Assembly (NCBI RefSeq): GCF_013368755.1
Contig: NC_049562.1
Location: 2,976,001-3,040,000 of the forward strand
DNA: 64,000 bases
Source of the DNA: Talaromyces rugulosus
Taxonomy: Eukaryota > Ascomycota > Eurotiomycetes > Eurotiales > Trichocomaceae
Direction of reading: 5' to 3'
Shown here: piece after piece, positions 1 to 64,000 of the stretch
How positions within the stretch are numbered: position 1 is the first letter of the stretch
How the letters are laid out: each line of letters starts with the position of its first letter
Notes under the pieces: model-generated
The model's database searches: none
Seen by the model: only the letters and a program-made list of their open reading frames with translations
Told to the model about the DNA's origin: nothing
Made by a program: the position numbers and the translations under genes

Positions 1-64
1 TCGGTAGTATATCCAATCTATTGTGTTCTCGACGCCATTCACACCCACCCGGCCATTTTTGCAG

Positions 65-322
65 GCGATGCCATGGGGCGTCCCAGATGTCGTTTACCAC
101 GGACCCACGACATTCATTCCGCTAACTTATGACCCCTATGTCGCGACGCAAGAGATGGGGATTTTCAAAGAAGTCGAGCCCCATCCGTTCCAGAGCGTGA
201 ATGCCGGCGAGATCGTCGAGCGAATTCTACAGAGCCGCAACGCTTACGAAGAAAGGCAGCGAGCAAAGCAGGAAAAGGGGGTTATTGAACAGGCATCGAA
301 GGAAAGAGAGGCGGGAAATTAG
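65..322 (+). CDS. ECT1: Ethanolamine-phosphate cytidylyltransferase, C-terminal exon (partial)
   Basis: Last exon of the CDP-ethanolamine-forming enzyme of the Kennedy pathway (phosphoethanolamine + CTP to CDP-ethanolamine), cytosolic and committed to phosphatidylethanolamine synthesis. About 85 residues are visible. The block VVYHGPTTFIPLTYDPY followed by an NAGEIVERIL helix and a charged tail matches the end of the second cytidylyltransferase domain in fungal Ect1/Pcyt2 proteins. The exon is taken to begin after an acceptor ending TTTTTGCAG at 64; the preceding bases look intronic, and the start of the gene lies outside the window. The stop is TAG at 320-322. The catalytic HxGH motifs of the family lie in earlier exons and are not visible. 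The gene converges with the Ups2-like gene across a 470-bp gap. Confidence 0.85.
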   Translation, partial: AMPWGVPDVVYHGPTTFIPLTYDPYVATQEMGIFKEVEPHPFQSVNAGEIVERILQSRNAYEERQRAKQEKGVIEQASKEREAGN

Positions 323-792
323 GCCTGAGAACATAGTATAGAGAGGTGGATTGATTTTTTAAATTTCTTGTCGACTCTCTTCTCATGGATGCAGGGGCTT
401 AAAGAATTGTTTAACAGCATGGAGAGTTATGATCAATTAATCCTGATTTCATGTGTGAATAAAAATGTCAACATTCAAGTCTAATTCATTTTATGTCGAT
501 GGAAAAAAATATATACATTCGCCCATTAGTCTAGGTCTGAGGTGAGTCGTGAAATCATTTAGTACAGAAAGAAGTATCTGTAAAAGAAATAAGATCCAAA
601 ATTCCGCAGAATTCAGGCAAGAGGAGAGCTTTTTTTTTTTGGCAAAACGCGCCGAAAACAGATGTGTATGTGATATTAACCGAAACAATAAGCGCCGTCC
701 TTGATAACCCCAATGCAGTTGTCGTAAATAATAAATGCAGTCGCTGAGCCGTCACAATATCGAATTTTGTTGTTATTGAAATAATTAACTTA
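323..792. other. Convergent 3' intergenic spacer, no gene seen
   Basis: AT-rich DNA between two convergent stop codons. It presumably holds the 3' UTRs of ECT1 and the Ups2-like gene. The small frames here lack recognisable motifs and start contexts. Confidence 0.6.
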
Positions 793-1447
793 TCAAGCCG
801 ATTGAAGGCGCTGTCTCTCGAGTTCCTTTTGTTCGCCGAAAACGCGTCGGCTCATCTCGAGGACGGCTTCGAAGCCCTCACGGCCCCGTTTGGCGTTCTG
901 GCTGAATCTCTCAACACTGGCTTCTTCAACCTTATTCTTAATGTTCTGCCAGCCGCCGCACAGCGCGGTGATCAAGGCCTCCTGCTTGAAATCGGTTTTT
1001 GAGCCGGGCATTGACCTCGATGGCTGATAGACGACAGTCTCTTTCACGTTCAGGACGTTGGACCAGGTGAGGTTCGAGGAGCACATGGTCACTTTCTTCG
1101 ACACTGGGTCGACATAGGAGATTTCGTAAACATAGGACAGTGCATCTCCGCCAAGGAGCGAGACAACCCAGCGCGGGGCGGTCTGCTGGCAGGTGATAAG
1201 GCGTTCGGTGCGTAACTGAGCAAGCAGCAACTGTTAGTGATGTTCTTTATAGCAGTGTTGTAAAAGATAAAGCGGTCTGGGTAGTACTACTCACAACGCC
1301 AGTGGATGGCTCCACCGTTCTCGAGAGCGTGTCGACCGCTGTCACATGCGTTGATTTATCATTCCAAGGGCAGTATTTTCGCCAGTTTGCGGTGGAAACC
1401 TCGTCCCACGAGTAGTCGAAGGTGCAGTCAGATGAAAAAACCTTCAT
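793..1447 (-). CDS. UPS2: PRELI/MSF1-domain phospholipid transfer protein, Ups2-like
   Basis: Predicted 191-residue protein from two exons (1447-1295 and 1215-793). The intron 1294-1216 has donor GTGAGT and acceptor CTCAG, is in phase 0 and joins V to L. The N-terminus MKVFSSDCTFDYSWDEVST, then THVTAVDTLSR, LRTERLITCQQ and a PRWVVSLLGG segment are the hallmarks of the PRELI fold. These proteins sit in the mitochondrial intermembrane space with Mdm35 and move phosphatidylserine (Ups2) or phosphatidic acid (Ups1) between membranes. The sequence resembles yeast Ups2 (MKLF start, TERLIT) more than Ups1; the paralogue call is inference from memory of the families. The start is the ATG before KVFSSD because homologues begin there. 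No truncation is seen. Confidence 0.9.
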
Positions 1448-2569
1448 TCTGTGCTTTCCTCCTTGGAAGTTGGGGCAGATACGCCTAGGAATGAGATTCG
1501 ACCGGCGTTCCACAAATGGTTTAATTTTCTTCGGTTGTCTTGTCTTTCTCTCTTTGATCAAATTGGATTGACAAATTGTTGCTGGGCGAGGAGTGACGGC
1601 TGGTGACTGTAGAAAAGCAGACGCAGACAGAAACGACAAAACTGATCGAAGTAGGTGGAAAAAACGAGTCTCTGGCGACAGAGCGTGGTGTATCTAGCAG
1701 GAGGCGATCGTGAAAAGATGAGAAAAAAATGGGTCAGAAGACTCCCGCCGAGTGGGTCCGGCTCCGGCAAAAGCGTCCAGATCCGCGCGCCGCGTCCCAT
1801 TGGCCGACGCTCCTGTCTCTCCCGAATCGTCCCGCACAGGGTCACGTGCTGTCTTCCAGTTTGTTTGGTTTGTTTGTCCTCGTGTTTAATTTAGTATTAT
1901 TCTGTCTGGGGAAAGACAGAATAATAAAGTCCCCAGACAGAATAATAAAGTGGCAAATGCCATCGCCCTCTCTCAATTGGGCCTCTGTCAAGCCTCGCCG
2001 TTGATCGTCCAGCCCAGCCACTGCATATCAAGTACTAATCTGAAATGCAGCTGATTCGCCAATCCCGCAGTATTGTCCTTTGGTTCAGACCATGATCTGA
2101 TGTTTTTCAGTATCGGTAATAAAGATGTAAAAAATCAGTTCGTCCAGTATTTGCGCAGTATTCCATCAATCTACTTTTTAAAAGAAAAGAAGAAGAAAAG
2201 ACTCTACAATTGTATAATGGCAGCTTGCAGCAACTAATAACTAACCAGTCTGGGGTCTAGAGTCTAGAGTCCAGGCGCATTCTGACTAGAGCCAATCACG
2301 CTACGGTCAACCATGTAAGACCAAGGCGCCCAGTTATGGCCTAGGTCTTGCGAGATTAATAAGGCCTCGATGATTGGCCCAGTTGGAGCGAGCAGGGCTT
2401 GTCCCAGAACGGGAGGAACGCGTCGCGACTTTCTTTCTGTCTTTGCCGCCTGTGCAGTCGAACGCGAACCATCCACAACCAACTTGTTTAATCTCGACTT
2501 GACCTTCCCTGCATTATTCTACAAGAAACACGTTTCCTCTCGCAAGATTTGAACTGCCCAGCCTCTAAA
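1448..2569. other. Divergent promoter region between the Ups2-like and DOT5-like genes
   Basis: About 1.1 kb between two divergently transcribed genes. No convincing coding frame; the frames present show no family motif. It contains a short inverted/direct repeat (1895-1951), annotated separately. The rest is unremarkable promoter or 5' UTR sequence. Confidence 0.55.
1895..1951. repeat. 18-bp inverted repeat enclosing a tandem copy of the same motif
   Basis: The left arm 1895-1912 is the exact reverse complement of the right arm 1930-1947. The loop (1913-1929) carries a further copy of the right-arm motif, so GACAGAATAATAAAG occurs twice in direct orientation (from 1915 and 1936) and once inverted. 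Such a structure could be a small mobile-element footprint, a regulatory hairpin or local duplication. No flanking duplication was recognised. Confidence 0.75.
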
Positions 2570-3365
2570 ATGGTTGTTGAACTGAGGAAACGCAAAGCAC
2601 CGCCTGCTGAAGCGCAACCAGTGCGCGCCAAAGCTGCAAAGACAGCCAAACCGAAAGCGAAAGCAGAGCCAAAAACAAAGGCTAGCGATTCCGCATCCAA
2701 AGCCCCAGTGCCAAAGGCCGGAGAGAACATTTCGCTCAAAGAGTTTGGAGGAGAGATCCAAACCAACGATGGCGAAGCAACAAGCCTCGAGGCTCTTGTG
2801 GCTTCTAGCAAGGCTGGAGTCGTCATTTTCACATACCCAAAGGCTTCGACGCCAGGATGTAAGTTATATGCCAGTGCTCTATACAATCGGTGTTGCTACG
2901 ATTTCTGTCTTTGCTATGCGTTTTGGATATTCGTCTCAGACACCATCGACAAGTGCTGACTTTTCTTTTACAGGCACCAAGCAGGCTTGTATGTTTCGTG
3001 ACAAGTATGAGCCCTTGACCTCGGGAGGACTTTCCATCTATGGTCTCTCCACCGACTCCCCCAAGGCCAATACAACTTTCCAGACGAAACAGAACCTACC
3101 ATACCCGCTTCTTTGCGATCCATCTGCCAGTTTGATTGGAAGTCTTGGGCTGAAGAAATCTCCCAAGGGAACAATCAGAGGCGTTTTTGCTGTCGACAAG
3201 ACCGGCAAGGTTTTGCTCTTGCAGCCTGGCAGTCCAGTGGCTACGGTTGAAGCTGTGGAGGGGCTCGTCAACAAAGACGCCAAGGATGAAAGCAAGGAGG
3301 AAGAAGAAGAAGAGGAGGAGGAGGAGGAGGAGGAGGAGGAGGAGGAGGAGGAGAAGAAGAAATAG
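2570..3365 (+). CDS. DOT5: Nuclear-type peroxiredoxin Q/BCP (Dot5-like thiol peroxidase)
   Basis: Predicted 226-residue protein from exons 2570-2858 and 2974-3365. The intron 2859-2973 has donor GTAAGT and acceptor TTTACAG and splits the codon of the peroxidatic cysteine. The motif TPGC-TKQAC places the peroxidatic Cys near residue 97 and the resolving Cys five residues later, the classic PrxQ/BCP arrangement. The enzyme reduces peroxides with thioredoxin. The first 60 residues are rich in Lys/Ala/Pro, fitting the nuclear location of yeast Dot5. The start at 2570 (MVVELRKRK) was preferred over the in-frame 2549 start because homologues begin with VELRKRK-like sequence. The C-terminus ends in an unusual run of about 20 glutamates encoded by a GAG/GAA microsatellite. 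Confidence 0.93.
3299..3362 (+). repeat. GAG/GAA trinucleotide microsatellite in the DOT5-like coding end
   Basis: A purine-only run of GAA and GAG codons encodes the poly-glutamate tail just before the stop codon. Length variation in this tract would change the tail without shifting frame. Confidence 0.95.
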
Positions 3366-3782
3366 GCCGACCTTTAGTTTGTAGCTGCGGGGAAAAAACA
3401 GCTAGTTTTATGTATTTATTTCGATTATCGGTATTAATATTTTGTATTACGGTTGCCATATGCTTTGCTCCCAACCCACGCAGAAGAACAGAATTGAATA
3501 ATTACAGGCACTTCTCGATCTTATCTGACTATATACATAAGAACAAAATTGTTCAGTATAATTGGTAAGCATAAGTATATCAATGGAAAGTTATATTGGG
3601 TGACAATCGGGCCCGGAAAAACACTGCACCCGTCGGCGAACCTCCTCATGGCTCAATGCATCCGACGCATGTCAACTCGAGACAACCAGACCAGTTGGGA
3701 AGTGCACAACACACTCTTCGTGGTAAGAAACGGTTATTCCCGGCAAAAAATTGTTTGTGGAGCTAATTGAATTGACCAGACA
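3366..3782 (+). other. Intergenic region with a likely 5' UTR intron of the next gene
   Basis: Holds the DOT5-like 3' UTR and the promoter of the complex I subunit gene. A probable 5' UTR intron is visible at 3723-3779: donor GTAAGA, branch-like CTAAT, acceptor GACCAG, with the start ATG three bases after it. No separate gene is recognised. Confidence 0.5.
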
Positions 3783-4452
3783 ATGTCTCGAGAAATGGGA
3801 AAGGCGGCAGCGTCCGCTGCGAACGCCATCGCTGTGTCCAAGGTAGCGTCTTCTCCCCTCGATACGCCCTCTTGGGCAGTCTTACTAAAATACTACTCAG
3901 AAATATACTGTCCAGTCAACGGGTATCTGGGAGAGGGTGCGACGAGTTCTCGCTGTTGACCCTAACCGGTCGACCGGTGTCCCTCTCAACCCTCAATTCC
4001 GACTTCCCACCCCGGGCGCTCTACCACCACTATCTTACGATGACCCCGTCACCCTCCCCGCGGCCGATATTGCCGACAACCCTTACTGGAAACGAGATGC
4101 CAGAAGAAACTACGCACGACAAAGTGTTGTCAACCAGGGCGACGCGGCCGGATTGCTCACTGTGGGAAGCCAAGCCGCTCCGAAAGAAAACGCCCTCCAG
4201 GCTGGTGAAGCCGGCGAGAAGCAGTTGGTCAGCCTGAAGCAGGAAGGAGAGGAGCGCGGTCTTGCTGCAGCTTTTGCAAAGGACAAGAGCACCATCCAGG
4301 GCGTCCTGGGACCGGACGGTCTTCCGCCACTTCCAGCCAAGCTCAACTCGTCATCATACAAACTTGGCTCTGGTGAAGGATACCCAGAACAGTACGTGCC
4401 TCCAGAGTCTCTTTTATCTAACATGACAATGGTCACTGACACCCAGTGGTAG
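3783..4452 (+). CDS. NADH:ubiquinone oxidoreductase 21.3 kDa-type accessory subunit
   Basis: Predicted 203-residue protein from exons 3783-3842 and 3901-4452. The 58-bp intron has donor GTAGCG, a TACTAA-like branch and acceptor CTCAG, and is in phase 0. The sequence MSREMGKAAASAAN, then KYTVQSTGIWERVRR, AVDPNRSTGVPLNP and DIADNPYWKRDARRNY match the fungal complex I 21.3 kDa subunit (NUZM type in Yarrowia naming, recalled from the family). It is an accessory subunit of the mitochondrial inner-membrane NADH dehydrogenase with no known catalytic residues. Length agrees with the family. A second complex I gene (PSST) lies 6.5 kb downstream. Confidence 0.9.
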
Positions 4453-4824
4453 GTACCCGTGTCGGACTTTTGTTTAAGTGTCAGATGGGTGACATCTCGT
4501 TCTTTCGCGCACTTTAGATCTTCCTTTGTTATATGACTGTTACTACCGTGGTGTTTTGATGCAATTATGTAAATTGTTCGAGTTGGTACTATCGAACTCC
4601 AATTGACAAGTCTACATATGGGATCTCATCGACAGTATGATCGTAACTTTGACTAGACGTTACTGTGGTTCACACAAAATCTGTACAGGTACCATGGAGT
4701 AATTTATTTGAAATATATTTTCATTACTTTATATTCCTATGATCCGTGCAACATTGATACAATGGCTCCATCTTAGGCTGATATTGACTATCAAAGATCA
4801 CAATATGCATCTGACAAGGCTTTT
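4453..4824. other. Convergent 3' intergenic spacer, no gene seen
   Basis: AT-rich sequence between the convergent stops of the complex I subunit and the DUF1761-like gene. Probably both 3' UTRs. Confidence 0.55.
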
Positions 4825-5388
4825 CTAGTCAAACGGGTTCGTGCGTGTTCCCCACCAGGTCAAGAATAAGCTGAGGCCAACGGTTTCAAATACCCTGCTG
4901 ACAGCACCAATTGCGACTGTGTCCAGGGGCCGCTTCTCGGTAAAGACTTGGGCAACGAACTGGGAACGTTAGAGATTTCAAAAAGAAAGACCCGGAAGAA
5001 AGAGACATACGCTTGGAGCCGAACTGGCAAAGAAGATAAGAGATCCGAGATAGGCTGCTCCCTTGTAGCTCAAGGTTCCTGTGGCATTGATCAAGGCAGC
5101 CACGCCGTAGGTCTGGATTGCACTTCCGAACAGAGAAGACCCCCATGCGGCAACAGCGCTGCTGGTTTCCTTGGACTTGAGGAATTCTTCCTTGGTGTTT
5201 GCCGCCTGGGCACGGTGGTACGCATCACCAAAGACGGGAGCGAGAATGCCGAGAGAAGCAGTGTGGTTGAAAACTGTTCCCAGGGCGATAGCCGAGGGCT
5301 TCACGGGGGGGAGGTCTATCAAGTGCCGGGTTAGCTAAGATGCTAGTATCTAGCAGATGAAGCAGCACGCACAGTGAAGAGTAGCCAT
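4825..5388 (-). CDS. Small membrane protein, DUF1761-like, function unknown
   Basis: Predicted 151-residue protein from three exons: 5388-5373, 5315-5011 and 4959-4825. Introns: 5372-5316 (donor GTGCGT, CTAAC branch, acceptor GATAG) and 5010-4960 (donor GTATGT, acceptor CCCAG). The frame is continuous across both joins. The protein begins MATLHYLPPVKPSA and ends TWWGTRTNPFD. It has several hydrophobic stretches compatible with about four membrane segments, and tryptophans near the C-terminus. The pattern resembles the DUF1761 family of small membrane proteins; no biochemical role can be stated. The first exon is only 16 bp, so the start is less certain than the rest. Confidence 0.75.
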
Positions 5389-5988
5389 CTTAATGATCAG
5401 TAGGTAAGTCGTTGGTTAGGTCGAAATGTCTTTTAAGAGGTCGTAGAGAAGTTACTTGTCTGAACCTGACGACATTCTTTCTTATATGGCGAGCCGCATC
5501 GAGGCCGATGACGTCTCCATGACCGCAACACATCGACCAGGTGGCTTTGAAGAGGCACGCACCGCTGCGTTACTGCCACTCCCCCCGGGATGAGTCTGGG
5601 CCTGCAGCATGTGACGTCACGCCACGACGAAAGCAGCGCAGAACATTCCTGGCTGTCTCGAAAGGGGAAGCGCCGAACCTAATCGCCGCGCCAGGCCAAT
5701 GATTCTTGTAGTATGCAGTTTTCCAGTGTGCTAATACTACTATCACGGTGAAAAATACGTAATGTTTTTCTGGGGAAAAAATTGGCAGCCGCCAATAATT
5801 AACCACGACTACCGAGGTTCGATTCCAGATACGGTCTAGCGCCATATGTGGGTCGAAAATCCCTGCCCGTCTTCCCTTTTTTTGCTCTTCTTGGCTTTTC
5901 CCCTCCTTCCGGATTAAGCGATCGACACGCGAACGATGCACCAAGAAGCAACAAATCGATTGTTGTTGTTGTTACTAATTAGTCTACC
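5389..5988. other. Divergent promoter region, no gene supported
   Basis: 600 bp between the DUF1761-like gene and EFM6. A 124-codon minus-strand frame exists but shows no recognisable motif and sits in the shared promoter. Just before the EFM6 start there is a TTG-repeat and TACTAATTAG, which could be the end of a 5' UTR intron. Confidence 0.5.
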
Positions 5989-6847
5989 ATGGCTGACGAT
6001 CTTCTGGAATGGTCAAACATCGCAGTCGATTCCGACGCTGATGCGCTCTTGGATCTTGCCGAGTCCCTGGTTCCTATCCGAGAGAGAAAACATGCCGGCA
6101 CAACGATAGTCACCCTTGACGGACTTTTGGAGCAGCCACTGCAACTAGAAGAAGACCTGAAAAAAGGATGCGGTGGACAACTGTGGCCAGCAGGCATACT
6201 GCTGTCACGATACATGCTGCAAAAGCACCACTCGGATCTCCTCGGCAAGACCATGTCTGTACTCACTTTTCCGCTTTCCAGCAATAAACAAACCAAAAAC
6301 CAAAGACATATATATATATATAATTATATTTATGGCAGCTGCCTCACGTGTACTGACTCTCTTCTTTCTTCTAACCAACAGTGTAGAAATTGGAGCTGGA
6401 GGAGGTCTTGTTGGACTGGCCGTCGCACAAGGATGCAAAACTGACAAGCCCGTTTATATCACCGACCAGGAACCGATGCTATCCCTGATGCAGGCCAATA
6501 TTTCTCGCAATAACCTGACGAGCAAGGTGAGAGCAACAGTCCTGGACTGGGCTGTACCGCCCTCAGCAGATCTACCACAGTTTCCTGCCGTCGTCCTGGC
6601 TGCCGACTGCGTTTATTTCGAGCCGGCGTTTCCCTTGCTCATCTCTACGCTGGAGAGGCTTCTAGGTCCAGAAACGGTGTGCTATTTCTGCTACAAACGC
6701 CGTCGCCGGGCCGACCTACGTTGCATCAAGAAGATTAAAAAGATATTCAATGTGGTGGAATTGCAGGATTTCCCGGGCTACCAGGACTACTCCCGAGACA
6801 ACATTTTTCTATACAAGATTCAAGCTAGGAAGAGTATATCTAATTGA
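5989..6847 (+). CDS. EFM6: Protein-lysine N-methyltransferase, EFM6-like (METTL21 family)
   Basis: Predicted 243-residue enzyme from exons 5989-6254 and 6382-6847. The 127-bp intron has an unusual donor GTCTGT, an internal AT-repeat and acceptor AACAG. The join gives GKTIVEIGAGGGLVG, a complete S-adenosylmethionine binding motif I that is broken unless the intron is removed. The upstream LWPAGILLSRYML and downstream AADCVYFEPAFPLL (motif IV region) are typical of family-16 lysine methyltransferases, and yeast Efm6 methylates translation elongation factor 1A. Substrate assignment is by family only. The gene converges with MPP10, with only 22 bp between the stop codons. Confidence 0.85.
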
Positions 6848-6869
6848 AGGGTTATAATAATAATAAAAA

Positions 6870-8912
6870 TCACAGCTTAAGCCTGCCTGCCTGGGTCTCC
6901 GCCGTTCTCAACGGTTGCTCTCCGTCTAGATTTTGTAGCTGTCCCTTGTCACCAACAATGTTGACGCCGCCCTTTTTCAAATCAGTGACGATTTGCTGTC
7001 CCTCGTCTGCCTTCTTTTTCGACGTAGGAAGGGACTTGGCGTTCTTCAATTGCTCCTTTTGCTTGCGTCTTCTCTTTGATTTGTCTTCCCTGCTCATTTC
7101 GTCTTTCGCCATGGAGAGCCCACTTCGTAGCACAACCTCCCCTCCAAACCCATTCTTCTCATTTGGAGCGTAGATTTCCTGGGGGGCAAGCGTTCCTTGC
7201 TCTCCCAAGGAACCCGCGCCACTAGGACGCGCCTCTTCCATCGCAACTGTCGCAACATCGCTGATAACGTTGATGCTTGGTTGAGCAATCTTGGGCTTGT
7301 AGTGCCAGTTAGATAGGACGTCAAGCTGGGAGCTTGTGTTCCTCCACAACTGATCGATTTCAGCATGATGGCGCTTCAGTTTCTCATCCTTTTCGTCCAC
7401 GTATCCAGGGTCGTTCATTTTTAGGTGTTCCTTCTCGTACAATTCGGCAAGACTGTGCTGGGATTTGTTCTGGTCCACTTCGACACGTCCTCGGCTGGCA
7501 GAATTCCGCTGTAATAGATCTGGCAGACGCCGTACTACTTCATCAAACTCCTTGGCAAGTATCCGCTGCTTGATCAACTGCTCAATTGCTTCGGACGTCT
7601 CGTTCGTGACGACCGGCACTGGTTTACCGATGCGCTCAAAATCGAGGTCGTTTTCTATTAGCGAGTTGACTGGCCGCTGCGAAGCCTTGGCTTCACCTGC
7701 CAGCATCCACGCCTTCTCTGCAACATTTGCCATCTCCAGACGGCGAATCTCATCTGCAATCTTGGCTCTTTGCTTCTCATGAGTAGAGCGTTCAGGCTGT
7801 GCTCCACCAGTTTGCTCATCCATTTCAACATCTGAATTTTCAGAGACGTCATCAAAGATATCACGTCGAACGTCGGCCATGGCGCGTTCGACATCCCCAT
7901 CGTCCTCGTCATCATTGTTAGTCACACTCTGAGATGGCTGTGTTTTTGGAAGTGGTCTAGACTTCTTCCGCGATGCCTTTCGAGCAGGAGGTGCGAAGAA
8001 ATCATCGTATTTTATTTCAGTTGTGTCGATCCAGTCGCCGGCATCATCATTAGCACCTTCCATGTCTCCGTCGCTATCGTCATTCATGAGGTCGGCGTTG
8101 CCAAATGTTGGTCCATCATCCTCGCTTTCTGAGCTACTCTCATCATCGTGACGCCCCTTGGCCTCCTTCTTGTTGGGTCTGTCACTATCCTGCATGCTCG
8201 CAGCTGTCGGGGCGATATGCCAATCTATCTCTTCCTCATCACTGAACTCCTCTGGGGCGCCCTTCGCGTCCAGATTCTCCAGGTACTCGCTTTGTTTGTT
8301 GAAATCATCGATGGAGAAAAACCCATCATTCAAATTGAATTTGTCTTCAACATAGGTATCCGATTGGCCATATTCAGATACCGAAGAACCGTCTTCGATA
8401 CCTTGGAAGGAGCCATTCTCTATATCGCTGGAACCTTCATTGCTGGATAGATCATCGGCAGCATCCGCATCCTCGGATATCTGCTCTGCATCCGAGTCCG
8501 ATTCATAGGATTCGTTGCCAGATAAACTGGAGTCTTCTTCCGAAATGCTGGACTCGTGTGGATGATGGCTTGGGCGACTATCTGGTTTGTCCAAAGGCTC
8601 CGAAGATGCAAGAGTGTTGTCATTCAATTCATCGCTTGTATGGCTGATAATTCGCACTGCCTGTTCCCATATTTGATCAACGGAAAACCCATCTATGTAC
8701 AGCGGTTGTCCTTGGCGAGAATTTTTCTTTGAAACTCCCGAGTTTCCTTGGGCCTTTTTCGAGGTATTCCGTCGTTGCTTCGAGGCACTGAACGTCAGCG
8801 GGTCAAGAAAGCTTTTCGCCGCAAGTCGCGATGCGATGTGTAATTCATGTGACGGCCGCAAAAAGCAGTGCGGCGTGGCTGAAATAGAGTCGCATATAGA
8901 AGACGCCTCCAT
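6870..8912 (-). CDS. MPP10: U3 snoRNP component Mpp10 (18S rRNA processing)
   Basis: Single-exon gene encoding about 680 residues. Mpp10 is a nucleolar scaffold of the small-subunit processome, with Imp3 and Imp4, needed for 18S rRNA maturation. The N-terminal half has long acidic Asp/Glu/Ser tracts, as in known Mpp10 proteins. The conserved C-terminal region contains LYEKEHLKMNDPGYVDEK, a QLWRNTSSQLDVLSNWHYKP block, LAPQEIYAPNEK and a basic KSKRRRKQK stretch. I chose the ATG at 8912 (MEASS) over an in-frame ATG at 8966 because the extra 18 residues look unlike the family start; this is inference. Confidence 0.92.
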   Translation of the reverse strand: MEASSICDSISATPHCFLRPSHELHIASRLAAKSFLDPLTFSASKQRRNTSKKAQGNSGVSKKNSRQGQPLYIDGFSVDQIWEQAVRIISHTSDELNDNTLASSEPLDKPDSRPSHHPHESSISEEDSSLSGNESYESDSDAEQISEDADAADDLSSNEGSSDIENGSFQGIEDGSSVSEYGQSDTYVEDKFNLNDGFFSIDDFNKQSEYLENLDAKGAPEEFSDEEEIDWHIAPTAASMQDSDRPNKKEAKGRHDDESSSESEDDGPTFGNADLMNDDSDGDMEGANDDAGDWIDTTEIKYDDFFAPPARKASRKKSRPLPKTQPSQSVTNNDDEDDGDVERAMADVRRDIFDDVSENSDVEMDEQTGGAQPERSTHEKQRAKIADEIRRLEMANVAEKAWMLAGEAKASQRPVNSLIENDLDFERIGKPVPVVTNETSEAIEQLIKQRILAKEFDEVVRRLPDLLQRNSASRGRVEVDQNKSQHSLAELYEKEHLKMNDPGYVDEKDEKLKRHHAEIDQLWRNTSSQLDVLSNWHYKPKIAQPSINVISDVATVAMEEARPSGAGSLGEQGTLAPQEIYAPNEKNGFGGEVVLRSGLSMAKDEMSREDKSKRRRKQKEQLKNAKSLPTSKKKADEGQQIVTDLKKGGVNIVGDKGQLQNLDGEQPLRTAETQAGRLKL

Positions 8913-9013
8913 GGTGAATTTGAATGGAAATGAACAAGCCAAAAATCCCCAATGGATGTCGTGCAAGTTAGCTCCGATGTCTTTGGAGCGCGCTGGGGAA
9001 AAATTAATGCGCT

Positions 9014-9045
<32 letters not shown>

Positions 9046-9594
9046 GCCGGCCCACTTTCATATTCGGAAGGCGGTAAGTACGTATACCAACATAGATTGT
9101 GATGTAATTCACTTTATTCTTCTTTTTCCAAAATTAATATGCTTAGATTGTGGATTGTGGGTTATTCAGTAAAATTGCAATGCTACTATGAGCCAATAAA
9201 TTCCATATACTTTTAGATTAATGTATTGCACAGCTGCCGCTCGGTTGGAGTGACTGGCAAACGAGAACTCGTCGTAGTTTTTGGGAAGCTGTCATGAGAT
9301 GCATATGCATTCAATTATTAACTAGCAGTTCTTCCGGGCACAATATTATCCTTTATGCATACGACATGTTTGGTGGCATCTTGCTCCAATGTTCGCCTGC
9401 AATTCGCATCCAAATGTCATCAGGGCTACAACACCCAGACGTCACCGTGACGAACCGTCTCGAAGGGGAATATAACTGCGCATTATTCAATTAAATGACT
9501 TGTAGCTACAATTACAGTAGGAAAAAAAATTTCCCTCTCAAACTAACTGTCCAAATATCGAATCTATCACTCATACACTACCTCTACTGTCAAT
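8913..9594. other. Divergent promoter region between MPP10 and an SDR gene
   Basis: About 680 bp without a supported gene. It includes a long T homopolymer (9019-9045) about 110 bp upstream of the MPP10 start, which on the MPP10 strand is an A-tract of a type that often disfavours nucleosomes. The remainder is AT-rich. Confidence 0.5.
9019..9045. repeat. T27 homopolymer tract
   Basis: Twenty-seven consecutive T residues in the MPP10/SDR promoter interval. Length may be affected by assembly or sequencing error. Confidence 0.9.
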
Positions 9595-10658
9595 ATGACC
9601 ACCAAATCGCAATTTGAACCAGGTACGTCAGTCTTGTCAAGGCACGAAAATCGCTCTGACCGAGGGGGGTAAAAAGGCCACAAAGTCCCAGTTCATCACC
9701 AAGAGAAGCCAGGATGGCAGCATATGATGCTTGACCCGAAGCCAGTCTCCGATCAGCTTCCAACAGACGAGGGTGGTTATCAGCCCTACAAACCAGCAGA
9801 GAAGTTGAAAGGAAAACGCGCTATTATAACCGGAGGAGACTCTGGAATTGGAAGAGCCATTGCTATTCTTTACGCAATGGAAGGGGCATCGAGCCTGATA
9901 GTCTATCTTCCAACTGAAGAGAAAGATGCGCAGGAAACAAAGAAAAAGGTCGAGGAATATGGTTGTAAATGCTATCTCTTTCCAATCGATTTACGGAAGA
10001 AGGAGAATTGCAAGGCAATTGTCGACAAGGCCGTGCAATGTCTCGGCGGTGTCGACATTTTGGTGAACAATGCAGCTTTCCAAAACATGCTTCCAGATAT
10101 CTCAAATCTTACCGAGTAAGTCAAACTTTGGGCTTGTTGGAGGATCGTATAAAAGTGCTAATATATAAATAGGGAACAATGGGAGAAAACATTTGATACA
10201 AACATACACCCCTTCTTCTACCTCGCAAAATACGTGATGCCGCATTTTAAAAGAGGCTCGACAATCATTAATTGCTCGTCGGTAAATCCTTTTATTGGGA
10301 GAGGCGATCTTCTTGACTATACATCCACCAAGGGAGCGATTGTTGCGTTCACAAGGGCACTCTCAAACCAGCAAATTAGCAAGGGCATTAGAGTCAATTG
10401 TGTTTGCCCTGGTCCAAGTAAGTCCCAAGACACACCAGGTTCGCCAACGTTACTCACCCGTGTTGATTAGTATGGACCCCCTTGATCCCTTCGACTATGA
10501 CTACCGAGGCACTGGAGCAATTCAGCGGCGTGCCTATGGGACGTCCAGGGCAGCCAAGTGAAGTTGCTACCTGTTTTGTCTTCCTAGCAAGTGCAGATAG
10601 CAGCTTCATTTCTGGACAGTGCCTACACCCCAATGGGGGCGTTATTGTTGGGAGCTAA
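9595..10658 (+). CDS. Short-chain dehydrogenase/reductase (SDR), glucose/stress-type
   Basis: Predicted 287-residue NAD(P)-dependent oxidoreductase from four exons: 9595-9622, 9713-10115, 10173-10417 and 10471-10658. All introns have GT..AG ends (GTACGT, GTAAGT, GTAAGT donors), and the frame closes across each join. The cofactor motif TGGDSGIGRA, the NNAA motif and the catalytic Ser...Tyr-x3-Lys (CSSVNPFIGRGDLLDYTSTKG) are all present. The end SGQCLHPNGG is typical of the classical/extended SDRs related to bacterial general stress oxidoreductases. The substrate cannot be told. The first exon is 28 bp, and its splice to GWQHMMLDPKP was chosen because homologues have a similar short N-terminal extension before the Rossmann fold. 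Confidence 0.88.
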
Positions 10659-10904
10659 GGAAAGCTATGTACAGGCCTATCTAGTGACCGTATGTTACTA
10701 GATATTGATTTTCGGTTTCGAAAACAAAAGAGAAAAAAATGTAAATCGACGTGCTATCTGATAACCACCAAGCTTAAGTACAGATCCTCTTAGCTTGTGG
10801 AAATTATCTCAAACAACCTGAAAGTGCAGTTTCGAATAGACAAATTTTTGTAAATCTACATCTAATGTACCAAACCATGAAATAAATTAAAAAAAAGCCA
10901 TCGC

Positions 10905-11754
10905 CTATCTTCTGTACCACATGCGAGTGATTTTTGTGTGTCGCATTTTCTTTTGAAGTTGGAAAATTCCATACATCAGGGCTTCGGATGTTGGCGGGCC
11001 TGAAGAATGAAAGATTAGCATCTCAAGCTTTATTACGAACGGGGTATATCATAGGACTTACAGCCAGGTACGTAGATATCGACGGGAACAATGCGATCAC
11101 ACCCACGGACAACTGAGTAGCTGTAATGGTAGTAGCCTCCACCATTGGCACAACTGCCCATGCTGATGACCCAGCGAGGATCTGGCATTTGGTCGTAGAC
11201 TTGTCTCAGAGCAGGCGCCATTTTGTTGGTCAAAGTTCCAGCAACAATCATCACATCAGACTGTCGGGGAGAGGCTCGGAAGATAATACCAAGCCTATCT
11301 TGATCGTAGCGAGGGGTCGACAGGTGCATCATTTCCACAGCACAGCAAGCTAATCCGAATGTCATTGGCCATAACGAGCTCTGGCGGGCCCAGTTTGTGA
11401 TTTGATCGAGGGTTGTCCTTTTTTCAAAAAGTGTCAGGAATCATTGACTTTATTATTGCGCAAAATTGCTTGTACTTACAACGCATACTGCATGGCGCCC
11501 TCTTTCTTTTCCTGGCTTGCAAGGGGAACCTCTGTCCGTACCTTTCCAGAGGCGGACAAGGCAGATCCCGATTCAGGCTGGCTTTGAACCGCAGAAGCGG
11601 ACTTGAGCGATGAGCTGGAAATCCATGCTCTCTGTGGCACGAGGTTGGTCGTCGCGACCGGGCGGACGAATGCTGTTTGCTGTGAGAGAAGAAACGTGCG
11701 AGGGAGCTGGTAAGACGTACGGCGCAAGTGCCCAACTCGAGCTACAAAAGTCAT
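10905..11754 (-). CDS. nuo19.3: Complex I PSST/NDUFS7-type iron-sulfur subunit (cluster N2)
   Basis: Predicted 241-residue mitochondrial precursor from exons 11754-11480, 11417-11062 and 10999-10905. Introns have GTAAGT donors; the acceptor of intron 1 is a purine-rich AAAAAAG and of intron 2 TTCAG. The first about 75 residues are Arg/Ser-rich, as in a mitochondrial presequence. The mature part has [26 protein letters not shown] and VPGCPPT. These supply the paired cysteines and the two further cysteines that bind tetranuclear cluster N2, the last iron-sulfur centre before ubiquinone. The C-terminal exon ([11 protein letters not shown]...MWYRR) completes the family length. The start is 225 bp from the divergent TRAPPC2L start, so the promoter is probably shared. 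Confidence 0.95.
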
Positions 11755-11978
11755 GTTGGAACGACCTGCAAGTTTGATGAACTCTCACGCGAATTAACGA
11801 GAGGATTGAAGAGCTTCTTGATTGCTCTTTCGCCAAATGGCAAATGCGAGAGGTGAAGTCGGAAGGCCTGTGGTCCGCGCGCCGTGGTAATCGGTTAGGC
11901 GCGTACCCACTTCGTGGTAATTCCTCCGTCAGCATTGGCCGGACTCGCACCCTCTCTCGAACAACCACAGCTGCAGTC

Positions 11979-12630
11979 ATGGCGCTGCCCTCTATCGCTT
12001 GCATCGCCTTTGTGGCCAAAAATGTAACCCACTGGCGTCTTTCCTAGGTGGTTGGGAGTCGTTGCTGACTGCTACAGGACCACCCTCTACATCTCTCAGT
12101 CTTTCCGCCCTACACCGAGTCTCGCTTGAAGTTTTCGTTCTTGATAAACTCATGCCTGGATATCTTCGATCTTCGCATGAAGAACACATCCATAGACCAG
12201 GACCTTGGCCTTTTACAAGCCTTGGATGAGAACCTCGCGGTCTATGGATGGCTAACCAACACTAGCGTCAAGGTGTTGATTACTGTCAACCTGGCAGGCC
12301 GACACGTCCCGCCCGAGCTGGAGAGACGCAAGGTCGCCTGGGTGACGGGTATTAACGATTCGGACTTGAAGCCTGTAAGTTCATACAACAAAAATAAAGA
12401 AAGAAGCCTTCATTTGGATATTGGCTAATTGTTTCCTGTGCTGCTAGGCTTTTCGAGCATTGCAAACCGCGTACATCAAGCTCCTACAAAACCCCTTCTA
12501 TAACCCAGACAGCCATGACTCGAAGCCACAAGAGTCCAACGGTGCCTCTGTTGGCATAGCAGACCAGAAATTCATTTCGGAAGTCAAGCGAATTGGCGAA
12601 AGCTGGTCTCCGGATATTTCTACCATTTAG
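11979..12630 (+). CDS. TCA17: TRAPP complex subunit TRAPPC2L/Tca17 (sedlin fold)
   Basis: Predicted 174-residue protein from exons 11979-12023, 12078-12374 and 12448-12630, all joins in phase 0 (donors GTAACC and GTAAGT; acceptors TACAG and GCTAG). The start MALPSIACIAFVAKN continues as DHPLHLSVFPPYTE and KFSFLINSCLDIFD, matching the longin-like sedlin fold. The segment ALDENLAVYGWLTNTSVKVLITV and the LLQNPFYNP motif near the end point to TRAPPC2L/Tca17 rather than Trs20. The protein assembles with the TRAPP tethering/Rab-GEF complexes at the Golgi. The closing SEVKRIGESW helix is common in fungal versions. Confidence 0.88.
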
Positions 12631-13045
12631 TCATGGAGAAGGTCGCTGCAAGTTTTGACCACGCCATCACGACCGCTCCGTCATAAAGCTATCGACTACA
12701 ATATCTTATCTGGGTATTTTTGAATGATGGTGGACGGTTAGGAAATGGTTCAACGTCATGATATCCACCAACATGAAAACATCCAATGGGTCCCAAAAAT
12801 ATCGGTTAGCCTGGGCCTTGAAAAATCGCAGAATTTTCCAGGCATCTTTTCGTTTCCAGAAGTCCTCAGTTTATTCGGCATTCTGGCTACAGTCATTACT
12901 TTGGCGGTCTCTCTTCGCAGCTCTGCCGCCCCAAGCCTCTCACCTGCGAAGCAGACAAGTCCGTGATTCCAATAATACAAGAGTTCTCTACAGGGATGTG
13001 TGGAATTGTGTCCAAGGACCACCAAAGGCCGATTATATATTAGGC
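12631..13045. other. Convergent 3' intergenic spacer, no gene seen
   Basis: About 415 bp between convergent stops of TRAPPC2L and MCT1. Overlapping small frames on both strands have no recognisable motif. Confidence 0.55.
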
Positions 13046-14260
13046 TCAAGCATTGTCTACATCTTCATACTCTGGCTTTTCGAGAGCTCTCATGATCTCC
13101 TCGACTTCTCTTGGGTCAGATAGACCCCAGACCCCCCCTCCTTTAGAAGAGATGCGACCGACTTCTTTCCCAACTAGGTTTCTTCCAACCTTTCCAGGTC
13201 CAATACCAATCCATCGCTTCACACCTCGTTCCTGATCTAAATATCTGATGCTGTCCCACCATCTCACAGTTTCGACACACTGCCTGGAGAGAAGGTCTTT
13301 GAGGTCATCCTTCGATGTGAAAGGCATAGCCGACACGTTAGATACGCATGGCATCGTTGCCGGGAATGTAATGTCAGTCGCGTCCAACTGCGTTCGCATA
13401 TATTGAGCAGCAGGGGCCATGATGGGGCTGTGGAAAGGACTATCGCTCTTCAATCTCACGGCTCGTGGATCGTGACCACCAAATTGTCGCAGTTGAACCA
13501 GAAGCGTCTTGATCCTTTCAATGCTCCCGCTCAGAACTATTTGGTTTTTAGAATTGATATTAGCAATCAAAACCTGTTGTATAGATGACATCTCATTGCT
13601 GGAGTCGTCCCTTGATCCCGTGGACCCAGGGTCTAGAAATTCCCGTATGGCTGATATAAGGCTTTGAAGATGATCCGGCTCGCAGATTAACGCGACCATG
13701 CCATACATATCCCCGGACTTTTGGCGAGCTCTCCGGCTACATTGCGCCATGACTTCGGCTCGGCCCCTCACCATTTTCAGGGCGGCAGCAAAGTCCAGGT
13801 AACCCCCAGCAACGAGCGCAGAATATTCTCCGAGGCTGTGTCCCAGTGTCACGTCTACACGTTCTGTTGTCTTAAAGCCGAACTCCTGTTCTAAGATCCG
13901 CAGGATAAGTATGGATGTAGCCATGATCGACGGCTGCGAATTTTCGGTTCGGTTCAACTCTGAATTCGGGCCATCTGAGATGATTTTGGATAATGGCAAT
14001 CCGAGAGTAGCGTCCATCTCGTCAATGAAGGACTTGGAGGTTTTAGGAAATGCTTCGGCCCATGATGATATCATGCCAATTCGATGTACTCCGTGGCCTA
14101 GTTATACTCAGTATTGTCACATGAGAAATCGCATATCAGGCCTGGACAACCAACCAGGAAAGAATAGAGCCGTGCGTAAAGTCTGGTTAGTAGAGTGTGT
14201 TGAGAATGGCCTGCAGATGGTGCCATTGATGCACCTGGCGGTAAGGGAAGCTGCTGGCAT
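13046..14260 (-). CDS. MCT1: Mitochondrial malonyl-CoA:ACP transacylase
   Basis: Predicted 385-residue enzyme from exons 14260-14155 and 14097-13046. The 57-bp intron has donor GTTGGT and acceptor ACTAG. Joining gives TALFFPG-HGVHRIGM, the N-terminal FPGQG-like loop, which in most homologues reads GQG rather than GHG. The nucleophile elbow GHSLGEYSALVAGG, the arginine in VRGRAEVMAQC and the histidine in SPFHSPIM supply the usual Ser/Arg/His active site. It loads malonate onto acyl carrier protein for mitochondrial type II fatty-acid (lipoate precursor) synthesis. A Ser/Thr/Arg-rich N-terminus fits a presequence. Confidence 0.92.
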
Positions 14261-14685
14261 TGTCAAATATAGGACCCAGCCTCATTGTAAGATCAACAAG
14301 GGCGATTTTTTGTCATCGGGTCGTCCACATGTATCACATCTTCGCCCAGTCAGAGCAATGCAATACACATGTCTGTAGCAATCATCACGATTCGTTTGGT
14401 TCTGGTGTCGGTAGTCAACGGGTGGAGGTCTGGAAGACCGCGGTTGACGGTTGGCCGGAAAAGGGCAGCCGGTTAGTCCCAGAACGGTTAGTCCGTATCG
14501 CGCCGAAGCTCTGTTTGTTGCCATGGTCAAAGACCTCACCTCTCGTCATGCGCTCAGTTGTCAGCCCTACCTCGCAAGGTAACATGCTGAGCTTTTGATA
14601 AACTCCCCTAGCGATCGCTGTTGCTGCTTTTCCAGCGAACCCCCGCTACAGAGATCACTACTGTTGTCGATGTTCTCGCGAGAAG
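14261..14685. other. Divergent promoter region between MCT1 and NUP133
   Basis: 425 bp with no supported gene. It presumably contains both promoters. A shorter ATG-started frame at 14670, just before the NUP133 start, runs only about 30 codons and could act as an overlapping upstream ORF. Confidence 0.5.
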
Positions 14686-17600
14686 ATGTTTTCCCAAAAC
14701 TCGGGAGGACGCTCCCTTCGAAATACACGCAGACGTCAAAGAACAAGTCTGGATGAAGCTGTCAAGCCGCCAAATGCGAAGCGCCAAAGGTCTACGTTAC
14801 GGCAAAACTCCGGCGAACGCCCAGTGAAAGCAATCGCCGACAGTGGTTTGCAGGATAATCAACAACCAGCTGATCTCGACCAGCAAGACTCGAACGATGA
14901 TAAAATCAAGGCGGAGGAAGATCGACAAAACCTTGCATTCAGAGGTCCAAAGAAACTTGAAAAGTCGGCAGGTCAAACTGATCCGACTGTGACTCTGGTA
15001 AGGACTGGCTGCCGAACATATTATCTGTCGTCGATACTTACACTCTCCTTAGTCGTCTAATGACTATTACACTGTGACAAAACTGCCTTTACCAGAGCAA
15101 CTTTTAGATTTTATTTCCGGTAAGTACATTTTCCCTTATAGAGTGGCTGCGCTATTGCGTACGACGATGAAAAATCTAATGATATTTGACAAATCAGGTC
15201 GCGCAAGATGTGTGTTCAGCACGAAAACCGGGTTCGCCTTATTGCTGACAGAGTCGCGGGCTCTTGTATGGTCTTATATGGCAGGCGCCAAGCAATTTGA
15301 AACCGAAACTCTTCCGCTGTCGATTCCCGAATGGTGTACAAGTGACGACACAGCTTTGATGGGGACTCTGGTGTCTGGTGTGACTAATGCGGTACCGGGG
15401 TTACTTGTTGTCGCGCCGTCCACTGGGAATTTAATTTATTGGGAAAGTGCATCAAACGCTGCCTTTGTGGGCATTGCTAAACAGAAGCAAAGCGGCTTGC
15501 GTGGATCCATACCTGGGCTGCTCTCTGGAGAACATGTTACAGATGTCATCAATGCGGAGCCTTCGGGAATCATTCTGGTTCTGTCCACTGGCAGAGTTGC
15601 TCAAGTTACAATGCGAGATCCGCAGGGAAAGCCTGGGTTGGCCGTAAACTTCCTTCTTCGAGGTTACACGAGCGGTGGATTCTTTGACGGTTTAAGGAAC
15701 GTGCTGGGAAGCAATTCGTGGCGGAAAGAGATAGCTGGAGTCAGAACAGGGACTTCACTGGTTCGAGGTCAGCGAGATATCTTCATCCTGTCTTCCACTG
15801 GCCTTCTCGAAATATGGGATTCTCATTGGAACAACGTCAACACACTGCGTGCTGAGATTGACATCCAAGAGGACATATACCATTCTCTGGGTCTGACAAA
15901 TAACACCAAGCCTAATTCTCTGAGGATTCTCGACTTCAGTGCTAGCCATGAAGAGTCAAAAACACCTCAGTCAGGAGAAACGCAGCAGAGCACCACACTT
16001 TTCTTTCTGGTTCTCATATCTCAGGGCCCATCGACAAAGATCCTTGCCATCGTGAAGGCAGCAACTCATCATGACAGTGTTGAACTTCTGTCATCACACA
16101 AAATCGAAAATCCTTCGATTGTTAGTGAACTAGAAAGACACAAGCCAAAGTTACACATAACAAGACCCTCGAATACAGCTTTCATTGTCATAGGGCAGAA
16201 AGTATGGGTTATTTCGATACTTGGACTAGAGCCCACTCCATCCGCTCAGCTGCTAGATGGTGGCACTTCAAAGCCATTTCAAGATCGGGTTCAGTTTCAA
16301 AGTGGTGATAAATATGAGATAATCGGAACCGGCTCTAATGCGGAAGGCATGGAGCTCGAAACCCCAACTTGCATTCTCATGCTTCGAGGATACGGTCTAA
16401 TATCCATATCTGCTTTGTCTTCTCAATTGGAAGATGAGGGGATTCCCAGTGTCACCGCAAAGCAAAAAATTGAGCAAGCAGTATTCTATGGCACAATGAC
16501 CAACACCCCGCTCAGTTTCAACGATGATGGGGAGCCAGACTTCTCTGTCGAGGAACTCGAAAATGCGGCATTAGAAATCTGCAGCGATGTCCTTCAATCC
16601 AATGCAAGGTTCATCCCACATGCAACCATGTCCATTGATCACAACCTGCGTTTACGCTCAAAAGCGTTAAGCGATTTGGCCGCAGAGTTGCTTCGTCGCA
16701 GGGTGGCTTTATCCAGGCGAGTCCGTTGGGAATTGTTATGGGCTGGAGAAAAGCTGGCTGCCCAGAGGGCGATTTGGAAACTAGAAGAAGAATTTGAGAA
16801 AACTTGGAAACCGGAAACTTTCTTATCACGCGCTATTGGTCTGATGAATGAAAAATTCAGAACGAAACACGACTCAATTAAAACTAGTGAGAACAACCAC
16901 GTGCGTCAATGGTTCTTCCACGATACCTTTCGAATGCAACACATAATCCCTTGGGTATTCAATGCAATCCGTGGATCAAAAGGGCCCGGAGGGCGAAGCA
17001 CCACTGCCTTTTTAGCCCAGGTATACCAAGCTAGTGAGCTCTCTCTTGCTGCACTAGAGAGCGCATTTCGTTTCAGAGAAGATCATGCACTGCAATATGG
17101 CCTTGGGGACGAGGCTTTCGAGAATGGAGTATTGTTATCCACTTATGCTGATCTCCCGGGGTTTTGGACGTCAGAGAACATGGTCTATAGCGAAACCATG
17201 AATATGCTTGACTTGGAGCTTGAGAGCTCTCGATCATGGATGCAACAATCGATGTCAAATGCCGGGAATTCAGATTCTGACAGGCTTCTTCAGGTTGCAA
17301 GGAACAGCTGCCGTAGGCTTTATGTTTTGAACATGATGCTTGATGAAAGGACTCGGTGGCTGTTCGCACAGAACGATCCAAAACTCAAAGATGAGGGTAT
17401 TTCCATGAAGGAGGCTAACCAGAAACAACGGAAATGGCAGTTGTATAAGATGGCGGGGATCGGTCAGCTTCAAGGAGCAATCTCTTTAGCCGAAGAGTTT
17501 CGGGATATGGGGGCGCTGGTTGAATTGATGGTGGAACTGCAAGATCAAATCAAGAGCCATCAGGATGATGTCGAGGGCAAATCGGCTCTACCAGTGAAGG

Positions 17601-18785
17601 ATATGCCTAGCTTTTCGCAAAAAATAGGCGAATATTTTGATTCTTTTGGCGAGCAATGGGCAGAAGCTTTCTTCTCACGACAAATCAAGGTTGGTCAGCC
17701 GGGAGTTTTATTGTCAATGAAGGACTACCAGCCTCATGTGACTCGTTTCTTGAGAAAATTTCCTTCCTATTCTCGCCTGGCCTGGATTAACGATGTTATC
17801 GGCGAAGAAGACTATAAAACGGCATCAGATTCTCTTGAAAAGCTCGCCTTGACCCAAGAGGCTAATCTGTGGGATAAACGTGTCCAATTATCTCTTGCCA
17901 AAATTACCAAACTGGCATCTTGGGAAAGGACGGATGGCTTGGGCAAGGCTGAGAACCAGACATGGAGGAAAAGGCTAGATGAACTCGGAGAACTCGCTGG
18001 AATCCAGGAGCTTCTATATGAGCATATTCTTCCCGCAATGCACGGCGCCATTGATCAAAAGGCAGAACTTGATTTGGCAATGGAGCATTTTGGCAATCGA
18101 GTCAGCGATCGACCAGCATTAAAGGAACTACTCGAGGAATTCTTGGCACGGTTAATAAACGGACAAGCCCTCAATGCTGAGGAACTTATCAACCTTATAA
18201 CCTTGATGGATGACGAGGTTAATTTTCTAGAAGGGGAAGAAAGTGAGGCTTTGAATCGGGAATTCTTCATTGCTTTGCGTATTCTTCGCCTCGGTGATTA
18301 CGCAACAAGTGATCCTGCTGGCTACGACTATTTGCAGAGATTGATCTGGAGAAGATGCATCATCCGTGATGATTGGTGTACTATCCTAAAAACTCAGTCA
18401 CAGTCGGATACTGACCGGAAGTCAATGCTTCGAGGCACGGCCTTAGTCAAAACTCTGGCAGAATGTATGGCAGAAGGTACGTTCGAAATTCCCATAAAGC
18501 AAGCCAGTTACTGACAGTTATGCAGAATCGTCCCAGCGACACGCTACAGATGAATTGCTCCGACTTGGAAAGCCTTCGGAAGTCATTCAATTCGGCTCTT
18601 ATGAACTAGTGCGAAACCGCTTTCGTGCAGAGCAGTGGCCCCATATCGAAAGAGACCTTAATTTGGAGATTGACACGCTACAACGTTTTATTGAGGAGGA
18701 CCAGTTGGATCTATGGTATCCGGAGCTTGTTAAGCTGGTCCAAGAAGATTTTGCTGGAATGCGTGCAGTTGATAACAGGACGTAA
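14686..18785 (+). CDS. NUP133: Nucleoporin Nup133 (Nup84/Y complex)
   Basis: Predicted 1305-residue scaffold nucleoporin from exons 14686-14997, 15053-15119, 15198-18476 and 18526-18785. The first 100 residues are basic and low-complexity (SLRNTRRRQRTSLDE). A beta-propeller follows (ALLLTESRALVWSY, LSSTGLLEIWD), then a long alpha-helical C-terminal domain ending LDLWYPELVKLVQEDF, as in Nup133. It anchors the Y complex in the nuclear pore outer ring. Intron 2 (15120-15197: GTAAGT, TCTAAT branch, ATCAG) is 78 bp, a multiple of three with no in-frame stop. A frame read without splicing therefore looks open and would add 26 residues; I favour splicing because it restores the propeller sequence. 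Intron 3 has donor GTACGT and acceptor TGCAG. Confidence 0.9.
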
Positions 18786-19515
18786 AAAGGCCCCGCTAAG
18801 GATAAATTCAGCGAAGCTTGAAGCGCACAGCCAGTGCACCTTTCTACATTGTTACGAATAGACAAGACAGTTGGGCGGTTCTAGTATTTGACATGATCTC
18901 TCTCTCTCTAGGTTTTTGTACTCTTGCCATTCTCAGGGTCATGTGGCCCGTTAGTTAGCGATCTTCAATTCTAGATTTAAAATTAATATGGCAGGAAAAC
19001 CATATACTTGGTTTCATCCTATTTCATGACAATTCTGCAGCAAGGCAGTCCCGAAGGGGACTAGCCTCATCCACCAACCCCGGATTCCGCTAGACCAAAC
19101 ACGGCCGCAGGCTGCGGGGGTTAGCGGCACGGCGGCATTATTTAGCGCTAGGCGCTGATATCATGAGGTCATGTGTACCATGACCTGTCTCAGGAGTACT
19201 CCCCAATGTGACCTCCCTTCCTTTGTCTACCGTGATTGACTCCATGCTCACTTTGGAAATTAAATCTTCCTTACTCACTAGTAAGCCAGTTCTCTCTCTC
19301 TCTCTTCCGCCACTCTACTTTGCAAACAATCCTAATGCACACGTGCTTCCACTATCATCTATCCTAAAAGAAGTGAGAGACGTGCTCGTTTGACTTTGAA
19401 GTTTGCATCTTTTAATGAATGCGAAATTCTGATTCACCAATCCAGCCAAAACATACAGACAGAAACAGCCACCTGTGATCTGACGTACCGATCTTTTTAT
19501 CGGTTGATCTTGACG
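18786..19515. other. Intergenic: NUP133 3' end and promoter/5' UTR of the STF2-like gene
   Basis: 730 bp without a recognised gene. It contains CT-rich pyrimidine tracts near 18900 and 19290-19310, typical of fungal core promoters or 5' UTRs, and a GC-rich patch at 19060-19140. Confidence 0.5.
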
Positions 19516-19994
19516 AGTAAGCATCCCTATGTCCCGCGTTTAGATTCCCAGGAAACTAAATTGAGCGACTGCTGGCATAGTGACTCGTTCCCATAAGATG
19601 AATGACCGTGACCATACCAGTCTCTCGGATGCGCCTGAGTCAGCCCCACGATACTTCGGAAAGTCAGGGCCAGTCGATGCCGATCCCAAAAAGACCAAAA
19701 AGGATGGAGGTGGAAAAGGAAACTGGTATGTAATGGATATTTTCCCTACTTCAGCAGTCATTGTCTTTCTGACGGTTGAGAACAAGGGGCCGATCCGGTG
19801 ACGAAGTACAAGACTTCGATTACAACTTTACTAATGCTCGACGCCGATCAAACAGCAGCAACCAAGGACTAGCTGACTTCAAGACCAAGTTCGAGACTGT
19901 AGAGGTTGAACCGGTATTTGAAGAGGAGATACATAGTACGTTGGACAAAGGCCAGGGAGACGAAAGCGGGGCCTCCAGCCAGAAAACATCTTAG
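19516..19994 (+). CDS. STF2: STF2-like small hydrophilic protein; start codon formed by splicing
   Basis: Predicted 117-residue hydrophilic protein. The coding frame opens MTRSHKMNDRD, then PRYFGKSGPVDADPKKTKK and GGGKGNWGRSGDEVQDF. This aligns well with yeast Stf2 (MTR..., PKYFSHTG, GSGKGNWGKPGDEIDD), known as an ATP-synthase inhibitor-stabilising factor and as a hydrophilin. No genomic ATG precedes TGACTCG. Instead a 64-bp intron (19517-19580: donor GTAAGC, ACTAA branch, acceptor CATAG) brings an A at 19516 next to TG at 19581 and so creates the ATG. Exons: ...19516, 19581-19725, 19787-19994. If that splice is wrong, an internal ATG at 19598 would give a protein six residues shorter at the N-terminus. 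The second intron has donor GTATGT and acceptor ACAAG. Confidence 0.78.
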
Positions 19995-20630
19995 TGTATG
20001 ACTATCCATATAGCAGCTGTCGGGCAACTATTGAAGCCAAAGACGATCTGTATGCTAAGTGGGATTCTAGATATAGATATGAGGACTATGTTAGTTTTAT
20101 CGTATCTATCAAGTGAGGTAACATGAATATGTTTCGATAAACAAAACATCAGTAATTGGGTCATTTATGTAGGGATAAATCATGACAATAAATAACAATA
20201 CCTAAACAGTAATGGCTACTGAATATGATAAGTTTCAAAACGGCTGCCAGTCGAATTGAAGAACTGGACATTAACAATTTAAAGACCTTGTTGAACCCTC
20301 TTTCCAGCCATTTCGAGCCTTCAATTCGGGCTACTCTTTTTACTCTAGCCTTGCCCACTAACTACCCTAATAGGTGATGTGAGAAAATTGGAACTATGAA
20401 AGACAGTATAATTCACTATCCCAACTAAACTGCCTATTTCCACAGAGCGGAGTACAAAGGGCCGTCCCTTGTCGGCCACCGGTAAGCCCCCAGAACTATC
20501 ATGCAAATTATATACCCAAGTGCTGTTTCTGCAGTAAAATATTTCGGAATTTGTCTTTCCCTATATCAGATTTACTAGCGTCTTTAGTTGCTTCACTGAG
20601 GAAGGTCTACACTTTTGTCTTCATACATAG
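19995..20630. other. AT-rich spacer, no gene seen
   Basis: Sequence between the STF2-like gene and the carboxypeptidase pseudogene. No motif-bearing frame, RNA gene or repeat was recognised. Confidence 0.5.
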
Positions 20631-21830
20631 CTAGATTGGATTTTGTATGCATTCACTTTTATCATCGGCGACAAGGAAATAATCCCTCACAACTCCCAAT
20701 CCATTGAGAAACATCTGGCGCTGAACGGGGCTGCACAAGCCCAAGTTGAGTATGTAACATGGACCTTCACTCGCCGCAGCAGGTGAATCCCCCTCCCATT
20801 CCCGGAAAGGGTATTCATGGATAGTTTCATAATCCTTCTCGGTAATAACACTTCTAGTTGCAAGATCGAGCCCAAATATTGCGCGGTTGAACACAGCCTG
20901 CGTTATTTGCGGCTGCTGCATTGCGACTGTGTGCCTGCGCTGTATAACCGAACAAACGATAACGGACCAGCCTGGCGCACCTGCGCACCTTTTGGATGGA
21001 GAGTAATTTAAAGTCAACGATACCGGCACGCTTGAATGCTTTGGACCCGGAGTAATGGATAGACTATACCAAAGCTTTGCCACTGAGCCCAGCGCGATGA
21101 TCTTTTGCATATTGAGTATAACTCGAAAAACCTCACAGTTACACGAGAAATCACGATCACCATACATCAAGGCCACATTTACACCGCTATCTAGAATACT
21201 TCCGAGTACCTCGAGATATCCAGCCTTGACGTTATAACCAGTGCTTGAGAAGGCATGGGCCACTATGAACGAATTTCCACTAAAATTGAGGTGTACACAG
21301 AGTGCGTCCTAGATATATCTATGGTTCAGATAACCGAAGTACGTTTCAGACAGAGGGTTATTGATAAAGCCATCACGGTAGCCGATATCAAAAAGGCTAG
21401 TGTTACTGCTAGACGATAACCCAGCGACGTGTTGCCCACAGTAGGAGTAGGCATCATGGCATATTACATTTGCAGTCTCATTTTGTCCAAAATCAAGTGA
21501 CGGTGACAGTGCTGCTGCTCGACAGTAGTCGATCTTGCTGATACAGCCACCAGGCTTCGATGAATGCTCTATGTAGTGTGGTGATCTTTCTAACTGATAA
21601 GAAAAATGTTGTAGGAATCACCCCTCGCCATTTCTGGATAATATGGCAACTGACTAGGTCCGTCCACACAGGAATTTGTAATTCCCAGGCTTCGAATTTG
21701 CATTTCATGTATTTATCCGCGTCCAAATCCCCAGCTTCAAGTCAAGCATTTTGCTCCAGTGCGTATTTAATGGGCGGCGGAGCAGAGTGGCCAGCATAAT
21801 ACGCGTCCAGAAGTTTATAATCGAGTTCGA
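20631..21830 (-). pseudogene. Serine carboxypeptidase (S10) pseudogene, broken by frameshifts and a stop
   Basis: Reading the minus strand in all frames, a collinear S10 carboxypeptidase can be followed from about 21830 to 20631. In order: INFWT and YAGHSAPP (the active-site Ser loop, where the expected Glu-Ser-Tyr is destroyed), LPYYPEMA, GGCISKIDYC with FGYLN, a TAG stop at 21309-21311, NFSGNSF, LDSGVNVALMYGDRDFSCN (catalytic Asp region), QVRQAGPLSFVRLYSAG, then after a frameshift near 20940 HTVAMQQPQ (catalytic His) and FNRAIFGLDLAT to the natural end. At least three frame changes and one stop are seen. The first third of the enzyme, including the signal peptide, was not found. The locus lies at the boundary of the transposon region. 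Confidence 0.8.
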
Positions 21831-22303
21831 CAACTGCCGCCGGCTGTAAAAGTTTCGAAGCCATGTTCGGGGATAAAATCATGTACTACATGCTATACTT
21901 TCTGTGCTGTTTGCCGTCTGTACGGGATCGTTGCTGCTGAGTGTTCCCTGGTGTGATCCTTGCTTCAAAAAGATCTGTTTTTTTCTCTCTTGATTGCGGT
22001 CCAGAAAGATATTTCCAAAAGTGTCAAGATGGTATTTATTCTTAGGCACTCAGAAAGGTACATGCGAGTAACTAACAGCTAGATACAAATAAGGCCCCAA
22101 TTACTATAACTATCCGCGTTTTCGCTTTCGCCAATTAGCTAGAACAACAGAACTTCATCCAGAAAATTGCTGAGTCTATCCTCTGGACATTAGGATTTTA
22201 TTCTAAGATAGTAGTATATGAGAGAATATTAGTAAGGTTATTGGGTCTCTAATGGTTATAATCAAAATATTAACAACCCTCTTATTTAGTTATTAAACGT
22301 TAT
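21831..22303. other. Transition sequence into the repeat island
   Basis: Composition falls towards AT-rich here. No gene or known element was recognised; it may hold the decayed 5' end of the carboxypeptidase gene. Confidence 0.4.
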
Positions 22304-22407
22304 TGTCAGAAGATTTGATTAACTACAGCCAATCGATAGGCCTACAGACGCTACTTACCTAAGCAAGACTATCACAGGTACTTACATGGATAGTTATAAG
22401 AAGATTA
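22304..22407 (+). repeat. Family-F LTR, copy 1, left part (split by element A)
   Basis: Begins TGTCAGAAGATT and matches the first about 104 bp of the LTR at 51181-51657. The other part continues at 42452-42825, after element A. The last five bases, GATTA (22403-22407), are the target site duplicated by A. No matching 5-bp duplication surrounds the whole LTR. Confidence 0.85.
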
Positions 22408-22618
22408 TGTGAGGCCGTGAGACCTTCGGGACGCACCAGATGCCGCACCTCGCTACACTAGCCTCACAGAGGGTTGCCAAGCCACTAATGAAGTGGTATA
22501 TATATACTGACCTTTGTATAGAGATTGCTGAAGGTCAGTAATTAGTTTGACTATCTAGCGAACTATAGCTTTACTATTAAATCTAACTCTTGCCTACTCT
22601 CTATATAATATTCTTATA
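22408..22618 (+). repeat. Element A 5' LTR
   Basis: 211 bp. Starts TGTGAGG and ends TTCTTATA, a mutated form of the CCTCACA end kept in the 3' copy. Confidence 0.88.
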
Positions 22619-25600
22619 TTCTAATTATTTTTTATCTTTGGGAAGAGGGCTAGCAAGTGTCAGAATTATAGTTATTACTAGAAGCATCTCTATTCCTATT
22701 AATACTACTGAACATTCTATACTGGCAGTAGAAATCTAACCTAGTATATCAGAAACACTGGATGGATATAGTAATAGAGAAGAACCGGCGGTAGAACTGA
22801 AAGAGAATTATTTCACCAGTAAAGACCTGGATCTAGGGATAGTACAGCCATCTTTAGAACAGGAACTAAAAGATATATCAATAAAAGAACTCAAAGCTAT
22901 AAAAACCTAGCTAGACCAAGAGCTCTATATTATGAATCTAAAACAGCAGATCCTATAAACCTGAACATAGCTATGTGGCGTATTAGTGCATAAGAACCAA
23001 GATATCAGAACTCCCAACAGCAGCGCTTATAGGGAAAAAAGACCCTAAACTAATATGATTTCTACAGAGAAATGCCCTTTAAGATTCAAAATAAAAGATC
23101 TCTACAATAGAAAATCTCTAACTAAACTCAAGACATTTATAGAATATATAGAATTATGGTTTAATAGATATCCAAAGTAGTATAGCTAATATCTATACTA
23201 TAAAGTTAGCAAAGCTTTAGACAATCTAAGCTCTAAATAATTTCTTAACTTTAATATATACTAAAAAAAGAAGAAACTAGAATCTATTACTTAGAAAGAC
23301 TTTAAAGCATATCTATAGTAACTATTTTATAATTCTAAGCTCCTTTACATTACTGCTATATAAGATTATAATAATACCAAATAGTTAGAAGATTAATTAG
23401 TATAGGAATTTGCCTATTACCTACAAACTCTTAAAGACTAGATAGATATATAGTATAACAAGGAACAGTATATAAAGTTTCTTATAGTAAAAGTCCTACA
23501 GTCTATCTAAGATAAGTCACAGAAGTATCTAGAGAAATTCTAAATATATAAAGACACCATACAATTCCTACAAAAACTAGAAGATGCTATGCCCAAACAT
23601 CAAAAGATAAGAAATTCTCAATAGTAGAATAGTCACAGCAGTAGTAGTAATAAATACTAGATAGCCCTGAACCATCACCACACTGGAGCAAGACCCCCTA
23701 TAGACAAATATAGAAAAGATAACCAGTTCCTCTAAAAGAATAAGGCCGTTATAGATAGAAGCAGTAGTGGAAACCTAAAAGAAAAAGAACATAGAAAGCC
23801 TAAAAAAGATTAGACTGAGTCTATCTACAACTATTATGGCAAGGTAGGATATTAGAAAAGGGAATACTATAAAAAGAGATTCAATGAAGCGCGAAAGATA
23901 TCTAAACTATTAAAAAACTAGGACTCTAGTACTTACATATAGCAGCTATACTAAGGATAGCCTATAAAAGAGATATAGAGGAAGAGTAACTGTTAATAAT
24001 AAAAATAGAACTTTCTAAGCTACTAGGAACTGCGAAGGTACAGACCCTTATTAATAATAGTACCCAGGGCAATTTCGTAAACTAGGAACTCACTAAGAAG
24101 TTCACTAGGACTACTAGAAAAGTCCCTAGGCTAATAAAAGCTATTGATAGATAAGTTGTCTGAACATATAAGCAATATTATATAGATATAAAAGTCACAG
24201 ACTCTAAGGAGCTGATCTGAATAAGCAGGTACCCTCTTTATATAGTAGATATTGATGGATATGACATAATCCTTAGTATGCCCTAGTTAAAAAAGATAAA
24301 TTCCAATATAGATTAGATTATAGGGCGGTTTAGATACTAGGACTATATATTAGCTGAAGGAATAGAGATTATATCTCCCTATAAAGCATATAAAAGCCTA
24401 GTAGCTAGGTATACAGTATACTAGATAGACCTCTAAGACATATCAGAATTGGGCTTACACTTATATACCGCTCATATCCTATAAAGAGATGATGGGGTAC
24501 GTATCTAGGAAGCACTGTCGGATACAGAGATGTCTAGAACGAATAAGCTTCAACTACTAGATTATCTATCTAACTATATAGATATATTCTTAGAGAGAGC
24601 TGCTGGTATGCTGTCTAAATATGTAGAGCATAATCATACTATAGACTTAGAACTAGGGATAGCTTCTCTTTATAAACCTATATACAGGCTTATAGAAACT
24701 AAATATGAGGTTCTAAAGAACTACCTAAATAAAGTATAAGAAAAAGATTAGATTAAACTATCTAAAAGCCTAGTAGAAGCCTTTATCCTTTTTATACTAA
24801 AAAAAGATGGTGAGCTCCGACTATACATAGACTATTAGGGACTTAATATAATTATAGTAAAGAACTATTATCTAATTCCCCTAGTCTAAGAGACATTGGA
24901 CTGTTTTACTGGCGTAAAGTATTTTACTAAGCTAGATCTAAAAAATGTATATCATTATATTAGAATCTAAACAGAGGATAAGTGGAAGACTATTTTCTAA
25001 ATCTGTTATGGCTACTTTGAATACCAGGTAATACTATTTGGCCTTATAAATATACTGGCCATATTCCAGGTATATATTAATAAGGCAATATTAAATCTAT
25101 TAGACACCTATATAGTAGTATATCTAGATAATATAGTTATATATTCAGCTGATCTGCAGATACATAAAGTCTAGATACAGGAAGTTATAAGCTAATTAAG
25201 AAGCTATAGCTTATACTGCAAACAAAGCAAGTATAGCTTTAGAGTAAACACTATAGAATATCTTAGATTTATTATAAGCTTATAAGGAATAATAATAGAT
25301 CTAGACTAGGTTTATACTATTATAGAATAGTCTAAACCACAGACAGTTAAGAAAGTCTAGTCATTCTTAGGATTTATAAATTTCTACTATAATTTTATAT
25401 ATCAGTTTTTACGCATGTCAGCGCTGCTATCCAAAGTAACTAAAGATCCTATAAGAAGAATAAAACGTAATAACTAAAAAGATAACACTATCTAAAGATT
25501 TAATATAACCTTAAAAACTAAAGAATCCTTCTTAAGCTTGAAGCAAGTGTTCTAGTGTGAATCTATGCTAAGATATTATAACCTAGCGCTCCTGATTTGT

Positions 25601-27760
25601 ATAAAAACAGATACTTTAGACAGAGCCCTAGAAGCAGTAATCACTTAGCTATTTAAAGATTCCTAATGGTATCTAATAGCCTTCTGGTCCTAGAAGCTTA
25701 AAGGACCAGAGATGCACTATAAAGTATATAATTTAGAATTTCTAGTGGTAATAGAAGCTTTCAAATACTAATAGCAATATCTAAAAGATAGCTGATATAT
25801 AATTAGGATCCTAATAGATCATAGTAATCTATAATACTTTACTATTATTAAGGAACTCAGCAGGCGTCAGGCTTAATAAACAGAATATCTATCAGTATTT
25901 AATTTTAATATAGAATACTACCTAGGTTTAAAGAATCCTGTAAATGTATTAAGTCGTTGTCTAGATTATATAGATAGTATTAAAAAAGATACAACGATGC
26001 TTTTGACCTTATAGGAAAAGCTATAAAAAGATTACTTTAAGAAATAAGAATAAAATCTAATCTCTCTATATAACTAAGAATTATCTATGAATATACTAGC
26101 ATAAGTATAGAAGGCTTAGAGGACATCTTTTACTGTTAACAAAGAAAATACCTATAGACCTGAAGAGAAGAATATCTCTGTAGATAAGAACACCATTACT
26201 GATAATATAGAGAGTCTAGAACTTCTAATACCACGGTCCCTAGCGACTGAAGCTATAAGGACTGAAATGGTTTATTCAGAAATAAAACCCGATATGGAGA
26301 GTCTCCTTTAAAAATATCAACAAGGGGACGCCTTTGTATAAAAGAAGTTAAAAGAACTCTATATAGGATAGACCAAGGGTTCAGTATAGAATATTAGAGA
26401 ATATAATCTTTTCTAGTATAAGAGGGCCGCATATATATCACCTAATAAGGCTTTACAGTTGGAAATCATAAAGAATAATCATGATGATACATAGAGAGGC
26501 TATTTCAGAAAAGCCTGTACTATAATAGCTATTTATTAAAAATACTATTAGCTAGTATTAAAAGCTGATGTAGACTACTATATCCAAATCTATTCTATCT
26601 ACTAATAGGTTAAGGTACACAGATACCAGCAGTATAGGCTACTCAAGCTATTACCAGTTCTATTAGAACCGTTTAAAACAGTAACCATAGACTTTATATT
26701 AAGATTGCCACCTATAGAATAGTAGGGAACAACAGTTGATATTATACTAGTTATTATTAACCTATTCTTAAAATACATTATCTACTTACTAACGCAGAAA
26801 GTGTTATTAGCTAAAGGACTAGTAAAGCTACTCTTAAAGAACCTAATATAGTAGATTATTTTTCTGTAGTATATCATCTTAGATTACGATAAGCTGTTCA
26901 TCAGTGAATTCTAACAAACTATATACTTCTATCTAAGGATAATCTAGAAACTGTTAATAACAGCTTATCTATAAATAAATAGACAGATAGAGTGCTAGAA
27001 TTAGACAGTAAAACACTTCCTCTAATGCTACACGAACTATAAGCAGACAGACTAGCTATAGTAGATCCTACTGATGTAGAATGTGTACAATAATAATCAG
27101 TATAGTATTACAGGGCAATCTCTAATAGAAACCTTTATAAGATTTTAGAGAGATCTAAGAATAGATATTCCTAAAGACGCTCTCTTAAGTCTAAAGAATT
27201 AAGAGCCACGTGCTATAAACTGGATAGAAGAGTTCTGTACTAAATAGGTAAACATTTGGGAATATTTAAAAGAAGCTAAGGAAGTACAAATAAAATATTA
27301 TAACTGGGAAAAGATCTATTAGGAATTCAAAATCAGAGAACAAGTCATGCTTTAAACAAAGAATATAGCTTTATTCTAATATAATAAAAAACTAGTTAAT
27401 AGATATCTAGGCCTATTCCAAATAGTAGATACATGAGGATCAAATATATATAAACTTGACCTTACTCTAAGATATAGAGGAATCTATCTAGTTTTCTATG
27501 TTTCTCTACTAGAGCTGCACTACACCAATACTAGGAACCATACTTCCCCAGGACTGGTACTAGTAGATGGCGAATCTAAATATACTATTTAAAGAATAGT
27601 TCAGGACTAGAAAAGAGGCAGAAGAATAGAATATATAGTCTAATAGAAAGAGTGACTGATTAAAAAAACTACCTAGGAACTAGAAGAAACTGTTAGAGAA
27701 ACTAAAACCCTTGATATCTATCTATAAAAGAAAGCTAAAGAATAAATTATATTAGAACTA
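22619..27760 (+). pseudogene. Element A gag-pol, inactivated by RIP-type stops
   Basis: Many in-frame TAA/TAG codons stand where CAA/CAG would be expected, but the order of domains is readable. A gag zinc knuckle near 23825-23870 has lost cysteines to tyrosine. A protease remnant TLINNSTQGNFVN lies near 24030. A 69-codon open piece at 24530-24739 lies between protease and RT. RT follows at about 24780-25150, with YLDNIVIYSA in place of the YxDD box. RNase H is at 25600-25980 and integrase at 26460-27100. The end (27480-27720) reads FYVSLLE then a chromodomain-like block with YIV and a following Gln/Lys-rich helix. Not translatable as it stands. Confidence 0.85.
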
Positions 27761-28114
27761 TGCCAGCAAATTAAAAAAAAAAGGAACAAAAGAGACTTTC
27801 TATTAAAAACCTAAAAGCCGCGCATGTTGCATAAAAAAGATAAAGAACAAAACAAACCTAAACTATCTAGGGATATCTAAACATAAGCTCTGTAGGGTAC
27901 TGTACTAGAATATTAGGATATTTATAAAAAGCTTTGAAGGGCAAGTAAACATATTTTAATTTAGATCTAAAGGCCGTGGCATCGCTATATAAGAAGGAAT
28001 TTTTCAGATATACCCCTGATAGTGGAGGTAGTCACTAAGGGCGTGAGTTGCCTCGTGTACTCTAGCTAGTAGGTGCACAAGTTTGGAATCGAACCTGGCG
28101 CTATAATTACTAAA

Positions 28115-28388
28115 TGTGACGGCTGAGCCTGAGGCTATCCCCAAGGGTAGGAGCGGCCTCATGGCCGGATAGGAGGCCTCAGGCAGGAAGGGCATCAACC
28201 CTAACCCACGGTGCCAGATCTGGGGATAGCCTCACCCCAGGGCCATAAAGGGTCAAGCTGGTTACCTAAGCACATAAGATAAAACCTTCCCACAGATCCT
28301 GGTAATTAGATTCCTTTCCCATACTTATTGTTTTAGAGAATCGCACCCCTAGATAAGAATTGAATATCTTTAGAAAAGGCATATCATA
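28115..28388 (+). repeat. Element B 5' LTR
   Basis: Matches 40710-40983 at equal length. Differences are mostly transitions. Confidence 0.88.
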
Positions 28389-28609
28389 TTACAACAAGCA
28401 TTGCTATACTTTATCTTTATCTTTCTTATAACTAGTACAGCCAGCATTCAGCTATAGTCAGCGCTCTAATTAAGGGTAGACTTTTCTTTATCTTAATCTC
28501 TTTATGTTCAGTACAGTCTGTATAGCTATGATAAATACCTTATCAGTGCTCTAACCCTAAACCTTTATTTATTTTTATTTAAAACCTGGAAATTTTATAA
28601 ATTAGTATA

Positions 28610-29860
28610 ATGGCAAGACTAAGTACTACTAATGGATATCAGCATGGTGAGAGCGCTAGTAATGATAATATAGAAGAGCCCAGTCGCTATTTGACTGTTA
28701 ATCTCAAAGAACTAAAGCTTAGAGATGTTCTTAAGGGATCATTCAATAAGGATAAATTCCTTAAGCTTTGTAGAAGCAACCTTAGAGGCCTATTTAAAGG
28801 TTTATTCTAATACCTCTCTATGCAGGAGAAATAACTAGAAAAGGCTCTTGCTAAGTCTAGTAATAATAATATAGAGGAAATCAACTCTATAAGAAAGGAG
28901 ATTCAGAACTTTAAGAATAATCTAGCTAACTATTACTAGACTATATCTAAACTGATTATAGAGTATAATGCTATAATCACTAATATCTCTCCAGCTAGGA
29001 GAGACTATAAGAAGAAGACCACTAAGCTGTTAGATAGCTAGCTGCTATTGAATAGAATTAATCCTAAGTATAAATCATGGGAGATCGACATCGAGAATAA
29101 ATTAGAAGTCAATACTGACTATTACCCAATAGCCCTGGCCTGTATAGCGTATGTGAAGGGGATATGTAAAGAAGAAGCAGCCAATCACTTATTTCTATGA
29201 TTCCAGAAGGACTCAGCACAATATTACTAGGATATTGATGACATCTTTGAGCATCTAAGAACAATCTATATAGATGAGAATCACGTGATCAATATAAAGA
29301 TAGAACTCTGTTACCTAGTAATAAGAGATTCGAAGTTTCAGATCTTTTTATTAAAATTCACGCTTCTTACTTAGGAAGCTGGCCTCACCCTATCAGAATA
29401 GAAGAAAGAACTCTATTACAAACTCTTGTTCAACATGCAGCGCGCTATAATCAAGAAAAGCACCAACCCAATGATATCATACCAGATCTTTGTACAAAGA
29501 TGCTATACTACTGCTAACTGCCTTGAGCAGATCACTAAAAAAGAACAACGCACCTATAGCTATAGGATTAGGAGTAGCAAAGGCCATAGCCAGAGAGGCC
29601 ACTAGTTGAATATCTCTAGAGAATTAAAGCTGAAGAATAAAGCCTCTTAACTATAGCTCTCTTAGAAAGAAAAGAAGAAGCTAATAAATAAGGATAAGTA
29701 TTTTAATTACAAACTAAATAATTATTATACTGACAAGTATCCCCTTAAGAAGAAGACTCTAAATCTAAAGATCTTAGAGAAATAAAATGAGGATAATATA
29801 GATAAAGAATTAGAAAATATCTATATCTAGGAGAAATCTTCTTCTTAGGCGTATTAAATA
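28610..29860 (+). pseudogene. Element B gag remnant
   Basis: An open stretch of 66 codons starts at the ATG at 28610, about 220 bp after the LTR. The reading then continues through TAA/TAG codons in a Lys/Asn/Tyr-rich gag-like sequence. A zinc-knuckle remnant (YFNYKLNNYYTDKYPLK) lies near 29700-29750. Confidence 0.65.
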
Positions 29861-29899
29861 TAGACAACAAAGCTTTAGATCTCTTATAGCTAATAGAGA

Positions 29900-31931
29900 G
29901 AGAGAAGGATAGCATAACTGTATCTATTCAGCTAGCTAAGAATAGATATTCAATTTATACTAAAGCTTTAGCTAATACTAGAGCCAATAGATTTGTCTTT
30001 TTAGATATATTTTTAACAGAGAAACTTACACAACACTTTCAGACATACACAGTACCCATTTCTGAACCCTATAGAGTGAAAGGGTATAATGGGAAGATAG
30101 TAGAACTAATCACATACCTCATAATCTTAACACTGATTGTTAATAGCTAGATACAGCAGTATCTACTCTTTCTCTTAATATAACTAGGCTGTCATGATGT
30201 TATTTTAGGTCATATATAGCTAGAGAAATATAATATATTAATAGATTACAGAAACTGTTGCCTTTTATAGCCAGAGGATGTGTCTCTCAAAGATTAAATA
30301 GAGAAAGAGTAGTTTATCCACATGCTAAAGATAATACTAAAGAGAAATAGACCAGTTAATCTTGAGTACTAAGCTGATATAGAGCGCCAAGATTAGTTGA
30401 TAAAAGAACCTATCCTATTTCTATAATTAGAATCCCAAAAGAAAGCATCTACAATTATAGAAAAAATACAAAGGATGCAATTAAAGATAGAACTATAGAA
30501 AATAAAAAAAGCCTTATAATTAGAGAATATCACAGGACCCTTTAGCAGTACCAAAGAAGCATTACCAGTTATTAGTCCAATAAGAAATCCACATTATCAA
30601 TACTTAGAAAAAAGAACATATAGAATAGATATAGCAATCATTAGAGCTGTTAGATTCCATTATTATATAAAAAGCAAGACTATAGATATCTTTATAACTA
30701 GTCTTTACAAAATAAAGCAGACATTAGAAACTAAGAAGGAAAAAATAGCTAAGTTAATTAAAAGTAAAAAGATTAAGCAGTAGCTACTAGATTAGTATTA
30801 TAAGTTTATTAATATCTTTTTAAAGATTTACTCAGATAAGTTACCAGTTCACTAGAAGTATAACTATAAGATTGAGTTAAATTAGGACTTAGAGTTAAGT
30901 TATAATCTTTTATATTAAATATTAGAAGAATAGCTCTAAACAGTCTAAGACTATATTATTAATAATCTGGATAAAGGATTTATTATCTTTAGTAATACAC
31001 TATTCATATCTTTAATCCTTATAGTTAAGAAAGCTAATAGCAGATTCTACTTCTATATTAATTACTACAAGCTGAATACTTTAACTAAAAAAAACCAATA
31101 TCTACTATTACTTATTAAGGAAGTCTTTAAGCATTTAAATAAGGCAAAGATCTTTACTAAGCTAGATATTAGGTAGGGGTTCTACTAAATCTAAATACAC
31201 CTAGACTCTATAGATCTAACTACTTTCTATTATCAATATAGCACTTTTAAGTATAAGGTAATGCTATTTAGTCTTATTAATAGATTAGCAATATTTTAAT
31301 AACTAATTAATAATATCTTTATAGACTACCTTAATTAGTTCATAATTGTGTTTATCAACAATCTATTGATATACAGTGAGAATGAGCTAGAGTATAAGAT
31401 ATATATGTAATAGGTGTTAGAGAGACTCTAAGAGATAGGACTGTAAGCTAGTATCAAAAAATATAAGTTCTATATTACATTAACTAAGTATCTAGGCTTT
31501 ATCATTACTTCAGAGGGGATAGAGGTTGACCCAGTAAAGATTGAGGTTATTTTTTCCTAGAAGATATTAATAATAGTTTTAGGAGTATAGTTATTCCTTG
31601 GTTTCTATAACTTCTATTAGAAGTTTATAAAGGCCTATAGCTAAATTATAAGGCCATTATATTACCTCACTCAAACTAATATTCTATTTATATAGAGTAA
31701 AGAGTGCGAAGAAGTATTTAAAAGTCTGAAAAAGAAATTATTAGAAGCCTTGGTGTTAGTCTATTACAACCCTAATTATTAAATCCGCATAGAAATAGAT
31801 GTATTAGATGGAGTAATAGCTACAGTCCTATCTTAACTATATAAAGATAAAGAATAGCATCTAATTATATACTACTCTATATTAATAATCCTAGCTAAAT
31901 ATAATTATAACATCTATAACAAGGAACTAGG
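29900..31931 (+). pseudogene. Element B pol remnant (protease, RT, start of RNase H)
   Basis: A protease-like ALANTRANRFVFLDI is seen at about 29965-30010. RT spans about 30980-31400, where the YxDD box reads FINNLLIYSE (both Asp codons changed to Asn-type by G-to-A). The LGFYNFYRKFIKAYS block follows at about 31590-31640, and the RNase H start (YYNPNYQIRIEIDV) at about 31760-31810. The reading ends abruptly at 31931, where a LINE 3' fragment takes over. Confidence 0.8.
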
Positions 31932-32221
31932 ATAGCGGGCAGGGGCGGCCCGCTATTGTAGGCAACGCCCAAACGTTAGTGGCCATAAGGAGGGGGTAGT
32001 GGTTGCCACCCACTATAAGCCCCCGAATCGTCCTGCGCATATAAGTGGCTTGGGGCGAGGAAAGTGCAAGATACCTTGAAAGCATGGATCCAATGGGGGT
32101 AGAGGCACCGGTTTATAGGGGGCAACCCCTATAAGCAGGCCTAATCCACACGAATCGCTGTCTGTCATAGCCTAGGGCTCGGTATAGACGTTAAATTTGA
32201 TTAAATAAATAAATAAATAAA
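31932..32221 (+). mobile_element. LINE copy 1: 3'-UTR-only fragment
   Basis: About 290 bp in plus orientation, matching the 3' end of the clean LINE at 62660-62950 on the other strand essentially without differences that I could see. It begins at the stop codon of ORF2 (GGATAGCGGGC) and ends ATTTGATT followed by an (AAAT)n tail. It is a severely 5'-truncated insertion, still GC-rich and not RIP-mutated, within RIP-mutated element B. Confidence 0.85.
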
Positions 32222-32394
32222 TACTATCTAAAAGCTACACACTAAACAAGAAAAAAGTCTAAATATAGATATAGTATTTAGAGTATATATAGGACTATAC
32301 CTATAATAATATTACAGAAGTATAAGGTAAACAGCAATAGCAAGCGAACAAATACAGATAGGAAATAGACTTCAGAGTTAGTGACCATGTCTAT
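32222..32394 (+). pseudogene. Element B pol 3' piece between LINE fragment and element C
   Basis: AT-rich remnant. Its last 50 bases align with 45170-45216 of the related element E, which shows that it belongs to the end of pol. It continues at 40181 after element C. Confidence 0.6.
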
Positions 32395-33051
32395 TGTCAA
32401 TCGGTTCAACAACTCGTCACCAAGATGTGAATCGGGGTGGGTATTCTGCTAACAGAAGACAAGATGAGAACGTTGTGTAAGGCAATCCTAGGATAAGTAG
32501 AGTACTATCGCAATGATAGGCTGCAAAGTATGTTGAAGAGTAATAGTAATATGCTATTTGCTTGAGAGAATAAAACACAATGAGCTAGATACATGATGGT
32601 AAATGAGTGTCCTTATATAGCTGATCCTAAACATAGCGAGCATAGTCGATGCTCTGTTGGCTATGTTGTTGACATATCCAAACATAGTCTGGCTATGTTT
32701 GGCTATGTTCCCTGCATAGTCACGTGCCATGGTGCACTTCCACTGACATGGTGCATGCGCACCGCTGGGGTGCATCCGCACCGGGTGTACTCGCACAGGG
32801 TAGGTGGTTCTGCACTAAGTGTATTTGCACGGAAATGGTGCAGCCGCACCATTTAGGGTGTATGTCCACCTGGTGTGTCTTCACTAAACCAGTGCATCTG
32901 CACTGTCCAGATCACGTGAGTTCTCGTGTAGTCACTTCCGTCTTCGTTCCTACAATTAGCAAGTCTACTCCATAGGAGTTTCAGGCAGCTTGCTTATGTA
33001 AGTAGCGTCCGCTACTTATCGATTGGCTGAGCGTTCACGATTCTTATGACA
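32395..33051 (-). repeat. Element C 3' LTR
   Basis: 657 bp, identical by eye to 39519-40175. Open frames inside it are chance frames repeated in both LTRs. Confidence 0.95.
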
Positions 33052-33166
33052 ATCCCCTCCTTCGAAGGCTGGCGTCCCGACAGTCACATAAATAGTCGCA
33101 GGCCCCCCGTCGCATAGGTAGGCGAATTTCTTTCTTGTTAACATTCTTGGTGGTGATGTTCTGACC

Positions 33167-33721
33167 ATGTCGTCAAAGCAAAACATAAATACGAAAAACC
33201 TTCGGCTGCGTATCGAACAGTCTGGTATTATTCTGCCGATTCCTTGTCATCGTTGTGCAGTCCAAGGGAAGGTTTGCATTAAATCTGAAATTTCGAGTCG
33301 CTGTAGCGAGTGCGTTGGTTTTGGTCGCTGCAAGTGTCGCGATATGGCCTCGTCTGACCTGGCGTGGAAAAAGCTCATCAAGGCTCAAGAGAAGATTGAG
33401 GCCGATGACGATCGGTTGAATGCTGAGCTTGAGGCTCTCCTTGCCAAACGGGCTCGTTTGCATAAACAAAGGAAACTTCTCCGAAAGCGTGCTGGAGAAT
33501 TTATTCAAACGGATATAAAGGATGTGGAGGAGTTGGAGCGTTTGGAGGAAAAGGAGGAGGAGGAACGGAAACGAGAGGCCGAGCTGCAAAAATCAAACGA
33601 GATGATTGCGGCTGCCATCCAGGAGTTTCCCGTGTCGTCTAACAACGAGTTCGACCACGTCCTCTCCGAGTTTCTTTCTGGCGAAACGCTCGAATCTTTT
33701 CGGGGCAGTTCAAGTGCCTAA
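33167..33721 (+). CDS. Antisense ORF of element C: Zn(II)2Cys6-like, coiled-coil protein, unknown function
   Basis: 184 codons on the strand opposite to gag-pol, placed between pol and the 3' LTR and overlapping the pol 3' end tail-to-tail by 83 bp. Cysteines at 27, 30, 37, 46, 49 and 57 give C-x2-C-x6-C-x8-C-x2-C-x7-C, which fits the fungal binuclear zinc cluster consensus; an extra Cys is at 55. Residues about 62-150 are strongly charged and helical (LEALLAKRARLHKQRKLL, then EELERLEEKEEEE), suggesting a coiled coil, with an acidic/hydrophobic end. The frame is fully open and the codon use is ordinary. The start lies 115 bp inside the LTR edge, so an LTR-driven antisense promoter is possible. 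A DNA-binding or regulatory role is inference; no homologue is claimed. Confidence 0.72.
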   Translation: MSSKQNINTKNLRLRIEQSGIILPIPCHRCAVQGKVCIKSEISSRCSECVGFGRCKCRDMASSDLAWKKLIKAQEKIEADDDRLNAELEALLAKRARLHKQRKLLRKRAGEFIQTDIKDVEELERLEEKEEEERKREAELQKSNEMIAAAIQEFPVSSNNEFDHVLSEFLSGETLESFRGSSSA

Positions 33722-36700
33722 CTGGTTCCCATGAGTTGTGTTCCGGTCCGTATCCTTTCCAGCTGACTAAGTAAAAGATTCTTCCTTCCACTAACTTTCT
33801 CTTTAGAATGTTTTCAACTTCATATTCATCCTCGGTTGCTTCGTCGTTACTGTTTTCTGGGTTTTCGGTTGGTTCCAATAATGAGATGTGAAATACTGGG
33901 TGCACTTTCATTCTTGCTGGTAGTCGGAGTTTGTAATTGTCGTTAGCGAGTTTTTCTTGAATTGTGAAAGGTCCGTATTTGATAGCGTCAAGTTTGTTGC
34001 TTGGTCTCTTGCTTGGAATGTTGAATTTTTTCTGTCCAATTGTTCGTCGTAGTAAGTAAACTTTCTCCCCCTTTTTGAGGATTGGCGCGTCCTCGCGCTT
34101 CTTGTCGTAGTAGGTCTTCATTCGGTTTTCAGCCCACTTGATGTCTTTCGATATTGTCTGATGGAGTGCCTGTAGTTTGTTGGCTTGTATTATCGCGGCT
34201 TCGGATAATCCTTCTCGTGGTACTTCAGACCATGTCATTCTTGGGTGTCGTCCAAGATTCGCAAAATGTGGAACTTGTTTTGTCGTAGCGTTTTCTGCAT
34301 TGTTTAATGCGAACTGTGCTAATGGTAGTAGTTCTACCCAATTGTCTTGTTCCCAATCTAAATAGTGTCGAAAATACTGTTCAACTGTTTGAATCATTCT
34401 CTCGGACTGGCCATCAGTCTGTTGGTGATTCGCGGTTGATAACTTGTGATGCATTCCGCATGCCTTTGCAATTGTCTGCCAATATTTGGATGTAAACAAC
34501 TTGTCTCGGTCTGTGATAAGTTCGTTTGGTAATCCGGTCCATACAAAAACTTTTCGTAACATAAGTTTTGCACATTGTTCTGCTGTCATATCCTTTGGTG
34601 TTGGTTCTAAGATAACATATTTCGTAAGTCGGTCGACTGTTATCATGGCATCGGTGTAGGTAATTCCTGTTACTGGGTCCTTGGACTGCGGTAGTCCTTG
34701 GATAAAGTCAACAGTGATACTTTTCCATGCTTCTTCTGGTACTTCCGGTATTTGCATTTTTCCAAAGGGTTTGTGGTGTACTGCTTTGTTTCTGTTGCAT
34801 TCGTCGCAGTTTCTGATGTAATTCTCAACCCTTTTTCGGACATAAGGAAAGTAGAATGTTCGGGTAATCATTTCGATTGTCCTTTCAACTCCTTGGTGTC
34901 CTTTTGTTGGAGGATCGTGGTATCGCTGAATGACTTCCGTAGTCATATTCTGCGGTACTCTGATCATTCCATTCCATATCGCTAAGCCTTTCTGAACATT
35001 TTTCGTAACTTGTCCGGCTTGTAATTCTTCTTGTATTTTTTGATCCTTGTTGGTTTCCCGATACATTCGTTCGTAGAACGGATCATCGTCAACAACTCTT
35101 ATTGCGGTCGCAATGATCGCATTGTGATTGTGGCGTAGAACTCCTGATTCTTCTTGCAGAATGTTTGTCTTGGGGGGTTCTATCCCGATTGCGTAATCTG
35201 GTCGTCTGCTTAATGCGTCTGCTGCTGCATTTTGTTTTCCTGGAATATGTTCAATCCTGTAATTGAATTTGGCTAGTTCTTCGGCCCATCGTATTTGTCT
35301 TCCAGATAATTCTTTTGTTGTCGTGAAGTACTTCAAATTGTGATGATCGCTTTTGACGATTACTTCATGTTTTGCTCCTTGGAGATAGTGCCGCCATTGT
35401 CGAAATGCTTGAACTATCGCGAGTAATTCTCGGTCGTGGACGTCGTAGTTAACTTCCGCCGATGTAAACTTTCTCGAGTAGAATGCGACAATCTGCGTTT
35501 CTCCTTTTTCATTGATTTGTTCATGGATTGCTCCAAGAGCATATCCAGATGCGTCTGTTCGTAGAATGCTTTGTAATTCTGGGTTAAACAGTTGTAATAT
35601 TGGCGCAATTTTAACGAGTTCTTTAACGTTTTCAAAAGATCGTTGTCTTCTTGCTGTCCAATCGAATGGTTCGTCTTTTTTCAGCAATTCTGTCATTGGT
35701 GTTGTAACGTCTGAGTATTTCTCAAGATATCGTCGAACGTATCCGCTGGCTCCAAGAAAAGATTGTACGTCGTGGACGTTCGTTGGAGTTGGCCATTCGA
35801 GGATAGCGTCTAATTTCTCTTTCGGTATTTCTAGTCCGTTTGTTGTATATACCATTCCTAGGTAGTTGACTCGTGTGGTGTCGAATTCACACTTCTTGAT
35901 TTTGAGAGTTAATCCTGCTTCCATGAGTTTTGTCATAACCAGTCGTACATGGTTATCGTGTTCCTTGGGGTCTTTTGAGTAGACTATAACATCATCGAAG
36001 TATACTGCAACGAAGAGGTTAAGGTATTCCCGTAGGATGTGGGTCATAAACCTCGCGAATTCTGCTGGTAGCCGTTTGAGTCCCATAGGCGCTACTAGCC
36101 ATTCGTACAGTCCCAAGTCTGTAAGGAATGCTGTTTTCCAGATGTCGTCATTTTTCATTCGTAGGTTGTAGTATCCCCATTCAACGTCGAACATTGTCAT
36201 GATTTTTGCGCCTTGCAATAAATCTCTCTTCTGTTCCTGGTGTGGTGCTTTGTTTGCGTCGTCTTCGGTCATATTGTTTAATTTTCGGTAGTCGATGACC
36301 ATTCGTGGTGATCCGTCGCGTTTTGGTACAAACATTGCTTGTGCAGAAGCCTTTGCTTTTGATTCTCTGATGTAACCGGCTGCTAAGAATTTCTCAATGA
36401 ATTCCTTAGTAGTTCGGAGTTCATCTTGTGAGATTTGTCGTTGCTTCACTTGTGGTACTTGTGCTCCTTCCTTGAGCGGTATCTCTGCTTCGTATTCTGT
36501 TTCGTGTTGTGGTAGTCGATATTCTTTCTTCACAAATAATTCGGTAAAGTCCCGATATTTTTCTGGTAGCTTGTCGAGCACTTCCTTTAGTTCTTTTTCG
36601 TAGATTTCTTTTGGTTTCTTTCGTGTTTCAATTTGTCGGCCTATTTCGTTTATTTCTTCAGCATGTTTCACCTTCAACTGCTGGTTCGGCTTGATCCCCA

Positions 36701-39449
36701 TCTGCTCTGTTTGCAGCGTTTTCAGGTCTATTGACACCGTCTCGTGTTTCCAGTCAATGACAGGATTATGTTTCCGTAGCCACGTCATTCCGAGTATAAT
36801 GTCGAAATCCTTTCGCTCGAACGGACTTAAATCCAGTTGGATGCTTTCTTCGTGTTCTCCTGATTTGAGTGTGATGTTTCCAGTTCGTCGTACGAATCCT
36901 TCGATCGTGATTTGTCCTTCAAAATTTTGTACAGTATGCCATAGGTTTGTCTCGTGCGTTTGGATCCTGTTTTTCTTGACGTATGCTTCGCTAATGTAGT
37001 TCGTTGATGCTCCCGAGTCGAGGAGTAGTTTGGCTTCGTGTCCGTTGATTGTTCCCTTGATAATGATCACAGTTTCTCCTGTCTTGATAGTTGTGGCAAT
37101 AAGGTGGTGTCCCTTTCTGTGCCTCTCAAGGTATCGTTTCTGTGATAGAACAATTTCGGTCCAGTCTTCATCGGTGTAGATGACTCGTCCTTCGTGGTAT
37201 GGACATTTTTTCGCGTAGCACTGGTCAGTTTCGATGCTATTATGGAAAGGGTGCCAAATTTCTTCTGCGTAGCACCAACATTCGTTCCAGCCCTTCGGGC
37301 AGTCCGGGATGGGTTGATAGATGATCATCGGTGCCGTTGGCTTCCATTTGTTCTTTTCCTTTTCTTCGAGGTGAGTCGGACATTTTGACTCATAGCATTG
37401 CGTCCAGTGTATTTTCTTGTGATGGTGTCCTCCATATTGTGGGTAGTACATGCATGAACATCTTTCGGTATGCCCAAGCATCGGGTGGCACAACCGTGTT
37501 CCTTTGGTGAGTGAGACGTATTCGAATTCGTTTGCGAGTGCGATGTTCTTTTTTCCGTGCATATCGCATTTGTGAAATGTCCACTCGTGGCATTTTTCGC
37601 ATTCGAGGATGTGTTGTCGGTATGTCTGAATAGAGTCTTCCCAACATACTGGTTTGGGTGGTTTGCAACTGCATTCTCGTTTTGGTTCTTCGTAGTCGAT
37701 TTCAGGGAATTCTTCTGTTGTTTCGGAGTCTTCGCTGTCTGTTTTCAGTTCTTCTTTGCTTGTTTCTGGAATCTCAATTTTTATTCCTGGAACCGTCGTG
37801 CTGGTTCCTAGGACTGAATCCCATTCTTTCTTTGTGATTGGTGGTCGTTTCTGGAACAGTCTGATTGTTTCATTTGCTTGGTCGATCGCCCTTGCGGCGT
37901 CTCTTCTGAGGTTTGTTGTTCTTGTTAACTGTGAATGTTGCGGGGTGTCTGATTCTCGATCCGAGTCCTCGTGGTCAACTTCTCTGTCTTTTCCACCGTC
38001 TCGAAACGTCAGGGGGTGTCGGCTTTCACTTCCTGATGAAAGGTCATCAATACGCCGTCCAGCGGTTTTGCTGTATTGGTCTTCTCTGCGAGGTTCTCTG
38101 ATCGGTCCTTTCTCTTGACCTCGTCGTAGGTGAGGTTGCGCTTCTTCCGGGTTAGCGTCTTCTTCCTGGGGTGGTTCCCTTTCTGAACTCTGTCTGAGGC
38201 GTCCCTTAGATTGCCCAGGGCTATCTTCTTGCTCGAATTTCTTGAGCGATTCGTATATTTCCTTTTCTAGTATCGGTCCCCAGAAGTCCTTGACTTCGTC
38301 GACCTGTTCATTTTCTGACTCCTCCTCCTCACTGTCCGAGGGGGTCACAATTGTCTGGTGTATGGCCGCAACTTGTTGATGGACTGTTGTTATTTTTTGA
38401 GGGCTGACGTTACCGTTCTGTTTGTTTTGCCCTGATCGACACTGTCGTGCAAAGTGTCCTTTTCGTCCGCACTTGTAACAAGCTTTGTTTTCCTTGCGCT
38501 TGGCCATTTCTTCCTTACTGATCACGTTGTTGAGCTGCATCTTGACATCGCCGTCCTTGTCGTATTGGGTTCCTCGCTTTGCCGATGTGTTGGCATACTG
38601 AGGGAATCCTCCAACTTTCTTCCATCTCTGAAACTCCTGTCGCTTCTGTTTGATCTCGAACAGTTTGTTGTCAATCTTGACCGCCATCTCAATGAATCTG
38701 TCAATGTTGTCGGGTCGGTCGAGTTTGATGAGTTCCGTCTGGACTTCTTCCTTGAGCATGTTCTCAAAGGTTGCGATTTGAATAGCATCATCATAGTGTA
38801 GTGGTGTTACTATCTGTCGGAATTTGGTTGCCAACTGCTGAGCGGATCCGGTCTGTCGTAGGTATCTTAGTTGTCTTTCCGCGGTCCGTAGCTCGTCGAT
38901 GTTTCCGAACGCTTCTCCAAGTTTCTGTTTGAACATGCCGTAGTTCGAAAACAGTTCCCTGGTGATAGTCCCCCAACTACTTCTGTCGGTAGTGTACAAT
39001 TCACTTAGCATGGGTTGTATCCATTCTGCTGCTGCATCGGTAAAGCATGATGCCACAAAGATCATTTTCTTTTTGTCATGGGTGATCTGGTTGGCTTCGA
39101 TATGCATTTCCATGTTGACCAAAAATGTCTTCAACTTAGATCTAGTTCCGTCGAAGGTCATGGGTTTTGGTAGTTTGACCCTGTTGCCGGCTGTTCCAGC
39201 TTCGCCAGGTGGTATAGCCATGACTTGAGCTTCGAGTTGGTTGACATGATCGTCTCTTTCAGCGATTGCAGCTTGCAGTCTTTGAATGTGTTCATTCATT
39301 TGATCGATGACTCTTTCCAACGTGGTGAATCTTTGCTGGGTTTGCTCGTCGGGTTCATCGTCACTGTCTTGATCGACTGGTCTTGCTTGTCTTGCAGGTG
39401 GGCGCGGAGTTGCCGGTCCTGCTGCTGGTGCATTGCTATTTCCTGCCAT
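33639..39449 (-). CDS. Element C gag-pol polyprotein (1936 aa, single frame)
   Basis: Start ATG at 39449, 69 bp inside the LTR. Domains by residue: gag with coiled coil 40-80; CCHC knuckle CYKCGRKGHFARQC 324-337; acidic linker 360-590; a Cys/His-rich module 593-755 (16 Cys); aspartic protease LLDSGAS at 809-815; RT about 1000-1200 with YFDD 1150-1153; RNase H about 1295-1420; integrase zinc finger ending CDEC at 1548-1551; integrase core with D1581, D1647 and E1683 (DD35E); C-terminal chromodomain 1875-1920 (YLVSWKGYGPEHNSWEP). All catalytic residues are present, so the protein looks functional. gag and pol are fused without a frameshift, so the Gag:Pol ratio must be set another way. The chromodomain suggests targeting to methylated H3K9 heterochromatin. 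Confidence 0.95.
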   Translation of the reverse strand: MAGNSNAPAAGPATPRPPARQARPVDQDSDDEPDEQTQQRFTTLERVIDQMNEHIQRLQAAIAERDDHVNQLEAQVMAIPPGEAGTAGNRVKLPKPMTFDGTRSKLKTFLVNMEMHIEANQITHDKKKMIFVASCFTDAAAEWIQPMLSELYTTDRSSWGTITRELFSNYGMFKQKLGEAFGNIDELRTAERQLRYLRQTGSAQQLATKFRQIVTPLHYDDAIQIATFENMLKEEVQTELIKLDRPDNIDRFIEMAVKIDNKLFEIKQKRQEFQRWKKVGGFPQYANTSAKRGTQYDKDGDVKMQLNNVISKEEMAKRKENKACYKCGRKGHFARQCRSGQNKQNGNVSPQKITTVHQQVAAIHQTIVTPSDSEEEESENEQVDEVKDFWGPILEKEIYESLKKFEQEDSPGQSKGRLRQSSEREPPQEEDANPEEAQPHLRRGQEKGPIREPRREDQYSKTAGRRIDDLSSGSESRHPLTFRDGGKDREVDHEDSDRESDTPQHSQLTRTTNLRRDAARAIDQANETIRLFQKRPPITKKEWDSVLGTSTTVPGIKIEIPETSKEELKTDSEDSETTEEFPEIDYEEPKRECSCKPPKPVCWEDSIQTYRQHILECEKCHEWTFHKCDMHGKKNIALANEFEYVSLTKGTRLCHPMLGHTERCSCMYYPQYGGHHHKKIHWTQCYESKCPTHLEEKEKNKWKPTAPMIIYQPIPDCPKGWNECWCYAEEIWHPFHNSIETDQCYAKKCPYHEGRVIYTDEDWTEIVLSQKRYLERHRKGHHLIATTIKTGETVIIIKGTINGHEAKLLLDSGASTNYISEAYVKKNRIQTHETNLWHTVQNFEGQITIEGFVRRTGNITLKSGEHEESIQLDLSPFERKDFDIILGMTWLRKHNPVIDWKHETVSIDLKTLQTEQMGIKPNQQLKVKHAEEINEIGRQIETRKKPKEIYEKELKEVLDKLPEKYRDFTELFVKKEYRLPQHETEYEAEIPLKEGAQVPQVKQRQISQDELRTTKEFIEKFLAAGYIRESKAKASAQAMFVPKRDGSPRMVIDYRKLNNMTEDDANKAPHQEQKRDLLQGAKIMTMFDVEWGYYNLRMKNDDIWKTAFLTDLGLYEWLVAPMGLKRLPAEFARFMTHILREYLNLFVAVYFDDVIVYSKDPKEHDNHVRLVMTKLMEAGLTLKIKKCEFDTTRVNYLGMVYTTNGLEIPKEKLDAILEWPTPTNVHDVQSFLGASGYVRRYLEKYSDVTTPMTELLKKDEPFDWTARRQRSFENVKELVKIAPILQLFNPELQSILRTDASGYALGAIHEQINEKGETQIVAFYSRKFTSAEVNYDVHDRELLAIVQAFRQWRHYLQGAKHEVIVKSDHHNLKYFTTTKELSGRQIRWAEELAKFNYRIEHIPGKQNAAADALSRRPDYAIGIEPPKTNILQEESGVLRHNHNAIIATAIRVVDDDPFYERMYRETNKDQKIQEELQAGQVTKNVQKGLAIWNGMIRVPQNMTTEVIQRYHDPPTKGHQGVERTIEMITRTFYFPYVRKRVENYIRNCDECNRNKAVHHKPFGKMQIPEVPEEAWKSITVDFIQGLPQSKDPVTGITYTDAMITVDRLTKYVILEPTPKDMTAEQCAKLMLRKVFVWTGLPNELITDRDKLFTSKYWQTIAKACGMHHKLSTANHQQTDGQSERMIQTVEQYFRHYLDWEQDNWVELLPLAQFALNNAENATTKQVPHFANLGRHPRMTWSEVPREGLSEAAIIQANKLQALHQTISKDIKWAENRMKTYYDKKREDAPILKKGEKVYLLRRTIGQKKFNIPSKRPSNKLDAIKYGPFTIQEKLANDNYKLRLPARMKVHPVFHISLLEPTENPENSNDEATEDEYEVENILKRKLVEGRIFYLVSWKGYGPEHNSWEPVRHLNCPEKIRAFRQKETRRGRGRTRC

Positions 39450-39509
39450 GATTAGCTCGTTAGTAAGGTTTGATTGCTTACCTAGTTCTCAAAACTTCGT
39501 GTTATGAGG

Positions 39510-39518
39510 GTGTTTTAT
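39510..39518 (-). promoter_or_regulatory. Element C primer-binding site, probable self-priming type
   Basis: Directly abuts the 5' LTR. Read on the minus strand it is ATAAAACAC, the reverse complement of GTGTTTTAT, which the LTR transcript would contain at 39702-39694. The same ATAAAACA follows the LTR of element F. This resembles Tf1-type priming by the 5' end of the mRNA rather than by a tRNA. Nine to ten paired bases only, so moderate support. Confidence 0.5.
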
Positions 39519-39736
39519 TGTCAATCGGTTCAACAACTCGTCACCAAGATGTGAATCGGGGTGGGTATTCTGCTAACAGAAGACAAGATGAGAACGTTGT
39601 GTAAGGCAATCCTAGGATAAGTAGAGTACTATCGCAATGATAGGCTGCAAAGTATGTTGAAGAGTAATAGTAATATGCTATTTGCTTGAGAGAATAAAAC
39701 ACAATGAGCTAGATACATGATGGTAAATGAGTGTCC

Positions 39737-39743
39737 TTATATA
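39737..39743 (-). promoter_or_regulatory. TATA box of element C LTR
   Basis: TATATAA on the minus strand. It lies about 35 bp before position 39702, where the self-priming complement begins, so a start site there would have normal TATA spacing. The same box is in the 3' LTR at 32613-32619. Confidence 0.6.
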
Positions 39744-39854
39744 GCTGATCCTAAACATAGCGAGCATAGTCGATGCTCTGTTGGCTATGTTGTTGACATA
39801 TCCAAACATAGTCTGGCTATGTTTGGCTATGTTCCCTGCATAGTCACGTGCCAT

Positions 39855-40034
39855 GGTGCACTTCCACTGACATGGTGCATGCGCACCGCTGGGGTGCATC
39901 CGCACCGGGTGTACTCGCACAGGGTAGGTGGTTCTGCACTAAGTGTATTTGCACGGAAATGGTGCAGCCGCACCATTTAGGGTGTATGTCCACCTGGTGT
40001 GTCTTCACTAAACCAGTGCATCTGCACTGTCCAG
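39855..40034. repeat. U3 array of short degenerate palindromes, GTGCA...TGCAC type
   Basis: About ten imperfect copies of a 14-16 bp dyad (for example GGTGCATCCGCACC, GTGCATGCGCAC, GTGCATCTGCAC, GTGTATTTGCAC) at roughly 16-20 bp spacing, upstream of the TATA box. The same array is in the other LTR at 32731-32910. A neighbouring block (39754-39845) has seven CATAG/CTATG pentamers. These look like clustered binding sites for a dimeric regulator. Confidence 0.7.
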
Positions 40035-40180
40035 ATCACGTGAGTTCTCGTGTAGTCACTTCCGTCTTCGTTCCTACAATTAGCAAGTCTACTCCATAGG
40101 AGTTTCAGGCAGCTTGCTTATGTAAGTAGCGTCCGCTACTTATCGATTGGCTGAGCGTTCACGATTCTTATGACATCTAT

Positions 40181-40709
40181 GTCAGTAACAAAGGATAGGA
40201 TATAGAATAACTAGACAGGAAGCTAAGCTATTAGTCTAAAGAGCTATATAAGATACTATATAAGATAAGATATATCTTTGAATTAGATTTGCTATAAAGT
40301 ATATAAGTATACTATATCTTTTCTTTAAACAAGCTCTATTACATTACTTTAACCAAGCCTCTCACTAATTAACTAGAGAAAGAATATCCTAAGCTTTAGA
40401 TTAACAGAAATTTAAAATAGAAAGTTAATAAAATCCTAGACTCCTAGATACACTAGAAAAAGCTATACTATTAAGTAAACTAGCTAGACAGGGATTTAGA
40501 TCTAGTATAGTATCCAGCAGAGTACTTTTCGAACGCTCTACTAACGCTAAAATCGTTCTATAATACCAACCCCGAAAAGCCAGGTCCACCGCGCTAATTG
40601 GATACATGGATAAAAGCTATAGAGAAGAATCAATTTATTGAAGAATATACAGATAATAACAGACTAATAACCAATGCTTGAGAGCAAGCATTTCCAAAGG
40701 GGGGGATGA
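40181..40709 (+). pseudogene. Element B pol C-terminus (integrase end, chromodomain-like) and PPT
   Basis: Continues B after element C. The reading includes YPAEYFSNALLTLKSFYNTNPEKPGPPR, shown here only in part: the motif YFSNALLTLKSFYN and NPEKPGPP near 40520-40600, typical of the end of chromodomain gypsy pol. A polypurine tract and the 3' LTR follow. Confidence 0.65.
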
Positions 40710-40983
40710 TATGACAGCTAAGCCTAAAGCTATTCCTAAGGATAGAAGCAGCCTTATGGCTGGATAGAAAGCCTCAGGCAGGAAGGGCATCAACCTTAAC
40801 CCGCAGTGCCAGATCTGGGGATAGCCTCACCCCAGGGCCATAAGGGGTCAAGCTGGTTACCTAAGCACACAAGATAAAACCTTCCCACAGGTCCTGGTAG
40901 TTAGATTCCTTTCCCATGCTTGTTGTTTTAGAGAATCGCACCCCTAGATAGGAATCGAATATCTTTGGAAAAGGCACGTCACA
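40710..40983 (+). repeat. Element B 3' LTR
   Basis: 274 bp, same length as the 5' copy. Ends CACGTCACA followed by the CTAAA duplication. Confidence 0.88.
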
Positions 40984-41296
40984 CTAAAGGGTTCCCTGTA
41001 ATCAGGGGTGGGTAATCTGTGCTGTATGTAGAGCGATATAGTTAGCCTATATAGGGCAGTAATACCTAATATGGGGCTGCTGAAGGGGGCAGAGTATTGG
41101 CTCATAAACTGCTGGGTAGTAGCTGGAAGATCTGTTGTTATAATGGTGGGCGAATTACTCTGCGTCGCTATAGTAAGAGCAGAACTACCTATATTGGTTA
41201 AGAGCTTAGCTGAATGAGGATTAGATCAATAATATATCACCATGTCCAATGCCTTGATGGTATTCTTCTAACTGGCAGTATGGGTTACTATTAGTT

Positions 41297-41833
41297 CTAC
41301 AGTTGTGGCAGCCTGGTTGAGCTGCCCTGTAGGAACCTAGTGAACGTTAATATCTGCAGAAACATATAGGCGAAAGGGGAACTTATTGGGCAGTACTTGG
41401 CTGTAGACTTTTTTAATCTCTTGCACTGGGGGTAGGGTTTGTTGCTAGGGCTGGGGCATTCTAGGTCAGGGTTGTAGTCTAATGACTGTAGGCACTGTTG
41501 GTAAGGCAGGAAATACATCTTTAGAAGACGCGCATGAGGCCTGTGACGGGGTGAGGGGGTTGGTGTGTTGGGTGGCGCAGTATTGGTTTTATCATCTTTA
41601 TTATTGTTGTTATTTTTATTCTCGATGTCGTCCTTATTGGTATTGATAGGGGAGGGAGAGCGTATACGCTTCTTTGTAGAGAGGGGAGCAGTGGTGGATT
41701 TGCTTTTCTTTAAAAGTGATTTCTTTAATGATTTCTTCTGTATTGTAGACTGTAGTATACTAGTAGCTATATCACTAGTAGTACGTGTTGGCTGGGTACG
41801 GCCTGATGTAGAGATATCCCTACTAGAGGACAA
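41297..41833 (-). pseudogene. Antisense ORF of element A, Cys-containing, interrupted by element B
   Basis: 178 open codons opposite to element A's gag-pol, between pol and the 3' LTR. The N-terminus is Ser/Thr/Lys-rich and basic (KKSLKKSLLKKSKS, KKRIRSPSP). The later part has PYQQC, LEC, YPQCKR and KYC, a spaced Cys series in which two cluster positions are Tyr and Leu, perhaps through RIP. The frame ends at a TAG at 41297 that could be a mutated CAG. Beyond it, an open minus-strand reading resumes and runs to 40989. With element B and one CTAAA removed it continues in frame from 28114 to a stop at 28004-28006. The original protein was therefore longer. Function unknown; position and strand match the antisense ORF of element C. 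Confidence 0.6.
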
Positions 41834-42235
41834 GGTAATTAGCGAAGTAGCTAGGAGATAGTAGAAGATCTTTTTTTTTAGAGCTATTCTGTAAACTGTT
41901 AGCGAACAATAAACTGAGTAAATATTTAAATAGGTATCGCAATTAATATAAGATAATTAGCAGAGGATATATTACTTATATTTAGATAGCATAAATGAAT
42001 GAGAGAGTAGGGGGGATAAGTATAGGATTAGTAGCAGTATGATAGACTGTTTGATAATAAGGAAGAAGAAATAAATAATGGTCTAATCTATAAATAATAT
42101 ATCAATAATATGTGTAGATGGGTCTATATATTATACGCGCTGGTCCCTGTAACAATAATGTCTGAGCTTATTTACACCTTCTATAAGAACCTACACAAAG
42201 AACACCGGCGCAGCTTCTAAGAAAAGGGGGGGTAA

Positions 42236-42446
42236 TATGAGGCTGTGAGACCTTCGGGATACACTAGATGCCGTACCTTGCTACACTAGCTTCACAGAGG
42301 GTTGCTAAGCCACTAATGAAGTGGTATATATATACTGACCTTCGTATAGGGGTTGCCGAAGGTCAGCAATCAGTTTGACTACCTAGCGAATCATAGCTTT
42401 ACTATCGAATCCAACTCTTGCCTGCTCTCTATATAATATCCTCACA
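42236..42446 (+). repeat. Element A 3' LTR
   Basis: 211 bp, preceded by a polypurine tract. Ends CCTCACA followed by GATTA. Confidence 0.88.
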
Positions 42447-42451
42447 GATTA

Positions 42452-42825
42452 ACGCGATAAAATCATGTAATTATACAGATAACATAGCTAACAGAGCCAT
42501 TGTTAGGCCAAAGATATATTAAATATATTTTAATAAATATAGTTAACAGAGTAACTACTATAAAGATAAATATATTTACTATATTTAGAATTTACTATAT
42601 AAAGATACTTATTTACCAATATATATTTAATTTAATCGTATTTTATTTTTATACTAAATTAGATCTATACTTTATCTAGCTTATCAATAAGTTACTTTTA
42701 AATATCCTTTTGTTCACAAGAGATATTTCCCTACCCAACCCTAGATACCGACATCTCTATCTTATTCAGCAGAATACTACCAACGAACACCCATTCTGGT
42801 AAAGAACGGTTGATACGTTTTGACA
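42452..42825 (+). repeat. Family-F LTR, copy 1, right part
   Basis: Completes the LTR begun at 22304 and ends ...TTTTGACA. It aligns with 51285-51657. Immediately after it, sequence switches to mid-RT of element E. Confidence 0.85.
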
Positions 42826-44340
42826 ATTAATAATAGTTTTAAGATCATAGTTATTCTTTAGTTTCTATAATTTTTATTAGAAGTTTATAAAGATCTATAG
42901 CTAAACTATAAGATTATTATATTATCTTATTTAAATTAATATTTTATTTATATAAAATAAAGAATATAAAAAAATATTTAAAAATTTAAAAAAGAAATTA
43001 TTAAAAGCTCTAATACTAATTTATTATAATTTTAATTATTAAATCTATATAGAAATAGATATATTAAATAAAATAATAGCTATAATCCTATTTTAACTAT
43101 ATAAAGATAAAGAATAGTATTTAGTTATATATTATTTAGTATTAATAATTTTAACTAAGTATAATTATAATATCTATAATAAAAAATTATTAGCAGTAAT
43201 AAAGACTTTAAAAAAATAAAAATCTTTTAATATTCTATTAGATTATTAAATTTTTAAATACTTTATAATTACTAAAGCTTTAAATATCTAATAAACTTAA
43301 TAATATAAGTTTTTAAAAAAATACTACTTTATATTTAAATACTAATTAAAAAAATAAATATATTAGTAGACATCCTTACTTAAAAAGAAAATAAAAAAAT
43401 AAAAAATCTTAATTATTAAAACTAGATCTTATTACTATAATATAAAATTAATAATAAGATTATATTTAAAATAGTATATATAGAACTGGTCACTCTAACT
43501 ATAAAGAATAATATTATTATTAAGATATTAGCAGCTAATAAAGAATATATTATAAAGAAAAACATTAAAATCTTATTTTTAAAGAAAAAGAAGAGTTATA
43601 GAGTAATTAAAAAATAATTTTTCTTTAATAAATAACTTTATATTTCTAAGAAAAATGATTTACAAGTATAATTACTAGATAAAGTATATTAATAATCTAT
43701 AATAGTATATTTAGAATATATAAAGATACTAAAGCTAATCTAAAAATAATTCTACTAAGAAATATAGAGTAATAATATAAATTAATATATAAATAATTAT
43801 AAAATATATAAAAAGATAAATATATATAGAAATAAGATTTTTAAACTTTTTTAATTACTATTAATCTCAGCATAATTTTAATAATATTTATTAATAGATT
43901 TTATAGAACTGCTCTAGAATAAATAAAGATTTAATAATATTTTTGTTACTATCAACTATTTAATTAAAAAATTAGTTTCTATATTATACTATAAAAGGAT
44001 GATAGCTAGAGATATAAATAAAGTTATAGATTTAATATATTTTTCTATAAATAGATCTATTAGATAGTATTATATTAGATTAAAAAGACTAGTTTATTTT
44101 TAAGGTTTAAAAAAAGGCATACTAAATTCTTTATATTAAAATAAAATTATTAATAGTATAGTATATCTAGATAGATAGATAAATAAAGATAGTAAATTAA
44201 AAGTTTTAGTAATAATTATAGCTATATATTAATTTTATAATAAATAACTAGTTAGAATATTTATTAATTATTAACTTTATAGCTATATTATTATTATAGA
44301 AATCTATAGAAATATTTTTTTTTAAAATAGATAAAAAATA
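42826..44340 (+). pseudogene. Element E pol remnant (RT end, RNase H, integrase)
   Basis: Dense TAA/TAG codons. The start parallels B's LGFYNFYRKFIKAYS region. It retains the about 1 kb of RNase H/integrase sequence (about 43185-44220) that is absent from element B. Confidence 0.7.
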
Positions 44341-45182
44341 TTATTATTATTATTATTTAATCAAATTTAACGTCTATACCGAGCCCTAGGCTATGACAGA
44401 CAGCGATTCATGTGGATTAGGCCTGCTTATAGGGGTTGCCCCCCATAAGCCGGTGCCTCTACCCCCATTGGATCCAGGCTTTCAAGGTATCTTGCACTTT
44501 CCTCACCCCATGCCACTTATATGCGCAGGATGATTCGGGGGCTTATAGTGGGTAGCAACCACTACCCCCTCCTTATGGCCACTAACGTTTGGGCGTTGCC
44601 TATAATAGCGGGCCGCCCCTGCCCGCTATCCTTCTCCCTCTCGCTCTCCCTCATCCAGGGCCTCAATGCCCCAATTATCAGTCTTATAGGCCTGCTCCCA
44701 GGCCTGTTGATTATCCTCTCGCTCTCTAATGGCCCCTATAAACGCCAGCAGCGCTGTAGTAGCCTTTAAATCCTGGAATAGACGTGCTTCGGGGCACTAC
44801 TCACTATCCTGCAGGACCTTTACCCCCACTTCGGCCAAGCCAGCATATAGTTTTTCCCGCTAGTGGCACCACTGTCGACAGTTTGTAAGAAGGTATCTTA
44901 TCATCTCAGTCCCCCTAGAGCACCCCAAGCAATTAGGGGAGTCTCAGGCCTTGATTCGGTGCAGATAGGCCCCGATTGGGGTGTGGCCGGTCTTGAATTG
45001 GTAATACCGCCGCGCCAGGTGCTTGGGGGTGCTTGCCACTATTGGGTCAAGCTTCCATCCCCGGGGGGGTTGGTAGGCCTGGCCTACCTGTTGGGTGCGT
45101 CTTGCAAGCTTTGCAGTGAGCTAGTTGGCCTTGATAGCGCTATAAGTCTCGGTGCATGCCCGCCGGGCATGGGCCAGTGAGA
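44341..45182 (-). mobile_element. LINE copy 2: 5'-truncated, with 12-bp target duplication
   Basis: Minus-oriented LINE 3' end of about 840 bp. The (AAT)n tail is at the left, followed by the conserved 3' UTR and the C-terminal part of the RNase H-bearing ORF2. The target AGATAAAAAATA is present at 44329-44340 and again at 45183-45194. The copy has scattered C-to-T/G-to-A changes relative to the clean copy but remains GC-rich. Confidence 0.85.
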
Positions 45183-45336
45183 AGATAAAAAATAGATTTT
45201 AAAGTTAATAATTATATTTATATTAGTAATAAAAGATAGAATATAGAATAACTAGATAGAAAACTAGATTATTAGTTTAAAAAACTATATAAGATATTAT
45301 ATAAAATAAAATATATTTTTAAATTAGATTTATTAT

Positions 45337-45593
45337 TGTTACGGGCTAGGTCCCGTCTTACTGGCCTTATGTAGGTCCAGGAATTGAGTAGATTCGAACG
45401 TGAGAAAGAGAAGGAAAAGGTTCGCAGGGGTTCGCATTGTCGAATGTCGATACAGGCGAGTGTGGGTCCCGGGGGCGCCCTAGCGAATCTGGTGTAGCGT
45501 CAGGGGGTTCTTCTATGGCGAACCAGGTGCGGACCAGGTGCGGTTATTCTACGAGAGCGAAGCCTGAGTATCCCAGGGGCTAAGACCCTAACA
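45337..45593 (-). repeat. Element D 3' LTR
   Basis: 257 bp, identical by eye to 50579-50835. The pol stop codon touches its inner edge. Confidence 0.95.
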
Positions 45594-48500
45594 TTACTCC
45601 CCCCCTTCGGCAAGGGCGTTGTGGTGTTGGAGCCAGTGGTCGAGTGCTTCGGTGTCTTCCATGGACCGGGCAGGTTCCCATGTAGGTCGCGCATATCCGG
45701 TCCAACGGACAAGGTATTGCTTCATATGTCCGCGGCCCCGACGTATGGTCCGTTCGTCGAGTATGCTATCGACTAGGTACTCTTCATTGCCTTCTACTAG
45801 GTGCGCTGGTGGCTGGTAATCGTGTCGGGTCTGTGAAGGGAGCGGACGTGTGCCCGCAGGGCGGAGGAGCGTCGTATGAAAAACATCATGAATAGTTCCG
45901 GGGACATCGAGTCGGTACGCATGGGATCCCACTTTCTCTAGTATAGTATATTTCGCATGTCGGGCGTCCAGCTTCTTCGAAGGTCGTTCGGTCCGAATGT
46001 TCCGAAGGTCTAACCATACCTTCTGTCCTACTTTATACTCCAGAGGAGTCTCTCGGCGACGGTTCGCACTATCTTCCATTCGCTGCTGCGCTGAGACAAG
46101 CTCAGTCTGCGCTATATCAAAGGCCTGCCGTAGCTTAGTAACTATATCGTTTGCACGTTCGGCGGCGGGTCTTTGCTGCTCAGATGTGGGGATAGCTTCA
46201 TCTAACTGGAGTGGTTCGACGTTGTATCCATGGGTCAGGAAGAAGGGGCTGATACCAGTTGCAGTAGCGTCGCGCCCGTTTATTGCGAGTTGCGCAATTG
46301 CGGTTAGTGGGCTCCAGTCGGTTTGGAGGTAGGTACAGAAGTTCCGCAGGTATTCTTCCACCACAGAGTTAGCACGTTCCGTCTGTCCATCAGTTTGGGG
46401 GTGATGCGCGGTTGACAATCGTCTCATGATCTTTAGACGTTCGCACACGCCTTTCCAAAGGTCATTAACAAATTGCGTGCCCCGATCCGATATAATGCTG
46501 CTAGGCGGCCCATGTTCGCGTATGAATCGGTCAACGAACTTCGATATCACTGTCTCAGTATCTATGTGTTTGCATGGTACCAATATAATCCCTTTTCCCA
46601 GTCGGTCAACGATTACCATGAGATTCGTATTCCCGTCGGACATTGGGAGTTTCTCTATAAAATCCATACTAATATCTCGCCACATTCGCGAGGGAACAGG
46701 GAGCGGTTTTAATAACCCTTGTCGGCGTTGTCTCCATACGGTGTTCGCACCACATTTGTCGCAGTTATTCACGAACCTTCGGACATCCTCAGATAGGTTC
46801 GGCCAATATAGTTGTCGGGCCACGATGGCATAGGTCATGTTTCGGCCTGGGTGTCCGGTGAGATAGGAGTCGTGCGTATCTTGTATAATACGAGTGCGGA
46901 GTGGTTCGCTGTTTGGTACCCATTGTCGGTTTCGAAATAGTAACCGGTCCGCTGCATCGATCGTGCATTCGGATACCATGGTGCGAAGTTGTAGGTCTTG
47001 AGGGAACCGCGGGAGCTTCTGGCGTACGGCCTCTTTGATTCGTTCATAATTCTTATCCTCGGCTTCGGCTAGTCGCCACTGTTCTCCAATTGACGTTAAG
47101 TGCTCTATGTGGGTAGCGTGGACATGGGGTTCAGGTGCGGTGTTCGATAAGCGACCCTGGGGAGGTTGTTCTGGATAGTCTCTCCGTACCTTGTTAGGGT
47201 TGATAAGACGCTTATTTCGGTATGCTAGGCGTTCATCGTCAATCCCATCGGGCATATCTTGCGAGCGTCGCGATAGTGCATCAGGTCTGGCAGCTAGTCG
47301 CCCTGGCCGGTATTGGAGCTTATAGTTGAAGCGTGAGAGTATACCGGCCCATCTCATTTGCCTTTCATTCAACCGTCGGAGCTGCATGAAGTATTTAAGA
47401 TTCCGGTGGTCGGTCAGGATAGTAAACTCCTTAGTGCCAATTAGTTCAGGTTCCCATTGCTTCAGACACGCTATTATCGCCAATAGCTCCTTATCGTGGA
47501 TCTCGTAATTGCACTCCGCGGGCGTGCACTTTCGGGAGAAGTAGGCGCAGGTTCGTAGGAGTCCTTTGTTATCGTACTGTGATAATGTCCCCCCTACGAC
47601 ATATCCCGAAGAGTCGGCTTCCACGATTGTATCCTGCTCGGGGTCGAATTGCACTAGTATTGGGTCGCTCACAAACATTTGCTTTAGTTGTTCGAAGGCT
47701 TCATTGGCGGCCTTGGTCCAAACGAAGGTAGTTCCCTTTTTAGTCAGTTCTGTCAGCGGACGGATTATGTCGGAATACCCTCGGATAAACTGTCGGTAGA
47801 AATTTGCGAACCCTAGGAACGATCGCACGTCTTTCACACACGTTGGGGCTTTCCATTCCAAAATGGCAGAGACTTTCGCGGGGTCCATTCGGATCCCTTT
47901 TCCAGCTTCTAATATGAATCCGAGGTATTTTGTTGTCTGCACCTCGAACTCGCATTTATTGATATCTAGCTGTAGTCCCGCAGTGCGCAGGCGTTCTAGC
48001 ACCCTCATTACCTGTTTCCGATGGTGCGCGCGGCTGCCTTCCGTAAAGATAAGCACGTCGTCCAGATAGGCAGATACAAAGTCGTCCAGGAACTCGCGAA
48101 GGGTCCAATTGATGTATCGTTGAAACGTGCTCGGCGCATTGGTAAGGCCGAAAGGTGTTACTAACCATTCATAGAGTCCAAACCTGGTTCGGAAAGCTGT
48201 CTTCCACTCGTCTCCTTCGGCGATGCGTATCTTATGGAAGGCCGCTGTAACGTCAAGCTTTGTAAACCATCGGGCTTTAGATATTCGTTGTAGGGTCTCA
48301 TGTATTAACGGTAGTGGATATCGGTCCCTTTTTGTCATAGCGTTGAGCGCCCGATAATCGACGCAGAAGCGCAGTCCTCCTCCGGGTTTCCTTACAAACA
48401 GTACCGGCGCTGCAGCGGGCGAGTTGCTCACACGTATGAAGTCCTTCGACAGTAAGTCGTGGAGAGTTTTCCGTAGGACCAGCAGTTCTTCCCGTGACAT

Positions 48501-49208
48501 GTTATAGAGAGGGCCCCATGGTATCTCTGGCTTGCGCCCCTTCGCGTCGGCGTCAATTAGTTCAATCTGATGGTCGATATTCGGACGTGACGGTGGTAGC
48601 TTGTCAGCTTCCTTCGGGTCAAATAGTTCCAGGAACTCGTGGTAATGCTTAGGTAGCTTGTTCCCTGGGTCTGTCTGTGGTTTCGGGGCCAGAGCTTTCT
48701 CAATATCCCGCATGGAGACTGCAAATATGTCGACCTCCTTTTTCCTGCTTCGCATCCTTTTCAAAGCGTTCACCGCAGCTGCACCGATCTGTCGGGGGGC
48801 GTACTCAGGTCGTAACAGGTTCTTTTTATCGACGGATATTCCGTTCCCGAATTCCAGTCGGCCTCCAGCGGCGTCAATTCTTACATGTTGGTGTTCCATC
48901 CATGGGAGACCCAATATCATATCGTATTCGCACTTCGGAACCACATAGAAGTAGGCTTTCTCCTGTATATTTCCCCCGATATCTAATGTCACGCATGCAA
49001 TTTCTTTGATGTATTGAGGTGCCGAACCATCATATCCCTTAATAGGTCGAGGTTTAATAGCGCTACAATTCAGCTTTTTCTTTCGAGCGAAGGTCTCTTT
49101 GATGATCCCATAGGTGAGGCACCCACTATCAATTAAAGCATTGGCATTGGTTCTACGGTCTAACCATGCGTCTATATTGAATGGGGGTCCGTCAAACCTT
49201 CCAACCAT
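45594..49208 (-). CDS. Element D pol (protease, RT, RNase H, integrase, chromodomain; 1204 aa from first ATG)
   Basis: Protease DSG at residues 27-29; RT about 210-440 with YLDD 381-384; RNase H beginning EADSSGYVVGG (about 531); integrase zinc finger ending CDKC 816-819; integrase core D849, D908, E944 (DD35E spacing); chromodomain 1143-1196 (YLVDSIL, QYLVRWTGYARPTWEPA). All key acidic residues are intact. The frame stays open upstream of the ATG at 49208 and past the gag stop, in the -1 frame relative to gag, so pol is probably made by -1 frameshifting. Near the gag end the sequence TCAAAAGAGTAG offers a weak slippery site. The final codons (EGGE, stop) encode the polypurine tract and abut the LTR. 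Confidence 0.95.
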   Translation of the reverse strand: MVGRFDGPPFNIDAWLDRRTNANALIDSGCLTYGIIKETFARKKKLNCSAIKPRPIKGYDGSAPQYIKEIACVTLDIGGNIQEKAYFYVVPKCEYDMILGLPWMEHQHVRIDAAGGRLEFGNGISVDKKNLLRPEYAPRQIGAAAVNALKRMRSRKKEVDIFAVSMRDIEKALAPKPQTDPGNKLPKHYHEFLELFDPKEADKLPPSRPNIDHQIELIDADAKGRKPEIPWGPLYNMSREELLVLRKTLHDLLSKDFIRVSNSPAAAPVLFVRKPGGGLRFCVDYRALNAMTKRDRYPLPLIHETLQRISKARWFTKLDVTAAFHKIRIAEGDEWKTAFRTRFGLYEWLVTPFGLTNAPSTFQRYINWTLREFLDDFVSAYLDDVLIFTEGSRAHHRKQVMRVLERLRTAGLQLDINKCEFEVQTTKYLGFILEAGKGIRMDPAKVSAILEWKAPTCVKDVRSFLGFANFYRQFIRGYSDIIRPLTELTKKGTTFVWTKAANEAFEQLKQMFVSDPILVQFDPEQDTIVEADSSGYVVGGTLSQYDNKGLLRTCAYFSRKCTPAECNYEIHDKELLAIIACLKQWEPELIGTKEFTILTDHRNLKYFMQLRRLNERQMRWAGILSRFNYKLQYRPGRLAARPDALSRRSQDMPDGIDDERLAYRNKRLINPNKVRRDYPEQPPQGRLSNTAPEPHVHATHIEHLTSIGEQWRLAEAEDKNYERIKEAVRQKLPRFPQDLQLRTMVSECTIDAADRLLFRNRQWVPNSEPLRTRIIQDTHDSYLTGHPGRNMTYAIVARQLYWPNLSEDVRRFVNNCDKCGANTVWRQRRQGLLKPLPVPSRMWRDISMDFIEKLPMSDGNTNLMVIVDRLGKGIILVPCKHIDTETVISKFVDRFIREHGPPSSIISDRGTQFVNDLWKGVCERLKIMRRLSTAHHPQTDGQTERANSVVEEYLRNFCTYLQTDWSPLTAIAQLAINGRDATATGISPFFLTHGYNVEPLQLDEAIPTSEQQRPAAERANDIVTKLRQAFDIAQTELVSAQQRMEDSANRRRETPLEYKVGQKVWLDLRNIRTERPSKKLDARHAKYTILEKVGSHAYRLDVPGTIHDVFHTTLLRPAGTRPLPSQTRHDYQPPAHLVEGNEEYLVDSILDERTIRRGRGHMKQYLVRWTGYARPTWEPARSMEDTEALDHWLQHHNALAEGGE

Positions 49209-49276
49209 CTTCTTAAAATTCTCGAAGTCACGAGCTGTTTTGCATTTTGGCTCCTGCGGGCGACTTTGCGCAGGAG

Positions 49277-50389
49277 CTACTCTTTTGACTCTGATGTGCT
49301 ATCTGAGCCTGTATCAGATTCGGTTTCATTCTCCTTTACTCCGGTGTTGGATATTCTCGTGAACGTATCGTGTTTCTTCTTGCCACGGTTCCTCGGAGAT
49401 GGCGCCCGACGGAGCGGCGCAGGTTCGGGGCAGTATTGGGCAATATGACCCGGTTTTCCGCATCGAAAACAGTTGTCCGTTCTGACAGTATTAATTGGCA
49501 GGCCCGCAGGTGTCCAGTCCATGACTTGGGGCTGTCCTCTGTCGGGGGAGGTTCCTTTTGTGAGCGGACGGGAAGTGTTCCGCTTGTATCGGGACTGGAT
49601 GTTGTCAATCCTTTTCAGCTCTTCAAGGTCGTTCGCTACTCGGTGTAAGCGTTCGCAGAAAGCTTCGTACTGCTTCGGCATGTCGCTCCCGACAGTCGCA
49701 CGCCTCATTTCTTGGTTAATCGCGGTTTTCAGTCGTGAGATTTTTACGTCGTCGGTCCATGATTGACCTCCTGCAAGAAGTAATATCCGTTCAAATTCGC
49801 TGATAAAGTCCTGGAAAGGGGTGCGCCCCTGTCGTATACGGTTAAGTTCAAGGTTCGCCTTCTCCACAAGTTGATGATCTTCGAACAGCACGTTAAGGTG
49901 CGCAAAGAAAGCTTCTAGTGTAGCGGGGGTGACCGTATTTACGTTCCCATGAAGCCGCATCCAGGGGTAGACCTTCGTCTGGGCCTTTCCTGCCAACCGT
50001 CCATAGGCGTACCACAGTTGCTCGTACGGTCCTCCGATCGCTGGTGCATCGACCGTCAATTTTGCATATAGGATTGCCACGAACTGCATATATCGTGAAC
50101 GATCAGAGTCGTCATATTTATCGGGATGGTCAAGGGAGTGGCGCGGTTTGTTCGCACTGTACATAGGGGTTACCGATGGTGTGGCATCAGTAGGGACCTC
50201 GGGCATAGGTGGTTCGGTCGTATTGTTAACTTGTCCTTCGACATGCGATAGGCGAGCGGACATATTCGTCAGAAGGAGTTCCATTCGTTGCATTTGTTCC
50301 AATAACAGCTGGTTCGGTTCCAAAGGTATGCCCCTTCGGTCCGGGCCGTCCCTCGGTGGGCTATTCGTCATAATGGGGAAATTTCTCAA
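49277..50389 (-). CDS. Element D gag (nucleocapsid with CCHC knuckle, 370 aa)
   Basis: Capsid-type gag with a coiled-coil start (LLEQMQRMELLLTNMSARL), a central Ty3-type capsid region (FFAHLNVLFEDHQLVEKANL) and the zinc knuckle CFRCGKPGHIAQYC at 307-320. The C-terminus is Ser/Glu-rich. An alternative start is Met7 (50371). It ends 68 bp before the first pol ATG. Confidence 0.93.
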   Translation of the reverse strand: MRNFPIMTNSPPRDGPDRRGIPLEPNQLLLEQMQRMELLLTNMSARLSHVEGQVNNTTEPPMPEVPTDATPSVTPMYSANKPRHSLDHPDKYDDSDRSRYMQFVAILYAKLTVDAPAIGGPYEQLWYAYGRLAGKAQTKVYPWMRLHGNVNTVTPATLEAFFAHLNVLFEDHQLVEKANLELNRIRQGRTPFQDFISEFERILLLAGGQSWTDDVKISRLKTAINQEMRRATVGSDMPKQYEAFCERLHRVANDLEELKRIDNIQSRYKRNTSRPLTKGTSPDRGQPQVMDWTPAGLPINTVRTDNCFRCGKPGHIAQYCPEPAPLRRAPSPRNRGKKKHDTFTRISNTGVKENETESDTGSDSTSESKE

Positions 50390-50564
50390 TGCTCAACTCG
50401 GTCGTCGAGGAGCGGCGATATAATAATTCAATCCTCCGAATGAGGAGAGTTGGTACGGTTCTCAGGGGCTCGACTCGAACGAACGAGGAGCGATCGTATA
50501 GCTCAACCCTTCGGGTGAGGGGAGTGGCGCGTTCTCGACCCTTTAAATAGGGGAGGGGGGCGAG

Positions 50565-50578
50565 ACGTTCGAATCTAA
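50565..50578 (-). promoter_or_regulatory. Element D primer-binding site, self-complementary to its LTR
   Basis: Just inside the 5' LTR, the minus strand reads TTAGATTCGAACGT. Thirteen of these bases (50565-50577) are the exact reverse complement of LTR bases 50631-50643 (also 45389-45401). If transcription starts near 50643, the mRNA 5' end can anneal to this site, as in Tf1/sushi-type self-priming. Confidence 0.65.
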
Positions 50579-50835
50579 TGTTACGGGCTAGGTCCCGTCT
50601 TACTGGCCTTATGTAGGTCCAGGAATTGAGTAGATTCGAACGTGAGAAAGAGAAGGAAAAGGTTCGCAGGGGTTCGCATTGTCGAATGTCGATACAGGCG
50701 AGTGTGGGTCCCGGGGGCGCCCTAGCGAATCTGGTGTAGCGTCAGGGGGTTCTTCTATGGCGAACCAGGTGCGGACCAGGTGCGGTTATTCTACGAGAGC
50801 GAAGCCTGAGTATCCCAGGGGCTAAGACCCTAACA
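50579..50835 (-). repeat. Element D 5' LTR
   Basis: 257 bp promoter LTR. It contains the 13-base complement of the PBS and a tandem ACCAGGTGCGG duplication near 50766-50787. Confidence 0.95.
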
Positions 50836-50840
50836 ATTAT

Positions 50841-51180
50841 AAGATGTATAAATATATTAAAAAAAGTTATATTATTAAATAAGTTAATTAAATAAAGATC
50901 TAGATTTAATATAGTATTTAATAGAGTACTTTTTAAATACTTTATTAATATTAAAATTATTTTATAATATTAATTTTAAGAAGCTAGGTTTACTATGCTG
51001 GTTAGATATATAGATAAAAGTTATAAAGAAAGATTAATTTATTAAAAAGTATATAGATAATAATAAATTAATAATTAATACTTAAGAATAAATATTTTTA
51101 AAGAAGAGAAATAATGTAATAATTAAATCTAAGACTATTTTTAAGGATAGAAGTAGCTTTATAGCTGGATAGAAGGTTTT
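50841..51180 (+). pseudogene. Element E pol end and truncated 3' LTR
   Basis: Aligns with 40300-40765 of element B: chromodomain-end sequence, a mutated PPT (about 51100-51112), then the first about 65 bp of the B-type LTR before the F LTR begins. Confidence 0.7.
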
Positions 51181-51657
51181 TGTCAGAAGATTCGATTAAC
51201 TATAGCCAATCAATAGGCCTACAGACGCTACTTACCTAAGCAAAGCTATTATAAGTACTTACACAGATAGTTATAGAAAAATTAATATAATAAAGTCACA
51301 TGATTATATAGATAACATAGCTAATAAAACTATTATTAGACTAAAGATATATTAGATATATTTTAATAAATATAATTAATAGAATAACTATTATAAAGAT
51401 AGATATATTTATTATATTTAGAATTTATTATATAAAAACACTTATTTATTAATATATATTTAGTTTAATTGTGTTTTATTCTTATATAAAATTAGATCTA
51501 TACTTTATTTAACTTATTAATAAGTTACTTTTAAATATCTTCTTATTTATAAGAGATATTTCTCTTCTAACCCTAGTTACCTACATCTCTATTTTATTCA
51601 GTAGAATATTACCAACAAATATCTATTTTAATAAAGAATAGTTGATATATTTTAACA
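51181..51657 (+). repeat. Family-F LTR, copy 2 (5' LTR of element F)
   Basis: 477 bp, TGTCAGAAG...TTTTAACA (the last CA end mutated from TGACA). It is followed by ATAAAACA, the same PBS-like start as element C. It carries the uninterrupted version of the site into which element A inserted in copy 1 (about 51280-51284). Confidence 0.85.
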
Positions 51658-54600
51658 ATAAAACATTTTAATAAATAAAGATATTAAGAAAGGTATAATT
51701 ATCCTTTAAAAATATATTAATAATAATAGGAAATATTACTACTTTAAGTAGAAATATTAAAATAGATTCTACTAGAATACTCTAGCAGTAGTTATAGAAA
51801 AAAATTAAGTAGTTTAAACAGCTAATTACTTAATAAATTATTATAAATAATAGAACTTTATAAATTAAAAAAGTTAAACCTTTTTTAAAAAAGCTTGGAA
51901 CCTTTAATTAATTCTTTATTTAGATAAGAATCTATTTTGTAAATAATCTTATATATATTAGAGAAAAATCTAATAAAGTTTTAACAGCCTTTAGTTTCCT
52001 AACTAGAGATACTATAAAGTAGTTTATTCTATATATAAAAAGCTAGCTAAATAATAATATTAAGTAAGTTTTATCAGAAATAATTTAGCTATTTATAAGT
52101 TTTAAATATTTTAGAGATAAGCTTAAGTAATTATATAAAACTATTAATAAAGAACTAGTTATTATCTATAAAATATAAAATATTTAATAAGTTAAGTCTG
52201 TTAGAGAATATATATTAAAATATTTCTAGATATTTAATAATCTAAAGTACAGTAACTAAAGGTATTGAGATTAGTTTTATAGAGATTTTAAAGAAAGTAT
52301 TAAGAATATAATTATAATAATATAATCTTAACTAGAAATATTCTACAATATAATAAAAGCAGTATTCTGTATTGACTTATAACAATATAATAAATAATTT
52401 AAAAAGAAGAGTGGCTATTAGAAAGGATATTAATTAAATATTTTCTAACCTAAACATCTTTAGTATAATAAAAATAGAGATATTAAAATATAACTTAATA
52501 CTATTATTACTAAAGAAAAAAAAGAAAGAAAAAAAAAAAAAAAAAGTATACTATAAGTATAGAAAGAAAAGCTATTTTATAAAATAATATAGATAAGGCT
52601 TAAATAATAGAAAGACTAACTAAAACTTAATAGAAAAAATTATAATAATTATAAAAAATCTATAAATACCTAAAGATAGTATTATTAAGAATAATAATAG
52701 TTAAGGAGAATTATTAGATAAAAAATAATATCAAAGAATTATTAAAAAAGGATTTATAAGAATCTTTATAGAAGGAAGATCTTGTCCTAAGTTATTAGAA
52801 AGATACTTATGACAGAGTTTTAAAGAAGAACCAATTTAAAAAAAATACTTTAGGTAAGGTATTAGTACTAGAATAAAAAAACTTTATAAAAAAAACTAGT
52901 ATTTATAGAATACTAATGATTCTTTATTATATTAAAGTATTTTAAAAGGTATAACAGTATAGGATAATAAAGATTAAATAAATCATAAGAACTTAGATTA
53001 AGAAAGTAATATAGTCAATAAACTTAATAAAATAAAATAAAAAATCTATAAAATATTGGAATATAACTATAAAAAAGAATAAAAAGAAATTAATAAATAT
53101 AACTACTAGCTATTAAAAATAATATACTAAAAAGAATCTATATAAATATAGCAATAGTATATTTAGAGCTGTTTAAAATATTATAAATAGATATATAACA
53201 AATATCTAATATATAGAAAAGATAATATAGAAATAGTAAAAAAATATAAAAGATTATTATAATTAAAAAGAATAAATTTATATAATAAAGCTTAAAGATA
53301 TATTTAGAACTATATATATAAATATTACTTAAGCTATAAAGAAAACATCCATATTAGAATAAACTAGGTATTATATTTTAATCTAAACTATCAAAAGTAT
53401 TAAAGAATTAAAAATTAATAAAAATAGATTTTAATAATACTGAATATCTTATATATACTATACTTTAAATATTTACTAGACTATAACTAATACAACTATA
53501 TAAACACTGAAATTAGATATCTATTCTATTATAACCTTATTAATGCACAATATAAATTAGTAAAATGCCTATAACATAAAGAAATCCATATAAAAACAAA
53601 AAAATAATGGAAAGCCTACTTTAGAAATATTTAATAATATAAGAAGTAACACCAATAATAATACCAGATTTCTATTACTATAGAACACCATAGAAACTCA
53701 ATAATATTAAAGACAATAATCAATAAATATAAAGCTAGAATCTTAGTAAATTTAAGAATAACTAGAAATTATATTAATTAGAAATTTATAAAATAATATA
53801 ATCTATTATTTAAGCAGACTAACAAGTAGATAGAGATTATTAAAGCTAATAAAGAAACTATTATTAAAAAATATAAATAAAAGATTGATAATATAATAAT
53901 TAAGTTAAATAACTATTATATAGAGATTATTTTTAATATTATATTTTTTAACTTGAAATATTATAACATAATTATAGGAATAAGTTAATTAAAGCAATTT
54001 AATCTAATCATTGATTAGGAATAGAGAAAAATTATTATTAAAAGAGAAGAACTCCGGACATATAAATCACTTAAAATAATTACCTAAATTAATAAAAAAA
54101 TAGATTACAGGACAAAACTAAAGCTGAAAAAGTTATATAAAAAAGAATTTATAGAAATTATAAAGAAGTTACTGAAAAAATATTATAATTATACTAAATT
54201 ATTTATGAAAAAAGAATACTAAATTCTAATATATCTATCAGAATATAAAGTAATAATTAAGTTAAAGCCTAAGACTTAACTCAAACAAATCAAATAGAAA
54301 TAAAAATTAAGAGATAAATAAAAAGCTAAAGATAAATTTATTAATATCTTTTACCTTACTAGATATCTACAGAAATCCAGCTTAGCAAATTTGACATAAA
54401 ATCTTTATATATCTAAAAAAGATAGAATAAAGAGAGTAGTATATAACTATTAATAATTAAATAGCTAGATAATAGATAATATAAATAAAGCATTATATTA
54501 AAAATAAAAAAAAGATTTATTGCAAGGAGCAAAAATTATAATAATATTTAATATTAAATAGGATTACTATAATCTACATATAAAAAAAGAAGATATCCTA

Positions 54601-55875
54601 AAAATAGCTATTCTTATAGATAAGGGATTATATAAATAGATAATTATATCTATAGAATTAAAAAATCTATCTATATAATTTGCACAATATATAATATATC
54701 TACTAAGAGACTATCTAAATAAATTTATAATAGTATATTTTAATAATATTATAGTTTTTTCTAAAAATCCTAAACTATATAATAGCTATATATAAAATAT
54801 TATAGATAAGCTAATAAAGATAGAAATCACACTAAAGATTAAGAAGTATGAATTTGATATAACTATTATTAAATACTTAAAAATGATCTATTTAATAGAA
54901 AGACTATAAATTCTATTAGAAAAAGTCAATGTAATTATTAACTAGCTAATATTAACTAATATTACTAGAATCTAAGGATTTCTAGGAGTAAATAGTTATA
55001 TATAAAGATATTTAAGACAATATACTAACATTACAAAGCCTATAACAAAAATATTAAAAAAAAAACAATTATTTGAATAAAAAAATAAACAATAATAAAT
55101 ATTTAATAAAATTAAAGAATTTATTAAAAAAACATCTATCTTTTAGCTATATAATTTAGAATTTTAAAGTATAATATAACTAGATGCCTTTAGATTTACT
55201 TTAAGATTAGTATATAAACAGATTAAGGAAAATAAAGAAAAAGTTATTATTATATTCTATTCACAACAATTTATAATGGTAGAATAAAATTATAATATAC
55301 ATAACCAAGAACTACTAGTAATTATTAAAGTATTTAAGTACTGGAAATACTATTTTTAAGAAACAAAGTATAAGATAATTATAAAAAATAATTATTATAA
55401 TCTAATTTATTTTATAATAATAAAAGAGCTTTTAAGAAGACAAGCTAGATAGACTAAATATTTAGTATAGTTTAACTTTAGAATTAAATATATCAAAGGA
55501 AAAGAAAATATTATAGTAAATATCTTTAGCTAATGACTAGATTACTTTATTAGTATTAAATAACTAAAAATAAATATTTTATAAAAAGATTTAAATAGAA
55601 TTAGATATAATAAAAAAGTAATTTTAGTAATAACTATCACAATTAATAAAACTGAATTTAAATAAAAATTTAGAGAAATAATAAGAAATAATAATAGAAT
55701 TTAAAAAGAATTATAAGTTAAAATATTATAATTAAATAAAGGATTTATACTATAGAATAATCAAATTATGATTTTATTAAAAATGATTATTAAAATCATT
55801 TAAGAAAATTATAATTCACTAAACAGAGAATATTAAAGAATTAAGAAGATACTTAAAGAAATATAGTAAGTATAT
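51658..55875 (+). pseudogene. Element F gag-pol, extremely RIP-mutated relative of element C
   Basis: Almost every Gln/Arg/Trp-type codon is lost to stops, but the RT region at about 54530-54800 reads DYYNLHIKKEDILKIAIL, then YFNNIIVFSKNPK, parallel to element C's WGYYNLRMKNDDIWKTAFL and YFDDVIVYSKDPK. It breaks off in the integrase zinc-finger region near 55875, where a LINE has inserted. The 3' half and 3' LTR were not found in the window. Confidence 0.75.
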
Positions 55876-58800
55876 TATTTATTTTTTATTTATTTAATCA
55901 AATTTAACGTCTATACCGAGCCCTAGGCTATGACAGACAGCGATTCGTGTGGATTAGGCCTGCTTATAGGGGTTGTCCCCTATAAACTAGTGCCTCTACC
56001 CCCATTAAATCCATGCTTTCAAGGTATCTTATACTTTCCTTGCCCTAAGCCACTTATATATATAGAACGATTTAGAGGCTTATAATAGGTAGCAATCATT
56101 ACTCCCTCTTTATGGCCACTAATGTTTGGGTGTTGTCTATAATAGCAGGCCGCCTTTGCCCGCTATTCTTCCCCCTCTTACTCTCCCTTATCCAGGGCCT
56201 TAATGCCCTAATTATCAGTCTTATAGGCCTGCTCTCAGGCCTGTTGGTTATTCTCTCGCTCCTTAATGGCCCCTATAAACACCAGCAGCACTATAGTGGC
56301 CTTTGGATCTTAGAATAGATATACTTTAGGACACTATTCACTATTCTGCAGAGCCTTTATCTCTGCTTCAGCTAAACCGGCATATAGTTTTTCCTACTAA
56401 TAGTATTACTGTCAATAGTTTATAAGAAGGTATCTTACTATCTCAGTCTCTCTAGAGTATTCTAAGTAATTAGGAAAGTCTTAGGCCTTAATTCAGTACA
56501 AATAGGCCCTAATTAGTGCGTGGCCAGTCTTGAACTAGTAATATCGCTGTGCTAGATGCTTAGAGGTGTTCACCAACATTAGGTCAAGCTTCCATCCCCG
56601 GGAAGGATAGTAGGCCTAACTTGCCTGCTAGGCATGTTTTACAAGCTTTATAGTAAGCTAGTTGACCCTGGCAGCTCTATAAGCTTCGATACAGGCCCAT
56701 TGAGCATATATTAGTGAGATGTCTAAGTATTTGTCTGTTCAGAGCTTTCTTATAGCTTTCTTAGCGGTTTTATTGGTCTCTTTATTGCCTAGGACCTTCT
56801 TATAGCCTGGTATCTAGTATATAGTAACCCTGCGGCTGGTGGCCTGTAGTTCTTTAGCTAGATTATATGCCCACAGCGCCAGGGCTTAGCTAGGGCCTGG
56901 CTGGGTATACTGAAGCCTATCTATAGCGGCTTAAACATTAAGAAACACCTTAATTAGTCCTCTAAGATTCTCTATTAGTGCTCACTCTAAGGCTTCAACT
57001 ATTCTTATTAGTTCTGCATTAAAAACTTTGAAGCCTGCGCTTAGAGAAACTAGGCGCGACCTTTAAAGACTAATAAATAATTTATAAGCTACTATAGCGC
57101 CTATATACTGATCATCTAATCTAAAACTGTTTAAGTAAAGATCAGTATTCTTTATCCTATTTAGAAGGTCTAAAACTAATTATATAGCAGTTTCAGAAAA
57201 GTCTATCCTAAAATCTAGTAGTATAAATTTATTATTAGGCTCTATTATACGCTTAAAGCCTTAGAAAAGATTAGCAGTTAAGGCCTCTTATAGCCTATAG
57301 ACTAGATCTATACCTAGCTTCTAAAGGCCTTAGCAGGTTAATATTACCTAAACTTAATTTTCTAGCAGCTGCTTTCTAGGCTGTACATAGATATTTTTCT
57401 CTCTAAGTGTTATAAAGAGTATTTCTACTACTGGATATCTTTAGAGAAGTTTTAGGAGTCTTAGGATATACTATTACTATTTACTATCTAATAGGGTCTC
57501 TACTGGTTCTAAAGCTACCTCCCTTATAAGTAGTCTTAATAAAGTAGACTTCAATATATCTATAACTACCTAGACTTAGTTATTAATTAGGTCCTATAGT
57601 CCTTCTAGACAGTTTTTTTATCTATACTATTAAAGCTTAGCCCTATAAAGTGTTACTAACTACATAATAGCCTTTTAGATTTATTATATTAGACCTAGAA
57701 AAAGCTCTTGAGCCTTATATAATATCTGTATTTATCTTTTAATATTTTAATCTTTTTACAGGCAATACTTATAGTAAGCTTTAAGGATAAACTTTAAATC
57801 TAGTAAGATCTCTAACCACTGAATAGCTATTGGAAAGAATACTACTAAAGTGTCTTTTATCTGCACTTTAGCTTTCTAAACCTAATTTTTATGTTCTCTG
57901 CTAATAGCCCTAGAGAATAAGATAATCTCTATCTTTTTAGGATTAAATTTAACACTATTTGCCAGTCTTCACTTAATAGTAGCTTTTGCTGCTGTTTTTA
58001 GCTACCTGCAGATCTCAGAGACCAAGCTTCCCTAGGCTACCAGGCCTATATCATTGGCATAGGATAAGATCTTGATCCCTGATATCTGCTATTTTATAGC
58101 CTGAAATATATCTTAGATATAGATAAAAAAAAGGATTAAAGAGATCAATAAGCCTTAGAACAGCTCTGAGTTAATAAGCTATTTAAAGACTTTATAACTG
58201 TTAATTACAAGGCTGACCTTTCTATTTATAAAGAAGGATAAGGTCTATCTTATAAAATTATTATCTAGGCCTGCAGCTTCCATAGCCTCACTAAGCTTAT
58301 AAAGATCAATATAGTTAAAGGCCCCTATAACATCAATAAAGATAGTACCTGTGAAAAGCTTTTAAGTCTATCTTTTATATACTATTTACACAAGACAGAC
58401 CACCATATCAATAGCCTTATAACCCTGTCTGCACCCTATTTATCCAGGGTATAAAGCCTTCTAGGCCTTATACCAGTCTGCTATAAGACCTGCAGCCAGC
58501 TTTTTAACAACCTTACCTAGGCAGCTAAGCAAGCTTATTACTCTCTAAGCCTTTATCTAGATGTAATTAGGCTTCTCTAGCTTTTAAAATAGGATGCCTT
58601 TAGTGGTTTTTTAGACCTCTAGGTATACCCTAAGCTAAAAGCACTACCTAGCTATTTCTATGATTTAAAATAAGTCTAGTACCTAGAATAGCTGGTATAC
58701 TTTAAAATTGAGCCTATTAATCCCTAGAGTTTTCTTAATGCTCTAGCTGAATAGGGCCTGATGTACCCACTCTGGTATTATAAGTATATAGGCCTGTCCA

Positions 58801-61800
58801 CCTAGTAACTTTCCAAGAGGGGAGCTATAGGGGGTGTTAAGAAATATTATTTCTCTAATTAGGGCTTCTTTATTGGCTATGGTAGTAGCAGAGAGAGTCC
58901 CTAGATCCAGGTCTTAGAATACTAGGGTGGTAGGATTAGTCTATAGCTTAGTATACTATAGAGCTATTTAACATCTATTAGGATCTCTTAGAGAAGGCTT
59001 TTCCAAACCATCCCTAAAGCCTTTAGAAAAAGGATTCCCAGTAGAATTTAAACCTTTTTTCCACTCTTCCTTCCCTCCAGGGCCTTCCTCAGTAAAGAAA
59101 ACCTCTTAACAGATCTTTTTAGCTGCCTTTATTTTATAATAATAAGCGGTTCTTGCAGCTTTGAATTCAGTGTCAGTACAGACATAGACCTACTACTACT
59201 TATAGACTATAGCCTATAAACTCTAGGCTTGCCACAGCTCTAATTTCTACCACTACTTAAAACATATATAAAGCTATATTACTTTAATATGCCTATTAAG
59301 TATACTAATTAGAGTATCCTACATCTAATTAGTCTTTTTAGCAAGGTCTTCCTTGGTGTATTAATCACTAAAAAGGGGGTGGTCTACAGCCTCTAAAGCC
59401 TAAGCTGCTGTGGCCAGCTTTAGAGCTTCCTCATTTACCTACAGAGCTTCTATCTGCTATCCAGTAATCTCCCTAGAGATTCCTCCTAGGGAGGATTCTA
59501 GGGCTTCTCAGGCTAGGACAATAAGCTCATGGTTAGATATTATAAGCTTATCCTTATCCACCTCTTAGGCTTGCAGAGGCCTTAAGGTTGGCAAGAATAA
59601 TACTAAATTAATAATTAATACTCCTTTAGTCTTCTTATAGCATATGGCCTTCCTTAGTGGGTTATTAATATATAGTGAGTACCACTCTATAAGCTGTTCC
59701 AAGGGCTCAGCATTAACCTAGCCCTTAGCCAGTGGGTTCCATGAAGGGCTATAGGCATTGAAATCACCCACTAATAGATATCTACCCACTATAAGCAGGT
59801 CCTAGTCTGTATCCTTAATGGCCTGGTATCGTCTAAGAAAGGCCCTTTACTACTGGTAACTGGCCTTAATCTATATATCATAGCAGTTAATTATTCTAGT
59901 GCGTTGGGGGGCATACCCGCTAATTATTGGTGCTTCTTATATGTCCAGGGCCTGTAAATAAGGATGGTTTATTAAATCAGTGCGGTTCTTGATCTTAACT
60001 GCTTCTATAAGGTCTTTATGGATGGCTATAAGCACCTATTGATCCCACTTCTCCCTCCCTAGCCAGTACAGTAGATAGCCTAGATAGAAGAAGTTATAAG
60101 TAATATAAGGCTCTTATAGGTATATAATATCTATTTACTACTCTATCCCCGCTTCTAGAGCCCTTAAGGTTATAGGGTAGATATGGCCATAATTATGTTA
60201 AATAATTAACATTAATAGGGGCTGTAGCTCCAGACGTTAGTATTAGATATAGGGATAAGTATAGTAGGGATGATATCTCTAAGGCATCTTCTATAGCGTT
60301 ATTGATTTCTCTAAGCTTTAGGACTTAGAGGGCATTTTGGATAGTGGTTAAGAAAGAAGCTTCTTTAACAATGTCTTCTCATTCAGTTTATTCAGAGGAG
60401 GGAAGAGGCATAATAATCTCTATGCTAGGGAAGCGCTTATGGAGTCGCTGGCAGACCTCTTGAAGCTTAGGGCATCCTAAAGAATCAGCCTGGTGCTTCC
60501 TTTTATAATTACCACATTTAGTGGGTATATATAGATATGGATAGTCTGTTTAGGCCCTATAGTCTAGCATATTGCAGATATGCTCTTGGGCTTTATGGGC
60601 GCTAGTATACATGGTGTAGAGTGGTGGTCAGGTACTGTAGCCTCTATAAGTTTAGTAGTTAATGCCGCAGTATCAGGTGTAAATGATATCTTTACCTATT
60701 TTATGATAGGGACTAGTAGGATACCTGTTGCCTCTGAAGTGTACGCTCTAGGCGAGTAGTCTATAGATGTCATCTAGGCCTTCTACTATTATAATAATAG
60801 TAGAGAAATGCTGCTTATTAGTCTGGATAGCTATTATCGGCTTAATCTAGATAAGATTTCTTATTAGGGTGTATATATCCCCTAATTCAATTTCTTCTCT
60901 GGCTAGGCCTAGCCCTAAAGCGTTATAACAAGCTACTAACACTGTATACACCTTAATCTTGTGCCATTGTTAGTCTGCTTCTACTAAGATGACTATAGAG
61001 TCGACCTAGTAACAGATAGTTACTAATAGATCCTTATAGACTAATAATAATGAGCCTACAGTACTTTCTTAGTCTAATAAAGCTAAGATAGCCTCTAATT
61101 CAGTGTAATTAACATCTATTACCCTAGCGAAGTTCAAGAAGTCTACCTAGACTAAACAGCAGTTAAGCTATAAAATAATATTGACTTTAGACTTTCTAAG
61201 AGTAATACAGCTATTTTCATATCTAAATATAAGCCTGCAGTCTTTCTTATTGCTTCTATAAATAGACTTTAGGCTCTCTAGGTCTATTTAGACTTTTAAG
61301 GGCTGGTTTAAAAAGTAAGCTTATTTTTTTATAATAATTTACCATTCCTAGGCATTGCTAGCCGCTATATCAGCCTACTAGAGGCTTACTACAGGCTTCA
61401 CCCCAAAGGGTGGTTTTGATATCAGGAGTGAGGCTCTACATAGCTCTATGGGCTTAGCAGCCCTATTCGGGTTAGTTTAGAGGCTATAGGCAACCTCTGC
61501 AAACATCGTCCCCTAGGATAGTAAAGGCTGTCATAGGCCCTGGCAGTTGCCCCCTAACAATAGAGATTTTAAGAGATAATTTGAGATATTCAGAGAGGCC
61601 TATTAAGCTTCTAAAATTAAGAAACAATGCTCCAAAGCGCCTAATTAGCCTATAAGACACTACTCTATAGCCTCTACTAAAAAGGTTATATAGGCCTTTA
61701 TAGCAGCCATCTCTACATATAGCGCGCTATTACTACTTATAAAGTGGCCTAATAAGGCCTGTTCCATATCCTTATAGGCTAGGCTGATTAGGGCCTTTAT

Positions 61801-62170
61801 AGAGGCTCTTTCTATCCTATTAAAGCTATGTTCCTATAGTCTCTTCCCTAGAGTTTTAAATGCTTCCTGGGAGCCTGGCATGCTGTTTAGAGAGAGAAAC
61901 AACTCCCTAGGATTGATTTCCAGGCTAGACAAGAAGTCCTCACTCTGAAGGACTGTTACACTTGCCTCAGAGGGCGCTGGTAGTACTGTCTCCACTGGGG
62001 TGCCTATATAGGCCCCTACGGGGTTCACCAGACCTAGCGCCTGCCCCCCTGGGTCTAGGGGGTGGTTGTCGATATTGGGGAGTCCAGGGGCCATAGCGAA
62101 GCCCTGGATGCCTTCCAGTAGCATTGAATTTCAAAAGGTTGATTTTTGATTTTCCCGGCGGGTAGTTATG
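55876..62170 (-). mobile_element. LINE copy 3: near full-length non-LTR retrotransposon, RIP-mutated
   Basis: About 6.3 kb, minus strand, A/T-rich tail at the left. Order from the 5' end: ORF1 beginning at 62124; endonuclease motif GDFNAYSPSWNP near 59715-59790; RT box YANDIGLVA near 58035-58065 (YADD with one Asp lost); RNase H and CX2CX8HX4C end at about 56150-57180; then the conserved 3' UTR. The domain order ORF1, APE endonuclease, RT, RNase H fits the I/Tad-type clades, tentatively Tad1-like. Many TAG/TAA codons make it inactive. The 5' edge at about 62170 is judged from the composition change. Confidence 0.82.
61834..62124 (-). pseudogene. LINE copy 3 ORF1, N-terminal open part
   Basis: 96 open codons starting MLLEGIQGFAMAPGLPN at the expected 5' end of the LINE. 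Minus-strand reading continues with stops to about 60300, with Cys-rich zinc-knuckle-like sequence near 60600-60760. Confidence 0.55.
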
Positions 62171-62660
62171 GATATTTTATAAATATAATATATATAGAAA
62201 AAAAAATATTGTACTTATAAATAAATTTAAATATATCTTACTTATCAAAAGAATATAATTATACTATTCAATACTTAGATATATTAAAAAATATTTATAT
62301 ATATATTATCTATAATATAAAGAATACTATTATAAGAAAATATATTAAATATAATACTATAAGTTAAAATATCTAACTCATCTTAAAGAAAAGAAAAAGA
62401 ATAAATAGAAGCTAATAATATTAATAATTATTTATTAATCTATCCTGGACTGTCTAAAGGGCTGGAATGAATATTAATACTATATAGAAGAAATTTAATA
62501 TTTTTTTATAATAGTATTGAAACTAATCAATGCTATATGAAAAAATATCTATATTATAAAAGACAAGTCATCTATACTGATAAAGATTAGACTAAAATTG
62601 TTCTATTATAGAAATAATACTTTAAGAGATATAGAAAGAGACACTATTTTATTACTATAT
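62171..62660. other. AT-rich remnant between two LINE copies
   Basis: Very AT-rich, with no readable domain. It may be the continuation of element F beyond LINE copy 3, but I could not align it to element C. Confidence 0.35.
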
Positions 62661-64000
62661 TATTATTATTATTATTATTTAATCAAATTTAACGTCTATA
62701 CCGAGCCCTAGGCTATGACAGACAGCGATTCGTGTGGATTAGGCCTGCTTATAGGGGTTGCCCCCTATAAACCGGTGCCTCTACCCCCATTGGATCCATG
62801 CTTTCAAGGTATCTTGCACTTTCCTCGCCCCAAGCCACTTATATGCGCAGGACGATTCGGGGGCTTATAGTGGGTGGCAACCACTACCCCCTCCTTATGG
62901 CCACTAACGTTTGGGCGTTGCCTACAATAGCGGGCCGCCCCTGCCCGCTATCCTTCCCCCTCTCGCTCTCCCTCATCCAGGGCCTCAATGCCCCAATTAT
63001 CAGTCTTATAGGCCTGCTCCCAGGCCTGTTGGTTATCCTCTCGCTCCCTAATGGCCCCTATAAACGCCAGCAGCGCTGTAGTGGCCTTTGGGTCCTGGAA
63101 TAGGCGTGCTTCGGGGCACTGCTCGCTATCCTGCAGGGCCTTTACCCCCGCTTCGGCCAAGCCGGCATATAGTTTTTCCCGCTGGTGGCACCACTGTCGA
63201 CAGTTTGTAAGAAGGTGTCTTACCGTCTCAGTCCCCCTAGAGCACCCCAAGCAATTAGGGAAGTCTCGGGCCTTAATTCGGTGCAAATAGGCCCCAATTG
63301 GTGCGTGGCCAGTCTTGAACTGGTAATATCGCCGCGCTAGGTGCTTGGGGGTGTTCGCCAACATTGGGTCAAGCTTCCATCCCCGGGGGGGATAGTAGGC
63401 CTGGCTTGCCCGCTGGGCACGCTTTGCAAGCTTTGCAGCAAGCCAGTTGGCCCTGGCAGCTCTATAAGCTTCGGTACAGGCCCGTTGAGCATGTGCCAGT
63501 GAGATGCCCGAGTATTTGCCTGTTCGGGGCTTCCCCGCAGCTTTCTTGGCGGCTTTATCGGCCTCTTCGTTGCCTGGGACCCCCTTATGGCCTGGCACCC
63601 AGCATATAGTAACCCTGCGGCCGGTGGCCTGCAGTTCCTTGGCTAGATCATGTGCCCGCAGCGCCAGGGCTTGGCCAGGGCCTGGCTGGGTATGCTGAAG
63701 CCTGCCTATAGCGGCTTGAGCATCGAGAAACACCCTAATTGGCCCTCTAAGATTCTCTGCCAGCGCCCACTCTAGGGCTTCGACTACTCCTATTAGTTCT
63801 GCATCAAAGACTTCGAAGCCTGCGCCCAGGGGAGCTAGGCGCGACCTCCAGGGGCCAATAAGTGGCTTATAAGCTACCGCAGCGCCTACGCGCTGATCGT
63901 CTAACCTGGAACCGTCTGAGTAAAGGTCAGTGTTCCCTATCCCACTTAGGGGGTCTGAGGCTAATTGCATAGCGGTTTCAGGGGAGTCTATCCTGAAATC
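62661..64000 (-). mobile_element. LINE copy 4: clean 3' end, runs off the window
   Basis: A (TTA)n stretch marks the tail, then ATTTGATTAAAT on the minus strand, a GC-rich 3' UTR (about 260 bp) and an open ORF2 end. No RIP damage. The rest of the element lies beyond 64000. Confidence 0.9.
62948..64000 (-). CDS. LINE ORF2 C-terminus: RNase H domain and CCHC-type end (partial)
   Basis: Open to the window edge. The first Met in view is at 63970, but the frame continues upstream. RNase H residues: Asp in LYSDGS, Glu in FDAELIGVVEALE, Asp in VFLDAQAAI and Asp in GNEEADKAAK, with the WVPGHKGVPGNE signature. A C-terminal CLGCSRGTETVRHLLTNC (CX2CX8HX4C) knuckle follows. The stop is TAG at 62948-62950. 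All acidic residues are intact, so it probably comes from an active or recently active LINE. Confidence 0.9.
   Translation of the reverse strand, partial: DFRIDSPETAMQLASDPLSGIGNTDLYSDGSRLDDQRVGAAVAYKPLIGPWRSRLAPLGAGFEVFDAELIGVVEALEWALAENLRGPIRVFLDAQAAIGRLQHTQPGPGQALALRAHDLAKELQATGRRVTICWVPGHKGVPGNEEADKAAKKAAGKPRTGKYSGISLAHAQRACTEAYRAARANWLAAKLAKRAQRASQAYYPPRGWKLDPMLANTPKHLARRYYQFKTGHAPIGAYLHRIKARDFPNCLGCSRGTETVRHLLTNCRQWCHQREKLYAGLAEAGVKALQDSEQCPEARLFQDPKATTALLAFIGAIREREDNQQAWEQAYKTDNWGIEALDEGEREGEG

Follow-up and report, generated by a model that had tools for sequence, protein, structure and literature searches.

A zinc-cluster-like antisense gene and a candidate target array in a Ty3/gypsy retrotransposon of Talaromyces rugulosus

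Introduction

Can a retrotransposon carry a transcription factor for its own promoter? The question is raised by a locus of Talaromyces rugulosus, where a small reading frame with the cysteine spacing of fungal zinc clusters lies antisense to gag-pol. We analysed the surrounding 64,000 nucleotides of contig NC_049562.1 (hereafter the window; all positions refer to it). An earlier note had proposed that the element encodes its own antisense DNA-binding regulator, perhaps acting on LTR repeats, and had held such accessory genes to be rare outside a few plant and animal cases. The claim of rarity was not supported. Plant elements and the fungal element Boty of Botrytis (gene brtn) are described as having an antisense ORF between pol and the 3' LTR (PMC7264820, PMC8365987), and the present protein has relatives in several genera of Pezizomycotina. 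Among these aORF-3R cases are gene23 of maize Grande, rice RIRE2, Silene Retand (TRP28) and brtn; the genes are described as kept in most copies and suspected of a nuclear or regulatory role (PMC7264820, PMC11963269), with DNA binding suggested for TRP28 (PMC11963269). An antisense promoter within the 3' LTR of HTLV is also mentioned (PMC7264820).

Results

The antisense ORF is hosted by a Ty3/gypsy chromovirus on the minus strand of the window, intact as the earlier note had judged it:

32395..33051, minus strand: 3' LTR (in the sense of gag-pol), 657 bp
39519..40175, minus strand: 5' LTR, 657 bp, identical to the 3' LTR
32390..32394 (left) and 40176..40180 (right), no strand: 5-bp target-site duplication TCTAT
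33639..39449, minus strand: gag-pol in one ORF of 1936 aa, chromovirus-type Ty3/gypsy
32611..32620 (3' LTR copy) and 39735-39744 (5' LTR copy), minus strand: putative sense-promoter TATA box CTATATAAGG, a motif found by eye
39506..39518, minus strand: primer-binding region, self-priming-like, with a 9-nt complement in the LTR at 39694-39702

Profile models for capsid, protease, reverse transcriptase (RT), RNase H, integrase and chromodomain matched the gag-pol frame; for the integrase, the core model scored below its cut-off, and the zinc-binding and SH3 models above theirs. The LTRs, the target duplication, the order gag-PR-RT-RH-IN and the chromodomain are those of a Ty3/gypsy chromovirus. 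The primer-binding region lacks an initial TGG. Following the 5' LTR are 9 nt whose complement lies within the LTR, some 30 bp past the TATA box; this suggests self-priming as in Tf1 and supports our placement of the sense start.

The window holds other repeats. By eye we noted another gypsy-like element at 45594-50371 (minus strand), whose gag (364 aa) and pol (1204 aa) occupy separate frames, and an RNase H-type ORF, apparently a LINE (Tad-like) remnant, at 62948-63970 (minus strand). Two segments resemble parts of the gag-pol region of our element (54513-54620, 73% identity; 62169-62653, 69%), and two further repeat pairs flank it with one member on each side (28114-28391/40709-40986, 89%; 31566-31865/42826-43125, 81%).

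The antisense frame of 184 codons is present on the strand opposite to gag-pol as described in the earlier note, which had placed it between pol and the 3' LTR. This is correct for most of its length, but its 3'-terminal 83 bp are shared with the gag-pol end:

33167..33721, plus strand: antisense ORF, ATG to TAA, 184 aa, putative zinc-cluster-like regulator (type A)
33639..33721, no strand: convergent overlap of 83 bp between the antisense ORF and the gag-pol (chromodomain) end
33087..33095, plus strand: TATA-like sequence CATAAATAG, found by eye 80 bp before the antisense ATG and identical in type B (see below)

We searched the genome (35.76 Mb in 6 contigs) for copies of the ORF. Among the 120 hits listed for the MPP10 protein encoded in the window, the best named one is from Talaromyces islandicus (86% identity), which suggests that the genome is close to this species. 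DNA search for the ORF gave 25 matches: 11 are identical (type A), six belong to a second type (B) and eight have decayed; the frame is open in 17 of the 25. Protein search gave 48 places, of which the stop-free ones were the same 17. The locus has an antisense coding frame at the junction of pol and 3' LTR that is open in these 17 matches, which is the arrangement of the aORF-3R genes. The earlier note would have abandoned its reading if other copies had lost the frame or if dN/dS were near 1; all 17 young copies have kept it open. Young copies by themselves are uninformative on selection, as all 11 type A ORFs share one DNA sequence and all six type B ORFs one protein sequence. The comparison of types A and B is informative: in the 105 aligned codons of the first 112, 82% of the synonymous sites differ and 22% of the nonsynonymous sites, i.e., pN is far below pS. 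The frame stayed open in both types despite 110 substitutions in these 112 codons, and random mutation left it open in 498 of 20,000 trials. This pattern and the relatives found by single-sequence search (28) and by profile search (133) rule out a noncoding or chance ORF. On this comparative evidence the antisense ORF is real and coding.

The protein has three recognisable parts:

33245..33337, plus strand: six-cysteine cluster, C27-C57
33356..33622, plus strand: long helix or coiled coil, residues 64-152, predicted by AlphaFold
33548..33718, plus strand: C-terminal tail, residues 128-184, acidic and with F/L clusters, similar in composition to an activation domain

Zinc clusters of the PF00172 type follow the spacing C-x2-C-x6-C-x(5-12)-C-x2-C-x(6-8)-C. 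Cysteines 27, 30, 37, 46, 49 and 57 are arranged as C-x2-C-x6-C-x8-C-x2-C-x7-C, well within this range; a seventh cysteine, at 55, is less conserved. The best 120 of the 133 profile-search relatives were listed; they come from metagenomes and from named genomes of Aspergillus, Penicillium, Talaromyces, Lasallia, Fusarium and Camillea. The named ones are all fungal, and no relative was confirmed in viral_contigs. We aligned 77 proteins: that of the window, that of a type B copy (L022) and 75 of the 120 listed, hand-picked and mostly among the longer ones. All six cysteines are present in 72 of the 77, which bears out the zinc-cluster spacing recognised earlier. The ORF itself matched neither PF00172 nor any other Pfam family above the cut-off. 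PF00172 was the commonest family among the aligned members (11 of 77 at E ≤ 0.1, best E 0.001); the three bit scores seen, in seven proteins scanned, ranged from 11.6 to 13.8, all below the cut-off of 21.

The AlphaFold model, built from the 77 sequences, has a mean pLDDT of 83, and about 90 in the cysteine region. It places a short helix at each of the two CxxC pairs and then a single helix over residues 64-152, in agreement with the coiled coil that had been read from the sequence. Every Foldseek hit is a Zn2Cys6 protein or a complex holding one, but none is significant for so small a domain. When only the domain was aligned, one Pho7 entry, Gal4 and Ppr1 superposed with rmsd of 2.0-2.1, and a second Pho7 entry with 3.8. 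Cysteine spacing, predicted fold and the coiled coil that follows agree, and we call the protein zinc-cluster-like.

Most coiled-coil segments fall into two length classes, one of 60 residues (39 of 77 members) and one of 67 residues (31 of 77), which differ by seven residues, i.e., one heptad. The tail is net acidic in 75 of the 77, with F, W and L among D and E, and by composition resembles an activation domain. With one homolog (P0003) the window protein has 95% of the coiled coil in common but 33% of the tail; with another (P0006) it has in common 84% of the tail but 38% of the zinc part. Among 2926 homolog pairs, 13 have zinc parts at least 70% alike and tails below 50%, and two have tails at least 85% alike and zinc parts below 60%. 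These comparisons indicate that parts have been exchanged between some of the homologs.

The residues that we take to be equivalent to K17 and K18 of Gal4, matched through the Gal4 sequence, are Q and G in type A. They are variable (S and G in type B, many different ones among homologs), which is what type-dependent specificity would predict. In Gal4, both lysines lie between cysteines two and three and contact the bases of CGG (PMC4245848). With Q and G in their place, the target of the window protein is not readable from known cases.

A candidate target is visible in the U3 region of the LTR:

32732..32903, no strand: U3 array of the 3' LTR, ten GTG-N6-CAC inverted repeats
39856..40027, no strand: U3 array of the 5' LTR, with the same ten sites

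In the 3' LTR the sites start at 32732, 32751, 32770, 32785, 32804, 32819, 32838, 32858, 32873 and 32892 (spacings of 19, 19, 15, 19, 15, 19, 20, 15 and 19). The best count of any triplet and gap was four in 300 shuffles and also in 37 pieces of gag-pol, against ten in the array. Beyond the two LTRs, the window has a single GTG-N6-CAC site. The genome as a whole has 152 adjacent pairs that fit GTGYANNNGCAC-N(3-8)-GTGN6CAC, and one match to a control pattern. Of the 152, 150 would be accounted for by 25 near-identical type A LTRs with six pairs apiece, and among the 100 pair places listed one (on C4) falls outside these LTRs. Four decayed A-type copies (L019, L020, L027, L028) align across the whole array with 0.3-0.7% transversions and 13-28% transitions; they retain 1, 3, 2 and 0 strict sites, so that the identity of their arrays rests on the alignments.

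A reading of the sites as CGG triplets was rejected: the best pair in A is GTG/CAC and in B none stands out (maximum 3, shuffles up to 3). Counts of general palindromes were not above shuffles in A or B, the lag test did not raise array A above shuffles (its spacing alternates between 15 and 19-20), and Tandem Repeats Finder did not report the array. Families of near-matching 12-mers (11 in A, 10 in B) exceeded all 300 shuffles, whose maxima were 10 and 9; pieces of gag-pol reached 9.

The array begins upstream of the sense TATA box, at a distance of 111 bp and without overlap with the core promoter; its other end lies 183 bp before the TATA-like sequence that precedes the antisense ATG. We liken this arrangement to that of GAL1-GAL10. 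Next to a gene for a protein with a zinc-cluster-like domain and a coiled coil, the array looks like the upstream activating sequence of a self-encoded factor. The Ppr1 site is CGG-N6-CCG, two inverted triplets spaced by 6, and by analogy the GTG-N6-CAC sites fit the inverted-triplet geometry of the Zn2Cys6 family with a spacing of 6. CACGTG E-boxes at 32721 and 32913 stand on either side of the type A array; type B has one (L022:1097).

Type B comprises L021-L026, of which L022 was compared in detail with the window element. Their gag-pol regions are about 98% identical (pS 0.071, pN 0.008), and they have in common the ORF tail and most of R-U5 (about 97%). Their U3 regions are unalignable and the zinc/coiled-coil block has diverged. 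Between these two type-specific blocks lies an island:

33041..33166, no strand: LTR end, polypurine tract and putative antisense core promoter, 93% identical between A and B

Instead of GTG-N6-CAC sites, the type B U3 has nine units at an exact spacing of 17 bp with the core YCGTAYGG. Their lag-17 identity of 0.41 exceeds all shuffles (0.353), and one of the 37 gag-pol pieces reaches 0.396 at another lag. A third type, C (L037-L041, L040 weakly), is decayed and differs from both A and B in both blocks. Its array is only suggestive: a lag of 21 exceeded every one of 300 shuffles in two copies, L038 and L039, and not in L037.

Most decayed copies have a RIP-like composition; L020, L029-L031, L033 and L035-L039 have 18-27% GC and a high TpA/ApT ratio, typical of RIP, which the window element and L022 lack. 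We therefore compared transversions alone. Between A and B these amount to 0.1% in pol, 22-26% in U3 and 19-20% in the zinc/coiled-coil block, and within a type mostly to 0-1%. With divergence in two blocks on a near-uniform pol, A and B amount in essence to a single element in which each of two blocks has two versions. Some segments are exceptions and were kept out of this argument: the pol of L027 (15%) and L034 (24%) and the U3 of L029 (27%), which look truncated or replaced, the pol of L037 (3.9%), the tail of L028 (7.2%) and the U3 of L035 (2.0%) and of L030 (7.7% in one alignment, 1% in another). Conservation of the island is a feature of A and B (0-3.8% transversions) and not a general one, since L039, the sole C locus matched, differs by 18%.

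Array and protein type match in all 17 young copies. In a wider set of 24 loci, 17 match (5 A, 7 B, 5 C), three are mismatched and four are not assignable (L029, L031, L032, L042). The mismatched copies (L043, L044, L046) are decayed, lie on three contigs and combine array A with zinc block B. Apart from single odd sites, their breakpoints are identical, with B up to about 32715, A in 32720-33037 and B again from 33103. One recombination thus put array A into a B element and the product multiplied. These hybrids rule out perfect co-inheritance of array and domain, and the old A and B copies alone, which are not independent, show the weaker pairing 4/3/0/6 (Fisher p = 0.07). The strict match of regulator and site of an immunity-type cassette is broken by the three hybrids, i.e., by one event; elsewhere the types match. 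The sequences point to a pairing that is strong but imperfect, and part of it is explained by linkage, because array and gene lie within 1 kb. The exact restriction of variation to two blocks, and the movement of the array as a unit, remain strong.

Discussion

We propose, with a probability of about 0.6, that the element encodes its own zinc-cluster transcription factor, which acts on the array of its own LTR. The antisense ORF would yield a small factor belonging to the retrotransposon itself, which we infer to be expressed and to dimerise through its coiled coil. The dimer would bind the roughly ten palindromic U3 sites between the sense and the putative antisense core promoters, and the acidic tail would most likely activate gag-pol and, at the 3' LTR, also the antisense gene of the factor. 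The outcome would be a private, self-reinforcing switch. The zinc/coiled-coil block, the presumed seat of binding specificity, and the candidate target array come in at least three versions, carried by closely related backbones, and are exchanged as modules. Activation is likelier than repression because of the acidic tails and of the distance between array and core promoter. A factor acts in trans, so the hybrid could have been driven by type A copies present in its nucleus.

Several results count against this reading: the multiplied hybrids of array A and protein B, the weak association in old copies, the gag-pol piece with a lag identity of 0.396, the lack of a PF00172 match, contact residues other than those of Gal4, and an array in type C that is only suggestive.

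The same protein and sites might instead form a self-encoded repressor that controls copy number and confers type-specific immunity, newcomer types escaping the repression by residents. The old divergence of A and B in two blocks on a near-uniform backbone looks like selected diversity, and the multiplied hybrid would then be an escape recombinant. Yet nearly all homologs (75 of 77) have net acidic tails, and an array 111 bp upstream of the sense TATA box is clear of the core promoter; we regard repression as unlikely.

Slightly less probable still is that the arrays are enhancers for host factors and that the antisense protein does another job (chromatin, nuclear import or integration), U3 and ORF travelling together by linkage. 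The existence of hybrids and the E-boxes flanking the type A array would fit. However, hardly any adjacent site pairs of the form searched lie outside type A LTRs, so there is no obvious host regulon, and type specificity is limited to exactly these two blocks, the island between them being kept in A and B.

It is very improbable that the antisense RNA matters rather than the protein, through dsRNA silencing of gag-pol. Retroelement antisense RNAs may act so (PMC7264820), but a pN well below pS and the excess of third-position changes show selection on the protein, whose relatives are conserved in several Pezizomycotina genera. A spurious ORF or a passenger fragment of a host gene, to which the lack of a Pfam match might point, is next to impossible given a family of 133 proteins, conserved cysteines, purifying selection and three element types.

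The proposed self-encoded activator can be set beside known systems. Like the aORF-3R elements, it has an antisense gene at the pol-3' LTR junction that is retained in most copies; unlike them, it has a zinc-cluster-like domain, an LTR array of candidate targets and alternative modules of domain and array, brtn being compared by its description only. It resembles Gal4, Ppr1, Put3, Pho7 and Leu3 in the six-cysteine spacing, the following coiled coil, inverted triplets spaced by 6 and, according to the model, probably the fold. It differs from them in being encoded by a retrotransposon, in its length of only 184 aa, in lacking a Pfam match, in its arrays of GTG/CAC or YCGTAYGG rather than CGG and in having residues other than lysine at the positions of Gal4 K17/K18. 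HBZ of HTLV-1 is a regulator with a dimerisation helix encoded by an antisense gene near the 3' LTR. Our element has a similarly placed gene and a predicted regulator with such a helix, as do viral transactivators of this kind, but the protein is unrelated and here a candidate LTR target array is visible in the sequence. In the immunity regions of lambdoid phages, specificity protein and sites vary between types on a shared backbone. Here too, candidate protein and sites differ by type on a common backbone, but in a retroelement and with a pairing that is not strict. A phage-like family, with one gag-pol backbone, interchangeable regulator-operator specificities, diversity kept by competition between types and shuffling by template switch, is a tentative extension that we consider somewhat doubtful.

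An antisense accessory ORF at the pol-3' LTR junction was known already. The literature searched, mostly at the level of titles and abstracts, yielded no report of a zinc-cluster antisense gene, a matching LTR array or alternative modules in such an element, and to this extent the zinc-cluster/array arrangement with alternative types is new. One element offers a candidate protein, a candidate DNA target and natural variants of both, which turns the function of antisense genes into a direct question of binding and reporter assays. If our reading is true, such elements come equipped with a transcription factor and do not depend on waiting for those of the host. Their types may then exclude or exploit each other, which bears on the bursts and replacement of families.
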